Origin: Cymodocea nodosa
Lineage: Eukaryota > Streptophyta > Magnoliopsida > Alismatales > Cymodoceaceae
NCBI GenBank assembly: GCA_036874045.1
Contig: CM072335.1
Coordinates: 15,520,001-15,584,000, forward strand
DNA: 64,000 bases
Direction: 5' to 3'
Part shown: piece after piece, positions 1 to 64,000 of the stretch
Numbering within the stretch: the first letter of the stretch is position 1
Layout of the letters: each line of letters starts with the position of its first letter
Made by a program: the position numbers and the translations under genes
The notes under the pieces: generated by a model
Told to the model about the DNA's origin: nothing
Databases searched by the model: none
What the model saw: the letters and a program-made list of their open reading frames with translations, nothing else

Positions 1-1013
1 ATTTTCCTAATGTCGGGTCGATTCCGAGCCAAACACGGTACTTGACAACCACTATGAGGAGTGATCACGTTGCGAGAAGGGAAGCCATTTTCACCAAGCA
101 CCAACTCATATCTCAGGAGATCGTAAAGCTTCTAGCCTTGGTTTCGAGTTGATACCAGTATTTTGAGGAGGAGATCATCTTGCAATTCTAGACTCACGAT
201 TCTATAGGGAGAGGAGACAGGATTGTAAGTAATTAAATTTTCAATGGTGTAATCACGTCGCATGTAGTGACAGAAGTTTTTACTATCGATAGAGATTTTT
301 ACATTTCACCTTTCGTTTATCTTCAGAAACATATTAAAAACAAAAACACCAAAAACAACTACTTATTTGTGTTTACATTTAGTATGTAAGTGTTGTATTG
401 TTTGTTTTGTATTGTGATTAATGTTATCATTGTCTGTATTGTGAATGTTTTATGTTTGATTGATTCAAAAAATAGATAATAGTTTTACAGTTTACTTAAA
501 TTGTTATGTTCCAGATACTTAAAGATTTCAATGGTTACTGTTTGAAATATCTGAATGTTAGTGTTGCTTAATCATAAATCTAATCTTAACTAGCATTAAA
601 GAGCTTAATTGATGTTATTTACAATCTGTGGAATCGCCCAATGGTTAGTCGAATTCCTCTATAATTAACAGTATTGTTAGACTTGTGGAGTTAACTTAAG
701 TCCACAAGGTTAGTCCATTGAGTTAGCCATAACTCCACAAACTAGGTCCGTTGTGTTAACTATAATTCAACGGAGTGTTTTACTGAACACATAAATTCTA
801 ATATAAAAATCAAAATAGTACACAATTTTTATTCCATCTCTCTCTCTAGGATCGACCTGTACTTGCACACAAATACAATATACACTATACACTTGCAGTT
901 AAAACACAAATTGGAATTAATATCTAATTTGTGTGAAAGGTTGTTAGTTTACTTCTAAAAGTAATTATTGATATAAGCATAAAAACAAAAGTTAACCTTT
1001 AAAAACCCAAACA
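1..1013 (+). repeat. Partial 5' LTR of element A
   Basis: Same sequence as the second half of the LTRs at 3521 and 17342, from the block reading TGTCGGGTCGATTCCGAGCC onward. It holds a 5' splice-site-like GTAAGT near 225 and the GTGGAGTTA/GTTGAGTTA inverted repeats at about 680-780. It ends in CCCAAACA at 1013, and AGTTTTC then separates it from the PBS. The terminal pair TGTTT...AAACA is the same as in the other complete LTRs of the family. Confidence 0.85.
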
Positions 1014-1020
1014 AGTTTTC

Positions 1021-1038
1021 TAGCACCATTGTTGGGGA
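1021..1038 (+). other. Primer-binding site, tRNA-Asp type (degraded)
   Basis: TAGCACCATTGTTGGGGA lies seven bases after the LTR end. It differs from the better preserved copy in D (TGGCGCCGTTGTCGGGGA as read on that strand) mostly by G-to-A and C-to-T changes. Plant tRNA-Asp ends in CGGCAACGGCGCCA, which pairs with this site. tRNA-Asp priming is typical of Athila-group Ty3/gypsy elements. Confidence 0.75.
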
Positions 1039-1122
1039 GATATTGAGAAGCTAAGTAATTGTGAGTGCTGTTTTGTTTTAATAGCAAGAGGAGTGTGTGT
1101 GTTTTCTTCTTTAATTGAGAAT

Positions 1123-2852
1123 ATGGCATATGCTTATGCTCAAAGATTTCTGAAACCTGTAGTTAGCATATGTGAATTCTGCAATTGGGAAGGTCACAAT
1201 ATTTCTGATTGTTTGAAGCTGAGATGATTGCAAATGGTTAGATCACATGAACAACAAATGAATTATCTTCATTATAATAGAGCTGAGTATGAGAATCCTA
1301 TGGTTTACCCAACTAATGGTCAGTTTAGAATGTGTAATATGTTGAGAGACCAAGAAGTTTGAGATAGGTATGATAGACAGGAGCGTAGCTTAGAGCAAAA
1401 CATGGACAAACTGGAACAATTTATGTGTCAGCAACAAGAAGTCAACCAATTAAACCATAAGGAAGCATATTTAGAACCTAAAATTGATATCATTTACGAA
1501 ACTGAAAAAACCATAATGAAAATTGATCAAAAATTGAATGCAATGAGATTAAATGATCTGGAAAGAAAACTAAAAGCATTAGATGAATTTACAATGAAAT
1601 TACAAGTTATGCAACAGGACAACATAAATGAAAACTTTAATGTTACAGATTTGCATAATTTGCAAGACATACAAATAAAAGAAAACACCAATGCAATAGA
1701 ATTTAAAGAATGCAATTTAAAACTAAAAGCAATTGAAGATCATAATCACAAAAATGATATACAAGAACATCAAGAAAATAATGAAAATTTGGAAGATGTA
1801 TGTATAACATTAAGATCTAGAACTGATATATCATCAAGAATTCAAAAAGAAAATAATATGAAGGTGGATAAGAACAAAAATCAAAATTATAATGAAAATG
1901 TAATATCTGAAAACATAAACATCAATGAAGAAAATTTAAATCTTAAGATGAGATTAAAAATGATCAAACAAATCAAATGAAAGAAACAGAATCTTTTAAA
2001 TCACAATCATTAGCACCCTATCTTGAAATATTACAACAAACATTTCTTGAAAAACAAGAACAAATTAGAGAAATCTTTGAAAAAGTACAAGTTAACATTC
2101 TTTTATTAGACTTATTGCAGAAAATGTCACCTTGTGCTAAATTTCTTAAGGATTGCTGTACTAAGAAAAGAGAGCGGAAAGTTTTAAGGAAAGTCTTTTT
2201 AATTGAGCAAAGTAGTTCCCTATTTCTACCACAAATTCCTAAAAAGTTATTAGATCTTGGAATTCCTATTATATCATGCATCATAGGAAACACTATTCTA
2301 GAAAGAACCTTGATAAACCTCGATGCAGGTATAAATGTTATGTCAAGTGATATATTTGCATCCTTAGGATTAGAAGGCTTAACTCCTACTAGGACTATTA
2401 TTCAATTAGCTAATAGAAGTATAACATACCCTAGAGGAAAAATAGAGGATGTCTTAATTAAAATCGAAAACTTCATATATCCTATTGATATTGTAATTTT
2501 GGATTCCCAACAAATTAAACATAAAAATAATGATACATCTTTAATTTTGGGAATACCATTTTTAGCAACATCAGGGGTAGTTATAAATTGTACAAGTGGA
2601 GTAATGAAGTTATCATATGGCAATGAGGATACTCAATTAAACATTTTCAAACTAGAAAAGTTCGAGTTAGAAACGTCCTTACATACCATAGACTTTTTAG
2701 AGGATGAAGGAGATATGCTAGATGATGTGATTCAAGAAGAATTAAATAGGCAACTCAATTTTGAAATTTTAGAGGAAAGTGAAAGCAAAAATATAAAAGG
2801 AGATCAAGAAGAAATTAAATTAGAAAATGAGGATGTTCAATTAAGAGCTCTT
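1123..2852 (+). pseudogene. Zinc-knuckle / retropepsin ORF of element A
   Basis: The ORF opens at the ATG shared with copies C and D (protein begins MAYAYAQRF). Near residue 20 is a nucleocapsid-type CCHC knuckle, CX2CX4HX4C (C-EF-C-NWEG-H-NISD-C). A long Lys/Glu/Asn-rich, coiled-coil-like stretch follows, then a block matching the pre-protease region of Athila polyproteins and a retropepsin domain. The usual D-[LI]-GA core is damaged (NLDAGINVMS). There are stops at 1225 (CGA to TGA compared with C) and 1361 (TGG to TGA). A one-base loss near 1934 shifts the frame, and protease is cut at about 2852 by LTR sequence. No capsid domain precedes the knuckle, which is unusual for this group. Confidence 0.8.
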
Positions 2853-3520
2853 GCATAATTTCAGGGAATTAATGTTAATTTGGTACAATTCTGAACTGTC
2901 GGTAAATTACTAGCTATGAAGTTCTTAAGTATCCGAATTTTCTGTTATTTCGAAGAGTTATATTTAAAGTACCGAATAGTTATGTTTTAAATGCTAAAAG
3001 AATATTCAGATACACAGTAACAACTCGTTGAGTTAGTGAGTAAAAACCGTAAGTTGTATATCTGAACTCGTTAAGTTAGAATTAAGTTGTATGTACGCAT
3101 TGAGTAACATGAATACACACTAAGGTAGCATGTTATGTTAGCAGCTTATTATTTTATTGCACGTGTTTTATAGTTAAATCAACGAAGTAAGTCCGTTGAG
3201 TTATCTGTAACTCTACGGACCATATAATTTCTAATATGCCACTACAGCAATTGCAAAAACAAGACATTCAAAGGAAGACCAGGATTACATGTATCACGTT
3301 GGAATTCACTCATGTAATGAAGAAGAAATCACCATCGTTGATATGAATGAAGGAAATCTAGTTGATCAATTAAGTCGGAGCAGTTACTATTGTAAGAAAT
3401 ATAAAAGACGAAGAAAAAGTGTGTGTAGGGTGTGTTGGAGAACCGCGCTAATTGTAGGCAGCATCGAAAGTTCCCTGAAGCTCCACACCACCACCATAAT
3501 CACCAACCATCGGAGGTCTG
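2853..3520 (+). repeat. Internal LTR fragment in element A, left half
   Basis: Starting at TTTCAGGGAATTAATGTTAA the sequence matches the LTRs from about base 130 onward, including the TATAAAAG box (3400-3407) and the CCACCACCATAATCACC tract. It stops at GTCTG (3516-3520), where element B inserted. The rest of the LTR resumes at 19371 with ATCTG followed by TGAGGATACTTTCC, the continuation expected from intact LTRs. This fragment was therefore the target of B. Confidence 0.8.
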
Positions 3521-5485
3521 TGTTTAGAATGAAAAAGTGCATAATATTAACGGTTAAATGATGGTTAATTACATAATATTTAGCTTTTCATGCAAGAATT
3601 AAGCCATTATGTTATAATTGCACTATTAGATGCTTTAATAAAAGAATCTGCATAATTCCAGGGAATTAATGTCAATTTAGTACATTTCTGAACTGTCGGT
3701 ACATTACAGGTTGTGAAATTCTTAAGTATCCGAATTTTCTGTTATTTTGGAGAGTTATGTTTAATATACTGGACAGTTATGTTTTAAATGCTTAAAGAAT
3801 ATTTTATTATTTCATGGATTACACGTGTTGAAACTACAATGCATGACTTAAGTGGATTTTCAAAAGGTTATCTGTAACTATCTAAAATGCATTTGAGCAT
3901 CGGATAGTTAGGTTCGTAAGTGTCCGAAATATTTGAACTTGTTAAGATAAAATTATGCACGTATTGAATTTAAATGCTTTAGTATATCACGTGAGATGCA
4001 CATGTTTAACTCGTTAAGTTAGCATAACTATACGTGTTGAGTTACATAACTACACACTAAGGTTACGCGTTATGTTAGCGGCTTATTTCTTTATTGCACG
4101 TGTTTTATAGTTAAATCAACAAAGTAAGTCCATTGAGTTATCTGTAACTCCACAGACTATTTATTTTCTAATATGCCACTATAGCGGTTACAGAAACAGG
4201 ACATTCGAAGGAAAACCACGATTGCACGTATCACGCAGGAAATCACTTGTGGAAGGAAGAAAAAATCACCATCGTTGATATGAACGAAGGAAATCCAATT
4301 GATCATCGAAGCAAAAGCAGTTACTACTAAGAAATATAAAAGACAAGGAGAGAAAAAAAAACCAAAGGGGGTGGCCAATGTGTGTGTAGAGGAGGAGGAC
4401 CGTGCTAACTACAGGCAACATCGAAAGTTCCCGAAAGTTCCACACTACCATCACCACCACCACCATAATCACCAACCATCGGAAATCTGTGAGGATACTT
4501 TCCTGATGTTGGGTCAATTCCGAGCCAAACACGGTGCCTGACAACCACTATAAGGAGTGATCGCGTCGCGGGAAGGGAAACCATTTTCACCAAGCACTGA
4601 CTCATATCTCAAGAGATCGTAAAGCTTCTAGCCTTGGTTTCGGGTTGATGCTAGTATGCTGAAGAGGAGATCAACTTGCAATTTTGGACTCGCGATTCTA
4701 TAGGGAGAGGAGACAGAATTGTAAGTGGTTAAATTTTCAGTGGTGTAATTATGTCGCATGTAGTGACGAAAGTTTTTACTGTCAATAGAGATTAATTTTA
4801 CATTTCACCTTTCACCCATTTTCATGATCAGATAAAAACAAAAATACCAAAACCAACTTTTATGTGTTTATAGTTAGTATTTGAGTGTTGTATTGTTTGT
4901 TTTGTATCGTGATTATTGTTATCATTGTCAGTGTTTGGAATGTTTCATATTTGTTTAAATTTAGAAAATAGAAAATAGTTTTACAGTTTATTGAAATCAA
5001 ATTGTTCTTGATACTTAAATATTTTAATGCTTACTGTTTGAAATATCTAAATGTTAGTGTTGTTGAATGATAAATTTAATATTAACTAGCATTAAAGAGC
5101 TTAATTGATGTTATTTACAATCTGTGGAACCGCTCAATGGTTGACCGAATTCCTTTGTAAATAGCAGTATTAATCTGGATAGACAACTTCGTCGAGTTAT
5201 TTCAATTTCACGAGGTTAGTTCGTTGAGTTAGCTATAACTCCATGAAGTGCTTACTGAAGATATAAATTTCATTATTAAAATTAGAATAGTACACAATTC
5301 TTCCTCAATTCTCTATGGGATCGACCTGTACTTGCACATAAATACAATATACACTGTGCACTTGCAGTTAAAATGCAAATTGGAATTAATATGTAATTTG
5401 TGTGAAAGATGGTTTGTTGACTTCTAAAAAGGAATTAATGATAAGCATAAAGATAAATTAACTAAGTTACAAACAGAAGTTAACA
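3521..5485 (+). repeat. 5' LTR of element B
   Basis: It begins TGTTTAGAATG, ends GTTAACA, and is 1965 bp long, the same size as the 3' copy. The left part (U3) has hairpin-forming motifs: AACTATC/GGATAGTT pairs at about 3870-3920 and GTCCATTGAGTTA...TAACTCCACAGAC at about 4127-4156. AGCGGTTAC (4183-4191), a CCACGATTGCACGT block and a TATA box follow. The right part holds a GC-richer leader and a 5' splice-site-like GTAAGT (4721-4726). TTGTTGAATG and other AT-rich sequence continue to the end. Confidence 0.9.
4335..4342 (+). promoter_or_regulatory. TATA box of the 5' LTR promoter of B
   Basis: TATAAAAG occurs at the equivalent position of every family LTR long enough to show it: 3400-3407, 18156-18163, 26378-26385, reverse strand 43403-43410 and 49791-49798, and a TATAAAAT variant from 23134. 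Upstream are ACGT-containing sequences (GCACGTATCACG). The transcription start is presumably about 30 bases downstream, but this is not shown by the sequence alone. Confidence 0.65.
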
Positions 5486-5492
5486 AGTTTTT

Positions 5493-5510
5493 TGACGTCG
5501 TTGCTAGGGA
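5493..5510 (+). other. Primer-binding site of element B, tRNA-Asp type
   Basis: TGACGTCGTTGCTAGGGA begins seven bases after the LTR terminus and is a degraded version of the tRNA-Asp-complementary site. After a 37-base leader the sequence jumps straight to the middle of protease at about 5548, so the start of the zinc-knuckle ORF and the LTR-proximal leader are deleted in this copy. Confidence 0.75.
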
Positions 5511-5530
5511 ATTTGAGTAGCTAAGCAACT

Positions 5531-8500
5531 GTGAGTATTGTTTTGTCATGCACCATAGGAAATACCATTCTAGAAAGAACTTTAATAGACATAGGTGCTA
5601 GTATAAATGTTATGCTAAGTGATATATTTGCATCCTTAGGATTAGAAGGCTTAACTCCTACTAGTACGGTTATTCAATTAGCTGATAGAAGTATAAGATA
5701 CCCTAGAGGAAAAATAGAGAATGTCTTAATTAAAATTAGAAACTTTATATATCCTATTGATATTGTAATTTTGGATTCCCAACAAATTAAGCATAAAAAT
5801 AATGATACATCTTTAATTTTGGAAAGACCATTTTTAACAACATCAAGGGTAGTTATAAATTGTACAAGTGGAGTAATGAAGTTATCATATGGCAATGAGG
5901 ATACTCAATTAAACATTTTCAAACCAGAAAAGTTCGAGTTAAAAACGTCCTTACATACCATTGACTTTTTAGAGGATGAAGGAGATATGCTAGATGATGT
6001 CATTCAAGAAGAATTAAATAGGCAACTCAATTTTGAAATTTTAGAGGAAAGTGAAAGCAAAAATATAGAAGGAGATCAAGAAGAAACTAAATTAGAAAAT
6101 GAGGATGTTCAATTAGGAGCTCTTGCTTCTAATGGGCAACATTTAGAATTAAAACCTTTACCTCCTGAATTAACTTTTATATTTCTAAAAGAAAAATGAA
6201 TATGTCCAATCATTATTGCTTCAAATTTAAAAGAGGATCAAATAGCTAAATTAAAAGATGTAGTAAAAACGTATAAAGAAGTAATAGGATGGACTATGAC
6301 TGATATAAAAGGGTTAAGTCCAACTTTATGCTGTCACCATATATATTTAGAAGAAAATGCTAGACTTGTTAGAATTCCTGAGAGGAGATTAAATCCAAAC
6401 CTTAAAGAAGTAGTCAGGAAGAAATAGTGAAATGGTTAGATAATGACATAATTTATCTGATTTCTGATAACTCATGGGTTAGTCCAATTTATGTAGTTCC
6501 CAAGAAATCAGGATTAATAGTAATTAGGAATGAAAGTCAGGACTTGATACCTACTAGAATTCAGTCAGGCTAGAGAGTGTGTATAGACTATAGAAAGCTG
6601 AATGTTGTAACTAGGAAAGATCATTTTCCCTTACCTTTTATAGATCAAATGCTAGAGAAATTAGCAGGGCAAGAATATTTTTGTTTCCTAGACGAGTATT
6701 CAAGATATAACCAAGTTCTAGTAGCATTAGAGGATCAAGAGAAAACAACTTTCACCTGTCCTAATGGAACTTATGCTTTTAAGAGAATGCCATTTAGATT
6801 ATGCAATGCACCAGCCACCTTTTAAAGGTGTATGCAGGGCATATTCACTAGAATGACTGAAGATTTTTTAGAAATATTTATGGATGATTTTACTATTTAT
6901 GGAACTTCATATGAAGTGTGTTTCAACAATTTAGACCTAGTATTAAAACGTTGTGTGGACAAAAATCTAGTTCTAAATTGGGAAAAATGTCACTTCATGG
7001 TTAATCAAGGAATCGCCTTGGGTCATGTTGTTTCAAAGAAGGGGTTGGAAGTAGATAAATCTAAAATAGAAGTAATTTCTAATCTACCAGAACCTAAATC
7101 AGCAAAAGATATTAGATCATTTCTAGGACATGTTGGATTTTATAGAAGACTTATTAAAGATTTTAGCAAAATAGCTAGACCTTTAACTAATCTATTAAAA
7201 GATGTCCCATTCAACTTTGATAAAAATTGCAAAGAAGCATTTTTCAAGCTTAAAATTAGCTTAATTTCAACTCCTATAATACAAGCACCTGATTGGAGCC
7301 ATCCATTTGAATTAATGTGTGATGCATCTGATTTTGTTGTAGGAGCAATGTTGGGACAGAAGATAGAAAAATCTCCTAGAGTGATTCATTATGCAAGCAA
7401 AACCTTAAATGATGTTCAAATTAATTACACAACTACTGAAAAAGAGTTGTTAGCTGTTGTGTTTGCCTTAGAGAAGTTTAGATCATATCTAATCCGAGCT
7501 AAAGTAATAGTATACACGGATCATTCAGCTTTAAAACATCTAATTGCAAAGAAAGAGACTAAACCTAGATTGATCCGATGGATATTATTATTACAAGAAT
7601 TCGATCTAGAAGTTGAAGATAAAAAAGGTTGTGAGAATGTAGTAGCAGATCATTTATCAAGATTACAAATAGAAAAATCAAATATTGAAATTAAGGATAA
7701 TTTTCTTGATGAACAGTTAATGGCCATCAACACAATGTCTTGGTATGCAAACATAGTTAATTACTTAGTTACTAGTTTAATACCTAAGGATTGGAATAGA
7801 TAGGATAAGAAATTATTTTTCTCAAGAGTAAAATATTACTATTGGGAAGACCCATACTTATTTAAGAAATTTCCTAATCTAGTTTTAAGGAGGTGTGTTC
7901 CAGAAACTAAATATCAGAGCATATTGTCTTTCTGTCATGACCAAGCATGTGGAGGGCATTTTGGTTCGGAGAAAACTGCTGCAAAAATTCTACAATGTGG
8001 ATTTTATTGGCCAACACTATTCAAAGATACTCATAAATATTGCTTAAGTTGTTTAAGATGTCAATAAATAAAAAGAATATCAAAGAGGAATATGATGCCT
8101 CTTAATCCTATTGTTGAGGTGGAAATATTTGATGTGTAGGGAATAGATTTTATGAGTCCATTTCCTATATCTTATCAATTTAATTATATATTGTTGGGGG
8201 TGGATTATGTATCTAAATGGATAGAAGCTATTCCTACAAAAACTAATGACAACAAAGTGGTAATATATTTTATAAGAACCAATATAATTGCTAAATTTGG
8301 AATACCTAAAGCTATTATCAGTGATAGAGGAACTCATTTCTGTAATAGAAGTTTTGAAGCCTTAATGAAGAAATATGGAGTGAACCACAAAATTGCAACA
8401 TCATATCATCCGCAAACAAGTGGACAAGTAGAAAGCACCAATAAACAAATTAAGTTAATCTTAGAAAAAGTAGTAAATCCTACTAGAACAGATTGGGCTA

Positions 8501-9039
8501 ATAGATTGATAGATGCACTTTGGGCTTATAGAACTGCTTATAAGACAAGCTTAGGTATGCCACCTTTTAGGCTAGTATACGAAAAAAGTTGTCATTTACC
8601 AGCTGAAATTGAACATAAAGCTTATTAGGCATTAAAAACTCTAAACACTAATTTAAATCAAGCTGTTGAAAATAGGAAATTACAATTGATTGAATTAGAA
8701 GAATTTAGGAATGAAGCTTAGTCAAAAACTGTAAGAGAAAAAGAGAAAATGAACTTCTAGCATGATAAGAAAATTATTCCAAAAACCTTTAAAATAGGAC
8801 AAGAAGTATATCTTTATATGACTAGACTCCATAACCATCTAGGAAAATTAAGATCTAGATGGGCAGGACCTTACATAGTTCGAAATATTTATCCCTATGG
8901 AGTTATTGAGATTGAAAATCCTAAAAATTAGAATATATTTAAAGTAAATGGACAAAGACTTAGACCTATTTTGAAGATACCAAAAAGTTCTTTTGGAATT
9001 GTAGAAGTAAGAGTAGAGGACTACTCAAGCTTTACTTAG
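5531..9039 (+). pseudogene. pol: Athila-type pol: protease, RT, RNase H, integrase (element B)
   Basis: Domains in order: retropepsin with DIGASINVML near the start; reverse transcriptase from about 6560 with MCIDYRKLN, PFGLCNAPATF-like text (Gly changed to Arg here) and the catalytic FMDDF at about 6877; RNase H with [23 protein letters not shown] and YTDHSALK; integrase from 7804 with a zinc motif (HDQACGGH...CLSCLRC) and a DDE core (GIDFMSP, SDRGTHF, E in QVESTNKQ). The integrase C-terminal part runs to 9039. RT is closest to Athila-group elements by motif. Damage: one base missing near 6420, and stops at 6571, 6824, 7801, 8066, 8138, 8626, 8719, 8758 and 8929, mostly TGG or CAG turned to TAG or TAA. 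Apart from the one frameshift the frame stays open over 3.5 kb. Confidence 0.92.
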
Positions 9040-9370
9040 TAAGAAAGTTCTAAGTATATAACTTAAAAAAAAAAATTATAATAAAAAAAAAGGTCAGTGC
9101 GGTTCAATCGATAGGATCCATCGGTCTGACTAGAACATAAAAACATAGAATTTTCTATATTATTTAGTAAAAACATCGGTTTTACCGAAGTATAGTATTA
9201 GTTCAACCGATAGAAAAAAAATGTAATTTCAGTTTAACCGAGGAATGTAATAGTTTGACCGAAGACTTTTAAAGTGTTAAAAAAAAAATTTAAGAATTGG
9301 TTAGACTAGAAATTCTTCAGTCTTGATCGAAGAAAAAAATTATTATCTTAAGTATTTTTATTAGATATAA
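9040..9370 (+). repeat. AT-rich spacer with ACCGA/TCGGT repeats after integrase
   Basis: No ORF. Between about 9093 and 9265 the words ACCGA and TCGGT recur at least seven times, several in inverted pairs (for example ATCGGTTTTACCGAA at about 9174). These are distinct from the GTTGAGTTA hairpins that follow. Their role is unknown; they could be remnants of a local repeat expansion or protein-binding sites. Confidence 0.55.
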
Positions 9371-9531
9371 CTTTACGGGAAGTCCGTTGAGTTATGCTTA
9401 ACTCAACGAACTTACTCCATTGAGTCTAGGATTAGTTAATGAACTTATCCCGTTGAGTTAACTATAACTCAACGGAGTACTGTAGTTAAGTCGACAGACT
9501 TAGTCCGTGGAGTTAACTGTAATTCCACAGA
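9371..9531 (+). repeat. Hairpin cluster between integrase and the next ORF
   Basis: Three inverted repeats occur in 160 bases. The best is CCGTTGAGTTA (9449-9459) pairing with TAACTCAACGG (9464-9474), an 11-bp perfect stem with a 4-base loop. Others are GTCCGTTGAGTTA...TAACTCAACGAA (about 9380-9408) and GTCCGTGGAGTTA...TAATTCCACAGA (about 9500-9530). The same motif lies in the other inter-ORF gaps of this family. Confidence 0.8.
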
Positions 9532-9692
9532 TGAGAGAGCGATAGTTTTGTATGGGGCATGTCCCGATTACCCACCTAAACTTATAGCTTATTTATACTT
9601 AAACTTAGGGTTTAGGGGCATTATCCGTAGAATCATTTAGAACTTAGAATAGTAGAGATTAGAGGGACTCTGTTCCATTGCATAACTCTACG

Positions 9693-11937
9693 ATGAGGAA
9701 GATGACACCTAAGTTCTGGGAAAAGGCAGTAGACACTTCAAAATTTCTTAAAGACTCGGAGGAATGGCACACGAGGCAGAAAATCAGGAATACGACAAGA
9801 GAAAAAGAACTACAAAAGGTAGAATCTGAAATTTTCAACTAGAGAAGAGTTTTAGTAGATTTGGGTATACAAATACCTTAAATAATGGAAACAAGAATAA
9901 AGGTTGCTAGGGAAATTGTTGTACACAAAGAGAGAAAAATCAGGCCAAACAATGAAGTTCCTAGAATTAATCCAACGTAAGTCCCGGCTCTGGTTCAAAA
10001 GACGAATAGGTAGATGAGCTCAAAGGGCGATCTGGGAGTAAGAAAGGAAAGAAAATGAAGAAGAGAAAACTGAAGGACAAGAGGAGCCGACTGCTGAAAG
10101 ACCTGTTCCTGAGGAACAGTAGTCAAGACCTTCAAATCCACTTCCTAAACCATTAGAAAGGGTGGTAGTTATGGGGCCTTCAAATGAAGAAGAATTAAGA
10201 GAATTTGAAGAACTAGTTCGAGTTGGGAAAAACCAAGGAAAATCAGAAGATTTGGTAGTGGCTAAAGCACACCTAGTGTTTGATGCACTTTACAAAAAGA
10301 AGTCTACAGAAAAGTTGAAAGCCCAATATAAAATCAAAGTGGAACAACATCAAGAAGCTATTGCCAAACCTACTGCAAAAGGAGATGAAGCTAGTCCTTC
10401 GAGACCAGTAATTATTGAAAAAGTTAAACATGAAGAGCCAGTACCTGTGGTTCAAAGGAGTGAAGAGCCTATTTTTGTGGATTTAATTTCAGACGAGGAA
10501 GAAGAAGACCAAACACAATTAATGAGAAAAAAGAAAGGAAAGGAGATAGTGTTTGAATATCAAAAGGAGATTAAATCTGGAAGACAAATGTCAGTAGGGC
10601 CTATAGAGCCAAATTTTGTAAACCTGCTATCCGATTCTGAAGAGGAGCGGGAGCAGCAGCAGAAAGAGCAAAGAGAAGAAGAAAAACAAGCTGAAACTAG
10701 TATGCAGCCTATACAAATAGAAGAAACAGAAATTAGGGCAGAAACTGATTTGCCCGGAACCCCATCCCAATCTGCCACAGAATCAGAAAGAACAGTGACA
10801 ATGCAGATTGGTAGTTAGCAGGAAGAAGAAGAAGAAAAAAATGAACAAGAAGTTGAACAAGTATATATGGAAAGAGAAGACTCAACAGATTCCACTGAAG
10901 AGAAAGAAAATCTTCAGCAATTTATGGAAAGAATTAAAGGCAGAGTGGAGAATTCTGCCGGCTCACCACCACAGACAAAAGCAAAGGCAAAAATGTCAGA
11001 ATTTGTGGAGCATTTTCAGCAAGTACAAGTTTAGCATTTGGAAGAGGAAGTTCAAGAACAAACCCCTTAGGAGCAACAAATGCATATTCTTGATCCTTCT
11101 GAAGCAACAGTTTTAAATGAAGTACATTTTCGGAGTCAAGAAGCTTATGACAAATACCAAGAGATTAGGGGTTATACTATCATTTACAGTAGACCAGTAA
11201 ATTGGGACAAAATGCAAGAAATCAAAGAATTATTTGAATTCCAAGGTCTACTGAAGTTTATTTCTCAAGAAAGAGGGTATGTAGTATATGAGAATCTAGT
11301 GCCCTACTTTTATGCAAACTTAAGAGAAGAAGGAGGATTAATTTCCAATGTGGAGGAAGCTAATGTACAAATAACACTAGAGCTTCTCCACAACATTTTA
11401 GGATTGAAAAATGAAGGGAAAGAAATTTTGGAAAGCACAACTGTTGTTGAGTGGATAGAAGAGGAAATCAAGGATTGTTTAGCTATCAATCATGGTGTGT
11501 CGTTATTAAATAGACTAAAGCAGTTAAATGGTACAGCACACATGATAGCAAACATTCTAATTAAGAATGTCTACTAACAACAAGGCCATGATATAGAACT
11601 GAGTCAATTTGTAAAGTGGGTCACACATGTAGTTGTAAATAGAATTCCAATAAATTGGTCTGCAGTTTTTATCTCCAAGTTGAGAATAGTGAAGAAGAAA
11701 TTGTTTTATGGAGATCTAATTCCACTACTGATGGTGAATTGTATCAATTTCACTAAATGGGCATCCAAAAGGATCAGATCAAGAACCATTTCAATGAAAG
11801 AGTACAGAAATTATGTAGCTGCAGAGATTACTGAACCTTCTAGAGGAATTACAAGAACTATAGAAAGGATTAACCAATTAGAGTAACAAGTAGAAAAACT
11901 CTAGAAGGAAGTAGATGAACTTAGGAGAAGAGATTAA
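9693..11937 (+). pseudogene. Putative plant transposon protein ORF (element B)
   Basis: From ATG 9693 about 750 codons can be followed. The N-terminal part shifts frame before 10162. The middle is acidic and Glu/Lys/Gln-rich (10162-11079). The C-terminal third (11080-11937) resembles the 'putative plant transposon protein' domain found in plant Ty3/gypsy ORFs of unknown function (PF20167-like, from memory of motif style): a YENLVPYFYANL stretch, ITLELLHNILGL, then RLKQLNGTAHMIANILI. The end (RINQLE...LRRRD) looks like a short coiled coil. In-frame stops at 10816, 11032, 11068, 11575 and 11884 are mainly TAG or TAA at Gln-like positions. The ORF sits in the env-like position after pol. Domain identity should be tested by profile search. 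Confidence 0.65.
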
Positions 11938-12377
11938 ACTGTATTGTTCGTCTACTTGTATAGATGTGTATGAAAAATATCTGATTAAGTTGTAATGTAA
12001 ATTTTTCATATTAATGAATATATATTTTTTTTCAGATATATTTTCATTTGTGTTTGAGAATGATAAAATGAATGAACTATATTGAATATTCTATAATTTG
12101 TGGAACATTATGCAAGATTGTTTAAAAGATTTACAATTTGCTAAATGACAGGATTAAATGAAAGATAATTGATTAATGCTTGAAAATATCTGCATGCTAC
12201 AAAGTAAAATATAAATTCTGCATAACATGAAATGAACTACAAGTTAAAAATTTATATAATGTTCAGATTTAAATGAGCTTTAATTAGAATGCTGCATTAC
12301 TGACATGTATTTAACTTTATTTAAGTTGGAAAAATGCAGGAGAGCAGAAGGAGTAAACTTAGAGAGAGCTAAGTGTT
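11938..12377 (+). other. Non-coding AT-rich spacer after the transposon-protein ORF
   Basis: No convincing ORF. It is AT-rich, and the same order of sequence appears in element C at 29683-30110, so it is a conserved part of the family. A T-rich run at about 12025-12040 could serve 3' end formation for the upstream transcript; this is a guess. Confidence 0.5.
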
Positions 12378-12560
12378 AACTCAACAAAATAAGTCTGTTG
12401 AGTTAACCTTAACTCCATGAGGTCAGTAATATAATATAAGGTCACTCCGTTGAGTTATCTATAACTCAACGAAGTTAATCCGTGGAGTTGGCAGTTGTTA
12501 CCGAAGCTATTCTGTTGAGTTATCTGTAACTCAACAAGGTTAGTTCGTGGATTAAGCTAA
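12378..12560 (+). repeat. Hairpin array upstream of the gag/F-box unit
   Basis: Several GTTGAGTTA-type inverted repeats in a row. The clearest is CGTTGAGTTA (12448-12457) with TAACTCAACG (12462-12471), a 10-bp perfect stem with a 4-base loop. A second lies at about 12513-12537 (GTTGAGTTATCTGTAACTCAAC). Copies C (30112-30300) and D (40190-40360, reverse strand) have the same array. Confidence 0.8.
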
Positions 12561-12594
12561 ACGGTTATTCTTTTAGCCACGAATGAAACTTCGG

Positions 12595-12858
12595 TGGTTT
12601 AGCGGTTACTGAAATTTGAAATTAGTAGTGGCACACGTACCTAGAAAAATAAAAACCACACTGCACATCACAAGACACGTTCTTGCAATGAGATTTATTT
12701 GCTTTAAGGACGTGCATTATAAATATAGAACAGAATGTTATTTACTAGTTACCAGCACTTGTGAGAGAAAAGAAAATTCATTGGGGAACTGGAAGGAGAA
12801 GCAGCTGATTCAACTTCATCCATCAACAATTATTTACTAAATAGAAAACTTCAGACTG
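12595..12858 (+). promoter_or_regulatory. Predicted internal promoter and leader for gag/F-box (element B)
   Basis: After the hairpins come AGCGGTTAC (12601-12609), ACGT-core words (CACACGTACC, GACACGTTC) and a consensus TATA box TATAAATA (12718-12725). The same order of hairpin, AGCGGTTAC, ACGT words and TATA occurs in the LTR U3. In copy C the word CCACGATGCACGT (30397-30409) nearly equals the LTR's CCACGATTGCACGT, so the block looks like a diverged copy of U3. A leader runs to a 5' splice-site-like CTG/GTATGTAA at 12858/12859. A 74-codon ORF overlapping it (12616-12840) is not judged to be a gene. Confidence 0.5.
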
Positions 12859-12902
12859 GTATGTAATTAATCTTTTGCTATTTTACTATATGTTAAGAGT
12901 TT

Positions 12903-14250
12903 ATGAGCACATGGACTCATTCTTCTAGCACTAAACAATTAGTAAGAACACCTACCTAGGAGTATTCAACACAGAAGCGTATTGAAACATTTTCTGAATT
13001 GGACTTTAACGAAATCCTTAGGGGTGTAGCAAACCTTTCTTTAAAAGAGAACGAAGATATGGCTGCTCTAGTAGAAAAACCATTAGGGGAAATTCTATAT
13101 CCTGAATTAGTTGATGAACCTTCATGTATTCGATTGCCAAACTTTGAGGGAGATAGGTTTGAACTGAAATCTAATTATATTAGTCAATTACCACATTTTC
13201 ATGGATTAGAAAGAGAGGATGCCTATTATTTCCTTAGAGAATTTAATGAAGTTTGTTAGATGATGAAAATGCCGAATGAGTATAGATGCTATTAAACTTA
13301 GATATATCCCTTTTGCTTTAAAAGACACAGCTAAGAGATGGTTATATACTCTATCGCCTGATTCAATTTCTACATGGACTGAATTTTGCTCTATTTTTCT
13401 GGAAAAATATTATCCAACACATCAAATGATTAAAAAGAAAAAGGAAATACTAATATGTAGCCAAAAATAGGGAGAATCATTCTGGAAATATTTTGAAAGA
13501 TTTAAAGATTTACTAACTCAATGTCTGCATCATGCAATGAGTAAAGCACAATTAATAGGTGTAATTTATGAAGGCATAGATGTTTCAACAAAATCTTTAT
13601 TAGAATCTACTTGTTAGAATGGATTTTTAAAATTGTGTAGTGAAGAAGCATGGGCATACTTAGAAAATTTTGCAAAAAGAACTGCACAATGGGAGAATTC
13701 AGCTAAAGCTATTGCAGATAAAAGAATATTACCAAGGGGAATGCATGAAATAGATCCAAGCACTATGCTTGAAGTGAAATTAACTGAATTAACAAAGAAA
13801 ATAGAAGAGTTATCATTATATCAAAAACTAGCAAAAAAGAATGCAAGCATTAACAATCTAGATATTATTTATGCTAGAAGCTAGAAAGATAACTTTGGAA
13901 ATTCATATAACCCTAATTGGAGAAATCACTCGAATTTATCTTGGAGAAACAACAATTTCCATGGAGGAGAAAATATTAATGACAAGAATATAAGTTATGA
14001 AGCATTAATTAAACAAGGATCCAGAATAGAGAAATTAGAAAAGATAATTCAGCAATTAAACAATCGTCTAGATTTTGTATTTGGAAATGTTGCAATTCAA
14101 AATCAAAATATAAATAGAAATATACCCCCTAGATAGAAAGAATCAATAGAAGTTAGACCTATTGGAGGATTGCCAATGCAAGCAGTACCTAACCCTATTA
14201 ACAAAACTATTAATGAAATTGATACCTCCTCTAGGAGGGTAGCTGAATGA
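12903..14250 (+). pseudogene. gag: Capsid-type gag ORF in 3' position (element B)
   Basis: It starts at ATG 12903 (MSTWTHSSSTK), the start shared with C and D, about 45 bases after the predicted donor. The central part is the Ty3/gypsy retrotransposon gag domain as in Athila: LPHFHGLEREDAYYFLREFNEVC, a RYIPFALKDTAKRWLY stretch, and WTEFCSIFLEKYYP followed by a Lys-rich run. The C-terminal part has NPNWRNHSNLSWR-like text, known from Athila gag after the capsid, and a coiled coil (IEKLEKIIQQLNNRL). There is no zinc knuckle in this ORF. Damage: TAG at 12957 and 13257, a 2-base loss near 13276, TAG at 13468 that is also present in C and D, and further stops near 13615, 13882 and 14134. Confidence 0.85.
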
Positions 14251-14324
14251 AGTAGTATAACTGAAGTAACCATGTTTGTTTAAAAAAAAAAAAAAAATGT
14301 AAGTTTACTTATAGTTAATAGTAT

Positions 14325-14443
14325 CGTAGAGTTATTACTTAACTCAACAAACTTAATCTGTTGAGTTATGACCTAACTCCACGAGGGTGTGAAGTAGTTA
14401 TGCTAATTTTTGTCTCTGCTAAACTTTTGTTTATGTTATACAG
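14325..14443 (+). promoter_or_regulatory. Hairpin and splice acceptor between gag and F-box (element B)
   Basis: The gap has a GTTGAGTTA-type inverted repeat (about 14331-14383) followed by a T-rich tract ending in TTATGTTATACAG at 14443. The sequence context fits a plant 3' splice site, with a possible branch point in CTGCTAAAC (14417-14425). The F-box ATG follows 11 bases later. C and D keep the same acceptor. Confidence 0.6.
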
Positions 14444-14454
14444 AATCACAACAG

Positions 14455-15594
14455 ATGGAATTCTTAAAATTACCACTGGATGCATAAAGGGAAGTACTGA
14501 GTAACTTATCAGCTAAAGATCTATGTAGATTATGTTGTGTATCAAAGGATATTAAAGACTGTGTTAGAGAAAAATATTTTCATGGACTACAAGCTGCAAA
14601 AATGACTAAGATTAGAGATAGATTTTTATGGAAGTCATTTAATCGTAGTTCAATCAGCTATGAATATCTGAATATGGATGAAACTACTGGAATTCCACCC
14701 AATGCATTAGAAGGAATAGATCATATTATGGGGATGAATGAAGGATTAATTATATACAGAACCAAACCAAGGTATGCAATTTTGTTACCTGATATTTTGA
14801 TTAGAAATCCTCTCACCAGAGAAGAATGGAATATAAGAAGGCCTAATAGATATGAAGTACCAATTGAAAATTTTGGGTCAGCTTTAATATTTTCTGATAA
14901 AAATTCTACCATTCCTGAAAAATTATATTATTGGAGACCTATTGGAAATTGGGATGAAGATTTATGCTTAAGTGTGTATAATTTTCTGAATAGATCTTGG
15001 ACTGAAAACACTATGATATATCTAGGACAGAAATCCTTAATTAACAACATATATGTCATACATGATGGATATATATATCTAGTCACAGATATATCAGTTA
15101 CATTTAGATCCGATTTATACATAATAAGCATAGATAGTTATGATAATGACTATATAGAAATTTTGCCTATACCAAGTGATATAGCTAAACCACCATCTAC
15201 AGAATATGATAAAATTCAATTAGGAATGTGGTATAATGAATATGATGATCCTACTCTATGTTTGATAAGATGATGGGATGAATTGAAGAAATTTCAAATA
15301 TGGATTATAAAAGATCTAAATGAATGGAAGTGGGAAGAGGAATATATTGAAATAGATGTAGAAATAGAAACAGCCACACTATCTTGGAACAAACGAGAAT
15401 CTCTTTTTGCATTTAATTTCATTAATAGAAATAGACTTATATTTAGTATTGATAACATACTACAAGTTTACAAATTAAAAAGGAAAATAGACTACATTGA
15501 AATAGAATTGATAGCAAGAAGGATTATGCCAAAAAATTTTGCTTCGACTGTCACGTTTATTCCATTTGTTATTACTTTTCAGTCATGTTCTTAA
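14455..15594 (+). pseudogene. F-box protein ORF carried by element B
   Basis: 380 codons including stop. Residues about 5-40 form an F-box (LPLDA.REVLSNL.AKDLCRLCCVSK), the motif that binds SKP1 in SCF ubiquitin ligases. Residues about 100-130 (ILPDILIRNPLTREEWNI) match the NPxT signature common in plant F-box-associated domains. The rest, rich in aromatic residues with EKLYYWRP and IYLVTDIS blocks, would fit a beta-propeller or DUF295-like substrate domain (weak). There are only two stops, at 14485 and 15271 (TGG to TGA), and no frameshift. Length is exactly the same in C and D. Whether the ORF ever acts in the host ubiquitin pathway is inference; capture of a host F-box gene by the element is the simplest explanation. 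Confidence 0.82.
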
Positions 15595-15695
15595 AATATG
15601 ATTTCTGTGTTTTTAATATTATGTGTAGTCTGTATTTATTTTTAGAAAAAAAAAATAAACAAAAATATCAATCCAGTTTGTTGGTATCTGTTCTA

Positions 15696-15759
15696 GGAAA
15701 CCAACTAGCTTGCTTGTGAGCCACCAAAGGCATAGGAGCCTAGGTTCCACACAAGACAC
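15696..15759 (+). repeat. 64-base conserved box downstream of F-box
   Basis: It begins GGAAACCAACTAGCTTGC and ends TTCCACACAAGACAC, with a near-palindromic core GGAGCCTAGGTTCC. It is kept almost unchanged at 20388-20450, 24783-24846, 33415-33478 and, reversed, 36961-37023, while flanking sequence is more diverged. Such retention suggests a structural or RNA-processing role; none is known to me. Confidence 0.7.
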
Positions 15760-15816
15760 TAATTTATCAATATCTGTTAAATGTTATTTTGTTATATATT
15801 CTACTTTTATCTGTGA

Positions 15817-17221
15817 ATGAAAAGTTTTTCAGAATCAAAAATCGGAATATACAGAAGGAGATACAAACGAAACAAGGTATGTAATTAATTACTTATCCTA
15901 AATTTAGATTTAAACTCAATTTGTGGAGTTATTTATTAACTCAACGAATTAAGTTCATTGAATTAGATGCTAAGTTAACGAAACAATATTCATGCCTGTT
16001 ACAATTACTGTATTTATTGTCAAATCTTTTACATTGAGGACAATGCAAAAAAAAAAGGTATGGGGGGAGGTAATTAAAGTAATAGCCATATAAGTTTGTT
16101 AATTAAAGGAATTAGATTGGTACTGCAAAGTTTTGTGGAAATTGAAAACTTTTATGAACTTGCTGTAACTAACTGATAATTGAGACTATAATTTTTTTTA
16201 AGAATTGTAACTACTTGAATGTTATATTTAGATTCTAATATAAGATGCCACAAATTTTACTACTCATACAAATCTAGATATAGTATCTTATGTTTTTGCT
16301 GTAATTTATGAGTTTAACAGTTTCACGATTTTAAAAAGAAATCAGAATTGTTTAACTGAAACTCAATAAATTATCTGAAATCCTAAAAGAACTGAAATGT
16401 TTATTTTTGGATTAAAGGAATACATATGATCAATGATACATTTAATTTGATTGATTAAACTTGTAAAATGATTTATGTGTAGATCTTATTAAACTACAGA
16501 AAAAAAGTATGAGCTTATTGATATGGATTCATATTTTCAGTAAATAATAGAAGCAGGACTATATGAGATTACAGATTATTGAGAGAAAAAAAAAAAAAAA
16601 AAGAGAAAAATTTTGAGAGTTTATTGACTTGTTTGATCACGAGCCTTTTGTACTTGAGCAGATAGGTATGTAAGGATTGTTAACCTGAAAAGGACTCTTT
16701 AAATCTGGCAACCTAAGATCCTGATCAAATCTGGGATTGTTGATTGAAAGCTCGATACATGGGTACACTAGAAAGCTCTTGTATGATTCAAGCTTGTCAA
16801 ATTAACTTTTAAAAGTACAAATATGCATATACTGTTTTGAAAAGATACAAGTGTTTTATGAAATACAGATATCTTATGAATTGAGTATATGTTCTGTTAT
16901 CTAAAATTGCTGAAGTATGAATCTAGAATAGACTTTTGTAGTTGTTTATTTGAGATACAATTCTTCATTCTACTTGTCTTAATCATATTGAATTGGATTG
17001 TGCTTTGATTCTTATGTACTTGAAATTTATTCTAGAAATCATATTGATAAATTTAGGATGATAGATGCTGAAAAAAAAAAAAAAATGATAATATAAGTAA
17101 CACCTATATGATGCTGATATATTTTGTATGTAATTTACATATATTCTAAATATATTTGCAGGTTGAAGAGGAGAAAACAAAGTTAAAACAGATTACTGAA
17201 GCATATAGAATATCTATATAG
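15817..17221 (+). CDS. Possible small two-exon basic peptide ORF (speculative)
   Basis: Exon 1 (15817-15876) is ATG plus 19 codons, Ser/Lys then Arg-rich (contains RRRYK), and ends AAG exactly at a consensus donor GTATGTAA. The same 60-nt exon is present in C (33536-33595) and D (36902-36843). An acceptor TTTGCAG at 17161 would join it in frame to 19 charged codons (VEEEKTKLKQ...) ending in TAG at 17221 in B. In C and D the second part is shortened and stops at once. It could equally be an untranslated exon pair. Low confidence as a coding gene. Confidence 0.25.
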
Positions 17222-17330
17222 TAATCTAATTTATTATTCTGAAGAAAAGCGAAATGAAAAATTAAATCTAGCACTTTAGAAAGACCAATTAGTTAGATCT
17301 TAGTTTGCTAAGGGACTAGCAAAATTTAAG

Positions 17331-17341
17331 TATGGGGGAAG
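17331..17341 (+). other. Polypurine tract of element B
   Basis: TATGGGGGAAG directly abuts the TGTTTAG start of the 3' LTR, as required for plus-strand priming in LTR retrotransposons. The equivalent in A is at 22087-22097, and in D at 35381-35395 on the reverse strand. Confidence 0.85.
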
Positions 17342-19304
17342 TGTTTAGAATGAAAAATTGCATAATATTAATGGTTAAATGATGGTTAATTGCATAATAT
17401 TTAGCTTATCATGTGAGAATTAAGCCATTATGTTATAATTGCATTGTTAGATGCTTTAACAAAAGAATATGCATAATTTCAGGGAATTAATGTTAATTTA
17501 GTACATTTCTGAACTATCGATACATTGCAGGTTGTGAAATTCTTAAGTATCCAAATTTTCTTTTATTTTGAAGAGTTATGTTTAATGTACTGGACAGTTA
17601 TGTTTTAAATGCTTAAAGAATATTTTATTATTTCCTGGATTACACGTGTTGAAACTACAATGCATGACTTAAGTTGATTTTCGGAAGGTTATCTATAACT
17701 ATCCGAAATGCATCTGAGCATTGGATAGTTACGTTCATAAGTGTCTGAAATATTTGAACTTGTTAAGATAGAATTGTGCACGTATTGAATTTAAATGCTT
17801 TAGTATATCACGTGAGATGCACATGTTTAACTCGTTAAGTTAGCATAACTGTACGCGTTGAGTTACATGAATACACACTAAGGTAACGCATTATGTTAGC
17901 GGCTTATTTCTTTATTACACGTGTTTTATAGTTAAATCAACGAAGTAAGTCCGTTGAGTTATCTATAACTCCACGGACCATTTATTTTCTAATATGCCAC
18001 TATAGCGGTTACAGAAACAGGACATTCGAAGGAAAACCACGATTGCACGTATCACGTAGGAAATCGCTCGTGGAAGGAAGAAGAAATCACCATCGTTGAT
18101 ATGAATGAAGGAAATCCAATTGATCATCAAAGCAGAAGCAATTACTACTAAGAAATATAAAAGACAAGGAGAAAAAAAAAACCAAGGGAGTGGCTAGTGT
18201 GTGTGCAGAGGAGGAGGACCGTGCTAACTGCAGGCAGCATCGGAAGTTCCCTGAAGTTCCACACTACCATCACCACCACCACCATAATCACCAACCATCG
18301 GAGGTCTGTGAGGATACTTTCTAGATGTCGGGTCGATTCCGAGCCAAACACGATGTCTAATAACCATTGTGAGGAGTGATCGCGTTGCGGGAAGGGAAGC
18401 CATTTTCACCAAGCACCGACTCATATCTCAGGAGATCGTAAAGCTTCTAGCCTTGGTTTCGGGTTGATACTAGTATGCTGAAGAGGAGATCAACTTGCAA
18501 TTCTGGACTCGCGATTCTATAGGGAGAGGAGACAGAATTGTAAGTGGTTAAATTTTCAATGGTGTAATCGCGTCGCATGTAGTGACAGAAGTTTTTACTA
18601 TCAATAGAGATTACTTTTACATTTCACCTTTCACCCATTTTCATGATCAGATAAAAACAAAAATACCAGAAACAACTTATCTATGTTGAGAGTTAGTATT
18701 TGAGTGTTGTATTGTTTGTTTTGTATCGTGATTATTGTTATCATTGTTAGTGTTTGGAATGTTTCTTGTTTGTTTAAATTTAGAAAATAGAAAATAGTTT
18801 TACAATTTATTGAAATCAAATTGTTCCTGATACGTAAAGATTTTAATGATTACTGTTTGAAATATCTGAATGTTAGTGTTGCTGAATAATAAATTTAATA
18901 TTAACTAGCATTAAAGAGCTTAATTGATGTTATTTACAATCTATGGAACCGCTCAATGGTTGACCGAATTCCTTTGTAAATAGTAGTATTAATCTGGATA
19001 GACAACTTTGTTGAGTTACTTTAATTTCACGAGGTTAGTTCGTTGAGTTAGCTATAACTCCACGAAGTGCTTACTGAAGATATAAATTTCATTATTAAAA
19101 ACAGAACAGTACACAATTCTTCCTCAATTCTCTATGGGATCGACTTGTACTTGCACACAAGTACAATATACACTATGCACTTGCAGTTAAAATACAAATT
19201 GGAATTAATATGTAATTTGTGTGAAAGATGGTTTGTTGACTTCTAAAAAGGAATTAATGATAAGCATAAAGATAAATTAACTAAGTTACAAACAGAAGTT
19301 AACA
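17342..19304 (+). repeat. 3' LTR of element B
   Basis: TGTTTAG...GTTAACA, 1963 bp, colinear with 3521-5485. It shows the U3 hairpin GTCCGTTGAGTTA (17949-17961) pairing with TAACTCCACGGAC (17966-17978), the TATA box 18156-18163, and GTAAGT at 18540. A U5 inverted repeat of the same class lies at about 19035-19070. Unexpectedly it is followed by a good PBS (19312-19329). Confidence 0.88.
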
Positions 19305-19370
19305 AGTTTTCTGGCGCCATTGCCGGGGAACTAAATAAGTTCTCTGGTGCCGCCAAAAAAATTCCAATCA
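19305..19370 (+). other. PBS-containing tail after the 3' LTR of B
   Basis: AGTTTTC, then TGGCGCCATTGCCGGGGA (19312-19329), the best-preserved PBS in the plus-strand copies. A second PBS-like start TGGTGCCGCC follows at 19345-19354, and then ATTCCAATCA. The tail lies between the LTR terminus and the ATCTG flank. A PBS does not belong after a 3' LTR. It may reflect insertion of a tandem LTR-internal-LTR form or recombination with another 5' LTR. Confidence 0.7.
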
Positions 19371-20380
19371 ATCTGTGAGGATACTTTCCTGATGTTGGGT
19401 CGATTTCAAGCCAAATACGATGCCTAACAACCACTGTGAGGAGTGATCACGTCGCGGGAAGGGAAGCCATTTTCACCAAGCACCGACTCATATCTTAGGA
19501 GATCGTAAAGCTTCTAGCCTTGGTTTCAAGTTGATGCTAGTATGCTGAGGAGGAGATCATCTTGTAATTCTAGACTCGCGATTCTATAGGGAGAAGAGAC
19601 AGGATTATAAGTGATTAAATTTTCAGTGATGTAATCGCGTCGCATGTAGTGACGGAAGTTTTTACTATCGATAGAGATTTTTACATTTCACCTTCCATTC
19701 ATCTTCAAGAACATATTAAAAACAAAAACACCAAAAACAACTACTTATTTGTGTTTACATTTAGTATGTAAGTGTTGTATTGTTTGTTTTGTATTGTGGT
19801 TAATGTTATCATTGTCCGTATTGTGAATGTTTTATGTCTGATTGATTTAGAAAATAGATAATAGTTTTACAGTTTACTGAAATTGTTATGTTCTAGATAC
19901 TTAAATATTTCAATGGTTACTATTTGAAATATCTAAATGTTAGTGTTGCTTAATGATAAATCTAATCTTAACTAGCATTAAAGAGCTTATTTGATGTTAT
20001 TTACAATATGTGGAATCGCCCAATGGTTGGCTAAATTCCTCTGTAATTAACAATATTGTTAGACTAGTGGAGTTAATTAAGTCCATGAGGTTAGTCCATT
20101 GAGTTAGCCATAACTCCATGAACTAGGTCTGTTGTGTTAACTGTAATTCAACGGAGTGTTTTACTGAACACATAAATTCCAATATAAAAATCGAAACAGT
20201 ACACAATTTTTATTCCATCTCTCTATGTGGGATCGACCTATACTTGCACACAAATACAATATACACTATACACTTGCAGTTAAAACACAAATTGGAATTA
20301 ATATCTAATTTGTGTGAAAGGTTGTTCTTCTAAAAGTAATTATTGATATAAGCATAAAAATAGAAGTTAACCTTTCAAAT
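19371..20380 (+). repeat. Internal LTR fragment in element A, right half
   Basis: Continues the LTR broken at 3520, from ATCTG-TGAGGATACTTTCC to GTTAACCTTTCAAAT. It then joins the 3' non-coding region of the family at about 20384, without an LTR terminus or PBS. The junction is a recombination or deletion point. Confidence 0.75.
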
Positions 20381-20383
20381 CAA

Positions 20384-22097
20384 TATAGAAACCAACTAGC
20401 TTGCTTGTGAGCCACCAAAGGCATGGGAGCCTAGGTTCCACACAAGACACTGATTTAACCATTTAACTTTTGTTGTTAAATGTTATTTTGTTATATATTC
20501 TGCTTTTATTTGTTAATGAAAAGTTTTGTAGAATTAAAAGTTAGAAGATATTCAAGGAGATATGAAAGAACAAGGTATGTAATTGATTACGTATCCTGAA
20601 TTTACATTTAAACACAGTTTGTGGAGTTATTCACTAACTCAACGAATTAAGTTTGTTGAGTTAGGTGCTAAGTCAACGAAACAATATTCATACTTGCTAA
20701 CATTTACTATATTTACAGAAAAATCTTTTACATTGAGGACAATGCAAAATGTAGGTATAGGGGAGAGGTAATTAGATTAAAAATCAAGTAATCTTGTTAA
20801 TTAGAGGAACTAGAATTGTTCTACAAATTTCTATGGAAACTGAAATTGAAAATTTTTTATGAATTTACTGTAACTAATCGAAATTTCCTATAACTATCTA
20901 ATAATTGAGACTATAAAATTTTTAAGAACTGTAATTGCTTGAATGTTATATTTAGAATCGTATATAAGATACTACAAAATTTTACTATTAATATAAATCT
21001 TGATATACTATCTTATGTTTTTGCTTAATTTTATGAGTTTAACAATTTCACGATTTTAAAAGAAATCAGAATGCTTAACTGAAACTCAGTAAATTATCTT
21101 AAATCCTGAAAGAGCTGAAATGTTGATTTTTGGATTAAATGAAATACATATGATCAAGGATACATTTAATTTGATTGATTAAACTTGTAGAATGATTTAT
21201 GTGTAAATCTTATTAAACTATAGAAAAAGTATGAGCTTATTGATAGGGATTCATATTTTCAGTAAATTAGAGAAGCAGGATTATATGAGATTTGTTTTTA
21301 CTGCATCTGTATGAATGAAATACTTATATATACTGTGTTGAAAAGAAAAAAGAAAAAAAAAAAGAGAAAAAATTTGAGAGTTTATTGATTTGTTTGATCA
21401 TGAGTTTTTCTACTTGAGCAAATAGGTATGTAAGAATTGTTGACTTGAAAAAGGACTCTTTAAATCTAGCAACCTAAGATCCTGAGCAGACTTGGGATTG
21501 TTGACTGAAAGCTCGATACATGGATACACTAGAAAGCTCTTGTATAATTCAAGCTTTTCAAATTAACTTTTAAAGTACAAATATGCATATATTGTTCTGA
21601 AAAGATAAAAGTGTTTTCTTAAATATAGATATCTTTTGAATCAAGTATATTTTCTGTTATCTAAGATTACTAAAGTATGAATCTAGATTAGACTTTTGAA
21701 GTTGTTTATTTGAGATACAATTCATTATTCTTCTTGTTTTAATCATATTGAGTTGGATTGTGTTTTGATTCGTATGTAATTGAAATTTATTTTGGAAATC
21801 ATATTGAAAAATTCATGATAATAGATGTTTGAAAAAAATGATAATATAATTAGCATCTAAGTTATACTAATATATTTTGTATGTAATTTACATACGTTTA
21901 AATATATTTGCAGGTTGAAGACGAGAAAACAATGTTAAAATAGATTACTAAATAAATACAGAATATCTTTATAGTAATCTAATTTATGTATTCTGAAGAA
22001 AAAAAAATGAAGAATTAATTCTAACACTTTAGAAAGACCAACAAGCTAAATCTTAGTAGTTTGCTAAGGGACTAGCAAAATTTAAATATGAGGGAAG
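20384..22097 (+). other. 3' non-coding region of element A with polypurine tract
   Basis: Colinear with 15690-17341. It has the 64-base box (20388-20450), a donor CAAG/GTATGT at 20575, a GTTGAGTTA-type pair (20618-20662), CATTGAGGACAATG with purine run (20731-20769), the acceptor TTTGCAG at 21913, and PPT TATGAGGGAAG at 22087-22097. No gag or F-box ORF precedes it here. The ORF at 20583-20771 is a chance ORF. Confidence 0.7.
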
Positions 22098-24284
22098 TGT
22101 TTAGAATGAAAAAGTGCATAATATTAACAGTTAAATGATAGTTAATTACATAATATTTAGCTTATCATATGAGAATTAAGCCATTATGTTATAATTGCAC
22201 TATTATATGCTTTAATGAAAGAATCTGCATAATTTCAGGAAATTAGTGTTAATTAAGTATATTTTTGAACTGTTAGTAAGTTACAAGCTTTTTAAATTCC
22301 TAAGTATTTGAATTATTTGTTATTTCGAAGAGTTACATTTTAAGTACCAGACAATTATGTTTTAAATGCTTAAAGAATATTTTATTATTTCCTAGAATAC
22401 ATGTGTTGAAACATTAATGCATGACTTAAGTGAATGTTTGGTAAGTTATCTATTAACTATCCAAAATGCATTTGAGCATCGGATAGTTAGGTTTGCAAGT
22501 ATCTCAAAATATATTTTTATCATAAAAGTTACTAAGGACACGTGTTGTGATCTGAAAACTTGATTTAAGTGTGGTTTTATAGTATTAAGCATGATCTATT
22601 TTATTTGCATATATTTATATCATGTACAGGTGCACAGTAACAACTCGTTGAGTTACAGGTTTAAAGGTATAAAAAGATCACGTGAGAACTCATTGAGTTA
22701 GTGAGTAAAAACTATAAGTTGTATATCTGAACTTATTAAGTTAGAATTATGCACGTGTTAAATTTAAATGCTTTATTATGTCACGTGAACTACACATGTA
22801 TAACTCGTTAAGTTAGCATAACTATACACGTTGAGTTACTTGAATATACATTAAGGTAACATGTTGTGTTAGTAACTTATAAGTTACTTTATTGCACGTG
22901 TTTTATAGTTAAATCAACGAAGTAAGTCCGTTGAGTTACACTAACTCCATGGATCATTTATTTTCTAATATACCATTGTAGTAGTTGCTGAAATAGGAAA
23001 TTCTAAGGAAAACCATTTTTGCACATATCACACAGGAATTCACTCATGGAATGAAGAAGAAATCACCATCGTTGATTTGAAGGAAGGAAATCCAACCGAT
23101 CAATTAAGTAGAAGTAGTTATTACAAAAAGAAATATAAAATAAGAGGAGAAAGACGAAGAAGTGTGTGTAGGTGGAGAACCACGCTAACTACAGGAAGCA
23201 TCGGAAGTTCCCTGAAGCTCCACACCACCACCAAAATCACCAACCATCGGAGGCCTATGTGGATACTTTCTAAATGTCGGGTCGATTCTGAGCCAAACAC
23301 AATGACTAACAACCACTATGAGGAGTGATCGCGTTGTAGGAAGGGAAGCCATTTTCACTAAGCACTGACTCATATCTTAGGAGATCGTAAAGCTTCTAGC
23401 CCTGATTTCAAGTTGATGCCAGTATGCTGAAGAGGAGATCATCTTACAATTCTTGATTTGTGATTCTATAGGGAGAGGAGGCAAGATTGTAAGTGATTAA
23501 GTTTCAGTAGTGTAATCGCGTCGCATGTGGTGACAGAAGTTTTTACTATCGATAGAGATTTTTACATTTCACCTTTCGCTCATCTTCAAGAACATATCAA
23601 AACAAAAATACTAAAAACAACAAATTATCTGTGTTTACATTTAGTATTAAAGTGTTATATTGTTTGTTTTGTATCATGATTAATGTTATCATTGTCAGTA
23701 TTGTGAATGTTTTATGTTTATTTGATTTAGAAAATAAAAAATAGTTTTATTGATTATTGAAATTGATTCATTCTAGATACTTAAAGATTTTAATGGTTAC
23801 TATTTGAAATATCTGAATGTTAGTGTTGCTTAATGACAAATCTAATATTAACTAACATTAAAGAACTTAATTGATGTTATTTACATTCTATGGAACCGCC
23901 CAATGGTTGGCCGAATTCCTCTATAAATAGCAGTATTTAACTAGAAAGGTAAACTCCTAGAGTTAACTTAAGTCCACGAGGTTAGTCCGTTGAGTTAACC
24001 ATAACTCCACAAACTAAGTCTGTTGTGTTAACTATAACTCAATAGAGTGCTTAATTGAACACATATAAACTCCAATATAAAAATTAAAACAGTACACAAT
24101 TCTTACCCAATCTTTATGGGATCGACTTGTACTTGCACACAAATACAATATACACTGTTCACTTGCAGTTAAAATACAAATTGGATTTAACATCTAATTT
24201 TTGTGAAAGGTTTTTTGTTTACTTCTAAAAGTAATTATTGATTTAAGCATAAAAACAAATCAAAGAAGTTTTCACAAACCGAAC
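22098..24284 (+). repeat. 3' LTR of element A
   Basis: Begins TGTTTAGAATG after a PPT. It contains the AACTATCC/GGATAGTT repeats (about 22455-22490), GTTGAGTTA-type motifs at 22640-22945, TATAAAAT from 23134, and the leader with GTAAGT at 23490. The last bases are degraded: after AAAAACAAATCA the usual GTTAACA or CCAAACA end is not clear, and F-box sequence starts at about 24285. Confidence 0.78.
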
Positions 24285-24690
24285 AACCACCGTTTGTAGA
24301 ATATGATAAAATTCAATTAGGAATGCGGTATAATGAATATGATGATCTTACTTTATGTCTGATAAGATGGTGGGATGAATTGATGAAATTTCAAATATGA
24401 ATTATGAAAGACCTAAATGAATGGAAGTGGGAAGAGGAATATATTGAAATATATGTAGGAATAGAAACAACTACATTATCTTGGAAAGAAGAGGATCCCT
24501 TTCTACATTTCAATTCATTAATGGTAATACACTGATATTTAGTATTGATAACATACTGCAAGTTTACAATTTAAAAAAGAGAGTGGACTGCATTAAAACA
24601 TAATTAATAGTAAGAAGAATTATGCTTGAAAAGTTTGCTTGGACTTACACGTTTTTCCATTTGTCACTACTTTTCAATCATGTTCTTAAA
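24285..24690 (+). pseudogene. Fourth F-box copy, C-terminal fragment
   Basis: Colinear with the last 130 codons of the F-box ORFs (EYDKIQLGMRYNEYDD, RWWDELMKF, NEWKWEEEYIEI). It starts at the LTR end and lacks the F-box motif. Stops and frameshifts are present (for example TGA in FQI.IMKD and a base loss near 24490). It ends with the TTTTCAATCATGTTCTTAA tail seen in the other copies. Confidence 0.8.
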
Positions 24691-25064
24691 CTGTGATTTT
24701 GTACTTTTAATGTTGTGTGTACTCTACATTTATTTTTAGAAAAAAAATAAAATATCAATCCAATTTGTTGGTATTTGTTCTAGGAAACCAACTGGCTTGC
24801 TTGTGAGCCACCAAAGGCAAAGGAGCATGGGTTCCACACAAGACACTAATTTAATAATTTATGTTTTGTTGTTAGATGTTATTTTATTATATATTCTACT
24901 TTTATGTATGAATGAAAAGTTTTTCAGAATCAAAAGTCGGAAGATATTGAAGGAGATACAAAAGAAGAATTGATTACTTATCTTGAATTTACATTTAAAC
25001 TCAGTTGTGGAGTTATTCATTAACTCAACGAATTAAGTTCGTTGAGTTAGGTGCTAAGTCAATG
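24691..25064 (+). other. Truncated 3' non-coding region after the F-box fragment
   Basis: Contains the 64-base box (24783-24846) and a degraded form of the small exon, here missing the CAAGGTATGT donor. The family sequence stops at GGTGCTAAGTCAATG, where reverse-strand copia sequence begins. Confidence 0.7.
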
Positions 25065-25514
25065 ACCTAGTCCTAACTCCTTGATTAAGATCGCCTATTA
25101 TCTGATCAATAGGATGAGATGAAGCATAACGCCAATTTCTATGTTGTTCCACATTTTCTATAGATATGACATTATTTTCTTCTAAATCTTCATCATTTAA
25201 GTTTATATTTCTTATTCCGTCAGATAATCTCTCAATTTCTCTGTCAACATCATTTGGTACCATTTCTGGGAGAATTTCTGAATCAAAGTTTTCAGCATGT
25301 CTAAAATCCAAATGAAAATTTTCATGAAATTTCACATGCAGAGTTTCCTCAATGGTTTTTGTAAATTTGTTATAAACTCTATATGCCTTACTTCTAATGG
25401 AATAAACAACAAAAATACCCTCATCTGATTTGGCTCTAAATTTGTCTCTACGTTCCTTAGTGTTTAAAATAAACACTTGTAGCTAAAGGGTTTTAAATAA
25501 CTTATCTTGGTAAC
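25065..25514 (-). pseudogene. Ty1/copia integrase C-terminal fragment
   Basis: Reverse-strand open stretch of about 140 codons: FILNTKERRDKF, VYSIRSKAYRVYN, then a variable linker and HPIDQIIGDLNQGVRTRS. This is the classic end of copia integrase before reverse transcriptase. No other domain or LTR accompanies it. It lies between element A's tail and the LTR of C. Copia-1 has the homologous segment at 47560-47960 but is clearly diverged, so this is a different copia family. Confidence 0.85.
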
Positions 25515-27314
25515 TATTTACAATGAAAAAGTGCATAATATTAACGGTTAAATGATAGTTAATTGCATAATATTTAGCTTATCATATGAGAATTAAGCCA
25601 TTATGTTATAATTGCACTATTATATGCTTTAATGAAAGAATCTACATAATTTCAGGGAATTAATGTTAATTTAGTACATTTTTGAACTGTCGGTGAATTG
25701 CAGGCTGTAAAATTCTTAAGTATCCGAACTTTCTGTTATTTCGGAGAGTTATATTGCATGTACCAGACGATTATGTTTTAATTGCTTAAAGAATATTTTA
25801 TTATTTCCTAGAGTACACGTGTTGTAACTATAATGCATGACTTAAGTGGATTTTCGATAAGTTATTTGTTAACTATCCGAAATACATCTGAGCATCAAAT
25901 AGTTAGGTTCGTAAGTAGCTGAAATATCTGAACTCGTATAGTTAAGTTATTTACACGTGTGCTTTTAATGTTTTAAGTTGTTACATGTTTTCCATGTGTG
26001 TTCGGTAATGAAAATCGAAGAGTTAGATAACTGTTTGTGTTTTTATACGCATGGATAGATAACTATTCGAGTTTTATAAAATGACTAACGAACAGATAAG
26101 TTTTCTATGTTCAGTCACAAGTTTTGCAGGTGCAAAAACTCAAAGAGTTATAGATAAGTGTTTGAGTTTTTACAAGACTTAATGGATAAGTGTTCAACTA
26201 AAATGGAGACTAATATGCCACTGTAGTAGTTACAGAAACAGGACATTTGAAGGAAAATCACGATTGCACGTATCACGTAGGAATTCACTCATGCAAGGAA
26301 GAAGAAATCACCATCGTTGATATGAATGAAGGAAATCCAATCGATCATCTAAGCAAAAGCAGTTACTACTGAAGAAATATAAAAGAAGAGGAGAAAAAAC
26401 GGAGATCATAAAGCTTCTAGCCTTGGTTTCAGGTTGATGCCAATATGTTGAAGAAGAGATCATCTTGCAATTCTGAACTCGTGATTCTATAGGGAGAGGA
26501 GGCAAGATTGTAATTGATTAAGTTTTCAATGGTATAATCACGTCGTATGTAGTGACAGAAGTATTTACTATCGATAGAGATTTTTAAATTTCACCTTTCA
26601 CCCATTTTCATGAGCATATCAAAACAAAAAAATATCAAAAACAACAACTTATCTGTGTTTACATTTAGTATTTAAGTGTTGTATTGTTTGTTTTGTATCG
26701 TGATTAATGTTATCATTGTTAGTATTGTGAATGTTTTATGTTTGCTTGATTTAGAAAATAGAAAATAGTTTTACAGTTTACTGAAATTGATTCGTTCTAG
26801 ATATTTAATGGTTACTGTTTGAAATATCTGAATGTTAGTGTTGCTTAATAATAAATCTAATCTTAACTAACATTAAAGAGCTTAATTGATGTTATTTACA
26901 ATCTGTGGAACCGCCCAATGGTTGGCTGAATTCCTCTGTGAATAGCAGTATTTAACTGGATAGATAGACTCGTGGAGTTAACTTAAGTCCACGAGGTTAG
27001 TCCATTGAGTTATCCATAACTCAATGAACTAGGTCTATTGTGTTAACTGTAATTCAATGGAGTGCTTAACTGAATGCACATAAACTCAAATATAAAAATC
27101 GAAACAGTACACAATTCTTACTCAACTCTCTATGGGATCGATCTGTACTTGCACACAAGTACAATATACACTATGCACTTGCAATTAAAATACAAATTGA
27201 AATTAATATCTAATTTGTGTGAAAAGTTGTTAGTTTACTTCTAAAAGTAATTGTTGATATAAGATTAAAGACAAATTAAATAAGAAAAAACAGAAGTAAG
27301 AAAATCATCAAACA
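25515..27314 (+). repeat. 5' LTR of element C (deleted leader)
   Basis: Starts TATTTACAATG, a two-base variant of TGTTTAGAATG, directly after the copia fragment, and ends ATCAAACA at 27314. At 1800 bp it is shorter than B's LTR because, just after TATAAAAG (26378-26385), about 220 bases of the GC-richer leader are missing (junction near 26400). Promoter and U5 hairpins remain (about 26950-27065). Confidence 0.82.
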
Positions 27315-27321
27315 AGTTTTT

Positions 27322-27398
27322 TGGTGCCGTTGTCGGGGACTAGTTGTTTGATCTAACCTTTCACATCCAAACAAGTTTTCTAGCGTCGTTGCTAGGGA
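27322..27398 (+). other. Two tandem primer-binding sites in element C
   Basis: TGGTGCCGTTGTCGGGGA at 27322-27339 follows the LTR end by seven bases. After CTAGTTG...CATCCAAACA, which itself looks like an LTR 3' end, a second site TAGCGTCGTTGCTAGGGA stands at 27381-27398. Only the second is next to the normal leader. Confidence 0.75.
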
Positions 27399-27480
27399 GA
27401 TTGAGAAGCTAAGCAACTATGAGTGCTGTTTTGTTTTAATAGCAAGAGGAGTGTGTGTGTTTTCTTTTATAATTGAGAAT

Positions 27481-28531
27481 ATGGCATATGCTTATGCTCA
27501 AAGATTTCTGAAACCTGTAGTTAGCATATGTGAATTCTGCAATTTGGAAGGTCACGACATTTTTGATTGTTTGAAATTGAGACGATTGCAAATGGTTAGA
27601 TCACATGAATAGCAAATGAATTATCTTCAATATAATAGAGCTGAGTATGAGAATCCTATGGTTTACCCAACTAATGCTCAGTTTAGAATGTGTAATATGT
27701 TGAGAGATAAAGAAGTTTGGGATAGGTATGACAGACTAGAGCGTAGTTTAGAGCGAAATATGGACAAATTGGAACAATATATGTGTCAGCAACAAGAAAT
27801 CAACCAATTAAACTATAGAGAAGAATATTCAGAACCTAAAATTGATATCATTTATGAAACTAAAAAAACCATAATGAAAATTGATCAAAAATTGAATGTA
27901 ATGAGATTAAATAATCTTGAAAGAAAACTAAAAGCATTGGATGAATTTACAATGAAATTATAAGTTATGCAATAGGACAACACAAATGAAAATTTTAATG
28001 TTATAGAACTGCATAATTTACAAGACATACAAACAAAAGAAAATACCAAGAACAGTTGAAGATCATAATCACGAAAATGATATACAAGAACATCATGAAA
28101 GTAACAAAAATCTGGAAGATGTATGTATAATATTAAGATCTAGAATTGATATACCACCAAGAATTCAAAATGAAAGTAATATAAAGGTGGATAAGAGCAA
28201 AAATCAAAATGATAATGAGAATTTAATATCTGAAAACTTAGAAATCAATGAAGAAAGATCTAAATCTAAAAATGAGACTAAAAATGATCAAACAAATCAA
28301 ATGAAAGAAAAAGAATCTTTTAAATCACAATCTTTAGCACCCTATCCTGAAAGATTACAACAAACATTTCCTGAAAAATAAGAAAAAATTAGAGAAATTT
28401 TTGAAAAAGTACAATTTAACATTCCTTTGTTAGATTTATTGTAGAAAATGCCACCTTGTGCTAACTTTCTTAAGGATTGGTGTACTAAGAAAAGAGAGCA
28501 AAAAGTTTTAAGGAAAGTCTTTTTAGCTGAG
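27481..28531 (+). pseudogene. Zinc-knuckle / pre-protease ORF of element C
   Basis: Same start as in A (MAYAYAQRF). The CCHC knuckle C-EF-C-NLEG-H-DIFD-C is intact. A coiled-coil-like Lys/Glu/Asn-rich middle follows, and then the pre-protease block. Stops at 27610 (TAG), 27961 (CAA to TAA), 27973 (CAG to TAG), 28379 and 28441, and frameshifts near 28050. The ORF is broken at 28531, where an LTR start follows immediately; no protease active site is left. Confidence 0.8.
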
Positions 28532-29196
28532 TGTTTAGAATGAAAAAGTGCATAATATTAATGGTTAAATGATGGTTAATTGCATAATATTTAGCTTATC
28601 ATATGAGAATTAAGCCATTATGTTATAATTGCACTGTTATAAGCTTTAATTAAAGAATTTACTTAAATTGGGGGAATTAATGTTAATTTAGTACATTTCT
28701 GAACTGTCGGTAAGTTGCAGGCTGTGAAATTCTTAAGTATCCAAATTTTCTGATATTTCAGATAGTTATGTTTAACAGACCGAACATGTATCAGATAGTT
28801 ATGTTTAAACAGCTGAATAGTTATGTTTTGAAAGAATATTTTATTATTTCATGAAGTACACGTGTCGAAACCATAATGCATGACTTAAGTGAACTTTCAG
28901 TAAGTTATCTATAACTATCCGAAATTGCAGCTGGGCATCGGACAGTTATATGTGTAACTCTCCGAAATCTCTTTTTATTTATAAAATAGTTGTGGACACG
29001 TGTCATGTTCTAGGAAAGTGACTTAAGTGGATTTTTGGTAAGTTATCTCTAACTATCCGAAATGCATCTGAGCATCGAATAGTTAAGTTTATAACAATCC
29101 GAAATGCAGCTGAGCATCGGATAGTTAAGTTTATAAGTATCCGAAATGCATCTAGGCATCAGATAGTTAAGTTTGTAAGTATCTGAAATGCACCTG
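28532..29196 (+). repeat. LTR 5' fragment inserted in element C
   Basis: Begins exactly at TGTTTAGAATG, so it was an LTR terminus. It contains a tandem run of the unit ATCCGAAATGCATCTGAGCA with flanking GATAGTTAAG (about 28915-29195), giving several AACTATCCGA/TCGGATAGTT hairpins. It then stops and joins transposon-protein sequence near 29197. The deletion removed the rest of the LTR, protease and pol. Confidence 0.8.
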
Positions 29197-29682
29197 AGGA
29201 CTAAGCAGCAAATTAAGGATTGTTTAGCTATCAATCCTGGTGTGCCATTATTAAATAGATTAAAGCATTTAAATGGTAAAGCACACATGGTAGCTAACAT
29301 TCTGATTAAGAATGTCTATCAACGAGAGGGCCATGACATAGAATTAAATCAATTTGTCAAATGGGCCATGTATGTAGTTGTAAAGAAGATCCAAATAAAT
29401 TGGTCTGCAGTTTTTATCTCCAAGCTGAAAACAGTGAAGAAGAAATTATTTTATGGAGATTTGATTCCATTGCTGATGGTGGACTGTATTGATTTCACAA
29501 AATGGACATCAAAAAGGATCAGATCTAGAACCATTTCAGTGAAAGAATATAAGAATTTTGTAGCTGCAGAACTAGTTGTACCTTCTAGAGGAATTTCGGG
29601 AGCAGTAGAAAGGATAAATCAATTAGAGTAGAAATTAGAAAAACTCCAGAAGGAAGTAGAAGAACTTAGGCATAGAGATTAA
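29197..29682 (+). pseudogene. Putative plant transposon protein, C-terminal part (element C)
   Basis: Matches 11462-11937 of B: IKDCLAINPGVPLLNRLKHLNG, FVKWAMYVVVKKIQINWSAVFISKL, RSRTISVKEY, then a C-terminal coiled coil. Only one in-frame stop (TAG at 29629) before the natural TAA at 29680-29682. The first two thirds of the protein are absent. Confidence 0.65.
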
Positions 29683-30629
29683 ATTGTATTGTTCGTCTAC
29701 TTATGTGAAATTGTATGAAATTGTACGATGTACCTGTAATGTAATTGATTCATATTAATGAAGATAATTTTTCAAATGCAATTTTCATACGTGTGTTGGA
29801 TGTGAGAATGAATGGAATTTATTGAAAATTAAGTAATTTGTGGAACTTTATGAATGAATATGTAACAGATTTACAATTTGCTGAATGACAGGATAACTGC
29901 TTAAAAATTTATGCATGTTGTAAGGTAAAATATAAATTCTGCATAACATAAAATGACCTGCAAGTTAAATCTTTATATAATGTTCAGATTTAAATGTATT
30001 TTAATCAAAATGATGCATTAATGACATAGATTTAACTTTATTACAATTTGCAGAATGACAAAGAAAAAAGAAACAGAAAAGAACTTACGAGAGTAAAACT
30101 TAGAAGTTGCTAAGTGTTAACTCAACGAAGTAAGTCCGTTGTGTTAACCTTAACTCCACGAGGTCAGTAATATAATATAAGGTCACTCCGTTGAGTTATC
30201 TGCAATTCAACGAAGTTAGTCTATGGAGTTAGCAACAGTAACCGACTGTATTCTGTTGAGTTATCTATAACTCAACGAGGTTAGTTCGTGGATTAAGCAG
30301 AACGGTTATTCTTTTAACCACGAACGAAACTTCGTCGGTTTAGCGGTTACCAAAATTTGAAATGATTAGTGGTATACGTACCCACAAAAATAGGAACCAC
30401 GATGCACGTTGCAAGACACGTTCTTGAAACGAGATTTATTCACTTTATGGATGCACAGTATATATATGAAATATAATATTATTTACGAGTTACCAGCACT
30501 TTTAAAAGAAAGGAGAAGGCGTTGGAGGACCTAGAAGGAGAAGCAGCTGATTCAATTTCATCCGATGACAAATATTTATTGAATGGAAAGCTTCAGACTT
30601 GTATGTAATTAATCTTCTATTATTTATTT
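29683..30629 (+). promoter_or_regulatory. Spacer, hairpin array and predicted internal promoter (element C)
   Basis: AT-rich spacer, then GTTGAGTTA-type inverted repeats (30112-30300), AGCGGTTAC (30342-30350), CCACGATGCACGT (30397-30409), a TATATATA box (30459-30466) and a leader ending at a donor-like ACTT/GTATGTAA (GT at 30601-30602). Same order as B. The chance ORFs in this stretch are not supported. Confidence 0.55.
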
Positions 30630-31936
30630 ATGAGCACATGGACCCGTTCTCCTAGCACTAAACGATTAGTAAGAACCCCTACTCAAGAATATTCAACATT
30701 GAGGCATACTGGAAAATTTTTTGAATTGAACTTTAACGAAATTCTTTGGGGTCTATCTAACCATTCTTTAAAAGAGAACGTAGAGATGGCTGCTCCAGTA
30801 GAAAAACCATTAGGAGAGATTTTGTGCCAAACTTTGAGGGAGAAAGGTTTGAACAGAAATCTAATTATATTAGTCAATTGCCACATTTTCGTGGATTAGA
30901 AAGAGAGGATGCCTATTATTTCCTTAGAGAATTTAACGAAGTTTGTCAAATGATGAAAATGTCGAACATGAGTATAAATGCTATTAAACTTAGATATATC
31001 CCTTTTTCTTTAAAAGACACAGCTAAGAGATGGTTATATACTCTATCGCCAGATTCAATTTCAACATGGATTGAATTTTGCTTTGTTTTTTTGGAAAAAT
31101 ATTATCCAACATATCAAACAATTAAAAAGAAGAAAGAAATATTAATGTGTAGCCAAAAATAGGGTGAATCATTCTAGAAATATTTTGAAAGATTTAAAGA
31201 TTTACTGACTCAATGTCCACATCATGCAATTAGTAAAGCATAATTAATAGGTATAATTTATGAAGGCATAGATGTTTCAACGAAATCTTTATTAGAATCT
31301 ACTTGTCAAAATAGATTTTTAAAATTATGTAGTGAAGAAGCATGGGCATATTTAGAAAATTTTGCAAAAAGAACTGCACAGTGGGAAAATTCGGCTAAAG
31401 CTATTGCAGATAAAAGAATATTGCCAAGAGGAATGCATGAAATAGATTCAAGTACTATGCTTGAGGTGAAATTAAATGAATTAACAAAGAAAATAGAAGA
31501 GTTATCATTAAATCAAAAGCTAGCAGAAAAGAATGCAAACATAAATGGCTTAGATATTATTTATGCTAGAAACCAGAGAGATAACTTGGGAAATGCTTAT
31601 CATCCTAATTGGAGAAATCACCCAAATTTATCTTGGAGAAAAAACAATTTTCAGGGAGGAGAAAATATAAATGAAAAGAACATAAGTTATGAAGTATTAC
31701 TTGAACAAGAAGCTAGAATAGAGAAATTGGAAAAGATAATCCAACAAATAAACAATCGTTTAGAATTTATATTTGGAAATGCTGCAATTCAAAATCAGAA
31801 TAGAAATATATCACTTAGACAGAAGGAACCAATGGAAGTTAGACCTACTGGAGGATTGACAATACAAGCTATACCTAATCCTGTCAATAGAACGGTTAAT
31901 GAAATTGATACCTCTTCTAGGAGGGCAGCTAAATGA
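30630..31936 (+). pseudogene. gag: Capsid-type gag ORF in 3' position (element C)
   Basis: Starts MSTWTRSPSTKR. A deletion of about 43 bases at 30824 removes the ELVDEPSCIRLP block and shifts frame. The capsid core is otherwise well kept: QLPHFRGLEREDAYYFLREFNEVCQ, RYIPFSLKDTAKRWLY, FLEKYYP. The C-terminal part has HPNWRNHPNLSWRKN and a coiled coil (IEKLEKIIQQINNRLEF). Stops include TAG 31160-31162, also found in B and D, and others near 31174 and 31240. It ends TGA at 31936. Confidence 0.85.
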
Positions 31937-31989
31937 AGCAGCATATCTGAAGCAACTATCTGTATGTATATATGTTTTTTTTATTTTTA

Positions 31990-32129
31990 GTTAATAGTAT
32001 CGTAGAGATAATTTCTAACTCAACGAACTTAGTCCGTTGAGTTATGCCTTAACTCCACGAGGGTGTGCAGTAGTATGTTAATTTTTTTTTCTCTACTAAA
32101 TTTTTGTTTCTATTTTATAGAATCGACAA
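31990..32129 (+). promoter_or_regulatory. Hairpins and splice acceptor before F-box (element C)
   Basis: ACTCAACGAAC...GTCCGTTGAGTTAT inverted motifs at 32010-32045, then a T-rich tract with CTACTAAAT (possible branch point) and TTCTATTTTATAG ending at 32120. The ATG is nine bases further on. Confidence 0.6.
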
Positions 32130-33269
32130 ATGGAATTGATGCAATTACCGTTGGATGCACTAAGGGAAGTACTAGGTAACTTGTCAGCTAAAGATCAGTG
32201 CAGGCTGTGTTGTGTATCAAAGGAAATTAAAGAATGTATTGAAGAAAAATATTTTCAAGGACTACAAGCTGCAAAAATGACTAAGATTAGAGATGGATTC
32301 ATATGGAGGTCATTTAATCGTAGTTCAAATACCCATGAATATCTGGCTATGGAAGAAACTACTGGAATTCCACCCAATGCATTAGATGGAATAAATTATA
32401 TTATGGGGATAGATGAAGAATTAATCATATACAAGACGAGACCAACGTATGCAAGTTTAATATTACCTGATATTTTGCTATGAAATCCTATAATAGGAGA
32501 AGAATGGAATATAGGAAGACCTAATAGATTTGAAGCACCAACAGTAAATTGTGGGTCAACTTTAATATTTTCTGTTAAAAATTCTGCAATTCTTGAAAAA
32601 TTATATTATTGGAGACCTACAAGAAATTGGGGTGAAGATTTACGCTTAAGTGTGTATAATTTTCTAAACAGATCTTGGAATGAAAACATTATAATATATC
32701 TAGGACAGAAATCATTAATTAACCAAACACATGTCATACTTGATGGATATATCTATTTAGTCATAGAGATATCAAAAGCATATAGATCTGATTTATACAT
32801 AGTGAGCATAGATAGTTATGAAGATTATATAGAAATTTTACCTATACCGAGTGAAATAGCTAAACCATCATCTGCAGAATTTAATGAAATTCAAATAGGA
32901 ATGTGGTATAATGAAGAAGATGATCCTACTTTATGTCTAATAAGATAGTGGGATGAACTAATGAAATTTCAAATATGGATTATGGAAGACATGAATGAAT
33001 GGAAGTGGGAAAAGGAGTATATTGAAATAGATGTAGAAATAGAAGCTGCTACATTACCCTAGAACCAAAAAGGATCCCTTTTTGCATTACATATCATTAA
33101 TGGTAATACACTTGTATTTGGAATTTATAATATATTGCATGTTTACAAATTAAGAAGGAACAAGAATTGCATTAAAACAGAATTAATAGCAAGAAGAACT
33201 ATGCCTAAAAAGTTTGCTTGGACTGATACATTTATTCCATTTGTTTCTACTTTTCAATCATGTTCTTAA
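32130..33269 (+). pseudogene. F-box protein ORF carried by element C
   Basis: 380 codons from ATG to TAA with no indel compared with B or D. The F-box lies at residues about 6-40 (LPLDALREVLGNLSAKDQCRLCCVSK). Then come ILPDILL.NPIIGEEWNI and a long C-terminal part with EKLYYWRP, NFLNRSW, GYIYLVIEIS and NEWKWE. Three stops: TGA 32481, TAG 32946 (TGG in D; the same Trp codon is TGA in B) and TAG 33061 (TGG in D). Different stop changes at one shared Trp codon show that B and C were damaged independently, after an intact F-box ORF had been amplified. Confidence 0.82.
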
Positions 33270-35009
33270 GCTGTGATTTTGTGTGTTTAATGTTGTGTAT
33301 TCTACATTTATTTTTAGAAAGAAAAAAAACAAAGGAATTTTGAAGTTTTCATGTTCATTTTATAAAAAAAAAAAAACAAACAAAACAAAATCCAGTTTGT
33401 TGGTATTTGTTCTGGGAAACCAACTGGCTTGCTTGTGAGCCACCAAAGGCATAGGAGCCTAGGTTCCACACAAGATACTGAATTATCAATATCTATTAAA
33501 TGTTATTTTGTTATATATTTTGTGTTTATCTGGGAATGAAAATTTTTTCAGAATCAAAAATCGGAATACGCAGAAGGAGATACAAATGGAACAAGGTATG
33601 TAACCAATTACTTATCCTGAATTTTAAATCAAACAAAACTTTATTCATGTCTGCTACATTTACTATATTTATTATCAAATCTTTTACATTGAGGACAATG
33701 CAAAATGTAGGTATGGGGGGGAGGTAATTAAAGTAACAGCCATGTAAGTTTGTTAATTAAAGAAATTAAAATGGTACTGCAAAGTTTTGAGGAAATTGAA
33801 AATTTTTTATGAACTTGCTGTAACTATCCGATAATTGAGACTGTAAAATTTTTATAAACTGCTTGAATGTTATATTTAGAAGGCTATAGAAGATGCTATA
33901 GAATTTATTATTTATGTAAATCTAGATATAGTATCTTATGTTTTTTCTGAAGTTCATGAGTTTAACAGTTTCACGATTTTAAAATGAAATCAGAATATTT
34001 AATGCTTAAGCAGAAAATTATCTGAAGTCCTGAAGGAGTTGAGATGTGAATTCTAGATTAAATAAAACACATATGATTAAAGATACATTTAATTTGACTG
34101 ATTGAACTTGTAGAATGATTTATGTGTAGATCTTATTAAACTATAGATAAAGTACGAACTTATTGAGATGGATTCATATTTTTAGTAAATGATAGAAGCA
34201 GAACTATATGAGATTGGTGTTTTACTGCATCTGTATTAATGAAATACGTACATATATAGTATGTGATTAATGTTTTGTTTTATGTTTGTAGTTTTGATTG
34301 AAAAAAAAAAAAAGAGGAAAATTTTGAGAGTTTATTGACTTGTTTGATCACGAGCCTTTTGTACTTGAGCAGATAGGTATGTAAGGATTGTTGACTTGAA
34401 AAAGGACTCTTGAAATCTGGTAACCTAAGATCCAGATCAGATCTGGGATTGTTGACTGAAAGCTCGTTACATAGGTACATTAGAAAGCTCTTGTATGATT
34501 CAAGTTTGTCAAATTAACTCTTAAAGAAAAAAAAGACGAAAAAAAAAAGAAAAAGAAAAAAACATATACTATTCTGAAAAGATACTAGTGTTTTGTGAAA
34601 TACAGATATCTTATGAATCGAGTATATTTTCTGTTATCTAGAATTGCTGAAATATGAATCTGGAATTGACTTTTGAAGTTATTTAATGGAGATATAATTC
34701 TTTATTCTACTTGTCTTAATAAGATTGAATTGGATTGTACTTTGATTCATATGTTATTGAAATTTCTTCTAAAAATCTTATTGGAAAATTCAGGATGATA
34801 GATGATGAAAAGAAGAATAAACGATAATATAATTAACACCTATATGATAATGATATACTTTGTATGTAATTTACATATATTCTAAGTATCTTTGCAGGTT
34901 GATTAATGAAACATACAGAATATATTTTTATGCTAAACAGAAAAAAAAAGAAAAAGGGAAGAATTAATTCTAGCACTTTTAAAAAAACCAATTAATTAGA
35001 TCTTAGTTA
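33270..35009 (+). other. 3' non-coding region of element C
   Basis: Colinear with 15595-17300. Holds the 64-base box (33415-33478), the small basic exon (33536-33595) ending at donor AAG/GTATGT, CATTGAGGACAATG with a purine run (33687-33724), and the acceptor TTTGCAG at 34897. It breaks off at GATCTTAG before its polypurine tract. The ORFs here (33500-33727, reverse 34280-34480) are not supported as genes beyond the small exon. Confidence 0.7.
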
Positions 35010-35032
35010 ATTAGATATTAATTCTAATATTT

Positions 35033-35380
35033 GAAATAAAATATTCTTTCAAAACATAAATGTTTGGCAATTTAAACATAACTATCCAATACATATTCGG
35101 TCTATTAAACATAACTGTCCGAATTTGTGCGGTATGTTAAACATAACTGTCCAAAATGTCAGAAAATTCGGATACTTAAGAATTTCACAGCCTGCAACTT
35201 ACCGATAGTTCATAAATGTACTAAATTAACATTAATTTCCCAAAATTAAGCAGATTCTTTAATTAAAGCATATAACAGTGCAATTATAACATAATGGCTT
35301 AATTCTCATATGATAAGCTAAATATTATGCAATTAATCATCATTTAACTGTTAATAATATGCACTTTTTCATTCTAAACA
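35033..35380 (-). repeat. Truncated 3' LTR of element D
   Basis: Reverse complement of the LTR beginning TGTTTAGAATG at 35380. It includes the repeated word TTTAACAGACCGAA-type segments also in 44060-44160. After about 348 bases it stops at the junction with element C; the remaining ~1.8 kb are missing. Confidence 0.82.
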
Positions 35381-37172
35381 CTTACCCCATACCTAAATTT
35401 TGCTAGTCCCTTAGCAAACTAAGATCTAATTAATTGGTTTTTTTAAAAGTGCTAGAATTAATTCTTCTCCTTTTGTTTTTTTTTTTTTCTGTTTAGCATA
35501 AAAATATATTCTGTATGTTTCAGTAATCAACCTGCAAAGATATTTAGAATATATGTAAATTACATACAAAGTATATCATCATCATATAGGTGTTAATTAT
35601 ATTATCGTTAGTTATTCTTTTCATCATTTGTAATCCTGAATTTTCCAAAAAGATTTCTAGAAGAAATTTCAACAACATACGAATCAAAGTACAATCCAAT
35701 TCAATCTGATTAAGACAAGTAGAATAAAGAATTGTATTTCCATTAAACAACTTCAAAAGTCAATTCCAGATTCATATTTCAGCAATTCTAAATAACAGAA
35801 AATATACTCAATTCATAAGATATCTGTATTTCACAAAACACTTGTATCTTTTCAGAACAGTATGTTTTTTTTTCTTTTTCTTTTTTTCTTTCTTCTTTTT
35901 TTTCTTTAAGAGTTAATTTGACAAGCTTGAATCATACAAAAGCTTTCTAATGTACCTATGTAACGAGCTTTCAGTCAACAATCCCAGATCTGATCAGGAT
36001 CTTAGGTTGCCAGATTTCAAGAGTCCTTTTTCAGGTCAACAATCCTTACATACCTATCTGCTCAAGTACAAAAGGCTCGTGATCAAACAAGTCAATAAAC
36101 TCTTAATAATTTTTCTTCTCTTTTTTTTTTTTTTTTCAATCAAAACTACAAACACAAAACAAAACATTAATCACATACTATATATGTACGTATTTCATTA
36201 ATATAGATGCAGTAAAACACCAATCTCATATAATCCTACTTCTACAATTTACTAAAAATATGAATCCATAACAATAAGCTCATACTTTATCTGTAGTTTA
36301 ATAAGATCTACACATAAATCATTCTACAAGTTCAATCAGTCAAAGTAAATGTATCTTTCATCATATGTGTTTCATTCAATCTAGAATTCACATCTCAGTT
36401 CCTTCAGGAATTCAGATAATTTTCTGATTAAGCATTAAGTATTCGAATTTCATTTTAAAATCGTGAAACTGTTTAACTCATGAAATTCAGAAAAAAAACA
36501 TAAGATACTATATCTAGATTTACATAAATAATAAATTCTATAGCATCTTCTATAGCCTTCTAAATATAACATTCAAGCAGTTTATAAAAATTTTATAGTG
36601 TCAATTATCGAATAGTTACAGCAAGTTCATAAAAATTTTCAATTTCCTCAAAACTTTGCAGTACTATTTTAATTTTCTTAATTAACAAACTTACATGGTT
36701 GTTACTTTAATTACCTCCCCCCCATACCTACATTTTGCATTGTCCTCAATGTAAAAAATTTGACAATAAATACAGTAATTGTAGCAGGCATGAATAAAGT
36801 TTTGTTTGATTTAAAATTCAGGATAAGTAATTGGTTACATACCTTGTTCCATTTGTATCTCCTTCTGCATATTCCGATTTTTGATTTTGAAAAACTTTTC
36901 ATTCACAGATAAACATAGAATATATAACAAAATAACATTTAATAGATATTGATAATTTAGTGTCTTGTGTGGAACCCAGGCTCCCAAGCCTTTGGTGGCT
37001 CACAAGCAAGTCTGTTGGTTTCCTAGAACAGATACCAACAAACTGGATTGATATTTTGTTTTTTTTTGTTTTTTTTTTTTATAAAATGAACATGAAAACT
37101 TCAAAATTCCTTTCTTTTTTCTTTCTAAAAATAAATGCAGAATACACAACGTTAAACACACAAAATCACAGC
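35381..37172 (-). other. PPT and 3' non-coding region of element D
   Basis: On the reverse strand: 64-base box (37023-36961), small basic exon (36902-36843) ending at AAG/GTATGT, CATTGAGG-type motif with purine run (36750-36714; G to A or T changes), acceptor TTTGCAG (35532) and PPT GGTATGGGGTAAG (35395-35381). Long A/T runs near 35480 and 35870-35900 have expanded. Short ORFs on either strand here are not supported. Confidence 0.7.
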
Positions 37173-38312
37173 TTAAGAACATGATTGAAAAGTAGAAACA
37201 AATGGAATAAATGTATCAGTCCAAGCAAACTTTTTAGGCATAGTTCTCTTTGCTATTAATTCTGTTTTAATGCAGTCCTTATTCCTTCTTAATTTGTAAA
37301 CATGCAATATATTATAAATTCCAAATACAAGTGTATTACCATTAATGATATGTAATGCAGAAAGGGATCCTTTTTGGTTCCAAGGTAATGTAGCTGTTTC
37401 TATTTCTACATCTATTTCAATGTACTCCTCTTCCCACTTCCATTCATTCATGTCTTCCATAATCCATATTTGAAATTTCATCAGTTCATCCCACCATCTT
37501 ATCAGACATAAAGTAGGTTCATCTTTTTCATTATACCACATTCCTATTTGAATTTCATTAAATTCTACAGATGGTGGTTTAGCTATTTCACTCGGTACAA
37601 GTAAAATTTCTATATAATCTTCATAACTATCTATGCTCACTATGTATAAATCAGATCTAAATGCTATTGATATCTATGTGACTTAATAGATATATCCATC
37701 AAGTATGACATGTGTTTGGTTAATTAATGATTTTTGTCCTAGATATATTATAATGTTTTCATTCCAAGATCTATTCAAAAAATTATACACACTTAAGCAT
37801 AAATCTTCACCCCAATTTCCTATAGGTCTCTAATAAAATAATTTTTCAGGAATTGCAAAATTTTTTTCAGAAAATATTAAAGCTGACCCATAATTTTCAG
37901 TTGGTGCTTCAAATATATTAGGTCTTCCGATATTCCATTCTTCTCCTGTTATAGGATTTCGTATCAAAATATCAAGTAATATTAAACTTACATACCTTGG
38001 TCTCGTCTTATATATGATTAATCCTTCATCTATCCCCATAATATAATTTATTCCTTCTAATGCATTGGGTGGAATTACAGTAGTTTCTTCCATAGCCAGA
38101 TATTCATGGGTATTTGAACTACGATTAAATGACCTCCATATGAATCCATCTCTAATCTTAGTCATTTTTACAGCTTGTAGTCCCTGAAAATATTTTTCTT
38201 CAATACAGTCTTTAATTTCCTTTGATACACAACACAGCCTACACAGATCTTTAGCTAACAAGTTACTTAATACTTCCCTTAGTGCATCCAACGGTAATTG
38301 CATCAATTCCAT
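37173..38312 (-). pseudogene. F-box protein ORF carried by element D
   Basis: 380 codons, the same length as B and C, starting at MELMQLPLD. F-box at residues about 6-40 (LPLDALREVLSNLLAKDLCRLCCVSK); ILIRNPITGEEWNI; then the aromatic-rich C-terminal part. The last 155 codons, including RWWDELMKFQIW and NEWKWEEEYIEIDVEI, are uninterrupted. Three stops: TAG at about 37830 (Trp in B and C) and two close together at about 37680. Upstream at 38322 an acceptor TTATACAG precedes the ATG by nine bases. It is the best-kept C-terminal half of the three copies. Confidence 0.83.
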
Positions 38313-38460
38313 TTGTCGATTCTGTATAACACAAACAAAAAATTTAGCAGAGACAAAAATTAACATAACTACTGCTCACCCTCGTGGAGTTAAGGCATAA
38401 CTCAACGGACTAAGTTCGTTGAGTTAGAAATTAACTCTACGATACTATTAACTAAAAATA
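38313..38460 (-). promoter_or_regulatory. Hairpins and splice acceptor before F-box (element D)
   Basis: On the reverse strand, GTAGAGTTAATTTCTAACTCAAC and GTCCGTTGAGTTATGCC...AACTCCACGAG motifs (about 38440-38380) precede a T-rich tract ending TTATACAG at 38322. Same arrangement as in B and C. Confidence 0.6.
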
Positions 38461-38503
38461 AAAAACATATATACATACAGATAGTCATTTTAGATATGCT
38501 ACT

Positions 38504-39844
38504 TCATTCAGCTGCCCTCCTAGAAGAGGTATCAATTTCATTAACTGTTCTATTGACAGGATTAGGTATAGCTTGTATTGGCAATCCTCTAGTAGGTCTA
38601 ACTTCCATTGGTTCCTTCTGTCTAAGTGATATATTTCTATTCTAATTTTGAAATGCAGCATTTCCAAATATAAATTCTAAACGATTATTTTCTTGTTGGA
38701 TTATGTTTTCTAATTTCTCTATTCTAGCTCATTATTCAATTAATACTTCATAACTTATGTTCTTCTCATTTATATTTTCTCCTCCCTGGAAATTGTTGTT
38801 TCTCCAAGATAAATTGTTGTTTCTCCAATTAGGATGATAAGAATTTCCCAAGTTATCTCTCTGGTTTCTAGCATAAATAATATCTAAGTCATTTATGTTT
38901 GTATTCTTTTCTGCTAGCTTTTGATTTAATGATAACTCTTCTATTTTCTTTGTTAATTCATTTAATTTCACCTCAAGCATAGTATTGGAATCTATTTCAT
39001 GCATTCCTTTTGGCAATATTGTTTTATCTGCAATAGCTTCAACCGAATTTTCCCACTGTGCAGTTCATTTTGCAAAATTTTCTAAATATACCCATGCTTC
39101 TTTACTACATAATTTTAAAAATCCATTTTGACAAGTAGATTCTAATAAAGATTTCGTTGAAACATCTATGCCTTCATAAATTATACCTATTAATTGTGTT
39201 TTACTCATTGCATGATGTGGACATTGAGTCAGTAAATCTATAAATCTTTCAAAATATTTCCAAAATGATTCACCCTATTTTTGTCTACACATTAATCTTT
39301 CTTTTTTCTTTTTAATCGTTTGATGGGTTAGATAATATTTTTCCAGAAAAACAGAGCAAAATTCAGTCCATGTAGAAATTGAATCAGGCGATAGAGTATA
39401 TAACCATCTATTAGCTGTGTCTTTTAAAGAAAAAGGGATATATCTAAGTTTAATAGCATCTATACTCATGTTCGGCATTTTCATCATTTGACAAACTTCG
39501 TTAAATTCTCTAAGGAAATAATAGGCATCCTCTCTTTCAAATCCATGAAAATGTGGCAATTGACTAATATAATTAGATTTCAGTTCAAACCTATCTCCCT
39601 CAAAGTTTGGCAATCGAATACATGAAGGTTCATCAATTAATTCAGGATATAGAATTTCTCCTAATGGTTTTTCTACTGGAGCAGTCATCTCTACGTTCTC
39701 TTTTAAAGAAAGGTTAGCTACACCCTAAAGAACTTCGTTAAAGTTCAGTTCAGAAAATTTTTCAGTACTCCGCTACAATGAAAATTCCTAGGTAGGTGTT
39801 CTTACTAATCGTTTAGTGCTTAGAGAACGAGTCCATGCGCTCAT
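38504..39844 (-). pseudogene. gag: Capsid-type gag ORF in 3' position (element D)
   Basis: Starts MSAWTRSLSTKR-like at 39844. The capsid core spans about 39690-39275 without interruption: PELIDEPSCIRLPNFEGDRF, QLPHFHGFEREDAYYFLREF, RYIPFSLKDTANRWLY, FLEKYYL. TAG at 39275-39277 is at the same codon as in B and C. The C-terminal part has YHPNWRNNNLSWRNN and a coiled coil. Other stops near 39790, 39725 and 38735; TGA end at 38504. Confidence 0.85.
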
Positions 39845-40415
39845 AAATAAATAGCAGAAGATTAATTACATACCAGTCTGAAGCTTTCCATTCTATAAAT
39901 ATTTGTTGTCGGATGAAGTTGAATCAGCTGCTTCTCTTTCCAGGTCCTCCAACGCCTTCTCCTTTCTTTTAAAAGTGCTGGTAACTCGTAAATAATATTC
40001 TGTTTCATATATATATTGCGCATCCATAAAGTGAATAAATCTCGTTGCAAGAACGTGGCCTGCAACGTGCATTGTGGTTCCAGTTTTTGTGGGTACGTGT
40101 ACCACTACTAATTTCAAATTTTGGTAATCGCTAAACCGACGAAGTTTCGTTCATAGTTCAAAGAGTAACTGTTCTGCTTAATCCACGAACTAACCTCGTT
40201 GAGTTACAGATAACTCAACAGAATTCTGTTGGTTACTGTTGCTAACTCCATAGACTAACTTTGTTGAATTACAGATAACTCAACGGAGTGACCTTATATT
40301 ATATTACTGACCTTGTGGAGTTACGGTTAACTCAACGGACTTACTTCGTTGAGTTAACACTTAGCAACTTCTAAGTTCTACTCTCGTAAGTTCCTCTCTA
40401 TTCTTTTTTCTTTCT
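39845..40415 (-). promoter_or_regulatory. Predicted internal promoter and hairpin array (element D)
   Basis: Reverse strand order: hairpin array (40360-40190; for example CCGTTGAGTTATCTGTAA region), AGCGATTAC (40132-40124, one change from AGCGGTTAC), ACGT words, TATATAT box (40015-40006), leader, and donor CTG/GTATGTAA at 39874/39873. The ORF at 40117-39893 overlaps this block; its relative in B has a different tail and it is not called as a gene. Confidence 0.5.
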
Positions 40416-40418
40416 TTT

Positions 40419-42098
40419 TCATTCTTCAATATTTATGCTTTCATTTTCCTCTAAAGTTTCAGAATTGATTTGCCTATTTAATTCTTCTTGAATCACAACA
40501 TCTAACATATCTCCTTCATCCTTTAAAAACTCTATGGTATGTAAGGACATTTTTAACTCCTCGAACCTTTCTAGTTTGAAAATATTTAATTGAGTATCCT
40601 CATTACCATATGTTAACTTCATTACTCCAGTTTTACAATATATAATAGCCCCTGATGTTGCTAAAAATGGCCTTCCCAAAATTAAAGATGTATCACTATT
40701 TTTATGCTTAATTTGTTGGGAATCCAAAATTACAATTTCAATAGGATATATAAAATTTTTGATTTTAATTAAGACATCCTCTATTTTTCCTCTAGGGTAT
40801 CTTATACTTCTATTAGCTAATTGAATAACCGTACTAGTAGGAGTTAAGCCTTCTAATCCTAAGGATGCAAATATATCACTTGGCATAACATTTATACCTG
40901 CACCTAAGTCTATTAAGGTTCTTTCTAGAATGGTATTTCCTATGGTGCATGATATAACAGGGATTCCAGGATTAGATAACTTTGTAGGAATTTGTGGCAG
41001 AAATAAGGAACTACTTTGCTCAGCTAAAAAGACCTTTCTAAGAACTTTTCGCTCTCTTTTCTTAGTACACCAATCCTTAAGAAATTTAGCACAAGGTGGC
41101 ATTTTCTGCAATAGATCTAACAAAGGAATGTTAAATTGTACTTTTCGAAAAATTTCTCTGATTTTCTCTTATCTTTCAGGAATTGTTTGTTGTAATCTTT
41201 CAGGATAGGGTGCTAAAGATTTTGATTTCAAAGACTCTTTTTCTTTCAGTTTATTTGTTCGATCATTTTTAGCTTCATTTGTAGATTCAAATTGTTCTTC
41301 AGTGATTTCTAGATTTTCAGCTATTACATTTTCATTATCATTTTGATTTTTACTCTTGTCCACCTTCATATCGTTTTCATTTTGAGTTCTTGGTGGTATA
41401 TGAGTTCCAGATCTTAATGTTACACATACATCTTCCAGATTTTCGTTACTTTCATGATGTTTTTGTATATCATTTTCGTGATTATGATCTTCAATAGTTT
41501 TTAGTTTTAAACTGCATTCTTTAAATTCTCATGCATTAGTATTTTCTGTTTGCTGTATATTTTGCAAATTATGCAGGTTTATAACATTATAAATTTCATT
41601 GTCCTGTTGCATAACTTGTATTTTCATTGCATTTTTGTCTAATGCTTTTAATTTTCTTTTCAGATCATCTAATTTTATTGCATTCAATTTTTGATCAATT
41701 TTCTTTATGGTTTTTTCATTTTCGTAAATTATGTCATTTTTAGGTTCTGAATATGATTCATTATAGTTTAATTGGTTGACTTCTTGGTGTTGACACATAA
41801 AGTATTCCAGTTTGTCCAGATTTTGCTCTATACTATACTCCAGTCTGTCATAGCTATCCCAAACTTCAGTGTCTCTCATCATATTACACATTCTATACTC
41901 ACCATCAATTGGGTAAACTATACGATTCTCATACTCGGCTCTATTATATTGAGGATAATTCATTTGTTGTTCATGGGATCTAACAATCTGTAAATGTCTC
42001 AATTTCAAACAATCAGAAATGTCGTGTCCTTCAGAATTGCAGAATTTACATATGCTAATTACAGGTTTTAGAAATCTTTGAGCATAAGCATATGCCAT
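40419..42098 (-). pseudogene. Zinc-knuckle / retropepsin ORF of element D
   Basis: Begins MAYAYAQRF at 42098. CCHC knuckle C-KF-C-NSEG-H-DISD-C intact near residue 20. A charged coiled-coil-like middle follows. Protease at about 41123-40600 has the core DLGAGINVMP, LGRPFLATSG and the glycine-rich flap-like region, the best-kept protease in the window. A stop at about 41527 (Glu to TGA-type change), another near 41170, and a frame shift between the two halves. Protease ends IEE followed by a stop created by the deletion join with the gag-upstream spacer near 40419. Confidence 0.82.
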
Positions 42099-42182
42099 AT
42101 TCTCAATTAGAGAAGAAAACACACAACTCTGGCTATTAAAACGAAACAGCTCTAATACTTACTTATATTAATTCAATTCAAT

Positions 42183-42200
42183 TCCCCGACAACGGCGCCA
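42183..42200 (-). other. Primer-binding site of element D, tRNA-Asp type
   Basis: Read on the reverse strand: TGGCGCCGTTGTCGGGGA, seven bases after the LTR end. One mismatch to the expected complement of the plant tRNA-Asp 3' end (TGGCGCCGTTGCCGGGGA). Best PBS in the window. Confidence 0.88.
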
Positions 42201-42207
42201 TAAAACT

Positions 42208-44402
42208 TGTTTGGGTTTTCCCCGCAATACACTAGAAAAACTTGGATTTGTTACTTCTATTTTTACTTAGTTAATTTATCTTTATGCCTATTCTTTCTTT
42301 TAGATGTAAACAAACAACCTTTAATACTATTTAGATATTAATTCCAATTTGTACTTTAACTGCAAGTGCACAGTGTCTATTGTATCAATGTGCAAGTACA
42401 GGTCGATCCCATAGGGAATTGCTGAAGAACTTGAGAACTGTTCGTTTGTTACAAATTCAAATTTATATTCAATAGGCACTCCGTTGAATTACTGTTAACT
42501 CAACAGACAAAGTTTGTTGAGTTATGGCTAACTCAACGGACTATCCTCGTGGACTTAAGTTAACTCCACGAGCCTATCTCTTCTTTATAATACTGCTATT
42601 TACAGAGGAATTCGGCCAACCATTGGGCGATTCCACAGATTGTAAATAACATCAATTAAGCTCTTTAATGCTAGTTAACATTGGATTTATCATTAAGCAA
42701 TACTAACATTCAGATGATTCAAACAGTAACCATTAAAATCTTTTAAGTCTTTTGTACGAACCAATTTCAGTAAACTGTAAAATTAAAACTAACATAAAAC
42801 AATCACAAAACTGATACAGATAACATTAATCACGATACAACACAAACAATAGAACACTCAAATACAACATACAAACAAAGATAAATTATTTTTGGTATTT
42901 TTGTTTTGATGTGAACATGGAAATGGGCGAAAGGTGAAATGTAAAGTAATCTCACTTGACAGTAAATACTTCCGACATTACTTGCAACGCGATTACACCA
43001 CTAAAAATTAAACCACTTACAATTCTGTCTCCTCTCCCTATAGAATCGCGAGTCCAGAATTGCAAGATGATCTCCTCTTCAGCATACAGGCATCAACCCA
43101 AAGTCAAGGCTAAAAGCTTTACGATCTCTTGAAATATGAGTCGACGCTTGGTGAAAATAGTTTCCCTTCCCGTGACGCGATCACTCCTCACAGTGGTTGT
43201 CAAGCACTGTGTTTGGCTCAGAATCGACCCGACATCAGGCAAGTATCCTCAGACCTCTGATGGTTGGTGATTATGGTGGTGATGATGGTGATGATGATGG
43301 TTGGTGTAGTACTTCAGAGAATTGCGACGCCTATCCTCCTCTGCACGCACTGACCTTCCATCGATCACACATCGATCACCCTTCTTCTTTTTTTCTTCTT
43401 TTCTTTTATATTTCTTCAGTAGTAACTGCTTCTGCTTGAATGGTCGGTTGGATTTCCTTCATTCATATCAACGGCGATGCTTCCTTCTCCTACGCAATAT
43501 GTGCAAACGTGGTTTTTCCTTCCAACTGTCCTGTTTCTGCAACCACTACAGTGGCATATTAGAAAATATATAGTCTGTCGAGTTACATATAACTCAACGG
43601 ACTTTCTTCGTTGATTTAACTATAAAACATGTGCATAAATTTAACTATCCGATGCTCAAGTGCATTTCGGATACTTATAAACTTAACTATCCGATGCTTA
43701 GATGCATTTCGGATAGTTACAATTAACTCACCAATATATAACTTAAGTAAATCTACTAGATCTCGACACGTGTCAGCAGTAGTTTAATCATAAAATAACA
43801 TTTCGGAGAGTTACAGGTCTAACTATCCGATGCTCAGATGCATTTCAAATAGTTACAGCTAACTCTCCGAAAATCCACTTAAGTCACTTACCCAGAAATT
43901 GGATGTCCACAGCTATTTTATAAATAAAAAGAGATTTCGGAGAGTTACAAGGATAACTATCCGATGCTCAGCTGCAATTTCGGATAGTTATAGATAACTC
44001 ACTGAAAGTTCACTTAAGTCATTCATTCTGGTTTCGACACGCGTACTTCAGGAAATAATAAAATATTCTCTCAAAACATAACTGTTCGGCAATTTAAACA
44101 TAACTATCTGATACATATTCGGTCTGTTAAACATAATTGTCTGAATTTATTCGGTATGTTAAACATAATTGTCCGAAATATCAGAAAATTTGAATACTTA
44201 AGAATTTCACAGCCTGCAACTTACCGACAGATCATAAATGTACTAAATTAACATTAATTCCCCCAATTTAAGCAGATTCTTCAATTAAAGCATATAACAG
44301 TGCAATTATAACATAATGGCTTAATTCTTATATGATAAGCTAAATATTATGCAATTAACCATCATTTAATCGTTAATAATTTGCACTTTTTCATTCTAAA
44401 CA
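42208..44402 (-). repeat. 5' LTR of element D
   Basis: Reverse strand from TGTTTAGAATG (44402) to AAAACCCAAACA (42208), 2195 bp. It is longer than B's LTR mainly because it has several extra copies of the TCCGATGCTCAGATGCATTTCGG hairpin unit (43640-43990). TATAAAAG at 43410-43403; leader and splice-donor-like GTAAGTGG at 43022. Outer flank AATAT (44403-44407) may be one half of a target-site duplication; the other side is lost. Confidence 0.88.
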
Positions 44403-44839
44403 AATATTCTAAAGACCTACTGTAGAAAAAGCTCTGTGTGCCAAAACTCTAATTGAAAGATTCAAGCTGTTGGTTCATGGCTTCAACCTGAAGGCTACAT
44501 TCAGTGTTGGTTTGAGTTTCGACCTGAAAACTCTAAAGGTTGGTTTACTGAAGTTTATACCTGAAAACTTCTATGTAGTTGGTTCTTGCTTTGACCTGAA
44601 AGCAAGTGTATAAGTGTTGAAACACTTAGTGAAGCCCAAGTGAATCTTGGGGGTGGACTAGCCAAATTGGTGAACCACCTAAAAATTTGCTGTGTGTTTC
44701 TTTTCTCAACTAATTTGCATTCATTTAATTTCATCTCATTACATTTCTGTTGAATCATTCAATTCAACATCAAAAGAATTTTAAAAACTACACACTTTCA
44801 CCATTCACCCCCCCTTTGGTGAGCCTACCGATCCTAACA
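44403..44839 (+). repeat. 5' LTR remnant of copia-1
   Basis: 437 bases ending CCGATCCTAACA, two bases before the PBS. The beginning is missing at the boundary with the LTR of element D. It has several TTGGTTxxxG...GACCTGAA repeats of about 40-50 bases (44490-44620), a possible local tandem array. Confidence 0.75.
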
Positions 44840-44841
44840 AT

Positions 44842-44857
44842 TGGTATCAGAGCTTGG
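44842..44857 (+). other. Primer-binding site of copia-1 (tRNA-Met type)
   Basis: TGGTATCAGAGCTTGG, the standard plant copia site complementary to initiator tRNA-Met. Confidence 0.9.
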
Positions 44858-44890
44858 TTAATCCTTCATAAGATTTAACCATCTGGATTT

Positions 44891-46440
44891 ATGGCTCAAT
44901 TTGCTAAGGGACAAAACATTCACAGACCTCCTCTATTCGATGGTTCCAATTATAACTATTGGAAGAATAGAATGGAGTGCTTCCTTAGGAGTTCTGATGT
45001 TAAACTCTAGAAGATTGTTGTTCTTGGAAGTACACTTCCAACCAGTGATGTTATGAACTGGTCTGAGGAGGATGAGAAACTCATCCAATTGGATGCTAGA
45101 GGGCTGAATGCCATTTATTGTGCACTAACTACTGATCAATATAATAAAGTATCTACATGTAAGTCTGCTCATGAGGCTTGGAAAATCCTTCAAGTTACTC
45201 ACGAAGGTACAAGCCAAGTTAAGGATACAAAAATCAGTATCCTGTTGAGAAAACTTGAACTATTTAAAATGAATGATAATGAAAACATAACTGAAATGTT
45301 TTCAAGATTTACTGAAATCATTAACAATCTGAAAGGCTTGGGAAAGGAGTTCTCTTCACGTGAATAGGTACAGAAGATCTTGAGGAGCTTAACTGTTGAG
45401 TGGAAACAGAAGTCCATATCTATTCAAGATTCCAAGGATCTCAACAACTACATAGTTGAAGAACTGTTGGGCAATCTTCTGGCCCATGAAGTTCAAATGA
45501 AGGACTGGAAAGAGCAAGAAGGAGTTGCTAAAAAGAAAACTGAAAAAAAAAAGGAAATAGCATTTCCATCTAAAGAAGAAGCTCCAAGCTCAGATGATGA
45601 TGAGATCATGTTGTTGGCAAGGAACTTCAGAAAGTTTATGAAGAAAAAGAATAAGCCCAGCTCTTCTAAAAGAACTGTCCCTACATGTTTCAAATGTAGA
45701 AGGCAAGGGCACATATAGACCTTCTGTCCATTTCAGACAGAAGAGGATCAAGGAGATAAGAAGAAGAGATTGAAGGACAAAAAGAAGATGGCTCTCAAAG
45801 CTACGTGGGATGACAGTAGCTCTTTAAGTTGTTCATTAGATTCTAAGGATGAAGCTGCAGCCAATGTTTGTTTTGCAGCACAAGAGGTATGCTCTACTTC
45901 CTCTAGTTCAGAAAATGAGCATGATGATTTAGACATAAACAGTCTTCTGTCTACTGTAGATAATTTATATGTGAAGTGTAGAGATTTTAAGAAAGAAATT
46001 AAAAGATTAAATCATTGCTTAGAAAATTCATTTGCTGAATTAGAATCAACTATAGTTGAAAATAGAAATCTAAAATCAAATTTAGATAAGTATAGTTGTG
46101 TTAACTATGAATTAAAAGATGAAAATAAAAATCTATTAACTACTATATCAGATTAGAAAGATACCATATGTAAATTTACTCAAGGTCAAAAAGGATTAAA
46201 TAAAATAATAGGATCTCAACGATCAAATGGGAATAAATATGGCCTAGGGTATGCTACACCATAGAAAATACCTTATTGTGGTGGAGTGATTTGATCTTAT
46301 AGAGATGGCACCACTGTGTTTACCATCAAACAAAGATCAGGTCATATGTGGTTGCCAAGAGGCAATAGATTTAATGTTTTAACGACTAACTCTACTGGAC
46401 CCAAGAAGATTTGGGTACCAAAAGCTTTAATTTCAATATG
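44891..46440 (+). pseudogene. gag: copia-1 gag
   Basis: Opens MAQFAKGQNIHRPPLFDGSNY, the start typical of UBN2-type copia gag. The capsid-like UBN2 domain includes AHEAWKILQVTHEGTSQVKDTK and the MFSRFTEIINNLKGLGK stretch. A CCHC knuckle C-FK-C-RRQG-H-I.TF-C follows at about 45690-45730, with one stop inside (Gln or Trp codon to TAG). Then MALKATWDDSSS, an acidic stretch, a coiled coil, and GQKGLNKIIGSQ...CGGVI. Stops at 45008, 45365, 45716, 46154, 46262, 46291, nearly all TAG or TGA. The frame changes at about 46440 before protease. Confidence 0.88.
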
Positions 46441-46442
46441 AT

Positions 46443-48010
46443 TTGCAAGGTGACAAGGAGTTTCAAGCACGTTCAACTAAATGGATCGTGGACAGTGGAT
46501 ACTCAAAGCACATGTCAGGTAAGAAAAGTTTTCTTGACTCTGTTAAAAACTTAAGTTCAGGATTTGTTAAGTTTGGAAATAATGAAAAGTGTAAAATAAC
46601 TACAATAGGAAATATTACATCTGAAAATGATATAATTGAGAATGTCTTGCATGTAAATGGATTAAAACAAAATTTGTTAAGTGTAGGACAATTATGTGAT
46701 AAAGGTTATACTGTTTCTTTTAATGCTGAAAATTGTTTCATTATTGATCCAGCCTCGAATGAAACAAAATTTACTGGTTTTAGAAATTGCTCAATTTATA
46801 CATTAAACTTTCCATGTGAAAATTCTGCAAGCAATTCCTGTTTGGTAGCAACTAGTGAAGATGATTTGGTGTGGCATAGAAGACTTAGCCATATCAGTAT
46901 GAAGAATATCAAGAAGCTATCCACAGGTGATCTTGTTAGGGGTCTGCCTAAACTCACTTTTAAGAAAGATAGAGTATGTAGTGAGTGTATGCTAGGGAAG
47001 CAAAAGAGAACTGCCCTCCACAGCAAAAATGCTTTTACCACCAAAAGGCCATTGGAACTGTTACATTTGGATTTATTTGGTCCCTCTCAAGTTTCAAGTC
47101 TTCGGGGTCGAAAATATACCTTTGTTATTGTTGATGATTTCTCTAGATTAACTTGGGTAATATTTTTGACACATAAAAATGAAACTTGCAATGAGTTCAG
47201 GAATTTCTGTATAAGAGTTCAGAATCAGAAGGAACTAATAGTGAAGAAAATCAGAAGTGATCATTGAGGAGAATTTGAAAACTATGAATTTGAAAACATT
47301 TGCAATTCATTTGGAATTCTACATGAATTCTCCTGTCCTAGAACTCCTGCTCAAAATGGAGTTGTGGAAAGGAAAAATAGGACACTACAAGAAATGGTTA
47401 GAACTATGTTAAATGCCATCGATCTACCTAAATTTCTCTAGGCAGAAGCTGTAGGAACAGCTTGTCACATTTCCAACAAAACTCACATTAGATCCATGTT
47501 GAATAAGACACCCTTTGAAATTTGGTTCTATAAAACTCCAAATGTTGGCTATTTTAAGACATTTGGATGCAAATGCTTTGTCTTAAATACAGGAAATGCT
47601 AAAGACAAGTTTGATGCAAAGTCTAAACCTACCATACTTGTTGGTTACTCCTCTAGAAGCAAAGCTTATAGGGTATATTTTGCTGAAGATGGAAGAGTGG
47701 AGGAAAGTATAAATGTTTAGTTTGATGAAGATCTGATCTAGGATTTCAAAAAGTTGAAGATTAAAAATGATACTGAAAATGAATACTTTGAAGATGATAA
47801 CTGCAAGTAGAAACTCAATTCACAAGTGTTAGACCAGAATCTCAACAATAGATATCAGAATCATAATAGTTGGAAATTTAGATCTGATCATACCGAGGAA
47901 CAAATTATTGGAAATATATCTAAAGGGGTACAAACTAGAAGCAAAGCACAAGATATCTACAATTTTTGTACATTTGTGTCAGAAATAGAGTCAAAATCAG
48001 TAGATGAAGC
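46443..48010 (+). pseudogene. copia-1 protease and integrase
   Basis: Protease core WIVDSGYSKHMSG at the start. GAG-pre-integrase with LVWHRRLSHISMKNIKKL and CSECMLGKQKR (HHCC zinc motif). Integrase core: D in LHLDLFGPSQ, D in KIRSDHxGEF, E in NGVVERKNRTL. C-terminal FGCKCFVLN, VGYSSRSKAYRVY, then a linker ending EEQIIGNISKGVQTRS. Stops at about 47265 (TGA), 47440, 47718, 47739, 47808 and 48015. It continues in frame into RT. Confidence 0.9.
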
Positions 48011-48032
48011 ATGTTAGGATACTTATTGAACA

Positions 48033-48617
48033 ATGGCTATGCAGGAAGAATTAAATCAGTTCCAGAAAAATAATGTTTGGGAACTAGTAGAAAAACCTAC
48101 AAGAAAATCCATCATTGGAACTAAATGGATTTTCAAAAACAAATTACATGAAGAAGGTAATATTCTAAAAAATAAAGCTCAATTAGTTGCTCAAGGCTAC
48201 AATCAGCAGGAAGGTATTGACTATGAAGAAACTTTTGCTCCCGTAGCCAGGATTGAAGCTATCAGAATGTTGCTTGCTTTTGCAAGTAGTACGAAAATAA
48301 GATTGTTTCAGATGGATGTGAAGAGTGCCTTCTTAAATGGAGAAATTCAGGAAGAAGTGTTTGTCAAACAACCTCCTGGATTTGAAGATGAACTCAAGCC
48401 GAATCATGTCTTCAAACTAAGAAAGGCTCTTTATGGTCTGAAACAGGCACCCAAAGCTTGGTGTGAGAAATTGAAAAAGATTTTAACTGGAAACAATTTT
48501 TCTATAGGCAAAGTGGACAACACTTTGTTTATCAAAACTTTTGATGTGCATATTTTGATTGTACAGATTTATGTTGATGATATAGTCTTTGGAGCCACTT
48601 CAGAAGATATCTGTCAT
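48033..48617 (+). pseudogene. copia-1 reverse transcriptase, 5' part
   Basis: ELVEKPTRKSIIGTKWIFKNK, YEETFAPVARIEAIRMLLAF, QMDVKSAFLNGEIQEEVFVKQPPGF, ALYGLKQAPKAWCEKL and the catalytic YVDDIVFGAT are intact. It breaks after SEDICH, exactly at the target-site duplication of the inserted LTR; the remainder resumes at 50957. Confidence 0.92.
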
Positions 48618-50956
48618 TGTTTGTGTTTTCCCAACACTACACTAGAAAATCTTTGATTTGTTACTTCTATTTTTACTTAGTTAATTTATCTTTATGCCTA
48701 TTCTCTCTTTTAGAAGTAAACAAACAACCTTTAATACAATTTAGATATTAATTTCAATTTGTACTTTAACTACAAGTGCAAAGTGTCTATTGTATCAGTG
48801 TGCAAGTACAGGTCGATCCCATAGGGAATTGCTGAAGAGCTTGAGAACTGTTCATTTGTTAACAATCAAATTTATATATTCAATAAGCTCTCTGTTGAAT
48901 TACAGTTAACTCAACAGACTAAGTTCGTTGAGTTATGGCTAACTCAATAGACTAACCTCGTGGACTTAAGTTAACTCCACGAGCTTGTCTTTTCTTTTTA
49001 ATACTACTATTTACAAAGGAATTCGGCCAACCATTGGGCGATTCCACAGATTGTAAATAACATCAATTAAGCTTTTTAATGTTAGTTAACATTGGATTTA
49101 TCATTAAGCAATACTAACATTCAGATAATTCAAATAGTAACCATTAAAATCTTTAAGTCTTTTGAACGAACCAATTTCAGTAAACTGTAAAACTAAAATA
49201 ACATAAAACAATCACAACACTAACAAAGATAACATTAATCACGATACAACACAAACAATACAACACTCAAATACAACATACAAACATAGATAAATTGTTT
49301 TTGGTATTTTTGTTTTAATATGAACATGGAAATGGGCGAAAGGTGAAATGTAAAGTAATCTCACTCGATAGTAAATACTTCTAACACTACTTGCAACGCG
49401 ATTACACCACTAAAAATTAAACCACTTACAATTATGTCTCCTCTCCCTATAGAATCGCGAGTCCAGAATTGCAAGATGATCTCCTCTTCAGCATGCAGGC
49501 ATCAACCCGAAGCCAAGGCTAAAAGCTTTACGATCTCCTAAAATATGAGTCGGCGCTTGGTGAAAATGGCTTCCCTTCCTGCGGTGCGATCACTCCTCAC
49601 AGTGGTTGTCAAGCACTATGTTTAGCTCGAAATCGACCCGACATCAGGCAAGTATCCTCACAGACCTTTGATGGTTGGTGATTATGGTGGTGATGATGAT
49701 GGTTGGTGTGGTACTTCAGAGAATTGCGACGCTGATCCTCCTCTGCACACAATGTCCGCCCATCGATCACACCTTCTTTTTTCTTCTTTTCTTTTATATT
49801 TCTTTAGTAGTAACTGCTTCTGCTTGAATGGTCGGTTGGATTTCCTTCATTCATATCAACGGCGATGCTTTCTTCTCCTACACGATACGTGCAAACATGG
49901 TTTTTTTCTCTTCCAACTGTCTGTTCTTGCAACCACTACAGTGGCATATTAGAAAATATAAAGAAATAAGCTGCTAACATAACGTGTTACCTTAGTGTAT
50001 ATTCATGTAACTCAATGCATATAGTTATGCTAACTTAACTAGTTAAACATGTGCATCTCACGTGATATACTAAAGCATTTAAATTCAACACGTGCATAAA
50101 TTTAACTATCCGATGCTCAGGTGCATTTCAGATACTTATAAACTTAACTATCTGATGCTCAGATGCATTTCGGATAGTTACAAATAACTCACCGATATAT
50201 AACTTAAGTAAATCTACCAGATCTCGACACGTGTCAACAGTAGTTTAATCATAAAATAACATTTCGGAGAGTTACAGGTTTAACTATCCGATGCTTAGAT
50301 GCATTTCAGATAGTTAGAGATAGCTCACTGATTCAGTAGTAAACAAATGTTTTTATAATATGAATTTTACCACGTGCAAAAATAACAACTTAAGTTTATA
50401 ACGCTAACCTAATACATTGCCTTAGTGTTCAAAATAGCAACTCAACGCATTTAGTTATGTTAACTTAACGAGTTCATCTCTTCTTTTACTCACTAACTTA
50501 ACGAGTTATCAAAACATGCACTGTTCATGATACAGAAGATATAACTTTATAAAATATCATGCTTTTCAATAAAAACACACGTTAACTTAACGTTTAGCTA
50601 AATGAGAAATTAATGCAACGAAACGACTAGTTATTAACTTCAGGAAACTTTCAATAACATAACTGCTTGGCAATTTAAACATAACTATCCGATACATGTT
50701 CGGTCTGTTAAACATAACTGTCCAAATTATTAGAAAATTCAGATACTAAAGAATTTCACAGCCTGCAACTTACCGACAGTTCAAAAATGTACTAAATTAA
50801 CATTAATTCCCCGAAATTAGGTAGATTCTTCAATTAAAGCATATAACAGTGCAATTATAACAAAATGGCTTAATTCTTATATGATAAGCTAAATATTATG
50901 TAATTAACCATCATTTAACCGTTAATAATATGCACTTTTTCATTCTAAACATTCAT
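48613..50956 (-). mobile_element. Athila-like solo LTR with target-site duplication in copia-1
   Basis: Reverse-strand LTR 50951-48618, 2334 bp, TGTTTAGAATG to AAACACAAACA. Flanks GTCAT (48613-48617) and TTCAT (50952-50956) are a 5-bp duplication with one change. Removing the LTR and one flank restores the RT frame, codon for codon (ICH then EFQNLM). There is no internal sequence, so it arose by LTR-LTR recombination. TATAAAAG at 49798-49791, leader similar to D. It has an extra block of AACTTAACGAGTT-type motifs (50395-50600), explaining its length. Confidence 0.92.
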
Positions 50957-51835
50957 GAATTTCAGAATTTGATGAAAAATAAATTCAAAATGAGCATGAT
51001 GGAAGAATTGATGTTTTCCTTGGGATTACAGATTCATCAAATGCATAATGGCATCTTTGTCAACCAAGAAAAGTACTGCAAAGAGATGTTGAAGAAATTT
51101 GGTTATGTAAACATTAAACTTGCAAATACTCCAATGAGTTCAAGTATTAAACTGGAAATGGATGATTCAAGTGTTGTAGTGGATCAAAAGCAATATAGAG
51201 GTAGATTGGATCCCTGTTATACCTTTCAACTAGCAGGCTAGATATTATGTTCAGTATATGCTTGTGTGCTAGATTTCAAGCATCACCAAAGAAATCAAAC
51301 TTGAAATCAGTCAAAAGGATTTTCAGATATCTACAAGGAACAAAAGATTTCGAACTATTCTACTCAGCTGACAATAATTTGATTTTAACAGGCTATAGTG
51401 ATGCAGATTATGCAGGTAGCAGATCTGATAGAAAAAGCACTAATGGTACTTGTCAACTCTTAGAAATTCTTTAATCTCTTGGTTCAGTAGGAAACAAAAT
51501 TGTATTGCTTTATCTACTACTGAAGCCAAATATATTGCAGCAGGACTGTGCTATGCCTAAATTCTATGGATGCAGCAAACACTAGCAGATTACAGATTGA
51601 AAATTCAGAACTCAATCATATTTTGTGATAATAGTAGTGCAATCAGTCTATCTAAGAATACAGTACTTCATTCTAGAGCCAAGCATATCGAGATCAGACA
51701 CCATTTTCTGAGAGATCATGTGAAAAAGGGAACATCTCACTTAAGTTTGTGCCAACAGAAAATCAACTTGCAGATATTTTCACCAAACCTTTAAATGAAT
51801 CAACTTTTAATCATATTAGAAGAAATCTAGGCATA
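50957..51835 (+). pseudogene. copia-1 RT end and RNase H
   Basis: EFQNLMKNKFKMSMMEELMFSLGLQIHQ, QEKYCKEMLKKFGY, then a frameshift near 51205-51245 in the YRG...YLTASRPD region. RNase H: LFYSADNNLILTGYSDADYAGSRSDRKST, TTEAKYIAAG, DNSSAISLSKN, HSRAKHIEIRHHFLRD. Several further small frameshifts and stops (51239, 51472, 51557). Confidence 0.88.
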
Positions 51836-52263
51836 TGTTCTTTACTAGACCTTTAAATATTTTTTTTTATTTTTTATTTCATCAAGCTCACCATATAGGA
51901 GCTTGTTTTCTGCTAACTTACTCGTGCAGGATATATTCAATATCAATTTTACCATCCTCACCTTTTTATATAATGACAAAAAGGGGGAGAAGATTTTGGC
52001 AATTAGTAAAGTATATGTCCCTTACAGTATTTCCAACAAGAACTGAAAGAGAATTATTAAAAGAGGTGAAGAAATACTCAGCACACAGACAGGGGGAGAA
52101 GACAGCACAAAGTCAGTGGGAGGAATCCCTCCACATTTGTATAGACTTGATAAATTCCTATTTATTTGGTTATCTATGTGATTGAATGTATAGAAATACA
52201 CTAGGGAGTGAAATACATGTAAATAAATGTAAAGGTTTTTGTCACTATCAAAAAGGGGGAGAT
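51836..52263 (+). other. copia-1 3' non-coding region and PPT
   Basis: No supported gene. Two AAAAAGGGGGAGA runs: 51969-51981 and, next to the LTR, 52250-52262. The latter is the functional PPT position. A 116-codon ORF (51835-52185) lacks any recognised domain and is probably chance. Confidence 0.75.
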
Positions 52264-52403
52264 TGTTAGAACCTAAGTATTTTGATAATGTAAAACCTAT
52301 GTGAGGAAACATATTGTATTTCATAGTTAAGTCAGAGCAGCATTAGATCAGAAGGCAGATAGAACTAATTCCAAACAGACGAACAGATGGAGGAAGTTCT
52401 AGA
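52264..52403 (+). repeat. 3' LTR remnant of copia-1
   Basis: TGTTAGAACCTAAGTATTTTG... directly after the PPT; only 140 bases are left before copia-2 begins. Confidence 0.8.
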
Positions 52404-52776
52404 TGTTGGGTGAAAAGATCAAACAAACGTGGAGCATCTAGGGGTGGCGTGGAGAAGAGATCTGTGAGGAAGAGAGGATTGCGAGTGGAGAATTCAAAGA
52501 ACAACAAATTTACATGGTTCCCCAACACGGGTACATCCACGGGTGATCAATCTATCATGATTCCTTGCTATATGGTTGCTAGTACAAAGAAGGGGGAGAA
52601 CGAAATCAAGGGATGGTTTGGCATGGCATCCATTGGATGTGGTTGACCCCTTACATATATAGGGGCAATGGTTGGTGATACACAAAAGACAAGTTTTCCC
52701 CTGTACAAATTATCAAAGAAATACAATCATATACAAAGACACATACATATACTTGATGGAAGACACACGCATCACA
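52404..52776 (-). repeat. 3' LTR of copia-2
   Basis: Reverse strand TGTGATGCG...ACCCAACA, 373 bp. Just inside the element, GACAATGTGGAGATT (52790-52777 on the reverse strand) is the PPT. Confidence 0.9.
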
Positions 52777-52844
52777 AATCTCCACATTGTCTTTCATCAA
52801 TCTTCACCACGAATAGGTGATGGATCACCAAGACCCAACTTGGG

Positions 52845-54660
52845 TCAGCAGCAGCAATAGACGTTGAGTAAGTCTAAGCAATGCTTGAACTTGCTTTCAA
52901 CAACGTCCTTTGTAAACATATCAATCGAATTGTCCTTTTTGTTGACCTTCATAATCTTTATCTTGTCTTCATTTCTAAGGAAGTGATACTTAACATCAAT
53001 ATGTTTAGTTCTATCATGAAAGACATTATCTTTGAAGAGACAAATAGCGCTAAGACTATCACAGAAGATATCAGCTTTATCAATGCGCCAACCAAAGTCT
53101 CCAAGTAAGCCTTTCAACCAAATCCCTTCCTTTGCAGCTTCTGTCAAAGCCACATATTCAGCCTCAATTGTGGACAGAGATACCGTAGGCTGAAGAGTTG
53201 ATTTCCAACTCACAATAGAACCTGCAAATGTAAAGACATAACCAAATAATGATCTCCTTCTGTCAACATCACCAACATAGTTTGAGTCTGTATAACCAAC
53301 TATAGTACAACCTTGATCTGCTGCATACATCAAGCCAACACCTGGAGTTCCTTTCAAATATCTGAATATCCTTTTAACTGCTTTCCAATGTTCCCTGCCC
53401 AGATTGGACATGGACCTACCAACAACACTCAAAGGATATGCTAGATCAGGCCTAGTGCATACCATAGCATACATAAGACTTCCAACTACCTGTGCATAAG
53501 GAACTCGCTACATATCAAGCTTTTCAGAATTAGTTTGTGGACACATCGCAGATGACAATTTGACATTTCTGTCGTAAGGCGTACTAATGGCTTTGCATGA
53601 AGCCATACCAAATCTGCTAAGGATCTTCTCAATATACTTCTGTTGATTCAAAAATAGCTTACCAGAATTTCTTTCACTCCTAATCTCCATTCCAAGAATT
53701 CTGCCAGCTGGACCAAGATCCTTCATATCAAATTCTGATTTTAATGTGTCCTCCAGCTCCTACATCACTTCGATATTCTTCGCAGCTATAAGAATATCAT
53801 CAACATACAATAACAAATAAACATGTGCACTCTTATCAAGAGTTTTAACATATACACATGAATCATAGTTGCTGCGTCTAAAACCAACTTTAACTATAAA
53901 GGCATCAAACCTTTTGTACCATTGTCGTGGTGACTGTTTAAGTCCATACAAGGACTTATTTAATTTGCACACCCAATCAGATTTACCTTTCACCACAAAC
54001 CCTATTGGTTGTTCCATCCAAATATTTTCTTCCAACTCACCATGCAAGAAGGCTGTCTTTACATCTAGTTGTTCCAATTCTAAATTCTTTGCTGCAGCAA
54101 TGGATAACAAAATTCTAATAGATGTATGACGCACAATAGGAGCAAATACCTCATTGAAGTCAACTCCTTCTCGCTGTGAATAACCTTTGGCGACTAATCT
54201 TGTCTTGTGCTGCACACCTACGTTGCCTTGAGTCTCATTCTTCTTCTTATAGAACAATTTGCAACCAACAATATTTGTGTTCTTTGGACGTTTCACCAGT
54301 TCCCAAGTCTTGTTCTTATGGAAAGATTGGAGTTCCTCCTACATAGCAGACATCCAAAGACCAGCTTCTGAATCTTTCATTGCAACTTCATATGTATGTG
54401 GATCAATAGAATCTTCCACCTCAACTACTACTTGTAAGGCAAAAGCAACCAAACTGTCGTAGCCATATCTAATCGGAGGTCTAACATCTCTTCTAGGATG
54501 ATCTTTGCCAATGGTTCTTGGTGGTGGTTGCTCCACCTCTTCCTCCTCAACTTCATTTTCTTGAGTTTCATATGAGATTTCTCTAATTTCAACATGATCA
54601 GTGATAGGCGGTTGCTATGCGTCAGCTATCTCCATCTATTTAGGAAGGGTGTGCTCAATT
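52845..54660 (-). pseudogene. copia-2 reverse transcriptase and RNase H
   Basis: RT: VGCKLFYKKK, FNEVFAPIVRHTSIRILLSIAAA, QLDVKTAFLHGELEENIWMEQPIGF, SLYGLKQSPRQWYKRFD, and catalytic YVDDILIAA. Then MKDLGPAGRILGMEI, LNQQKYIEKILSRFGM and the VCTRPDLAYPLSVVGR block. RNase H: GYTDSNYVGDVDRRRSLFGYVF, STIEAEYVALTEAAKE, CDSLSAICLFKDNVFHDRTKHIDVKYHFLR. Ends at 52845 with ...LDLLNVYCCC. A few stops (about 54340, 53759, 53507) in an otherwise single frame. Confidence 0.93.
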
Positions 54661-54689
54661 TTTGATGTTTCACCTGCTAGTTTATCGGT

Positions 54690-56034
54690 TGACTACAAAA
54701 GAGAATTCTCATCAAAAGTAACATCACGGCTATATATTACTTTGTGAGATTCAATATCATATATCCTGTATCCCTTTACACCAACACCATAGCCCACAAA
54801 TATGCCTTTCTTGGCACGTGGTTCTAGCTTGCCATTGTTCACATGATAGTAAGCTGGACACCCGAAAATTCTGAGCTTTAAATAACTAGCAGATCTTTTC
54901 AAACATACCTTAAGAGGTATCTTCCCATCTAAGGAACTAGAAGGGAACCTATTCACTAGATAGGAAGCTGTGTTAACAGCCTCTGCCCAAAACTTCTTCC
55001 TCAAACCTGCATGAGACAGCATACAATGTGCCTTTTCTAAGAGTGTTCTGTTCAATCTTTCAGCCACTCCATTTTGTTGTGGGCTATACCTGACAGTGTT
55101 ATGCCATGTAATGCCTTCATCTTTACAAAAGTTATCAAATTCTTGAGAACAAAACTCAAGACCATTATCAGTTCTAAGATATTTTACCTTTCTATCTGTT
55201 TGGTTTTCTACCTACTTCTTCCAATGCTTGAAGTAAGAAAAGGATTCACTTTTGTGTGTCAAAAAGAAAACCCAGTTCATCCTTGAATGACAATCAATGA
55301 TAGAAAGAAAATATCTGGAACCTGCAATAGAAGGCTAGCATGAAGGCCCCCAACAATCAGCATGAATATAATCAAGAACTCCCTTGGAGCTATGCTGACT
55401 GTGTGCAAATGACACTCTTTTTTGTTTGTCAAAGACACAATGTTTGCACATGTCAATACAAGCAACCTTGTACCCATCAAACATGCCTAGACTACTCAGT
55501 TTCTGCATTCCTTTTTGCCCCAAATGACCCATCCTTGAGTGCCACATGACAGAGAAATCCTGCTGACCAGATATAGCTGATGTAGCTGCGCCAACAATTG
55601 GAGTGCCCTACAAAATGTACAAGGGACCAAATTTGGTTCCCTTCATAACAACTAACGAGCCTTTCAGTATGCTGATCTTTCCCTCACCACCTGTATATCT
55701 ATAACCCTTAGCATCAAGGGCCATCAGTGAGATCAGATTTTTCCAAGCTTTGAGACGTGCCAAACGTCCTCTAGAATTCTAATTGTGCCATCATGCAGTT
55801 TAAATTTTATAGTGCCCACACCAACTCTAGAACACACATCATCATTGGCCAAAGTCACTTGACCACCCTCCACCTGCTCGTAGGTGTCAAAATACTCCCT
55901 AGTAGGAGTCATATGATGTGAAGCTCTTGAGTCCATAATCCATTGATCATCAGAATAGGCACTACAACAAACTGTAAGAGAAAAGTCATCACCTGACGTA
56001 GAACTAGTTTCTGCCATAGCAGCCTTTCCTTTGT
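54690..56034 (-). pseudogene. copia-2 protease and integrase
   Basis: Protease near 55960 reads WIMDSRASHHMT, with the catalytic-loop Gly replaced by Arg (CGA/GGA-type change). A one-base loss near 55738 (after DVWHVSKL) shifts the frame. Integrase: MWHSRMGHLGQKGM and CKHCVFDKQKR (HHCC); D in YIHADCWGP, D in RTDNGLEF, E in NGVAERLNRTLLEKA; then VNRFPSSSLDGKIPLKV, FGCPAYYHV, KGIFVGYGVGVKGYRIYD. Stops at about 55608, 55336 and 55214. Confidence 0.92.
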
Positions 56035-56779
56035 TCATAAGCTTGGGACAATCTGATTTCCAATGTCCTTTCTCCTTACAGTAATGGCAAGTATCCCTAG
56101 AGTACTTGCCCTTCGACTTGCTTCTGCTTCTATTCTTCCCTCCACCTTGTCTCTAGCTTCTTCCCCTGTTCTCTTGCTATTGAGATGAGAGGCCAACACC
56201 ACTTGCCTCGTTTCTACCATGCACAATGTGCCTGAGCTCCCTAGAATGAAGGTTGGACCTCACTTCTTCCAATGTAATTGAATCTCTTCCAACTACACAA
56301 GATTGAACAAAGTTTTCATAACTCAATGGGAGTGAACAAAGCAAGATAAGAATTGCATCTTCATCTTCTATGATTACTCCAATCTTCTTGAGTTCCATCA
56401 GAATAGCATTTAGCTAATCTAAATGCTACTTAAGAGGTACACCTTCTATCATCTTTAAAGAGAACAATCTCTGCTTTAACAACAATTTGTTTGTTAAAGA
56501 CTTAGTCATATACAATGACTCAAGTTTCTGCCAAAGACCTAACGAGGTAGATTCATCAGCAACTTCTATTATAACTTCATCAAACAAACACAACAAGATG
56601 GTTGAGTGAGCTTTCTCCTCCTGCAATTCAAACTTTGGCGAATTTATGTTCAGAGTAGTTTCCTTATTTAAAGGAGCCCAAATACCTTGTTGCTTTAGAA
56701 GTGCTTTCATCTTAATTTGCCATAAGTTGAAGCTATTCTTACCATCAAACTTTTCTATCTTCAACCCCGAAGTATTCAT
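56035..56779 (-). pseudogene. gag: copia-2 gag
   Basis: Opens MNTSGLKIEKFDGKNSFNLWQIKMKALL at 56779, typical for plant copia gag of the TNT1/Tork style. UBN2-like middle (LWQKLESLYMTKSLTNKLLLKQRLFSLKM). CCHC knuckle C-HY-C-KEKG-H-WKSD-C at about 56080 is intact. Four stops (56424, 56415, 56181, 56154 area), several from CAG to TAG. Confidence 0.9.
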
Positions 56780-57512
56780 GTTTTCAAAACAACAAATAAT
56801 GAGCAATACACACAAGATACAATGTGATTTCAACAAACACAATTCTGCGGCAAGGTACATAATAGCAAGCAATATCTCAACAACAATATGCTACTGAAAC
56901 TACTGATTTCAACGAAATGCAATCAGCCACGAGCCAAGCACACTACTTATCACAAAATAGTAGCAAATACTCACACAAACCAAGCACAAAACCACAATCA
57001 CAAAATGCCCAAAATTCGACAATCAAAGAATCACTCGTCTAGAAAACTATTGTGTCCTAGCCAAACGCCTCCTGCTGTATATCTCTAAATAAGAAACTTC
57101 TGACCACAAAATTTTAAAGGAAGGAATTTCAAGAAGCTTACTACACGTCCTCAAAACTTGAGACGTAACGGAGCACGGACGAGGAAGGCGCACGACTTGG
57201 CGTCGGAGTGTGCAGACTACAGCCGGCGACGACGGCAGTTACGGAAATGGGGGATATCCTTGCGGAAATGGATTGAACCTTGATCAATCTCTTCGAAAGT
57301 TTAAACGAAGGAAGTTCAGGAAGCTTACTACATGTCCTCAAAATTTGAGATGCAACGTAGCACGGACGAGGAAGGCGCATGACTTGGCGTCGGAGTGTGC
57401 AGACTAGCACCGGTGACGATGGCAGTTACAACAATGGAGAGATCCCTTGCAGAAATGGCTTCAACCTTCATCAATCTCTTCGAAACATCAGATGCAAACT
57501 CAGAGATGTCCA
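56780..57512 (-). other. copia-2 leader with a tandem duplication
   Basis: No supported gene. The blocks 57125-57300 and 57310-57485 are similar to each other (AAGCTTACTACA(C/T)GTCCTCAAAA, then GAGGAAGGCGCA and GGCGTCGGAGTGTGCAGACTA), so a segment of about 170-180 bases is duplicated. The ORFs crossing this part on both strands come from the duplication. Confidence 0.6.
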
Positions 57513-57530
57513 ACCTGGCTTTGATACCAA
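57513..57530 (-). other. Primer-binding site of copia-2 (tRNA-Met type)
   Basis: Reverse strand TTGGTATCAAAGCCAGG, adjoining the LTR end ACAACA. One difference from the common TGGTATCAGAGC. The 57532-56780 leader between the PBS and gag holds duplicated blocks (57130-57210 and 57300-57400, GAGGAAGGCGCA(C/T)GACTTGGCG), about 170 bases apart. Confidence 0.85.
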
Positions 57531-57531
57531 T

Positions 57532-57904
57532 TGTTGTGCGGAAAGATCAAACAAACGTGGAGCATCTAGGGGTGGTGTGGAGAAGAGATCTGCATGGAAG
57601 AGAGGATTGCGAGTGAAGAATTCAAAGAACAACAAATTTACGTGGTTCCCCAACACGGGTACATCCATGGGTGATCAATCTATCATGATTCCTTGCTATA
57701 TAGTTGCTGGTACAAAGAAGGGGGGGAACGAAATCAAGGGATGGTTTGGCATGACATCCCTTGGACGTGGATGACCCCTTACATATATAGGAGTAGTGGT
57801 TGGTGATACACAAAAGACAAGTTTGCCCCTGTACAAATTATCAAAGAAATACAACCATATACAAAGACACATGCATATACTTGATGGAAGACACACGCAT
57901 CACA
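57532..57904 (-). repeat. 5' LTR of copia-2
   Basis: Reverse strand TGTGATGCG...GCACAACA, 373 bp, colinear with 52776-52404 without indels. Confidence 0.9.
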
Positions 57905-58253
57905 TTAAGTCCACGAGGTTAGTCCGTTGAGTTAGCCATAACTCAACAAAGTTTGTTGAGTTAACTGTAATTCAACGGAGGGCTTATTAAAGATACAAAT
58001 TTGATAATTAACAAATGGGCAGTTCTCAGTTCTTAAGCAATTCCCTATGGGATCGACCTGTACTTGCACACTGATACAATAGACACTGTGCACTTGCAGT
58101 TAAAGTATAAATTAGAATTAATATCTAAATTGTATTAAAGGTTGTTTGTTTACTTCTAAAAGAAGAAGAACAGGAATAAAGCTAAATTAACTAAGTAAAA
58201 ACAGAAGTAACAAATCAAAGTTTTTCTAGTGTCGTGCTCGGAAAATCCAAACA
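57905..58253 (+). repeat. Athila-like LTR 3' end inside copia-3
   Basis: Starts at TTAAGTCCACGAGGTTAGTCC, inside the U5 hairpins, and ends at the true terminus AAATCCAAACA. The next base is copia-3 sequence. So an Athila-like LTR had inserted into copia-3; its left part is gone, replaced by copia-2. Confidence 0.82.
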
Positions 58254-60699
58254 AGTGTCCTAGCCTTCTATGCCATAAAATAACTTCATCCGATTTTGCA
58301 ATTAAGCAAGCATTGTCTTTAATAATATTAGAAGGCAAATTCAGAATACAAATAGATCCTTTCTTGTATGCAGTGAATAAAATTTCGTTTGTAGAAATGT
58401 CCATAATTTTACAGGAATCGTTTTCAAAAATTACTCTATAAAACTTCATTAAAATAGGAACACTTAATAAATTAAAACCTAAGTTTTCCACTAATAAGAC
58501 ATCATTTATAAAACATTTTTCAGTTACCTGAACCTTGCCAGACCCAAGGATATTTGTTTTGGTTTTATTTCCAAAGGTAACTTGTTCGTTCTTGGTTTTT
58601 GTTACTTTTGTAAGTAATTGTATATCTCTAGTCATGTGGTTGGATGCTCCATTGTCCATTATCCATTTTGATTTGTGTACCTACAAAACAATTAAAAAGA
58701 GATTTTATCTCTTAGAACCCATTTCTAAGTTAGTCCAAGAATTTTAGAGAGTCATATCAAAATAATCAATATTTTTAAACTTCAACTTATCTATCTTCTA
58801 ATAATTATTCTTACATTTATTTCTCTTAGTATTATAATTATCAGAACATTTATCTCTATATAAACTAGAGTTGAAATTTTTATTTCTAACATTATTTGAT
58901 TGTTGATTCCAATATCTGATATTCTTTAAATATGAAGAAAATTGATCGAGAATATTAAGATTCTCAAATGACTTAGCTTGATTTTTCTGAAAATTTCTTT
59001 TGAAATTGTTGCATTATGTGCTATTATTTATATGCTGCATTTTATCAATTTGCACATATTTATCTCCTTTTTTAATCACACATGGAATAGTTTTTCTTTT
59101 GCTATTCTTAGAACTAGAAATAAAGACATTATTTTTAGTAGTAACATCAAGTAGTATATAATTTTCAGAAGATGCATCATGTAAACCAATACCATGTTTT
59201 TCTACATTTGATATTTTACTACTAAGTTCATTTGTTATGGTTTGACTATTATTCCATTTACTTAATGTAGCCTTTTGATCGTAAATCTTAATCTTTAACA
59301 TATCAATTTCTGAATTTAAATCAGTAATAGTCAGTTTCAGTTTTTCAATTTCACAGATCATTTTCTTCTTATCAGCAATTAAATTTTCACAATTAGCATG
59401 CAATTTTCTTTCTATTACAATAAACTTTAAAATTTCCTATACATGCTTTCGATTTTCTTCTTTAAATTTATTCAACGTAGAGTTCAGAAAATCAATCTTA
59501 TTTTCAGATTCATCTAGCATTTTCCTAGTGTTCTTTCATTCTGCTTTTACTTTCTTATATTTTCTAACCAGTTTATTGTATTCAACAATTAATCCATCAA
59601 AACTAGCATTTTGATTAGAGGATACCTCACTGGATTTTGCCATGAAGCATACTTTCGCTAGATTTTCTTCTGAATCTAATGTTGATGAGGATTCATTGTC
59701 TGATGTTGAATCCTTGGTTTCTTCACTTTGTGAAGCTGAAGCGTCATCCCATGTCATTTTAAGTGCTCTTCTTTTTTTGAATTTCTTATCCCTGAAATTC
59801 CTCTTCGAATTCGTTTTATCTTTGTTGAAAGGACAATCTGTTTGAAAGTGACCCAGCCTGTTGCACTTATAGCATATGATTTTGTCTTTCATGAATGACT
59901 TCTTCTCCATATCTCCAGATGTCTTTGCTAACTTGAAGTTCCTACGTTTCTTCAATAGAGTTCTAAATTTTCTGGTCAACAATAGTAAATCATCGTCAAA
60001 ATCACTAGTGACTTCTAAGACTTTATCAACCTCAAAAACCAGATCCTTTCTAGGATTCTTCCCTTTTGGATCTAAATGTTGTACTTCATAGGTTGTTAGA
60101 TTGCCTATGAGATCATCAAGAGTATATGTATTTAAATCTTTGGACTCTTCAATAGATGTTGTCTTTGGAGCCCAAATTTTAGTTAAAGATCTATGGATCT
60201 TTCTTACCAAGTCTTTTTCCTCGAATTTCTTGCCTAAAGATTTTAATGAATTTACAATCTCAAGAAAACAAGAAAACATATCAAAGATACATTCATTTTC
60301 ATGCATTTTAAAAAGCTCATATTTATGTACTAACATATTAATCTTAGTTTCCTTGACTTGGTTAGTATCTTCGTTGGCAACTTCTAATGCATACCATATC
60401 TCATATGCAGTTTGATATGCAGAAACTTTGTTAAATTGACCATGAGATAAAGCACAAAACAAGATGTTTAAACCTTTAGCATTCAATGTCATTCGCTCTT
60501 TTTCATCAAAAGTCCAAGTATCATATGGAGTCGTAACTAACACTATAGGATTACTAATTATATGCCACAGTTTGAAATCAATTGACTGAAAGAATACTTT
60601 CATCCTACATTTCTAGTAGCCATAATTGCTACCTTCGAACATAGGAGGACGATTAGTAGTCTGTCCTTCATTCATAACTAAGACTTCAGTATTATCCAT
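58254..60699 (-). pseudogene. gag: Ty1/copia element copia-3, gag to GAG-pre-integrase
   Basis: Begins MDNTEVLVMNEGQTTNRPPM at 60699 and stays in one frame for 2.4 kb with about six stops. UBN2 capsid domain (FDEKERMTLNAKGLNILFCAL, AYEIWYALEVANEDTNQVKETK), LLLLTRKFRTLLKK, and CCHC knuckle C-YK-C-NRLG-H-FQTD-C. A coiled coil follows (59403-59014). Protease core MDNGASNHMTRD lacks the usual Trp-x-x start only because a stop precedes it. The GAG-pre-integrase ends at LWHRRLGH (58260), where the LTR inserted. Integrase, RT and LTRs are absent. Confidence 0.88.
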
Positions 60700-62087
60700 T
60701 TTAAACAGATGATCAACATTTTAAATAGAAAGAGATTTTGGTACCCATACTTTCTTGGGTCCATAAATGTTAGTCTTGACAATATTTAGTTTATTGCCTT
60801 TTGGCAGCCACATTGAACCAGATCTTCTTTTGATGGCAAACACTGTTGTACCATCTCTATTAGATCGGATAACACCACCACAGTAGGGTATTTCCTGTGG
60901 AGTAGCATACCCTAGGCCAAGTTTATTAGAACTATATCTTTGAGAACCAATGATTTGATCTAATCCTTTCTGTCCATTGGTAAATTTATGCACAGTATTT
61001 TTCAGATCAATGATTTCAGATTTCAATTTTTCATTTTCATTTATCAGTTCGTCATTATAGCATTTCCTATCTTCAACATGCAGATTTTCAAATTTAGTAT
61101 GTGCTTCTTTTAAACATGCAGTTAAATGCTCAATTTCCTTTTTATATTTTTTGCATTTAACATATAAACTGTCAACAGTAGACAAAAGAATATTTACATC
61201 TAGATTATCATTGTCTACATCAGAATCACTTCGAGATGAAGTGGAACATACCTCTTGTGCTGTATAGCACACATTTACTGGTACCTCTTCATCTGAACTA
61301 GATAAGCTACTAGAAGAACTACTGTCATCCCAAGTAGCCTTCAATGCCATTTTCTTTTTGTAGCTCCTCCTCTTCTTCTTCATTTCTTTTTCTTCTTCTT
61401 GTTGCAGTGGACAATCAGGTTGTATATGTCCCTGCTTCTTGCATTTAAAGCATATTGGTCATTACTTTTTGATGTGCTGGCTTGGTTCTTTTTCTTCATC
61501 CATTTTCTAAACTTTCTAGCCAATAGCACAACTTCATCATCATCTGAGCTTTGAAGTTCCTATGTTGATGGAAAGGCTAGTTCTTTCTTTGTTTCAGTTT
61601 TCTTTTTACCACTACCTTCCTCAACTTTCCATTCCTTCATTTGAACTTCATGGACCAGCAAGTTGCCCATTAGATCCTCTAATGAGTATTTGTTGAGGTC
61701 TTTGGAATCTTGTATTGATGTGGACTTTTGCTTTCATTCCATAGTTAAGCTTCTGAGGATTTTATGTACCTATTCTCGGACAGAAAATTCCTTTCCCAAA
61801 CCTCTTAAGCCATCAATAATCTCAATGAATCTAGAAAACATATCAGTGATAGTTTCATCATCAAGCATTTTAAATAATTCAAGATTTTTGAGTAAAATGC
61901 TTATTTTAGTGTCTTTCACTTAGCTGGTTCCTTCAAAGGTTATTTAAAGAGTGTTCCAAGCCTCGTGAGCAGATTTACAAGTTGAAACTTTATTATATTG
62001 TTCAGCAGATAAGGCACTGTAAATAATATTCAGCCCTTAAGCATCCATTTGGATGATTCTCTCATCCTCCTCAGTCTAGTCATCCTC
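60700..62087 (-). pseudogene. gag: Ty1/copia element copia-4, gag fragment
   Basis: Close relative of copia-1 gag: MALKATWDDSSSSSSLSSSDEE, CYTAQEVCSTSS, LLSTVDSLYVKCKKYKKEIEHL, GQKGLDQIIGSQRYSSNKLGLGYATP, CGGVIRSNRDGTTVFAIKRRSGSMW (60721-61383). The first part (61390-62087) is broken in several frames and covers UBN2 and the CCHC region (CxxC at about 61450). It starts in the middle of gag at 62087, where element E begins, and ends at WVPKSLSI next to the gag start of copia-3. Confidence 0.85.
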
Positions 62088-64000
62088 ATTAAAATCAAGA
62101 ATTTTATATATCCTATTGATATTGTAATTTTGGATTCCCAACAAATTAAGCATAGAAATAGTGATACATCTTTAATTTTGGGAAGGCGATTTTTAGCAAC
62201 ATTAGGGGCTGTTATAAATTGTAAAACTGGAGTAATGAAGTTAGCATATGGTAATGAGGATACTCAATTAAATATTTTCAAACCAGAAAGGTTTGAGGAG
62301 TTAGAAATGTCCTTACATACCATAGACTTTTTAGAGGATGAAGGAGATATGTTAGATGATGTGATTCAAGAAGAATTAAATAGGCAAATCAATTCTGAAA
62401 CTTTAGAAGAAAGTGAAAGCATAAATATAGAAGGAGATCAGGAAGAAATAAATTTAAAAAATGATGACGTTCAATTAGGAGCTCTAGCTTCTGATGGGCA
62501 GCATTAACAATTAAAACATTTACCTCCTGAATTAACCTATATATTTTGGAAGATAAACAGACCTGTCCAATCATTATTGCTTCAGATTCGAAAGAGGATC
62601 AAATAGCTAAATTAAAAGATGTAGTAAAAAGTTATAAAGAAGCAATAGGATGGACTATGACTGATATAAAAGGGTTAAGTTCAACTTTATGCTGTCACCA
62701 CATATATTTAGAAGAGAATGCTAAACTTGCTAGAATTCCTGAGAGGAGATTAAATCCAAACCTTAAAGAAGTAGTTAGGAAGGAAATAGTTAAATGGTTA
62801 GATAATGATATAATATATCCGATTTCTGATAGCTCATGGGTTAGTCCAATCCATGTAGTTCCCAAGAAATCAGGATTAACAGTTATTAGGAATGAAAGTC
62901 AAGACTTGATACCTACTAGAATTCAATCAGGCTAGAGAGTATGTATAGACTATAGAAAGCTGAATGATGTGACTAGGAAAGATCATTTTCCCTTACCTTT
63001 TATAGATCAAATGCTGGAAAGATTAGCAGGGCAAGAATATTTTTGTTTCTTAGACGGGTATTCAGGGTATAATCAAATTCCAGTAGCATTAAAAGATCAA
63101 GAGAAAACAACTTTCATCTGTCCTAATGGAACTTATGCTTTTAAAAGAATGCCATTCGGATTATGCAATGCACCAGCTACCTTTCAAAGGTGTGTGTAGG
63201 GCATATTTACTAGAATGACTGATGAATTTTTAGAAATATTTATGGATGATTTTACTGTATATTGCAACTCATATGAAATGTGTTTAAGCAATTTAGACCA
63301 AATATTAAAACGCTGTGTGGAAAAAATCTGGTTTTAAATTGGGAAAAATGTCACTTCATGGTTAAACAAGGAATAGTCTTAAGGCATGTTGTTTCTAAAA
63401 AAGGGTTGGAAGTAGATAAAGCTAAAATAGAAGTAATTTCTAATCTACCAGAACCTATATCAATAAAAGATATTAGATCATTTCTAGGACATGCTGGTTT
63501 TTATAGAATATTTATTAAAGACTTTTGCAAGATAGCTAGACCTTTAACTAGTATATTAAAAGATGTTCCATTTAACTTTGATAAAAATTGCAACGAAGCA
63601 TTTTTCAGACTTAAGACTAGCTTAATTTCAACTTCTATAATTCAAGCACCTAATTGGAACCATCCATTTGAATTAATGTGCGATGCTTCTAATTTTGCTG
63701 TAGGAGCAGTGTTAAGACAGAAGATAGAAAAATCTCCTAGAGTGATTCATTATGCAAGCAAAACCTTAAATGATGCTCAAGTTAATTACACAACTACTGA
63801 AAAAGAATTATTAGTTGTTGTGTTTGCTTTAGAAAAGTTTAGATCATATTTGATTGGAGCTAAAGTAATAGTATACATGGATCATTCAGCTCCAAAATAT
63901 CTAATAAAGAAAAAAGAAACTAAACCTAGATTGATCTGATGGATATTATTATTGCAAGAATTCGATCTAGAAATTAAAGATAAAAAAGGTTGTGAGAATG
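62088..64000 (+). pseudogene. pol: Athila-type pol of element E: protease end, RT, RNase H (runs off window)
   Basis: Enters protease after the catalytic core (IKIKNFIYPIDIVILD) because copia-4 cuts it. Then LGRRFLATLGAV, an acidic linker, RT with DYRKLNDVTRKDHFPLPFIDQML, FLDGYSGYNQIP, MPFGLCNAPATFQRC and catalytic FMDDF (about 63241), then RNase H ([38 protein letters not shown]). One base lost near 62550 and another near 63320. Stops include TAG 62933-62935, the same codon as 6571-6573 in B, and TAG 63196, TGA at 63937. RT is better kept than in B (GYSGYN and PFG intact). Confidence 0.92.

What the first reader, a model, noticed from the sequence alone, without database searches (positions are those of the whole stretch)
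14455..15594. Athila-like retrotransposon family carries an F-box gene
Seen: three copies (14455-15594, 32130-33269, 38312-37173) of a 380-codon ORF with an F-box motif and a plant F-box-associated NPxT signature, always between a capsid-type gag and the polypurine tract. All are exactly 1140 bp with no indels, while neighbouring ORFs in the same elements have frameshifts. Known: F-box proteins link SKP1/CUL1 to substrates, and some plant viral proteins use F-box mimicry to remove silencing factors. Inferred: the element captured a host F-box gene and amplified it, perhaps to remove a host restriction or silencing protein. This would be a retroelement-encoded ubiquitin-ligase adaptor.
Basis: partly seen in the sequence, partly recalled or inferred. 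Interest (0 to 1): 0.88.

Follow-up and report, generated by a model that had tools for sequence, protein, structure and literature searches.

The report
Plant retrotransposon carrying an F-box gene
A very abundant family of plant jumping genes carries, as a regular part of its own genome, a gene for an F-box protein, the kind of adaptor that plant cells use to mark chosen proteins for destruction, and selection appears to have kept that gene working while the family spread.

Summary
The main observation holds. All three window copies carry an F-box (PF00646 above gathering score). Open copies elsewhere also match the plant F-box-associated model TIGR01640: 7 of 7, E 1.3e-8 to 1.8e-5, below its curated cutoff. 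The ORF belongs to an Athila-type Ty3/gypsy element. A 26-base F-box probe has 3,420 genome matches, a capsid probe 3,607, reversed controls 0. Of 12 copies picked by gag alone, 11 have the F-box at the expected place. RT and/or integrase pieces lie upstream in 5 of 6 loci. Private changes look neutral (omega 1.06); changes shared by 11 or more of 43 copies are 12 nonsynonymous to 20 synonymous (0.23), against 1.53 and 1.83 in the wrong frames. The split between the two subfamilies is less constrained (0.57-0.76). Corrections: 'no indels' is wrong; the polypurine tract lies 1.7 kb beyond the ORF; the capsid ORF lies 3' of integrase. I found no F-box retrotransposon in the papers searched. The SCF-adaptor role is inferred, its target unknown. 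Structure prediction never ran.

The parts
14455..15594 (+). F-box/FBA ORF, copy 1 (subfamily 1), 2 in-frame stops
   Evidence: PF00646 E 1.6e-6 on open piece 14488-15270; translation
32130..33269 (+). F-box/FBA ORF, copy 2 (subfamily 2), 3 in-frame stops
   Evidence: PF00646 E 1.4e-9 on 32130-32480
37173..38312 (-). F-box/FBA ORF, copy 3 (subfamily 2), 3 in-frame stops; in inverted duplication with copy 2
   Evidence: PF00646 E 7.3e-9 on 37833-38312
24285..24691 (+). truncated F-box ORF remnant (C-terminal part; end estimated from the alignment)
   Evidence: self-alignment; tblastn 24272-24367
3521..5485 (+). 5' LTR of the copy-1 element, TGTTTAG...GTTAACA
   Evidence: 3520-5511 is 93.5% identical to 17341-19330; ends; K2P 0.067
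5493..5510 (+). decayed tRNA-Asp-type primer binding site
   Evidence: sequence; tRNA-Asp PBS of Athila relatives described in PMC1142308; the tRNA letters themselves are recalled
5525..6196 (+). aspartic protease region
   Evidence: PF13650 E 0.0014, below cutoff; the relative at 40422-41168 passes the cutoff, E 2.8e-5
6826..7800 (+). reverse transcriptase C-terminal part and RNase H
   Evidence: PF17917 E 1.5e-35, PF00078 E 1.7e-7
8140..8625 (+). integrase core
   Evidence: PF00665 E 5.2e-13
10123..10815 (+). acidic ORF of unknown family, matched in 6 of 6 other loci
11071..11883 (+). ORF weakly like PF20167 (Athila 3' additional ORF)
   Evidence: PF20167 E 0.014 here and 4.9e-5 in L017, both below cutoff 45
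13034..13467 (+). capsid (Retrotrans_gag) ORF of copy 1, frameshifted
   Evidence: tblastn of 30761-31159 in three frames
30761..31159 (+). capsid (Retrotrans_gag) ORF of copy 2
   Evidence: PF03732 E 2.5e-8
39278..39613 (-). capsid ORF of copy 3
   Evidence: tblastn
13552..14247 (+). gag C-terminal ORF of copy 1
   Evidence: tblastn
31244..31933 (+). gag C-terminal ORF of copy 2
   Evidence: only weak, below-cutoff family matches (relatives)
38507..39193 (-). gag C-terminal ORF of copy 3
   Evidence: tblastn
17330..17341 (+). polypurine tract (read by eye)
   Evidence: sequence GTATGGGGGAAG next to LTR start
17342..19304 (+). 3' LTR of the copy-1 element
19312..19329 (+). second tRNA-Asp-type PBS a few bases after the 3' LTR: the LTR is shared with a further, partial element
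   Evidence: sequence

Best explanation
An Athila-type Ty3/gypsy LTR retrotransposon captured a plant F-box/FBA gene, which became a fixed extra gene of a family with thousands of copies. Order, put together from several loci since no single intact element was read: LTR, PBS, zinc-knuckle ORF, protease, RT, RNase H, integrase, unknown ORF, PF20167-like ORF, capsid ORF, gag C-terminal ORF, F-box ORF, spacer, PPT, LTR. Shown: F-box and FBA homology, linkage and copy number (about 0.95 sure); selection on the ORF while the family spread (about 0.8). Inferred, about 0.45: the protein is made when the element is active, binds SKP1/ASK through its N-terminal F-box, and uses its FBA domain to hand a host protein that limits the element (a silencing or restriction factor) to the SCF ubiquitin ligase.
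For: F-box: and open copies. FBA: TIGR01640 in 7 of 7. Copy number 3,420 vs capsid 3,607, reversed controls 0. Gag-picked loci with F-box: 11 of the 12 read, of 39 listed besides the window. Gene order in 6 other loci, RT and/or INT pieces in 5 of 6; 5' end of one F-box element. Selection: singletons 289N/68S omega 1.06; shared by 11 or more 12N/20S, omega 0.23, 0 of 20,000 simulations as low; frames +1 and +2 give 1.53 and 1.83 in that class. Distant open copies dN/dS 0.26-0.53. 7 of 57 copies fully open.
Against: Among variants carried by 8 or more of the 57 copies, those needing 2 tree steps or fewer are 55N/22S, while the S-rich ones are homoplasic (12N/11S at 3-4 steps, 33N/31S at 5 or more), so 'internal branch' is not cleanly resolved. 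Wrong-frame controls range from 0.74 to 1.83 over all classes, so of its values only the 0.23 stands clear of them. Differences fixed between subfamilies are weakly constrained (0.76, p 0.15; 0.57, p 0.003), weaker than the PF20167-like ORF (0.28) or gag C-terminal ORF (0.42). The F-box stretch is no more conserved than the rest (residues 1-42 0.88, other parts 0.89-0.91). No expression, binding or target data. No structure model.
Confidence: 0.6

Rival explanations
1. The F-box protein is a working SCF adaptor, but its target serves replication in another way: it turns over an element protein such as capsid or integrase, or a cell-cycle brake (as suggested for nanovirus Clink), not a silencing factor.
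For: The ORF sits directly after the gag ORFs, and the two travel together (11 of 12; 3,607 vs 3,420). Clink is an F-box protein acting on RB (passages of PMC3588083).
Against: No target data either way. The weaker constraint between subfamilies would fit a changing target better than a fixed one, but this is only suggestive.
Confidence: 0.25
2. Passenger: a captured host gene that multiplied with the element and has no function for it.
For: Most copies examined are broken: 50 of 57 are not fully open. Private changes are neutral. The subfamily split has omega up to 0.76, and the S-rich shared variants are homoplasic.
Against: Widely shared changes are strongly synonymous in the true frame only. 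Distant open copies give dN/dS 0.26-0.53. It is kept beside gag in 11 of 12 loci.
Confidence: 0.12
3. Decoy: the protein uses its FBA part to bind a host factor, or its F-box to sequester SKP1, without forming a working ligase.
For: The F-box is not the most conserved part. PF00646 scores are moderate, 28-38 bits.
Against: The F-box still passes Pfam's cutoff in 3 of 3 window copies and in 7 of 7 open copies.
Confidence: 0.1
4. Host F-box genes that merely lie among repeats, or an assembly artefact.
For: Plant genomes hold large F-box families (general knowledge).
Against: Copies share mostly 91-96% identity over kilobases of flanking gag-pol, thousands of matches exist, and private changes are neutral.
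Confidence: 0.02

Closest known systems
Athila lineage of Ty3/gypsy elements (Athila, Calypso, Diaspora)
   Same: Sense ORFs between integrase and 3' LTR; tRNA-Asp-type PBS a few bases after the LTR (PMC1142308 passages); a PF20167-like 3' ORF as reported for a sunflower Athila element (PMC11728184 passages); long LTRs
   Different: Carries an F-box/FBA gene; the capsid ORF lies 3' of integrase, and upstream of protease no capsid match was found, only a zinc-knuckle ORF and ORF sequence of no known family; no PF03078 hit; RT tree not made
Phalaenopsis Ty3/gypsy elements with an AlkB-type m6A demethylase
   Same: A host-type gene fixed as an additional ORF in a large gypsy family; a role against host control is proposed (PMC9289625, abstract and section 12)
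   Different: Different domain and activity (RNA demethylase, shown in vitro per its abstract); F-box does not occur in that paper's main text
Polerovirus P0 and nanovirus Clink
   Same: Virus-encoded F-box or F-box-like proteins that contact SKP1-type proteins and redirect SCF (PMC3588083 passages)
   Different: Infectious viruses, not retrotransposons; no homology tested or claimed. Here the protein has a plant FBA domain
Plant F-box/FBA proteins (TIGR01640 group)
   Same: N-terminal F-box and C-terminal FBA homology
   Different: Encoded by a retrotransposon with thousands of genome matches; the closest host gene was not identified
Retand and other elements with 3' additional ORFs
   Same: Long region between pol and 3' LTR with extra ORFs (PMC11963269 abstract and section 11 part 1; PMC7264820 part 1 of 3)
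   Different: In Retand mostly antisense with Transposase_28; none of the sense ORFs there encodes a known domain

Membership tests
F-box proteins | F-box domain, PF00646 above gathering score | tested here: met
   3 of 3 window copies and 7 of 7 open copies
F-box proteins | binds SKP1/ASK and joins an SCF ligase | not testable with these tools
   needs a binding assay
Plant F-box/FBA group | TIGR01640 F_box_assoc_1 above curated cutoff 37.9 | tested here: inconclusive
   significant E in 7 of 7, but 24.2-34.5 bits; three span about residues 112-335, four only about 164-335
Plant F-box/FBA group | Pfam FBA domain | tested here: not met
   only PF08268 E 2.6 in one full-length copy
Ty3/gypsy LTR retrotransposon | LTRs with TG...CA ends, PBS, PPT | tested here: met
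   no target-site duplication, as the 3' LTR runs into a further partial element
Ty3/gypsy LTR retrotransposon | order protease, RT, RNase H, integrase | tested here: met
Athila lineage | tRNA-Asp primer binding site near the LTR end | tested here: met
   19312-19329 read by eye against the recalled tRNA-Asp end; relatives per PMC1142308
Athila lineage | RT/INT clusters with Athila in a tree | not tested
   no reference set at hand
Athila lineage | no archaeal-type extra RNase H (a Tat mark) | tested here: inconclusive
   no second RNase H hit in the pieces scanned; not every piece was scanned
Athila lineage | Athila ORF-1 PF03078 (reported in only 16% of Athila elements) | tested here: not met
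   no hit in the pieces scanned; related PF20167 E 4.9e-5, below cutoff; frequency from PMC6317226

The most novel reading that the evidence does not exclude
A plant retrotransposon lineage has its own accessory gene in the retroviral sense: an F-box/FBA protein that loads a host restriction or silencing factor onto the SCF ligase, paired with a capsid ORF that has moved 3' of integrase. The weak constraint between the two subfamilies would reflect a shifting target in an arms race, and the gene would help explain the several thousand copies.
Probability: 0.33. Interest if true: 0.9.

Novelty: new variant of a known kind. Interest (0 to 1): 0.74.

Why it matters
Whether the extra genes of plant LTR retrotransposons do anything is an open question. 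In one large survey only 21.4% of extra-ORF proteins matched any known domain (PMC6317226 passage). Here the extra gene has a readable likely activity (SCF adaptor), a huge family to study and a selection signal, so the question becomes directly testable: find the partner. If the target is a silencing factor, this would be a plant retrotransposon that disarms its host by protein degradation, as polerovirus P0 is thought to do and some retroviral accessory proteins do (recalled).

Tried and rejected
Rejected: the A-rich run at 15644-15666 as polypurine tract, and with it an LTR start near 15679 that I first assumed; several LTR copies in the window begin at the TGTTTAG site (sequences; a variant). 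Rejected: 'the F-box is spared indels'. Rejected: host gene among repeats.

Led nowhere: the F-box protein against 5.8 billion proteins gave 1,438 word-sharing candidates and none at E 0.001 or better; I cannot say how many plant proteins that set holds. PDB by sequence: 0 matches for one open copy, one at E 0.7 for another. The host species was not identified. The host gene of origin was not found, since the whole-genome protein search filled up with element copies. An integrase copy count and a TIGR01640 genome search did not complete. Structure prediction was busy at all 16 attempts.

Limits of the samples: the 43 subfamily-1 copies come from best-match lists. The 12 fetched subfamily-2 copies were chosen by me from 40 listed (39 besides the window's own), all exactly 1,140 bp, so their lack of frameshifts means nothing. 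The 12 gag-picked loci are the first 12 of 39 besides the window; one of the 12 (L090) gave no F-box match. Five further gag hits coincide with F-box places listed; the other 22 were not looked at. The 26-base F-box probe was picked because all 57 copies hold it with at most 2 mismatches, so probe counts for different ORFs compare only roughly. About 45 of 146 hits show no stop in the 261-residue stretch (my count of the rows); these are the best-scoring ones. In one search the subfamily-2 side is only window copies 2 and 3 plus one locus whose F-box is read in part.

Full report
WHAT IS THERE. The window is part of a 374.6-Mb genome held as G000 (28 contigs); the window is 32% G+C. It is a nest of LTR retrotransposons. 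The three ORFs of the finding are at the stated coordinates, each 380 codons long and each broken by 2 or 3 stops. Open pieces of all three match the F-box, PF00646, above Pfam's gathering score. Seven fully open copies from other loci match it too, and all seven match TIGR01640, the F-box-associated domain, at E 1.3e-8 to 1.8e-5. Three of these matches span about residues 112-335, four only about 164-335, and all are below that model's curated cutoff. Pfam's own FBA models do not reach significance. The protein is therefore best read as a plant-type F-box/FBA protein, diverged.

THE ELEMENT. Around copy 1 the LTRs are 3521-5485 and 17342-19304, TGTTTAG...GTTAACA, 93.5% alike (K2P 0.067). At recalled plant rates of 7e-9 to 1.3e-8 per site and year this is about 2.6-4.8 million years, if the two are a true pair. 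A tRNA-Asp-type primer site follows the LTR, as described for Athila relatives (PMC1142308, passages); the tRNA letters are recalled. The polypurine tract is at 17330-17341, so a spacer of about 1.7 kb separates it from the F-box. Between the LTRs lie a protease-like ORF (below Pfam's cutoff in this copy), RT/RNase H and integrase. Then come an acidic ORF of no known family, an ORF weakly like PF20167, a Retrotrans_gag capsid ORF, a gag C-terminal ORF and the F-box. The same order was found at six other loci, with RT and/or integrase pieces upstream in five of the six; the flanks are mostly 91-96% alike over kilobases. In one of them I read the 5' end: LTR, primer site, a CCHC zinc-knuckle ORF, then the protease-side ORF, with no capsid match (E 1e-5) upstream of protease. 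So the capsid ORF lies 3' of integrase, next to the F-box. PF20167 has been reported in a sense 3' ORF of a sunflower Athila element (PMC11728184, passages), so that part is ordinary for Athila; the capsid position and the F-box are not. Copy 1's own element lacks the zinc-knuckle part (by alignment), and its 3' LTR is followed by a second primer site. It has recombined or been nested, and I found no target-site duplication.

HOW COMMON. A 26-base F-box probe with up to 2 mismatches has 3,420 matches (1,728 + 1,692; reversed control 0). A capsid probe has 3,607 (1,847 + 1,760; control 0). 3,420 copies of the 1,140-bp ORF would be about 1% of the genome (arithmetic). Best-hit searches score only a part: 146 protein hits covering nearly the whole query, and 40 DNA hits each for copy 1 and copy 2. 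To avoid choosing copies by the F-box itself, I took gag hits and read 111 bases at the predicted place in the first 12 of 39 besides the window. 11 of 12 carry the F-box in the right orientation. Five more gag hits coincide with listed F-box places; 22 were not looked at. The integrase count did not complete.

SELECTION. Copies fall into two subfamilies: 43 copies like copy 1, and 14 like copies 2 and 3, which are monophyletic with support 1.0. Copies 2 and 3 and the 12 fetched subfamily-2 copies differ from copy 1 by two in-frame 3-bp indels that cancel in length. Within subfamily 1, changes private to one copy are neutral: 289 nonsynonymous, 68 synonymous, omega 1.06 against a context-matched expectation. 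Changes shared by 11 or more copies are 12 to 20 (omega 0.23; none of 20,000 simulations as low; 0.17 with another expectation). The classes between are 0.82 (2-3 copies, p 0.15) and 0.70 (4-10, p 0.03). In the deepest class the other two frames give 1.53 and 1.83. Subfamily 2 shows the same trend (singletons 1.2; shared by 2-7, 0.59, p 0.025). The wrong-frame controls over all classes range from 0.74 to 1.83, and two singleton classes fall below 1 there at p 0.04-0.05, so's values only the 0.23 stands clear of that noise. Open distant copies give pairwise dN/dS 0.26-0.53, close ones within subfamily 2 0.53-0.88; choosing open copies biases this somewhat downward. Against a simple story: among variants carried by 8 or more of the 57 copies, those needing 2 steps or fewer on a FastTree tree are 55N/22S, and the synonymous-rich ones are homoplasic (12N/11S at 3-4 steps, 33N/31S at 5 or more). 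Internal branches are short (0.303 of 2.087), so either the tree is unresolved or the elements recombine. Recurrent mutation in dead copies should not favour synonymous sites, so I still read the excess as selection on replicating copies, at about 0.8; I had 0.9 before setting the control frames beside it. Fixed differences between subfamilies are weakly constrained: omega 0.76, p 0.15 with 43 vs 14 copies; 0.57, p 0.003 with 7 vs 3 loci. In the latter set the PF20167-like ORF gives 0.28 (2 loci on the subfamily-2 side) and the gag C-terminal ORF 0.42; capsid has only 3 fixed differences; singletons there give 0.63 to 0.84. The F-box residues are not more conserved than the rest (0.88 vs 0.89-0.91).

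HOW IT MAY WORK. Shown: an F-box/FBA gene fixed in an LTR retrotransposon family, with a signal of purifying selection. Inferred: it is translated from element RNA, binds SKP1/ASK by its F-box, and recruits a target through the FBA part. A host factor limiting the element is my first choice of target (about 0.45). A cell-cycle or element protein is second, by analogy with nanovirus Clink; polerovirus P0 is the precedent for a silencing factor (PMC3588083, passages). Nothing here names the target.

WHAT IS KNOWN. A survey of 121 angiosperm genomes reports 15 uncommon domains in gypsy elements, PMD, G-patch, AIR1 and an AlkB-type demethylase among them (PMC9289625, abstract and section 12). F-box does not occur in its main text, but the text lists domains that pass a five-consensus filter; the full chart is in a supplement I did not see. 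F-box does not occur in the main text of the large lineage survey either (PMC6317226, find; its domain table is a supplement, not seen), nor in the counts listed for the reviews on additional ORFs and on Retand. A search for F-box with aORF and retrotransposon gave 0 papers. The other listings named no such element: 20 of 168 shown; 20 of 33; 6 of 6; 12 of 13; 15 of 196. One search on gag placed downstream of pol gave no such plant element in its listing (10 of 41 shown). A sunflower repeat database lists 10 F-box sequences among redundant gene families, without calling them retrotransposon genes (PMC3852528, passages). Most subscription-journal papers and all supplementary files lay outside these searches, so 'new' is bounded by that.

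VERDICT. Its details on indels and on the polypurine tract do not. I class it as a new variant of a known kind: an additional-ORF Athila-type element, with a domain and a gene order that I did not find in print in the searches named.

Noticed in passing
L080 and L011 (one element); window 13034-14247, 30761-31933: The capsid (Retrotrans_gag) ORF lies 3' of integrase, while a CCHC zinc-knuckle ORF sits between primer site and protease: a gag split around pol.
   Followed up: partly
window 19305-19370: The 3' LTR of the copy-1 element is followed by a second tRNA-Asp-type primer site and leader-like sequence; a similar stretch follows the LTR in L080 and the C16 locus, suggesting recombined or tandem elements.
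   Followed up: partly
window 30048-35008 and 35417-40429: Five-kb inverted duplication (92.7%) holding F-box copies 2 and 3 tail to tail.
   Followed up: partly
window 1-2855 and 40411-43242: 5' parts of related elements (LTR end, zinc-knuckle ORF, protease) in both orientations, 83% alike.
   Followed up: partly
window 46431-48653 and 53763-60612: Remains of Ty1/copia elements (RVT_2, copia-type gag, integrase pieces).
   Followed up: no
window 10123-10815: Acidic ORF of about 230 residues with no family match, found at the same place in 6 of 6 other loci.
   Followed up: no
F-box ORF, codons 97, 125, 160, 166, 182, 273-274, 311, 314: In-frame stops recur at the same codons in 4 to 9 copies, plausibly from C-to-T decay of methylated repeats; context not checked.
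   Followed up: no
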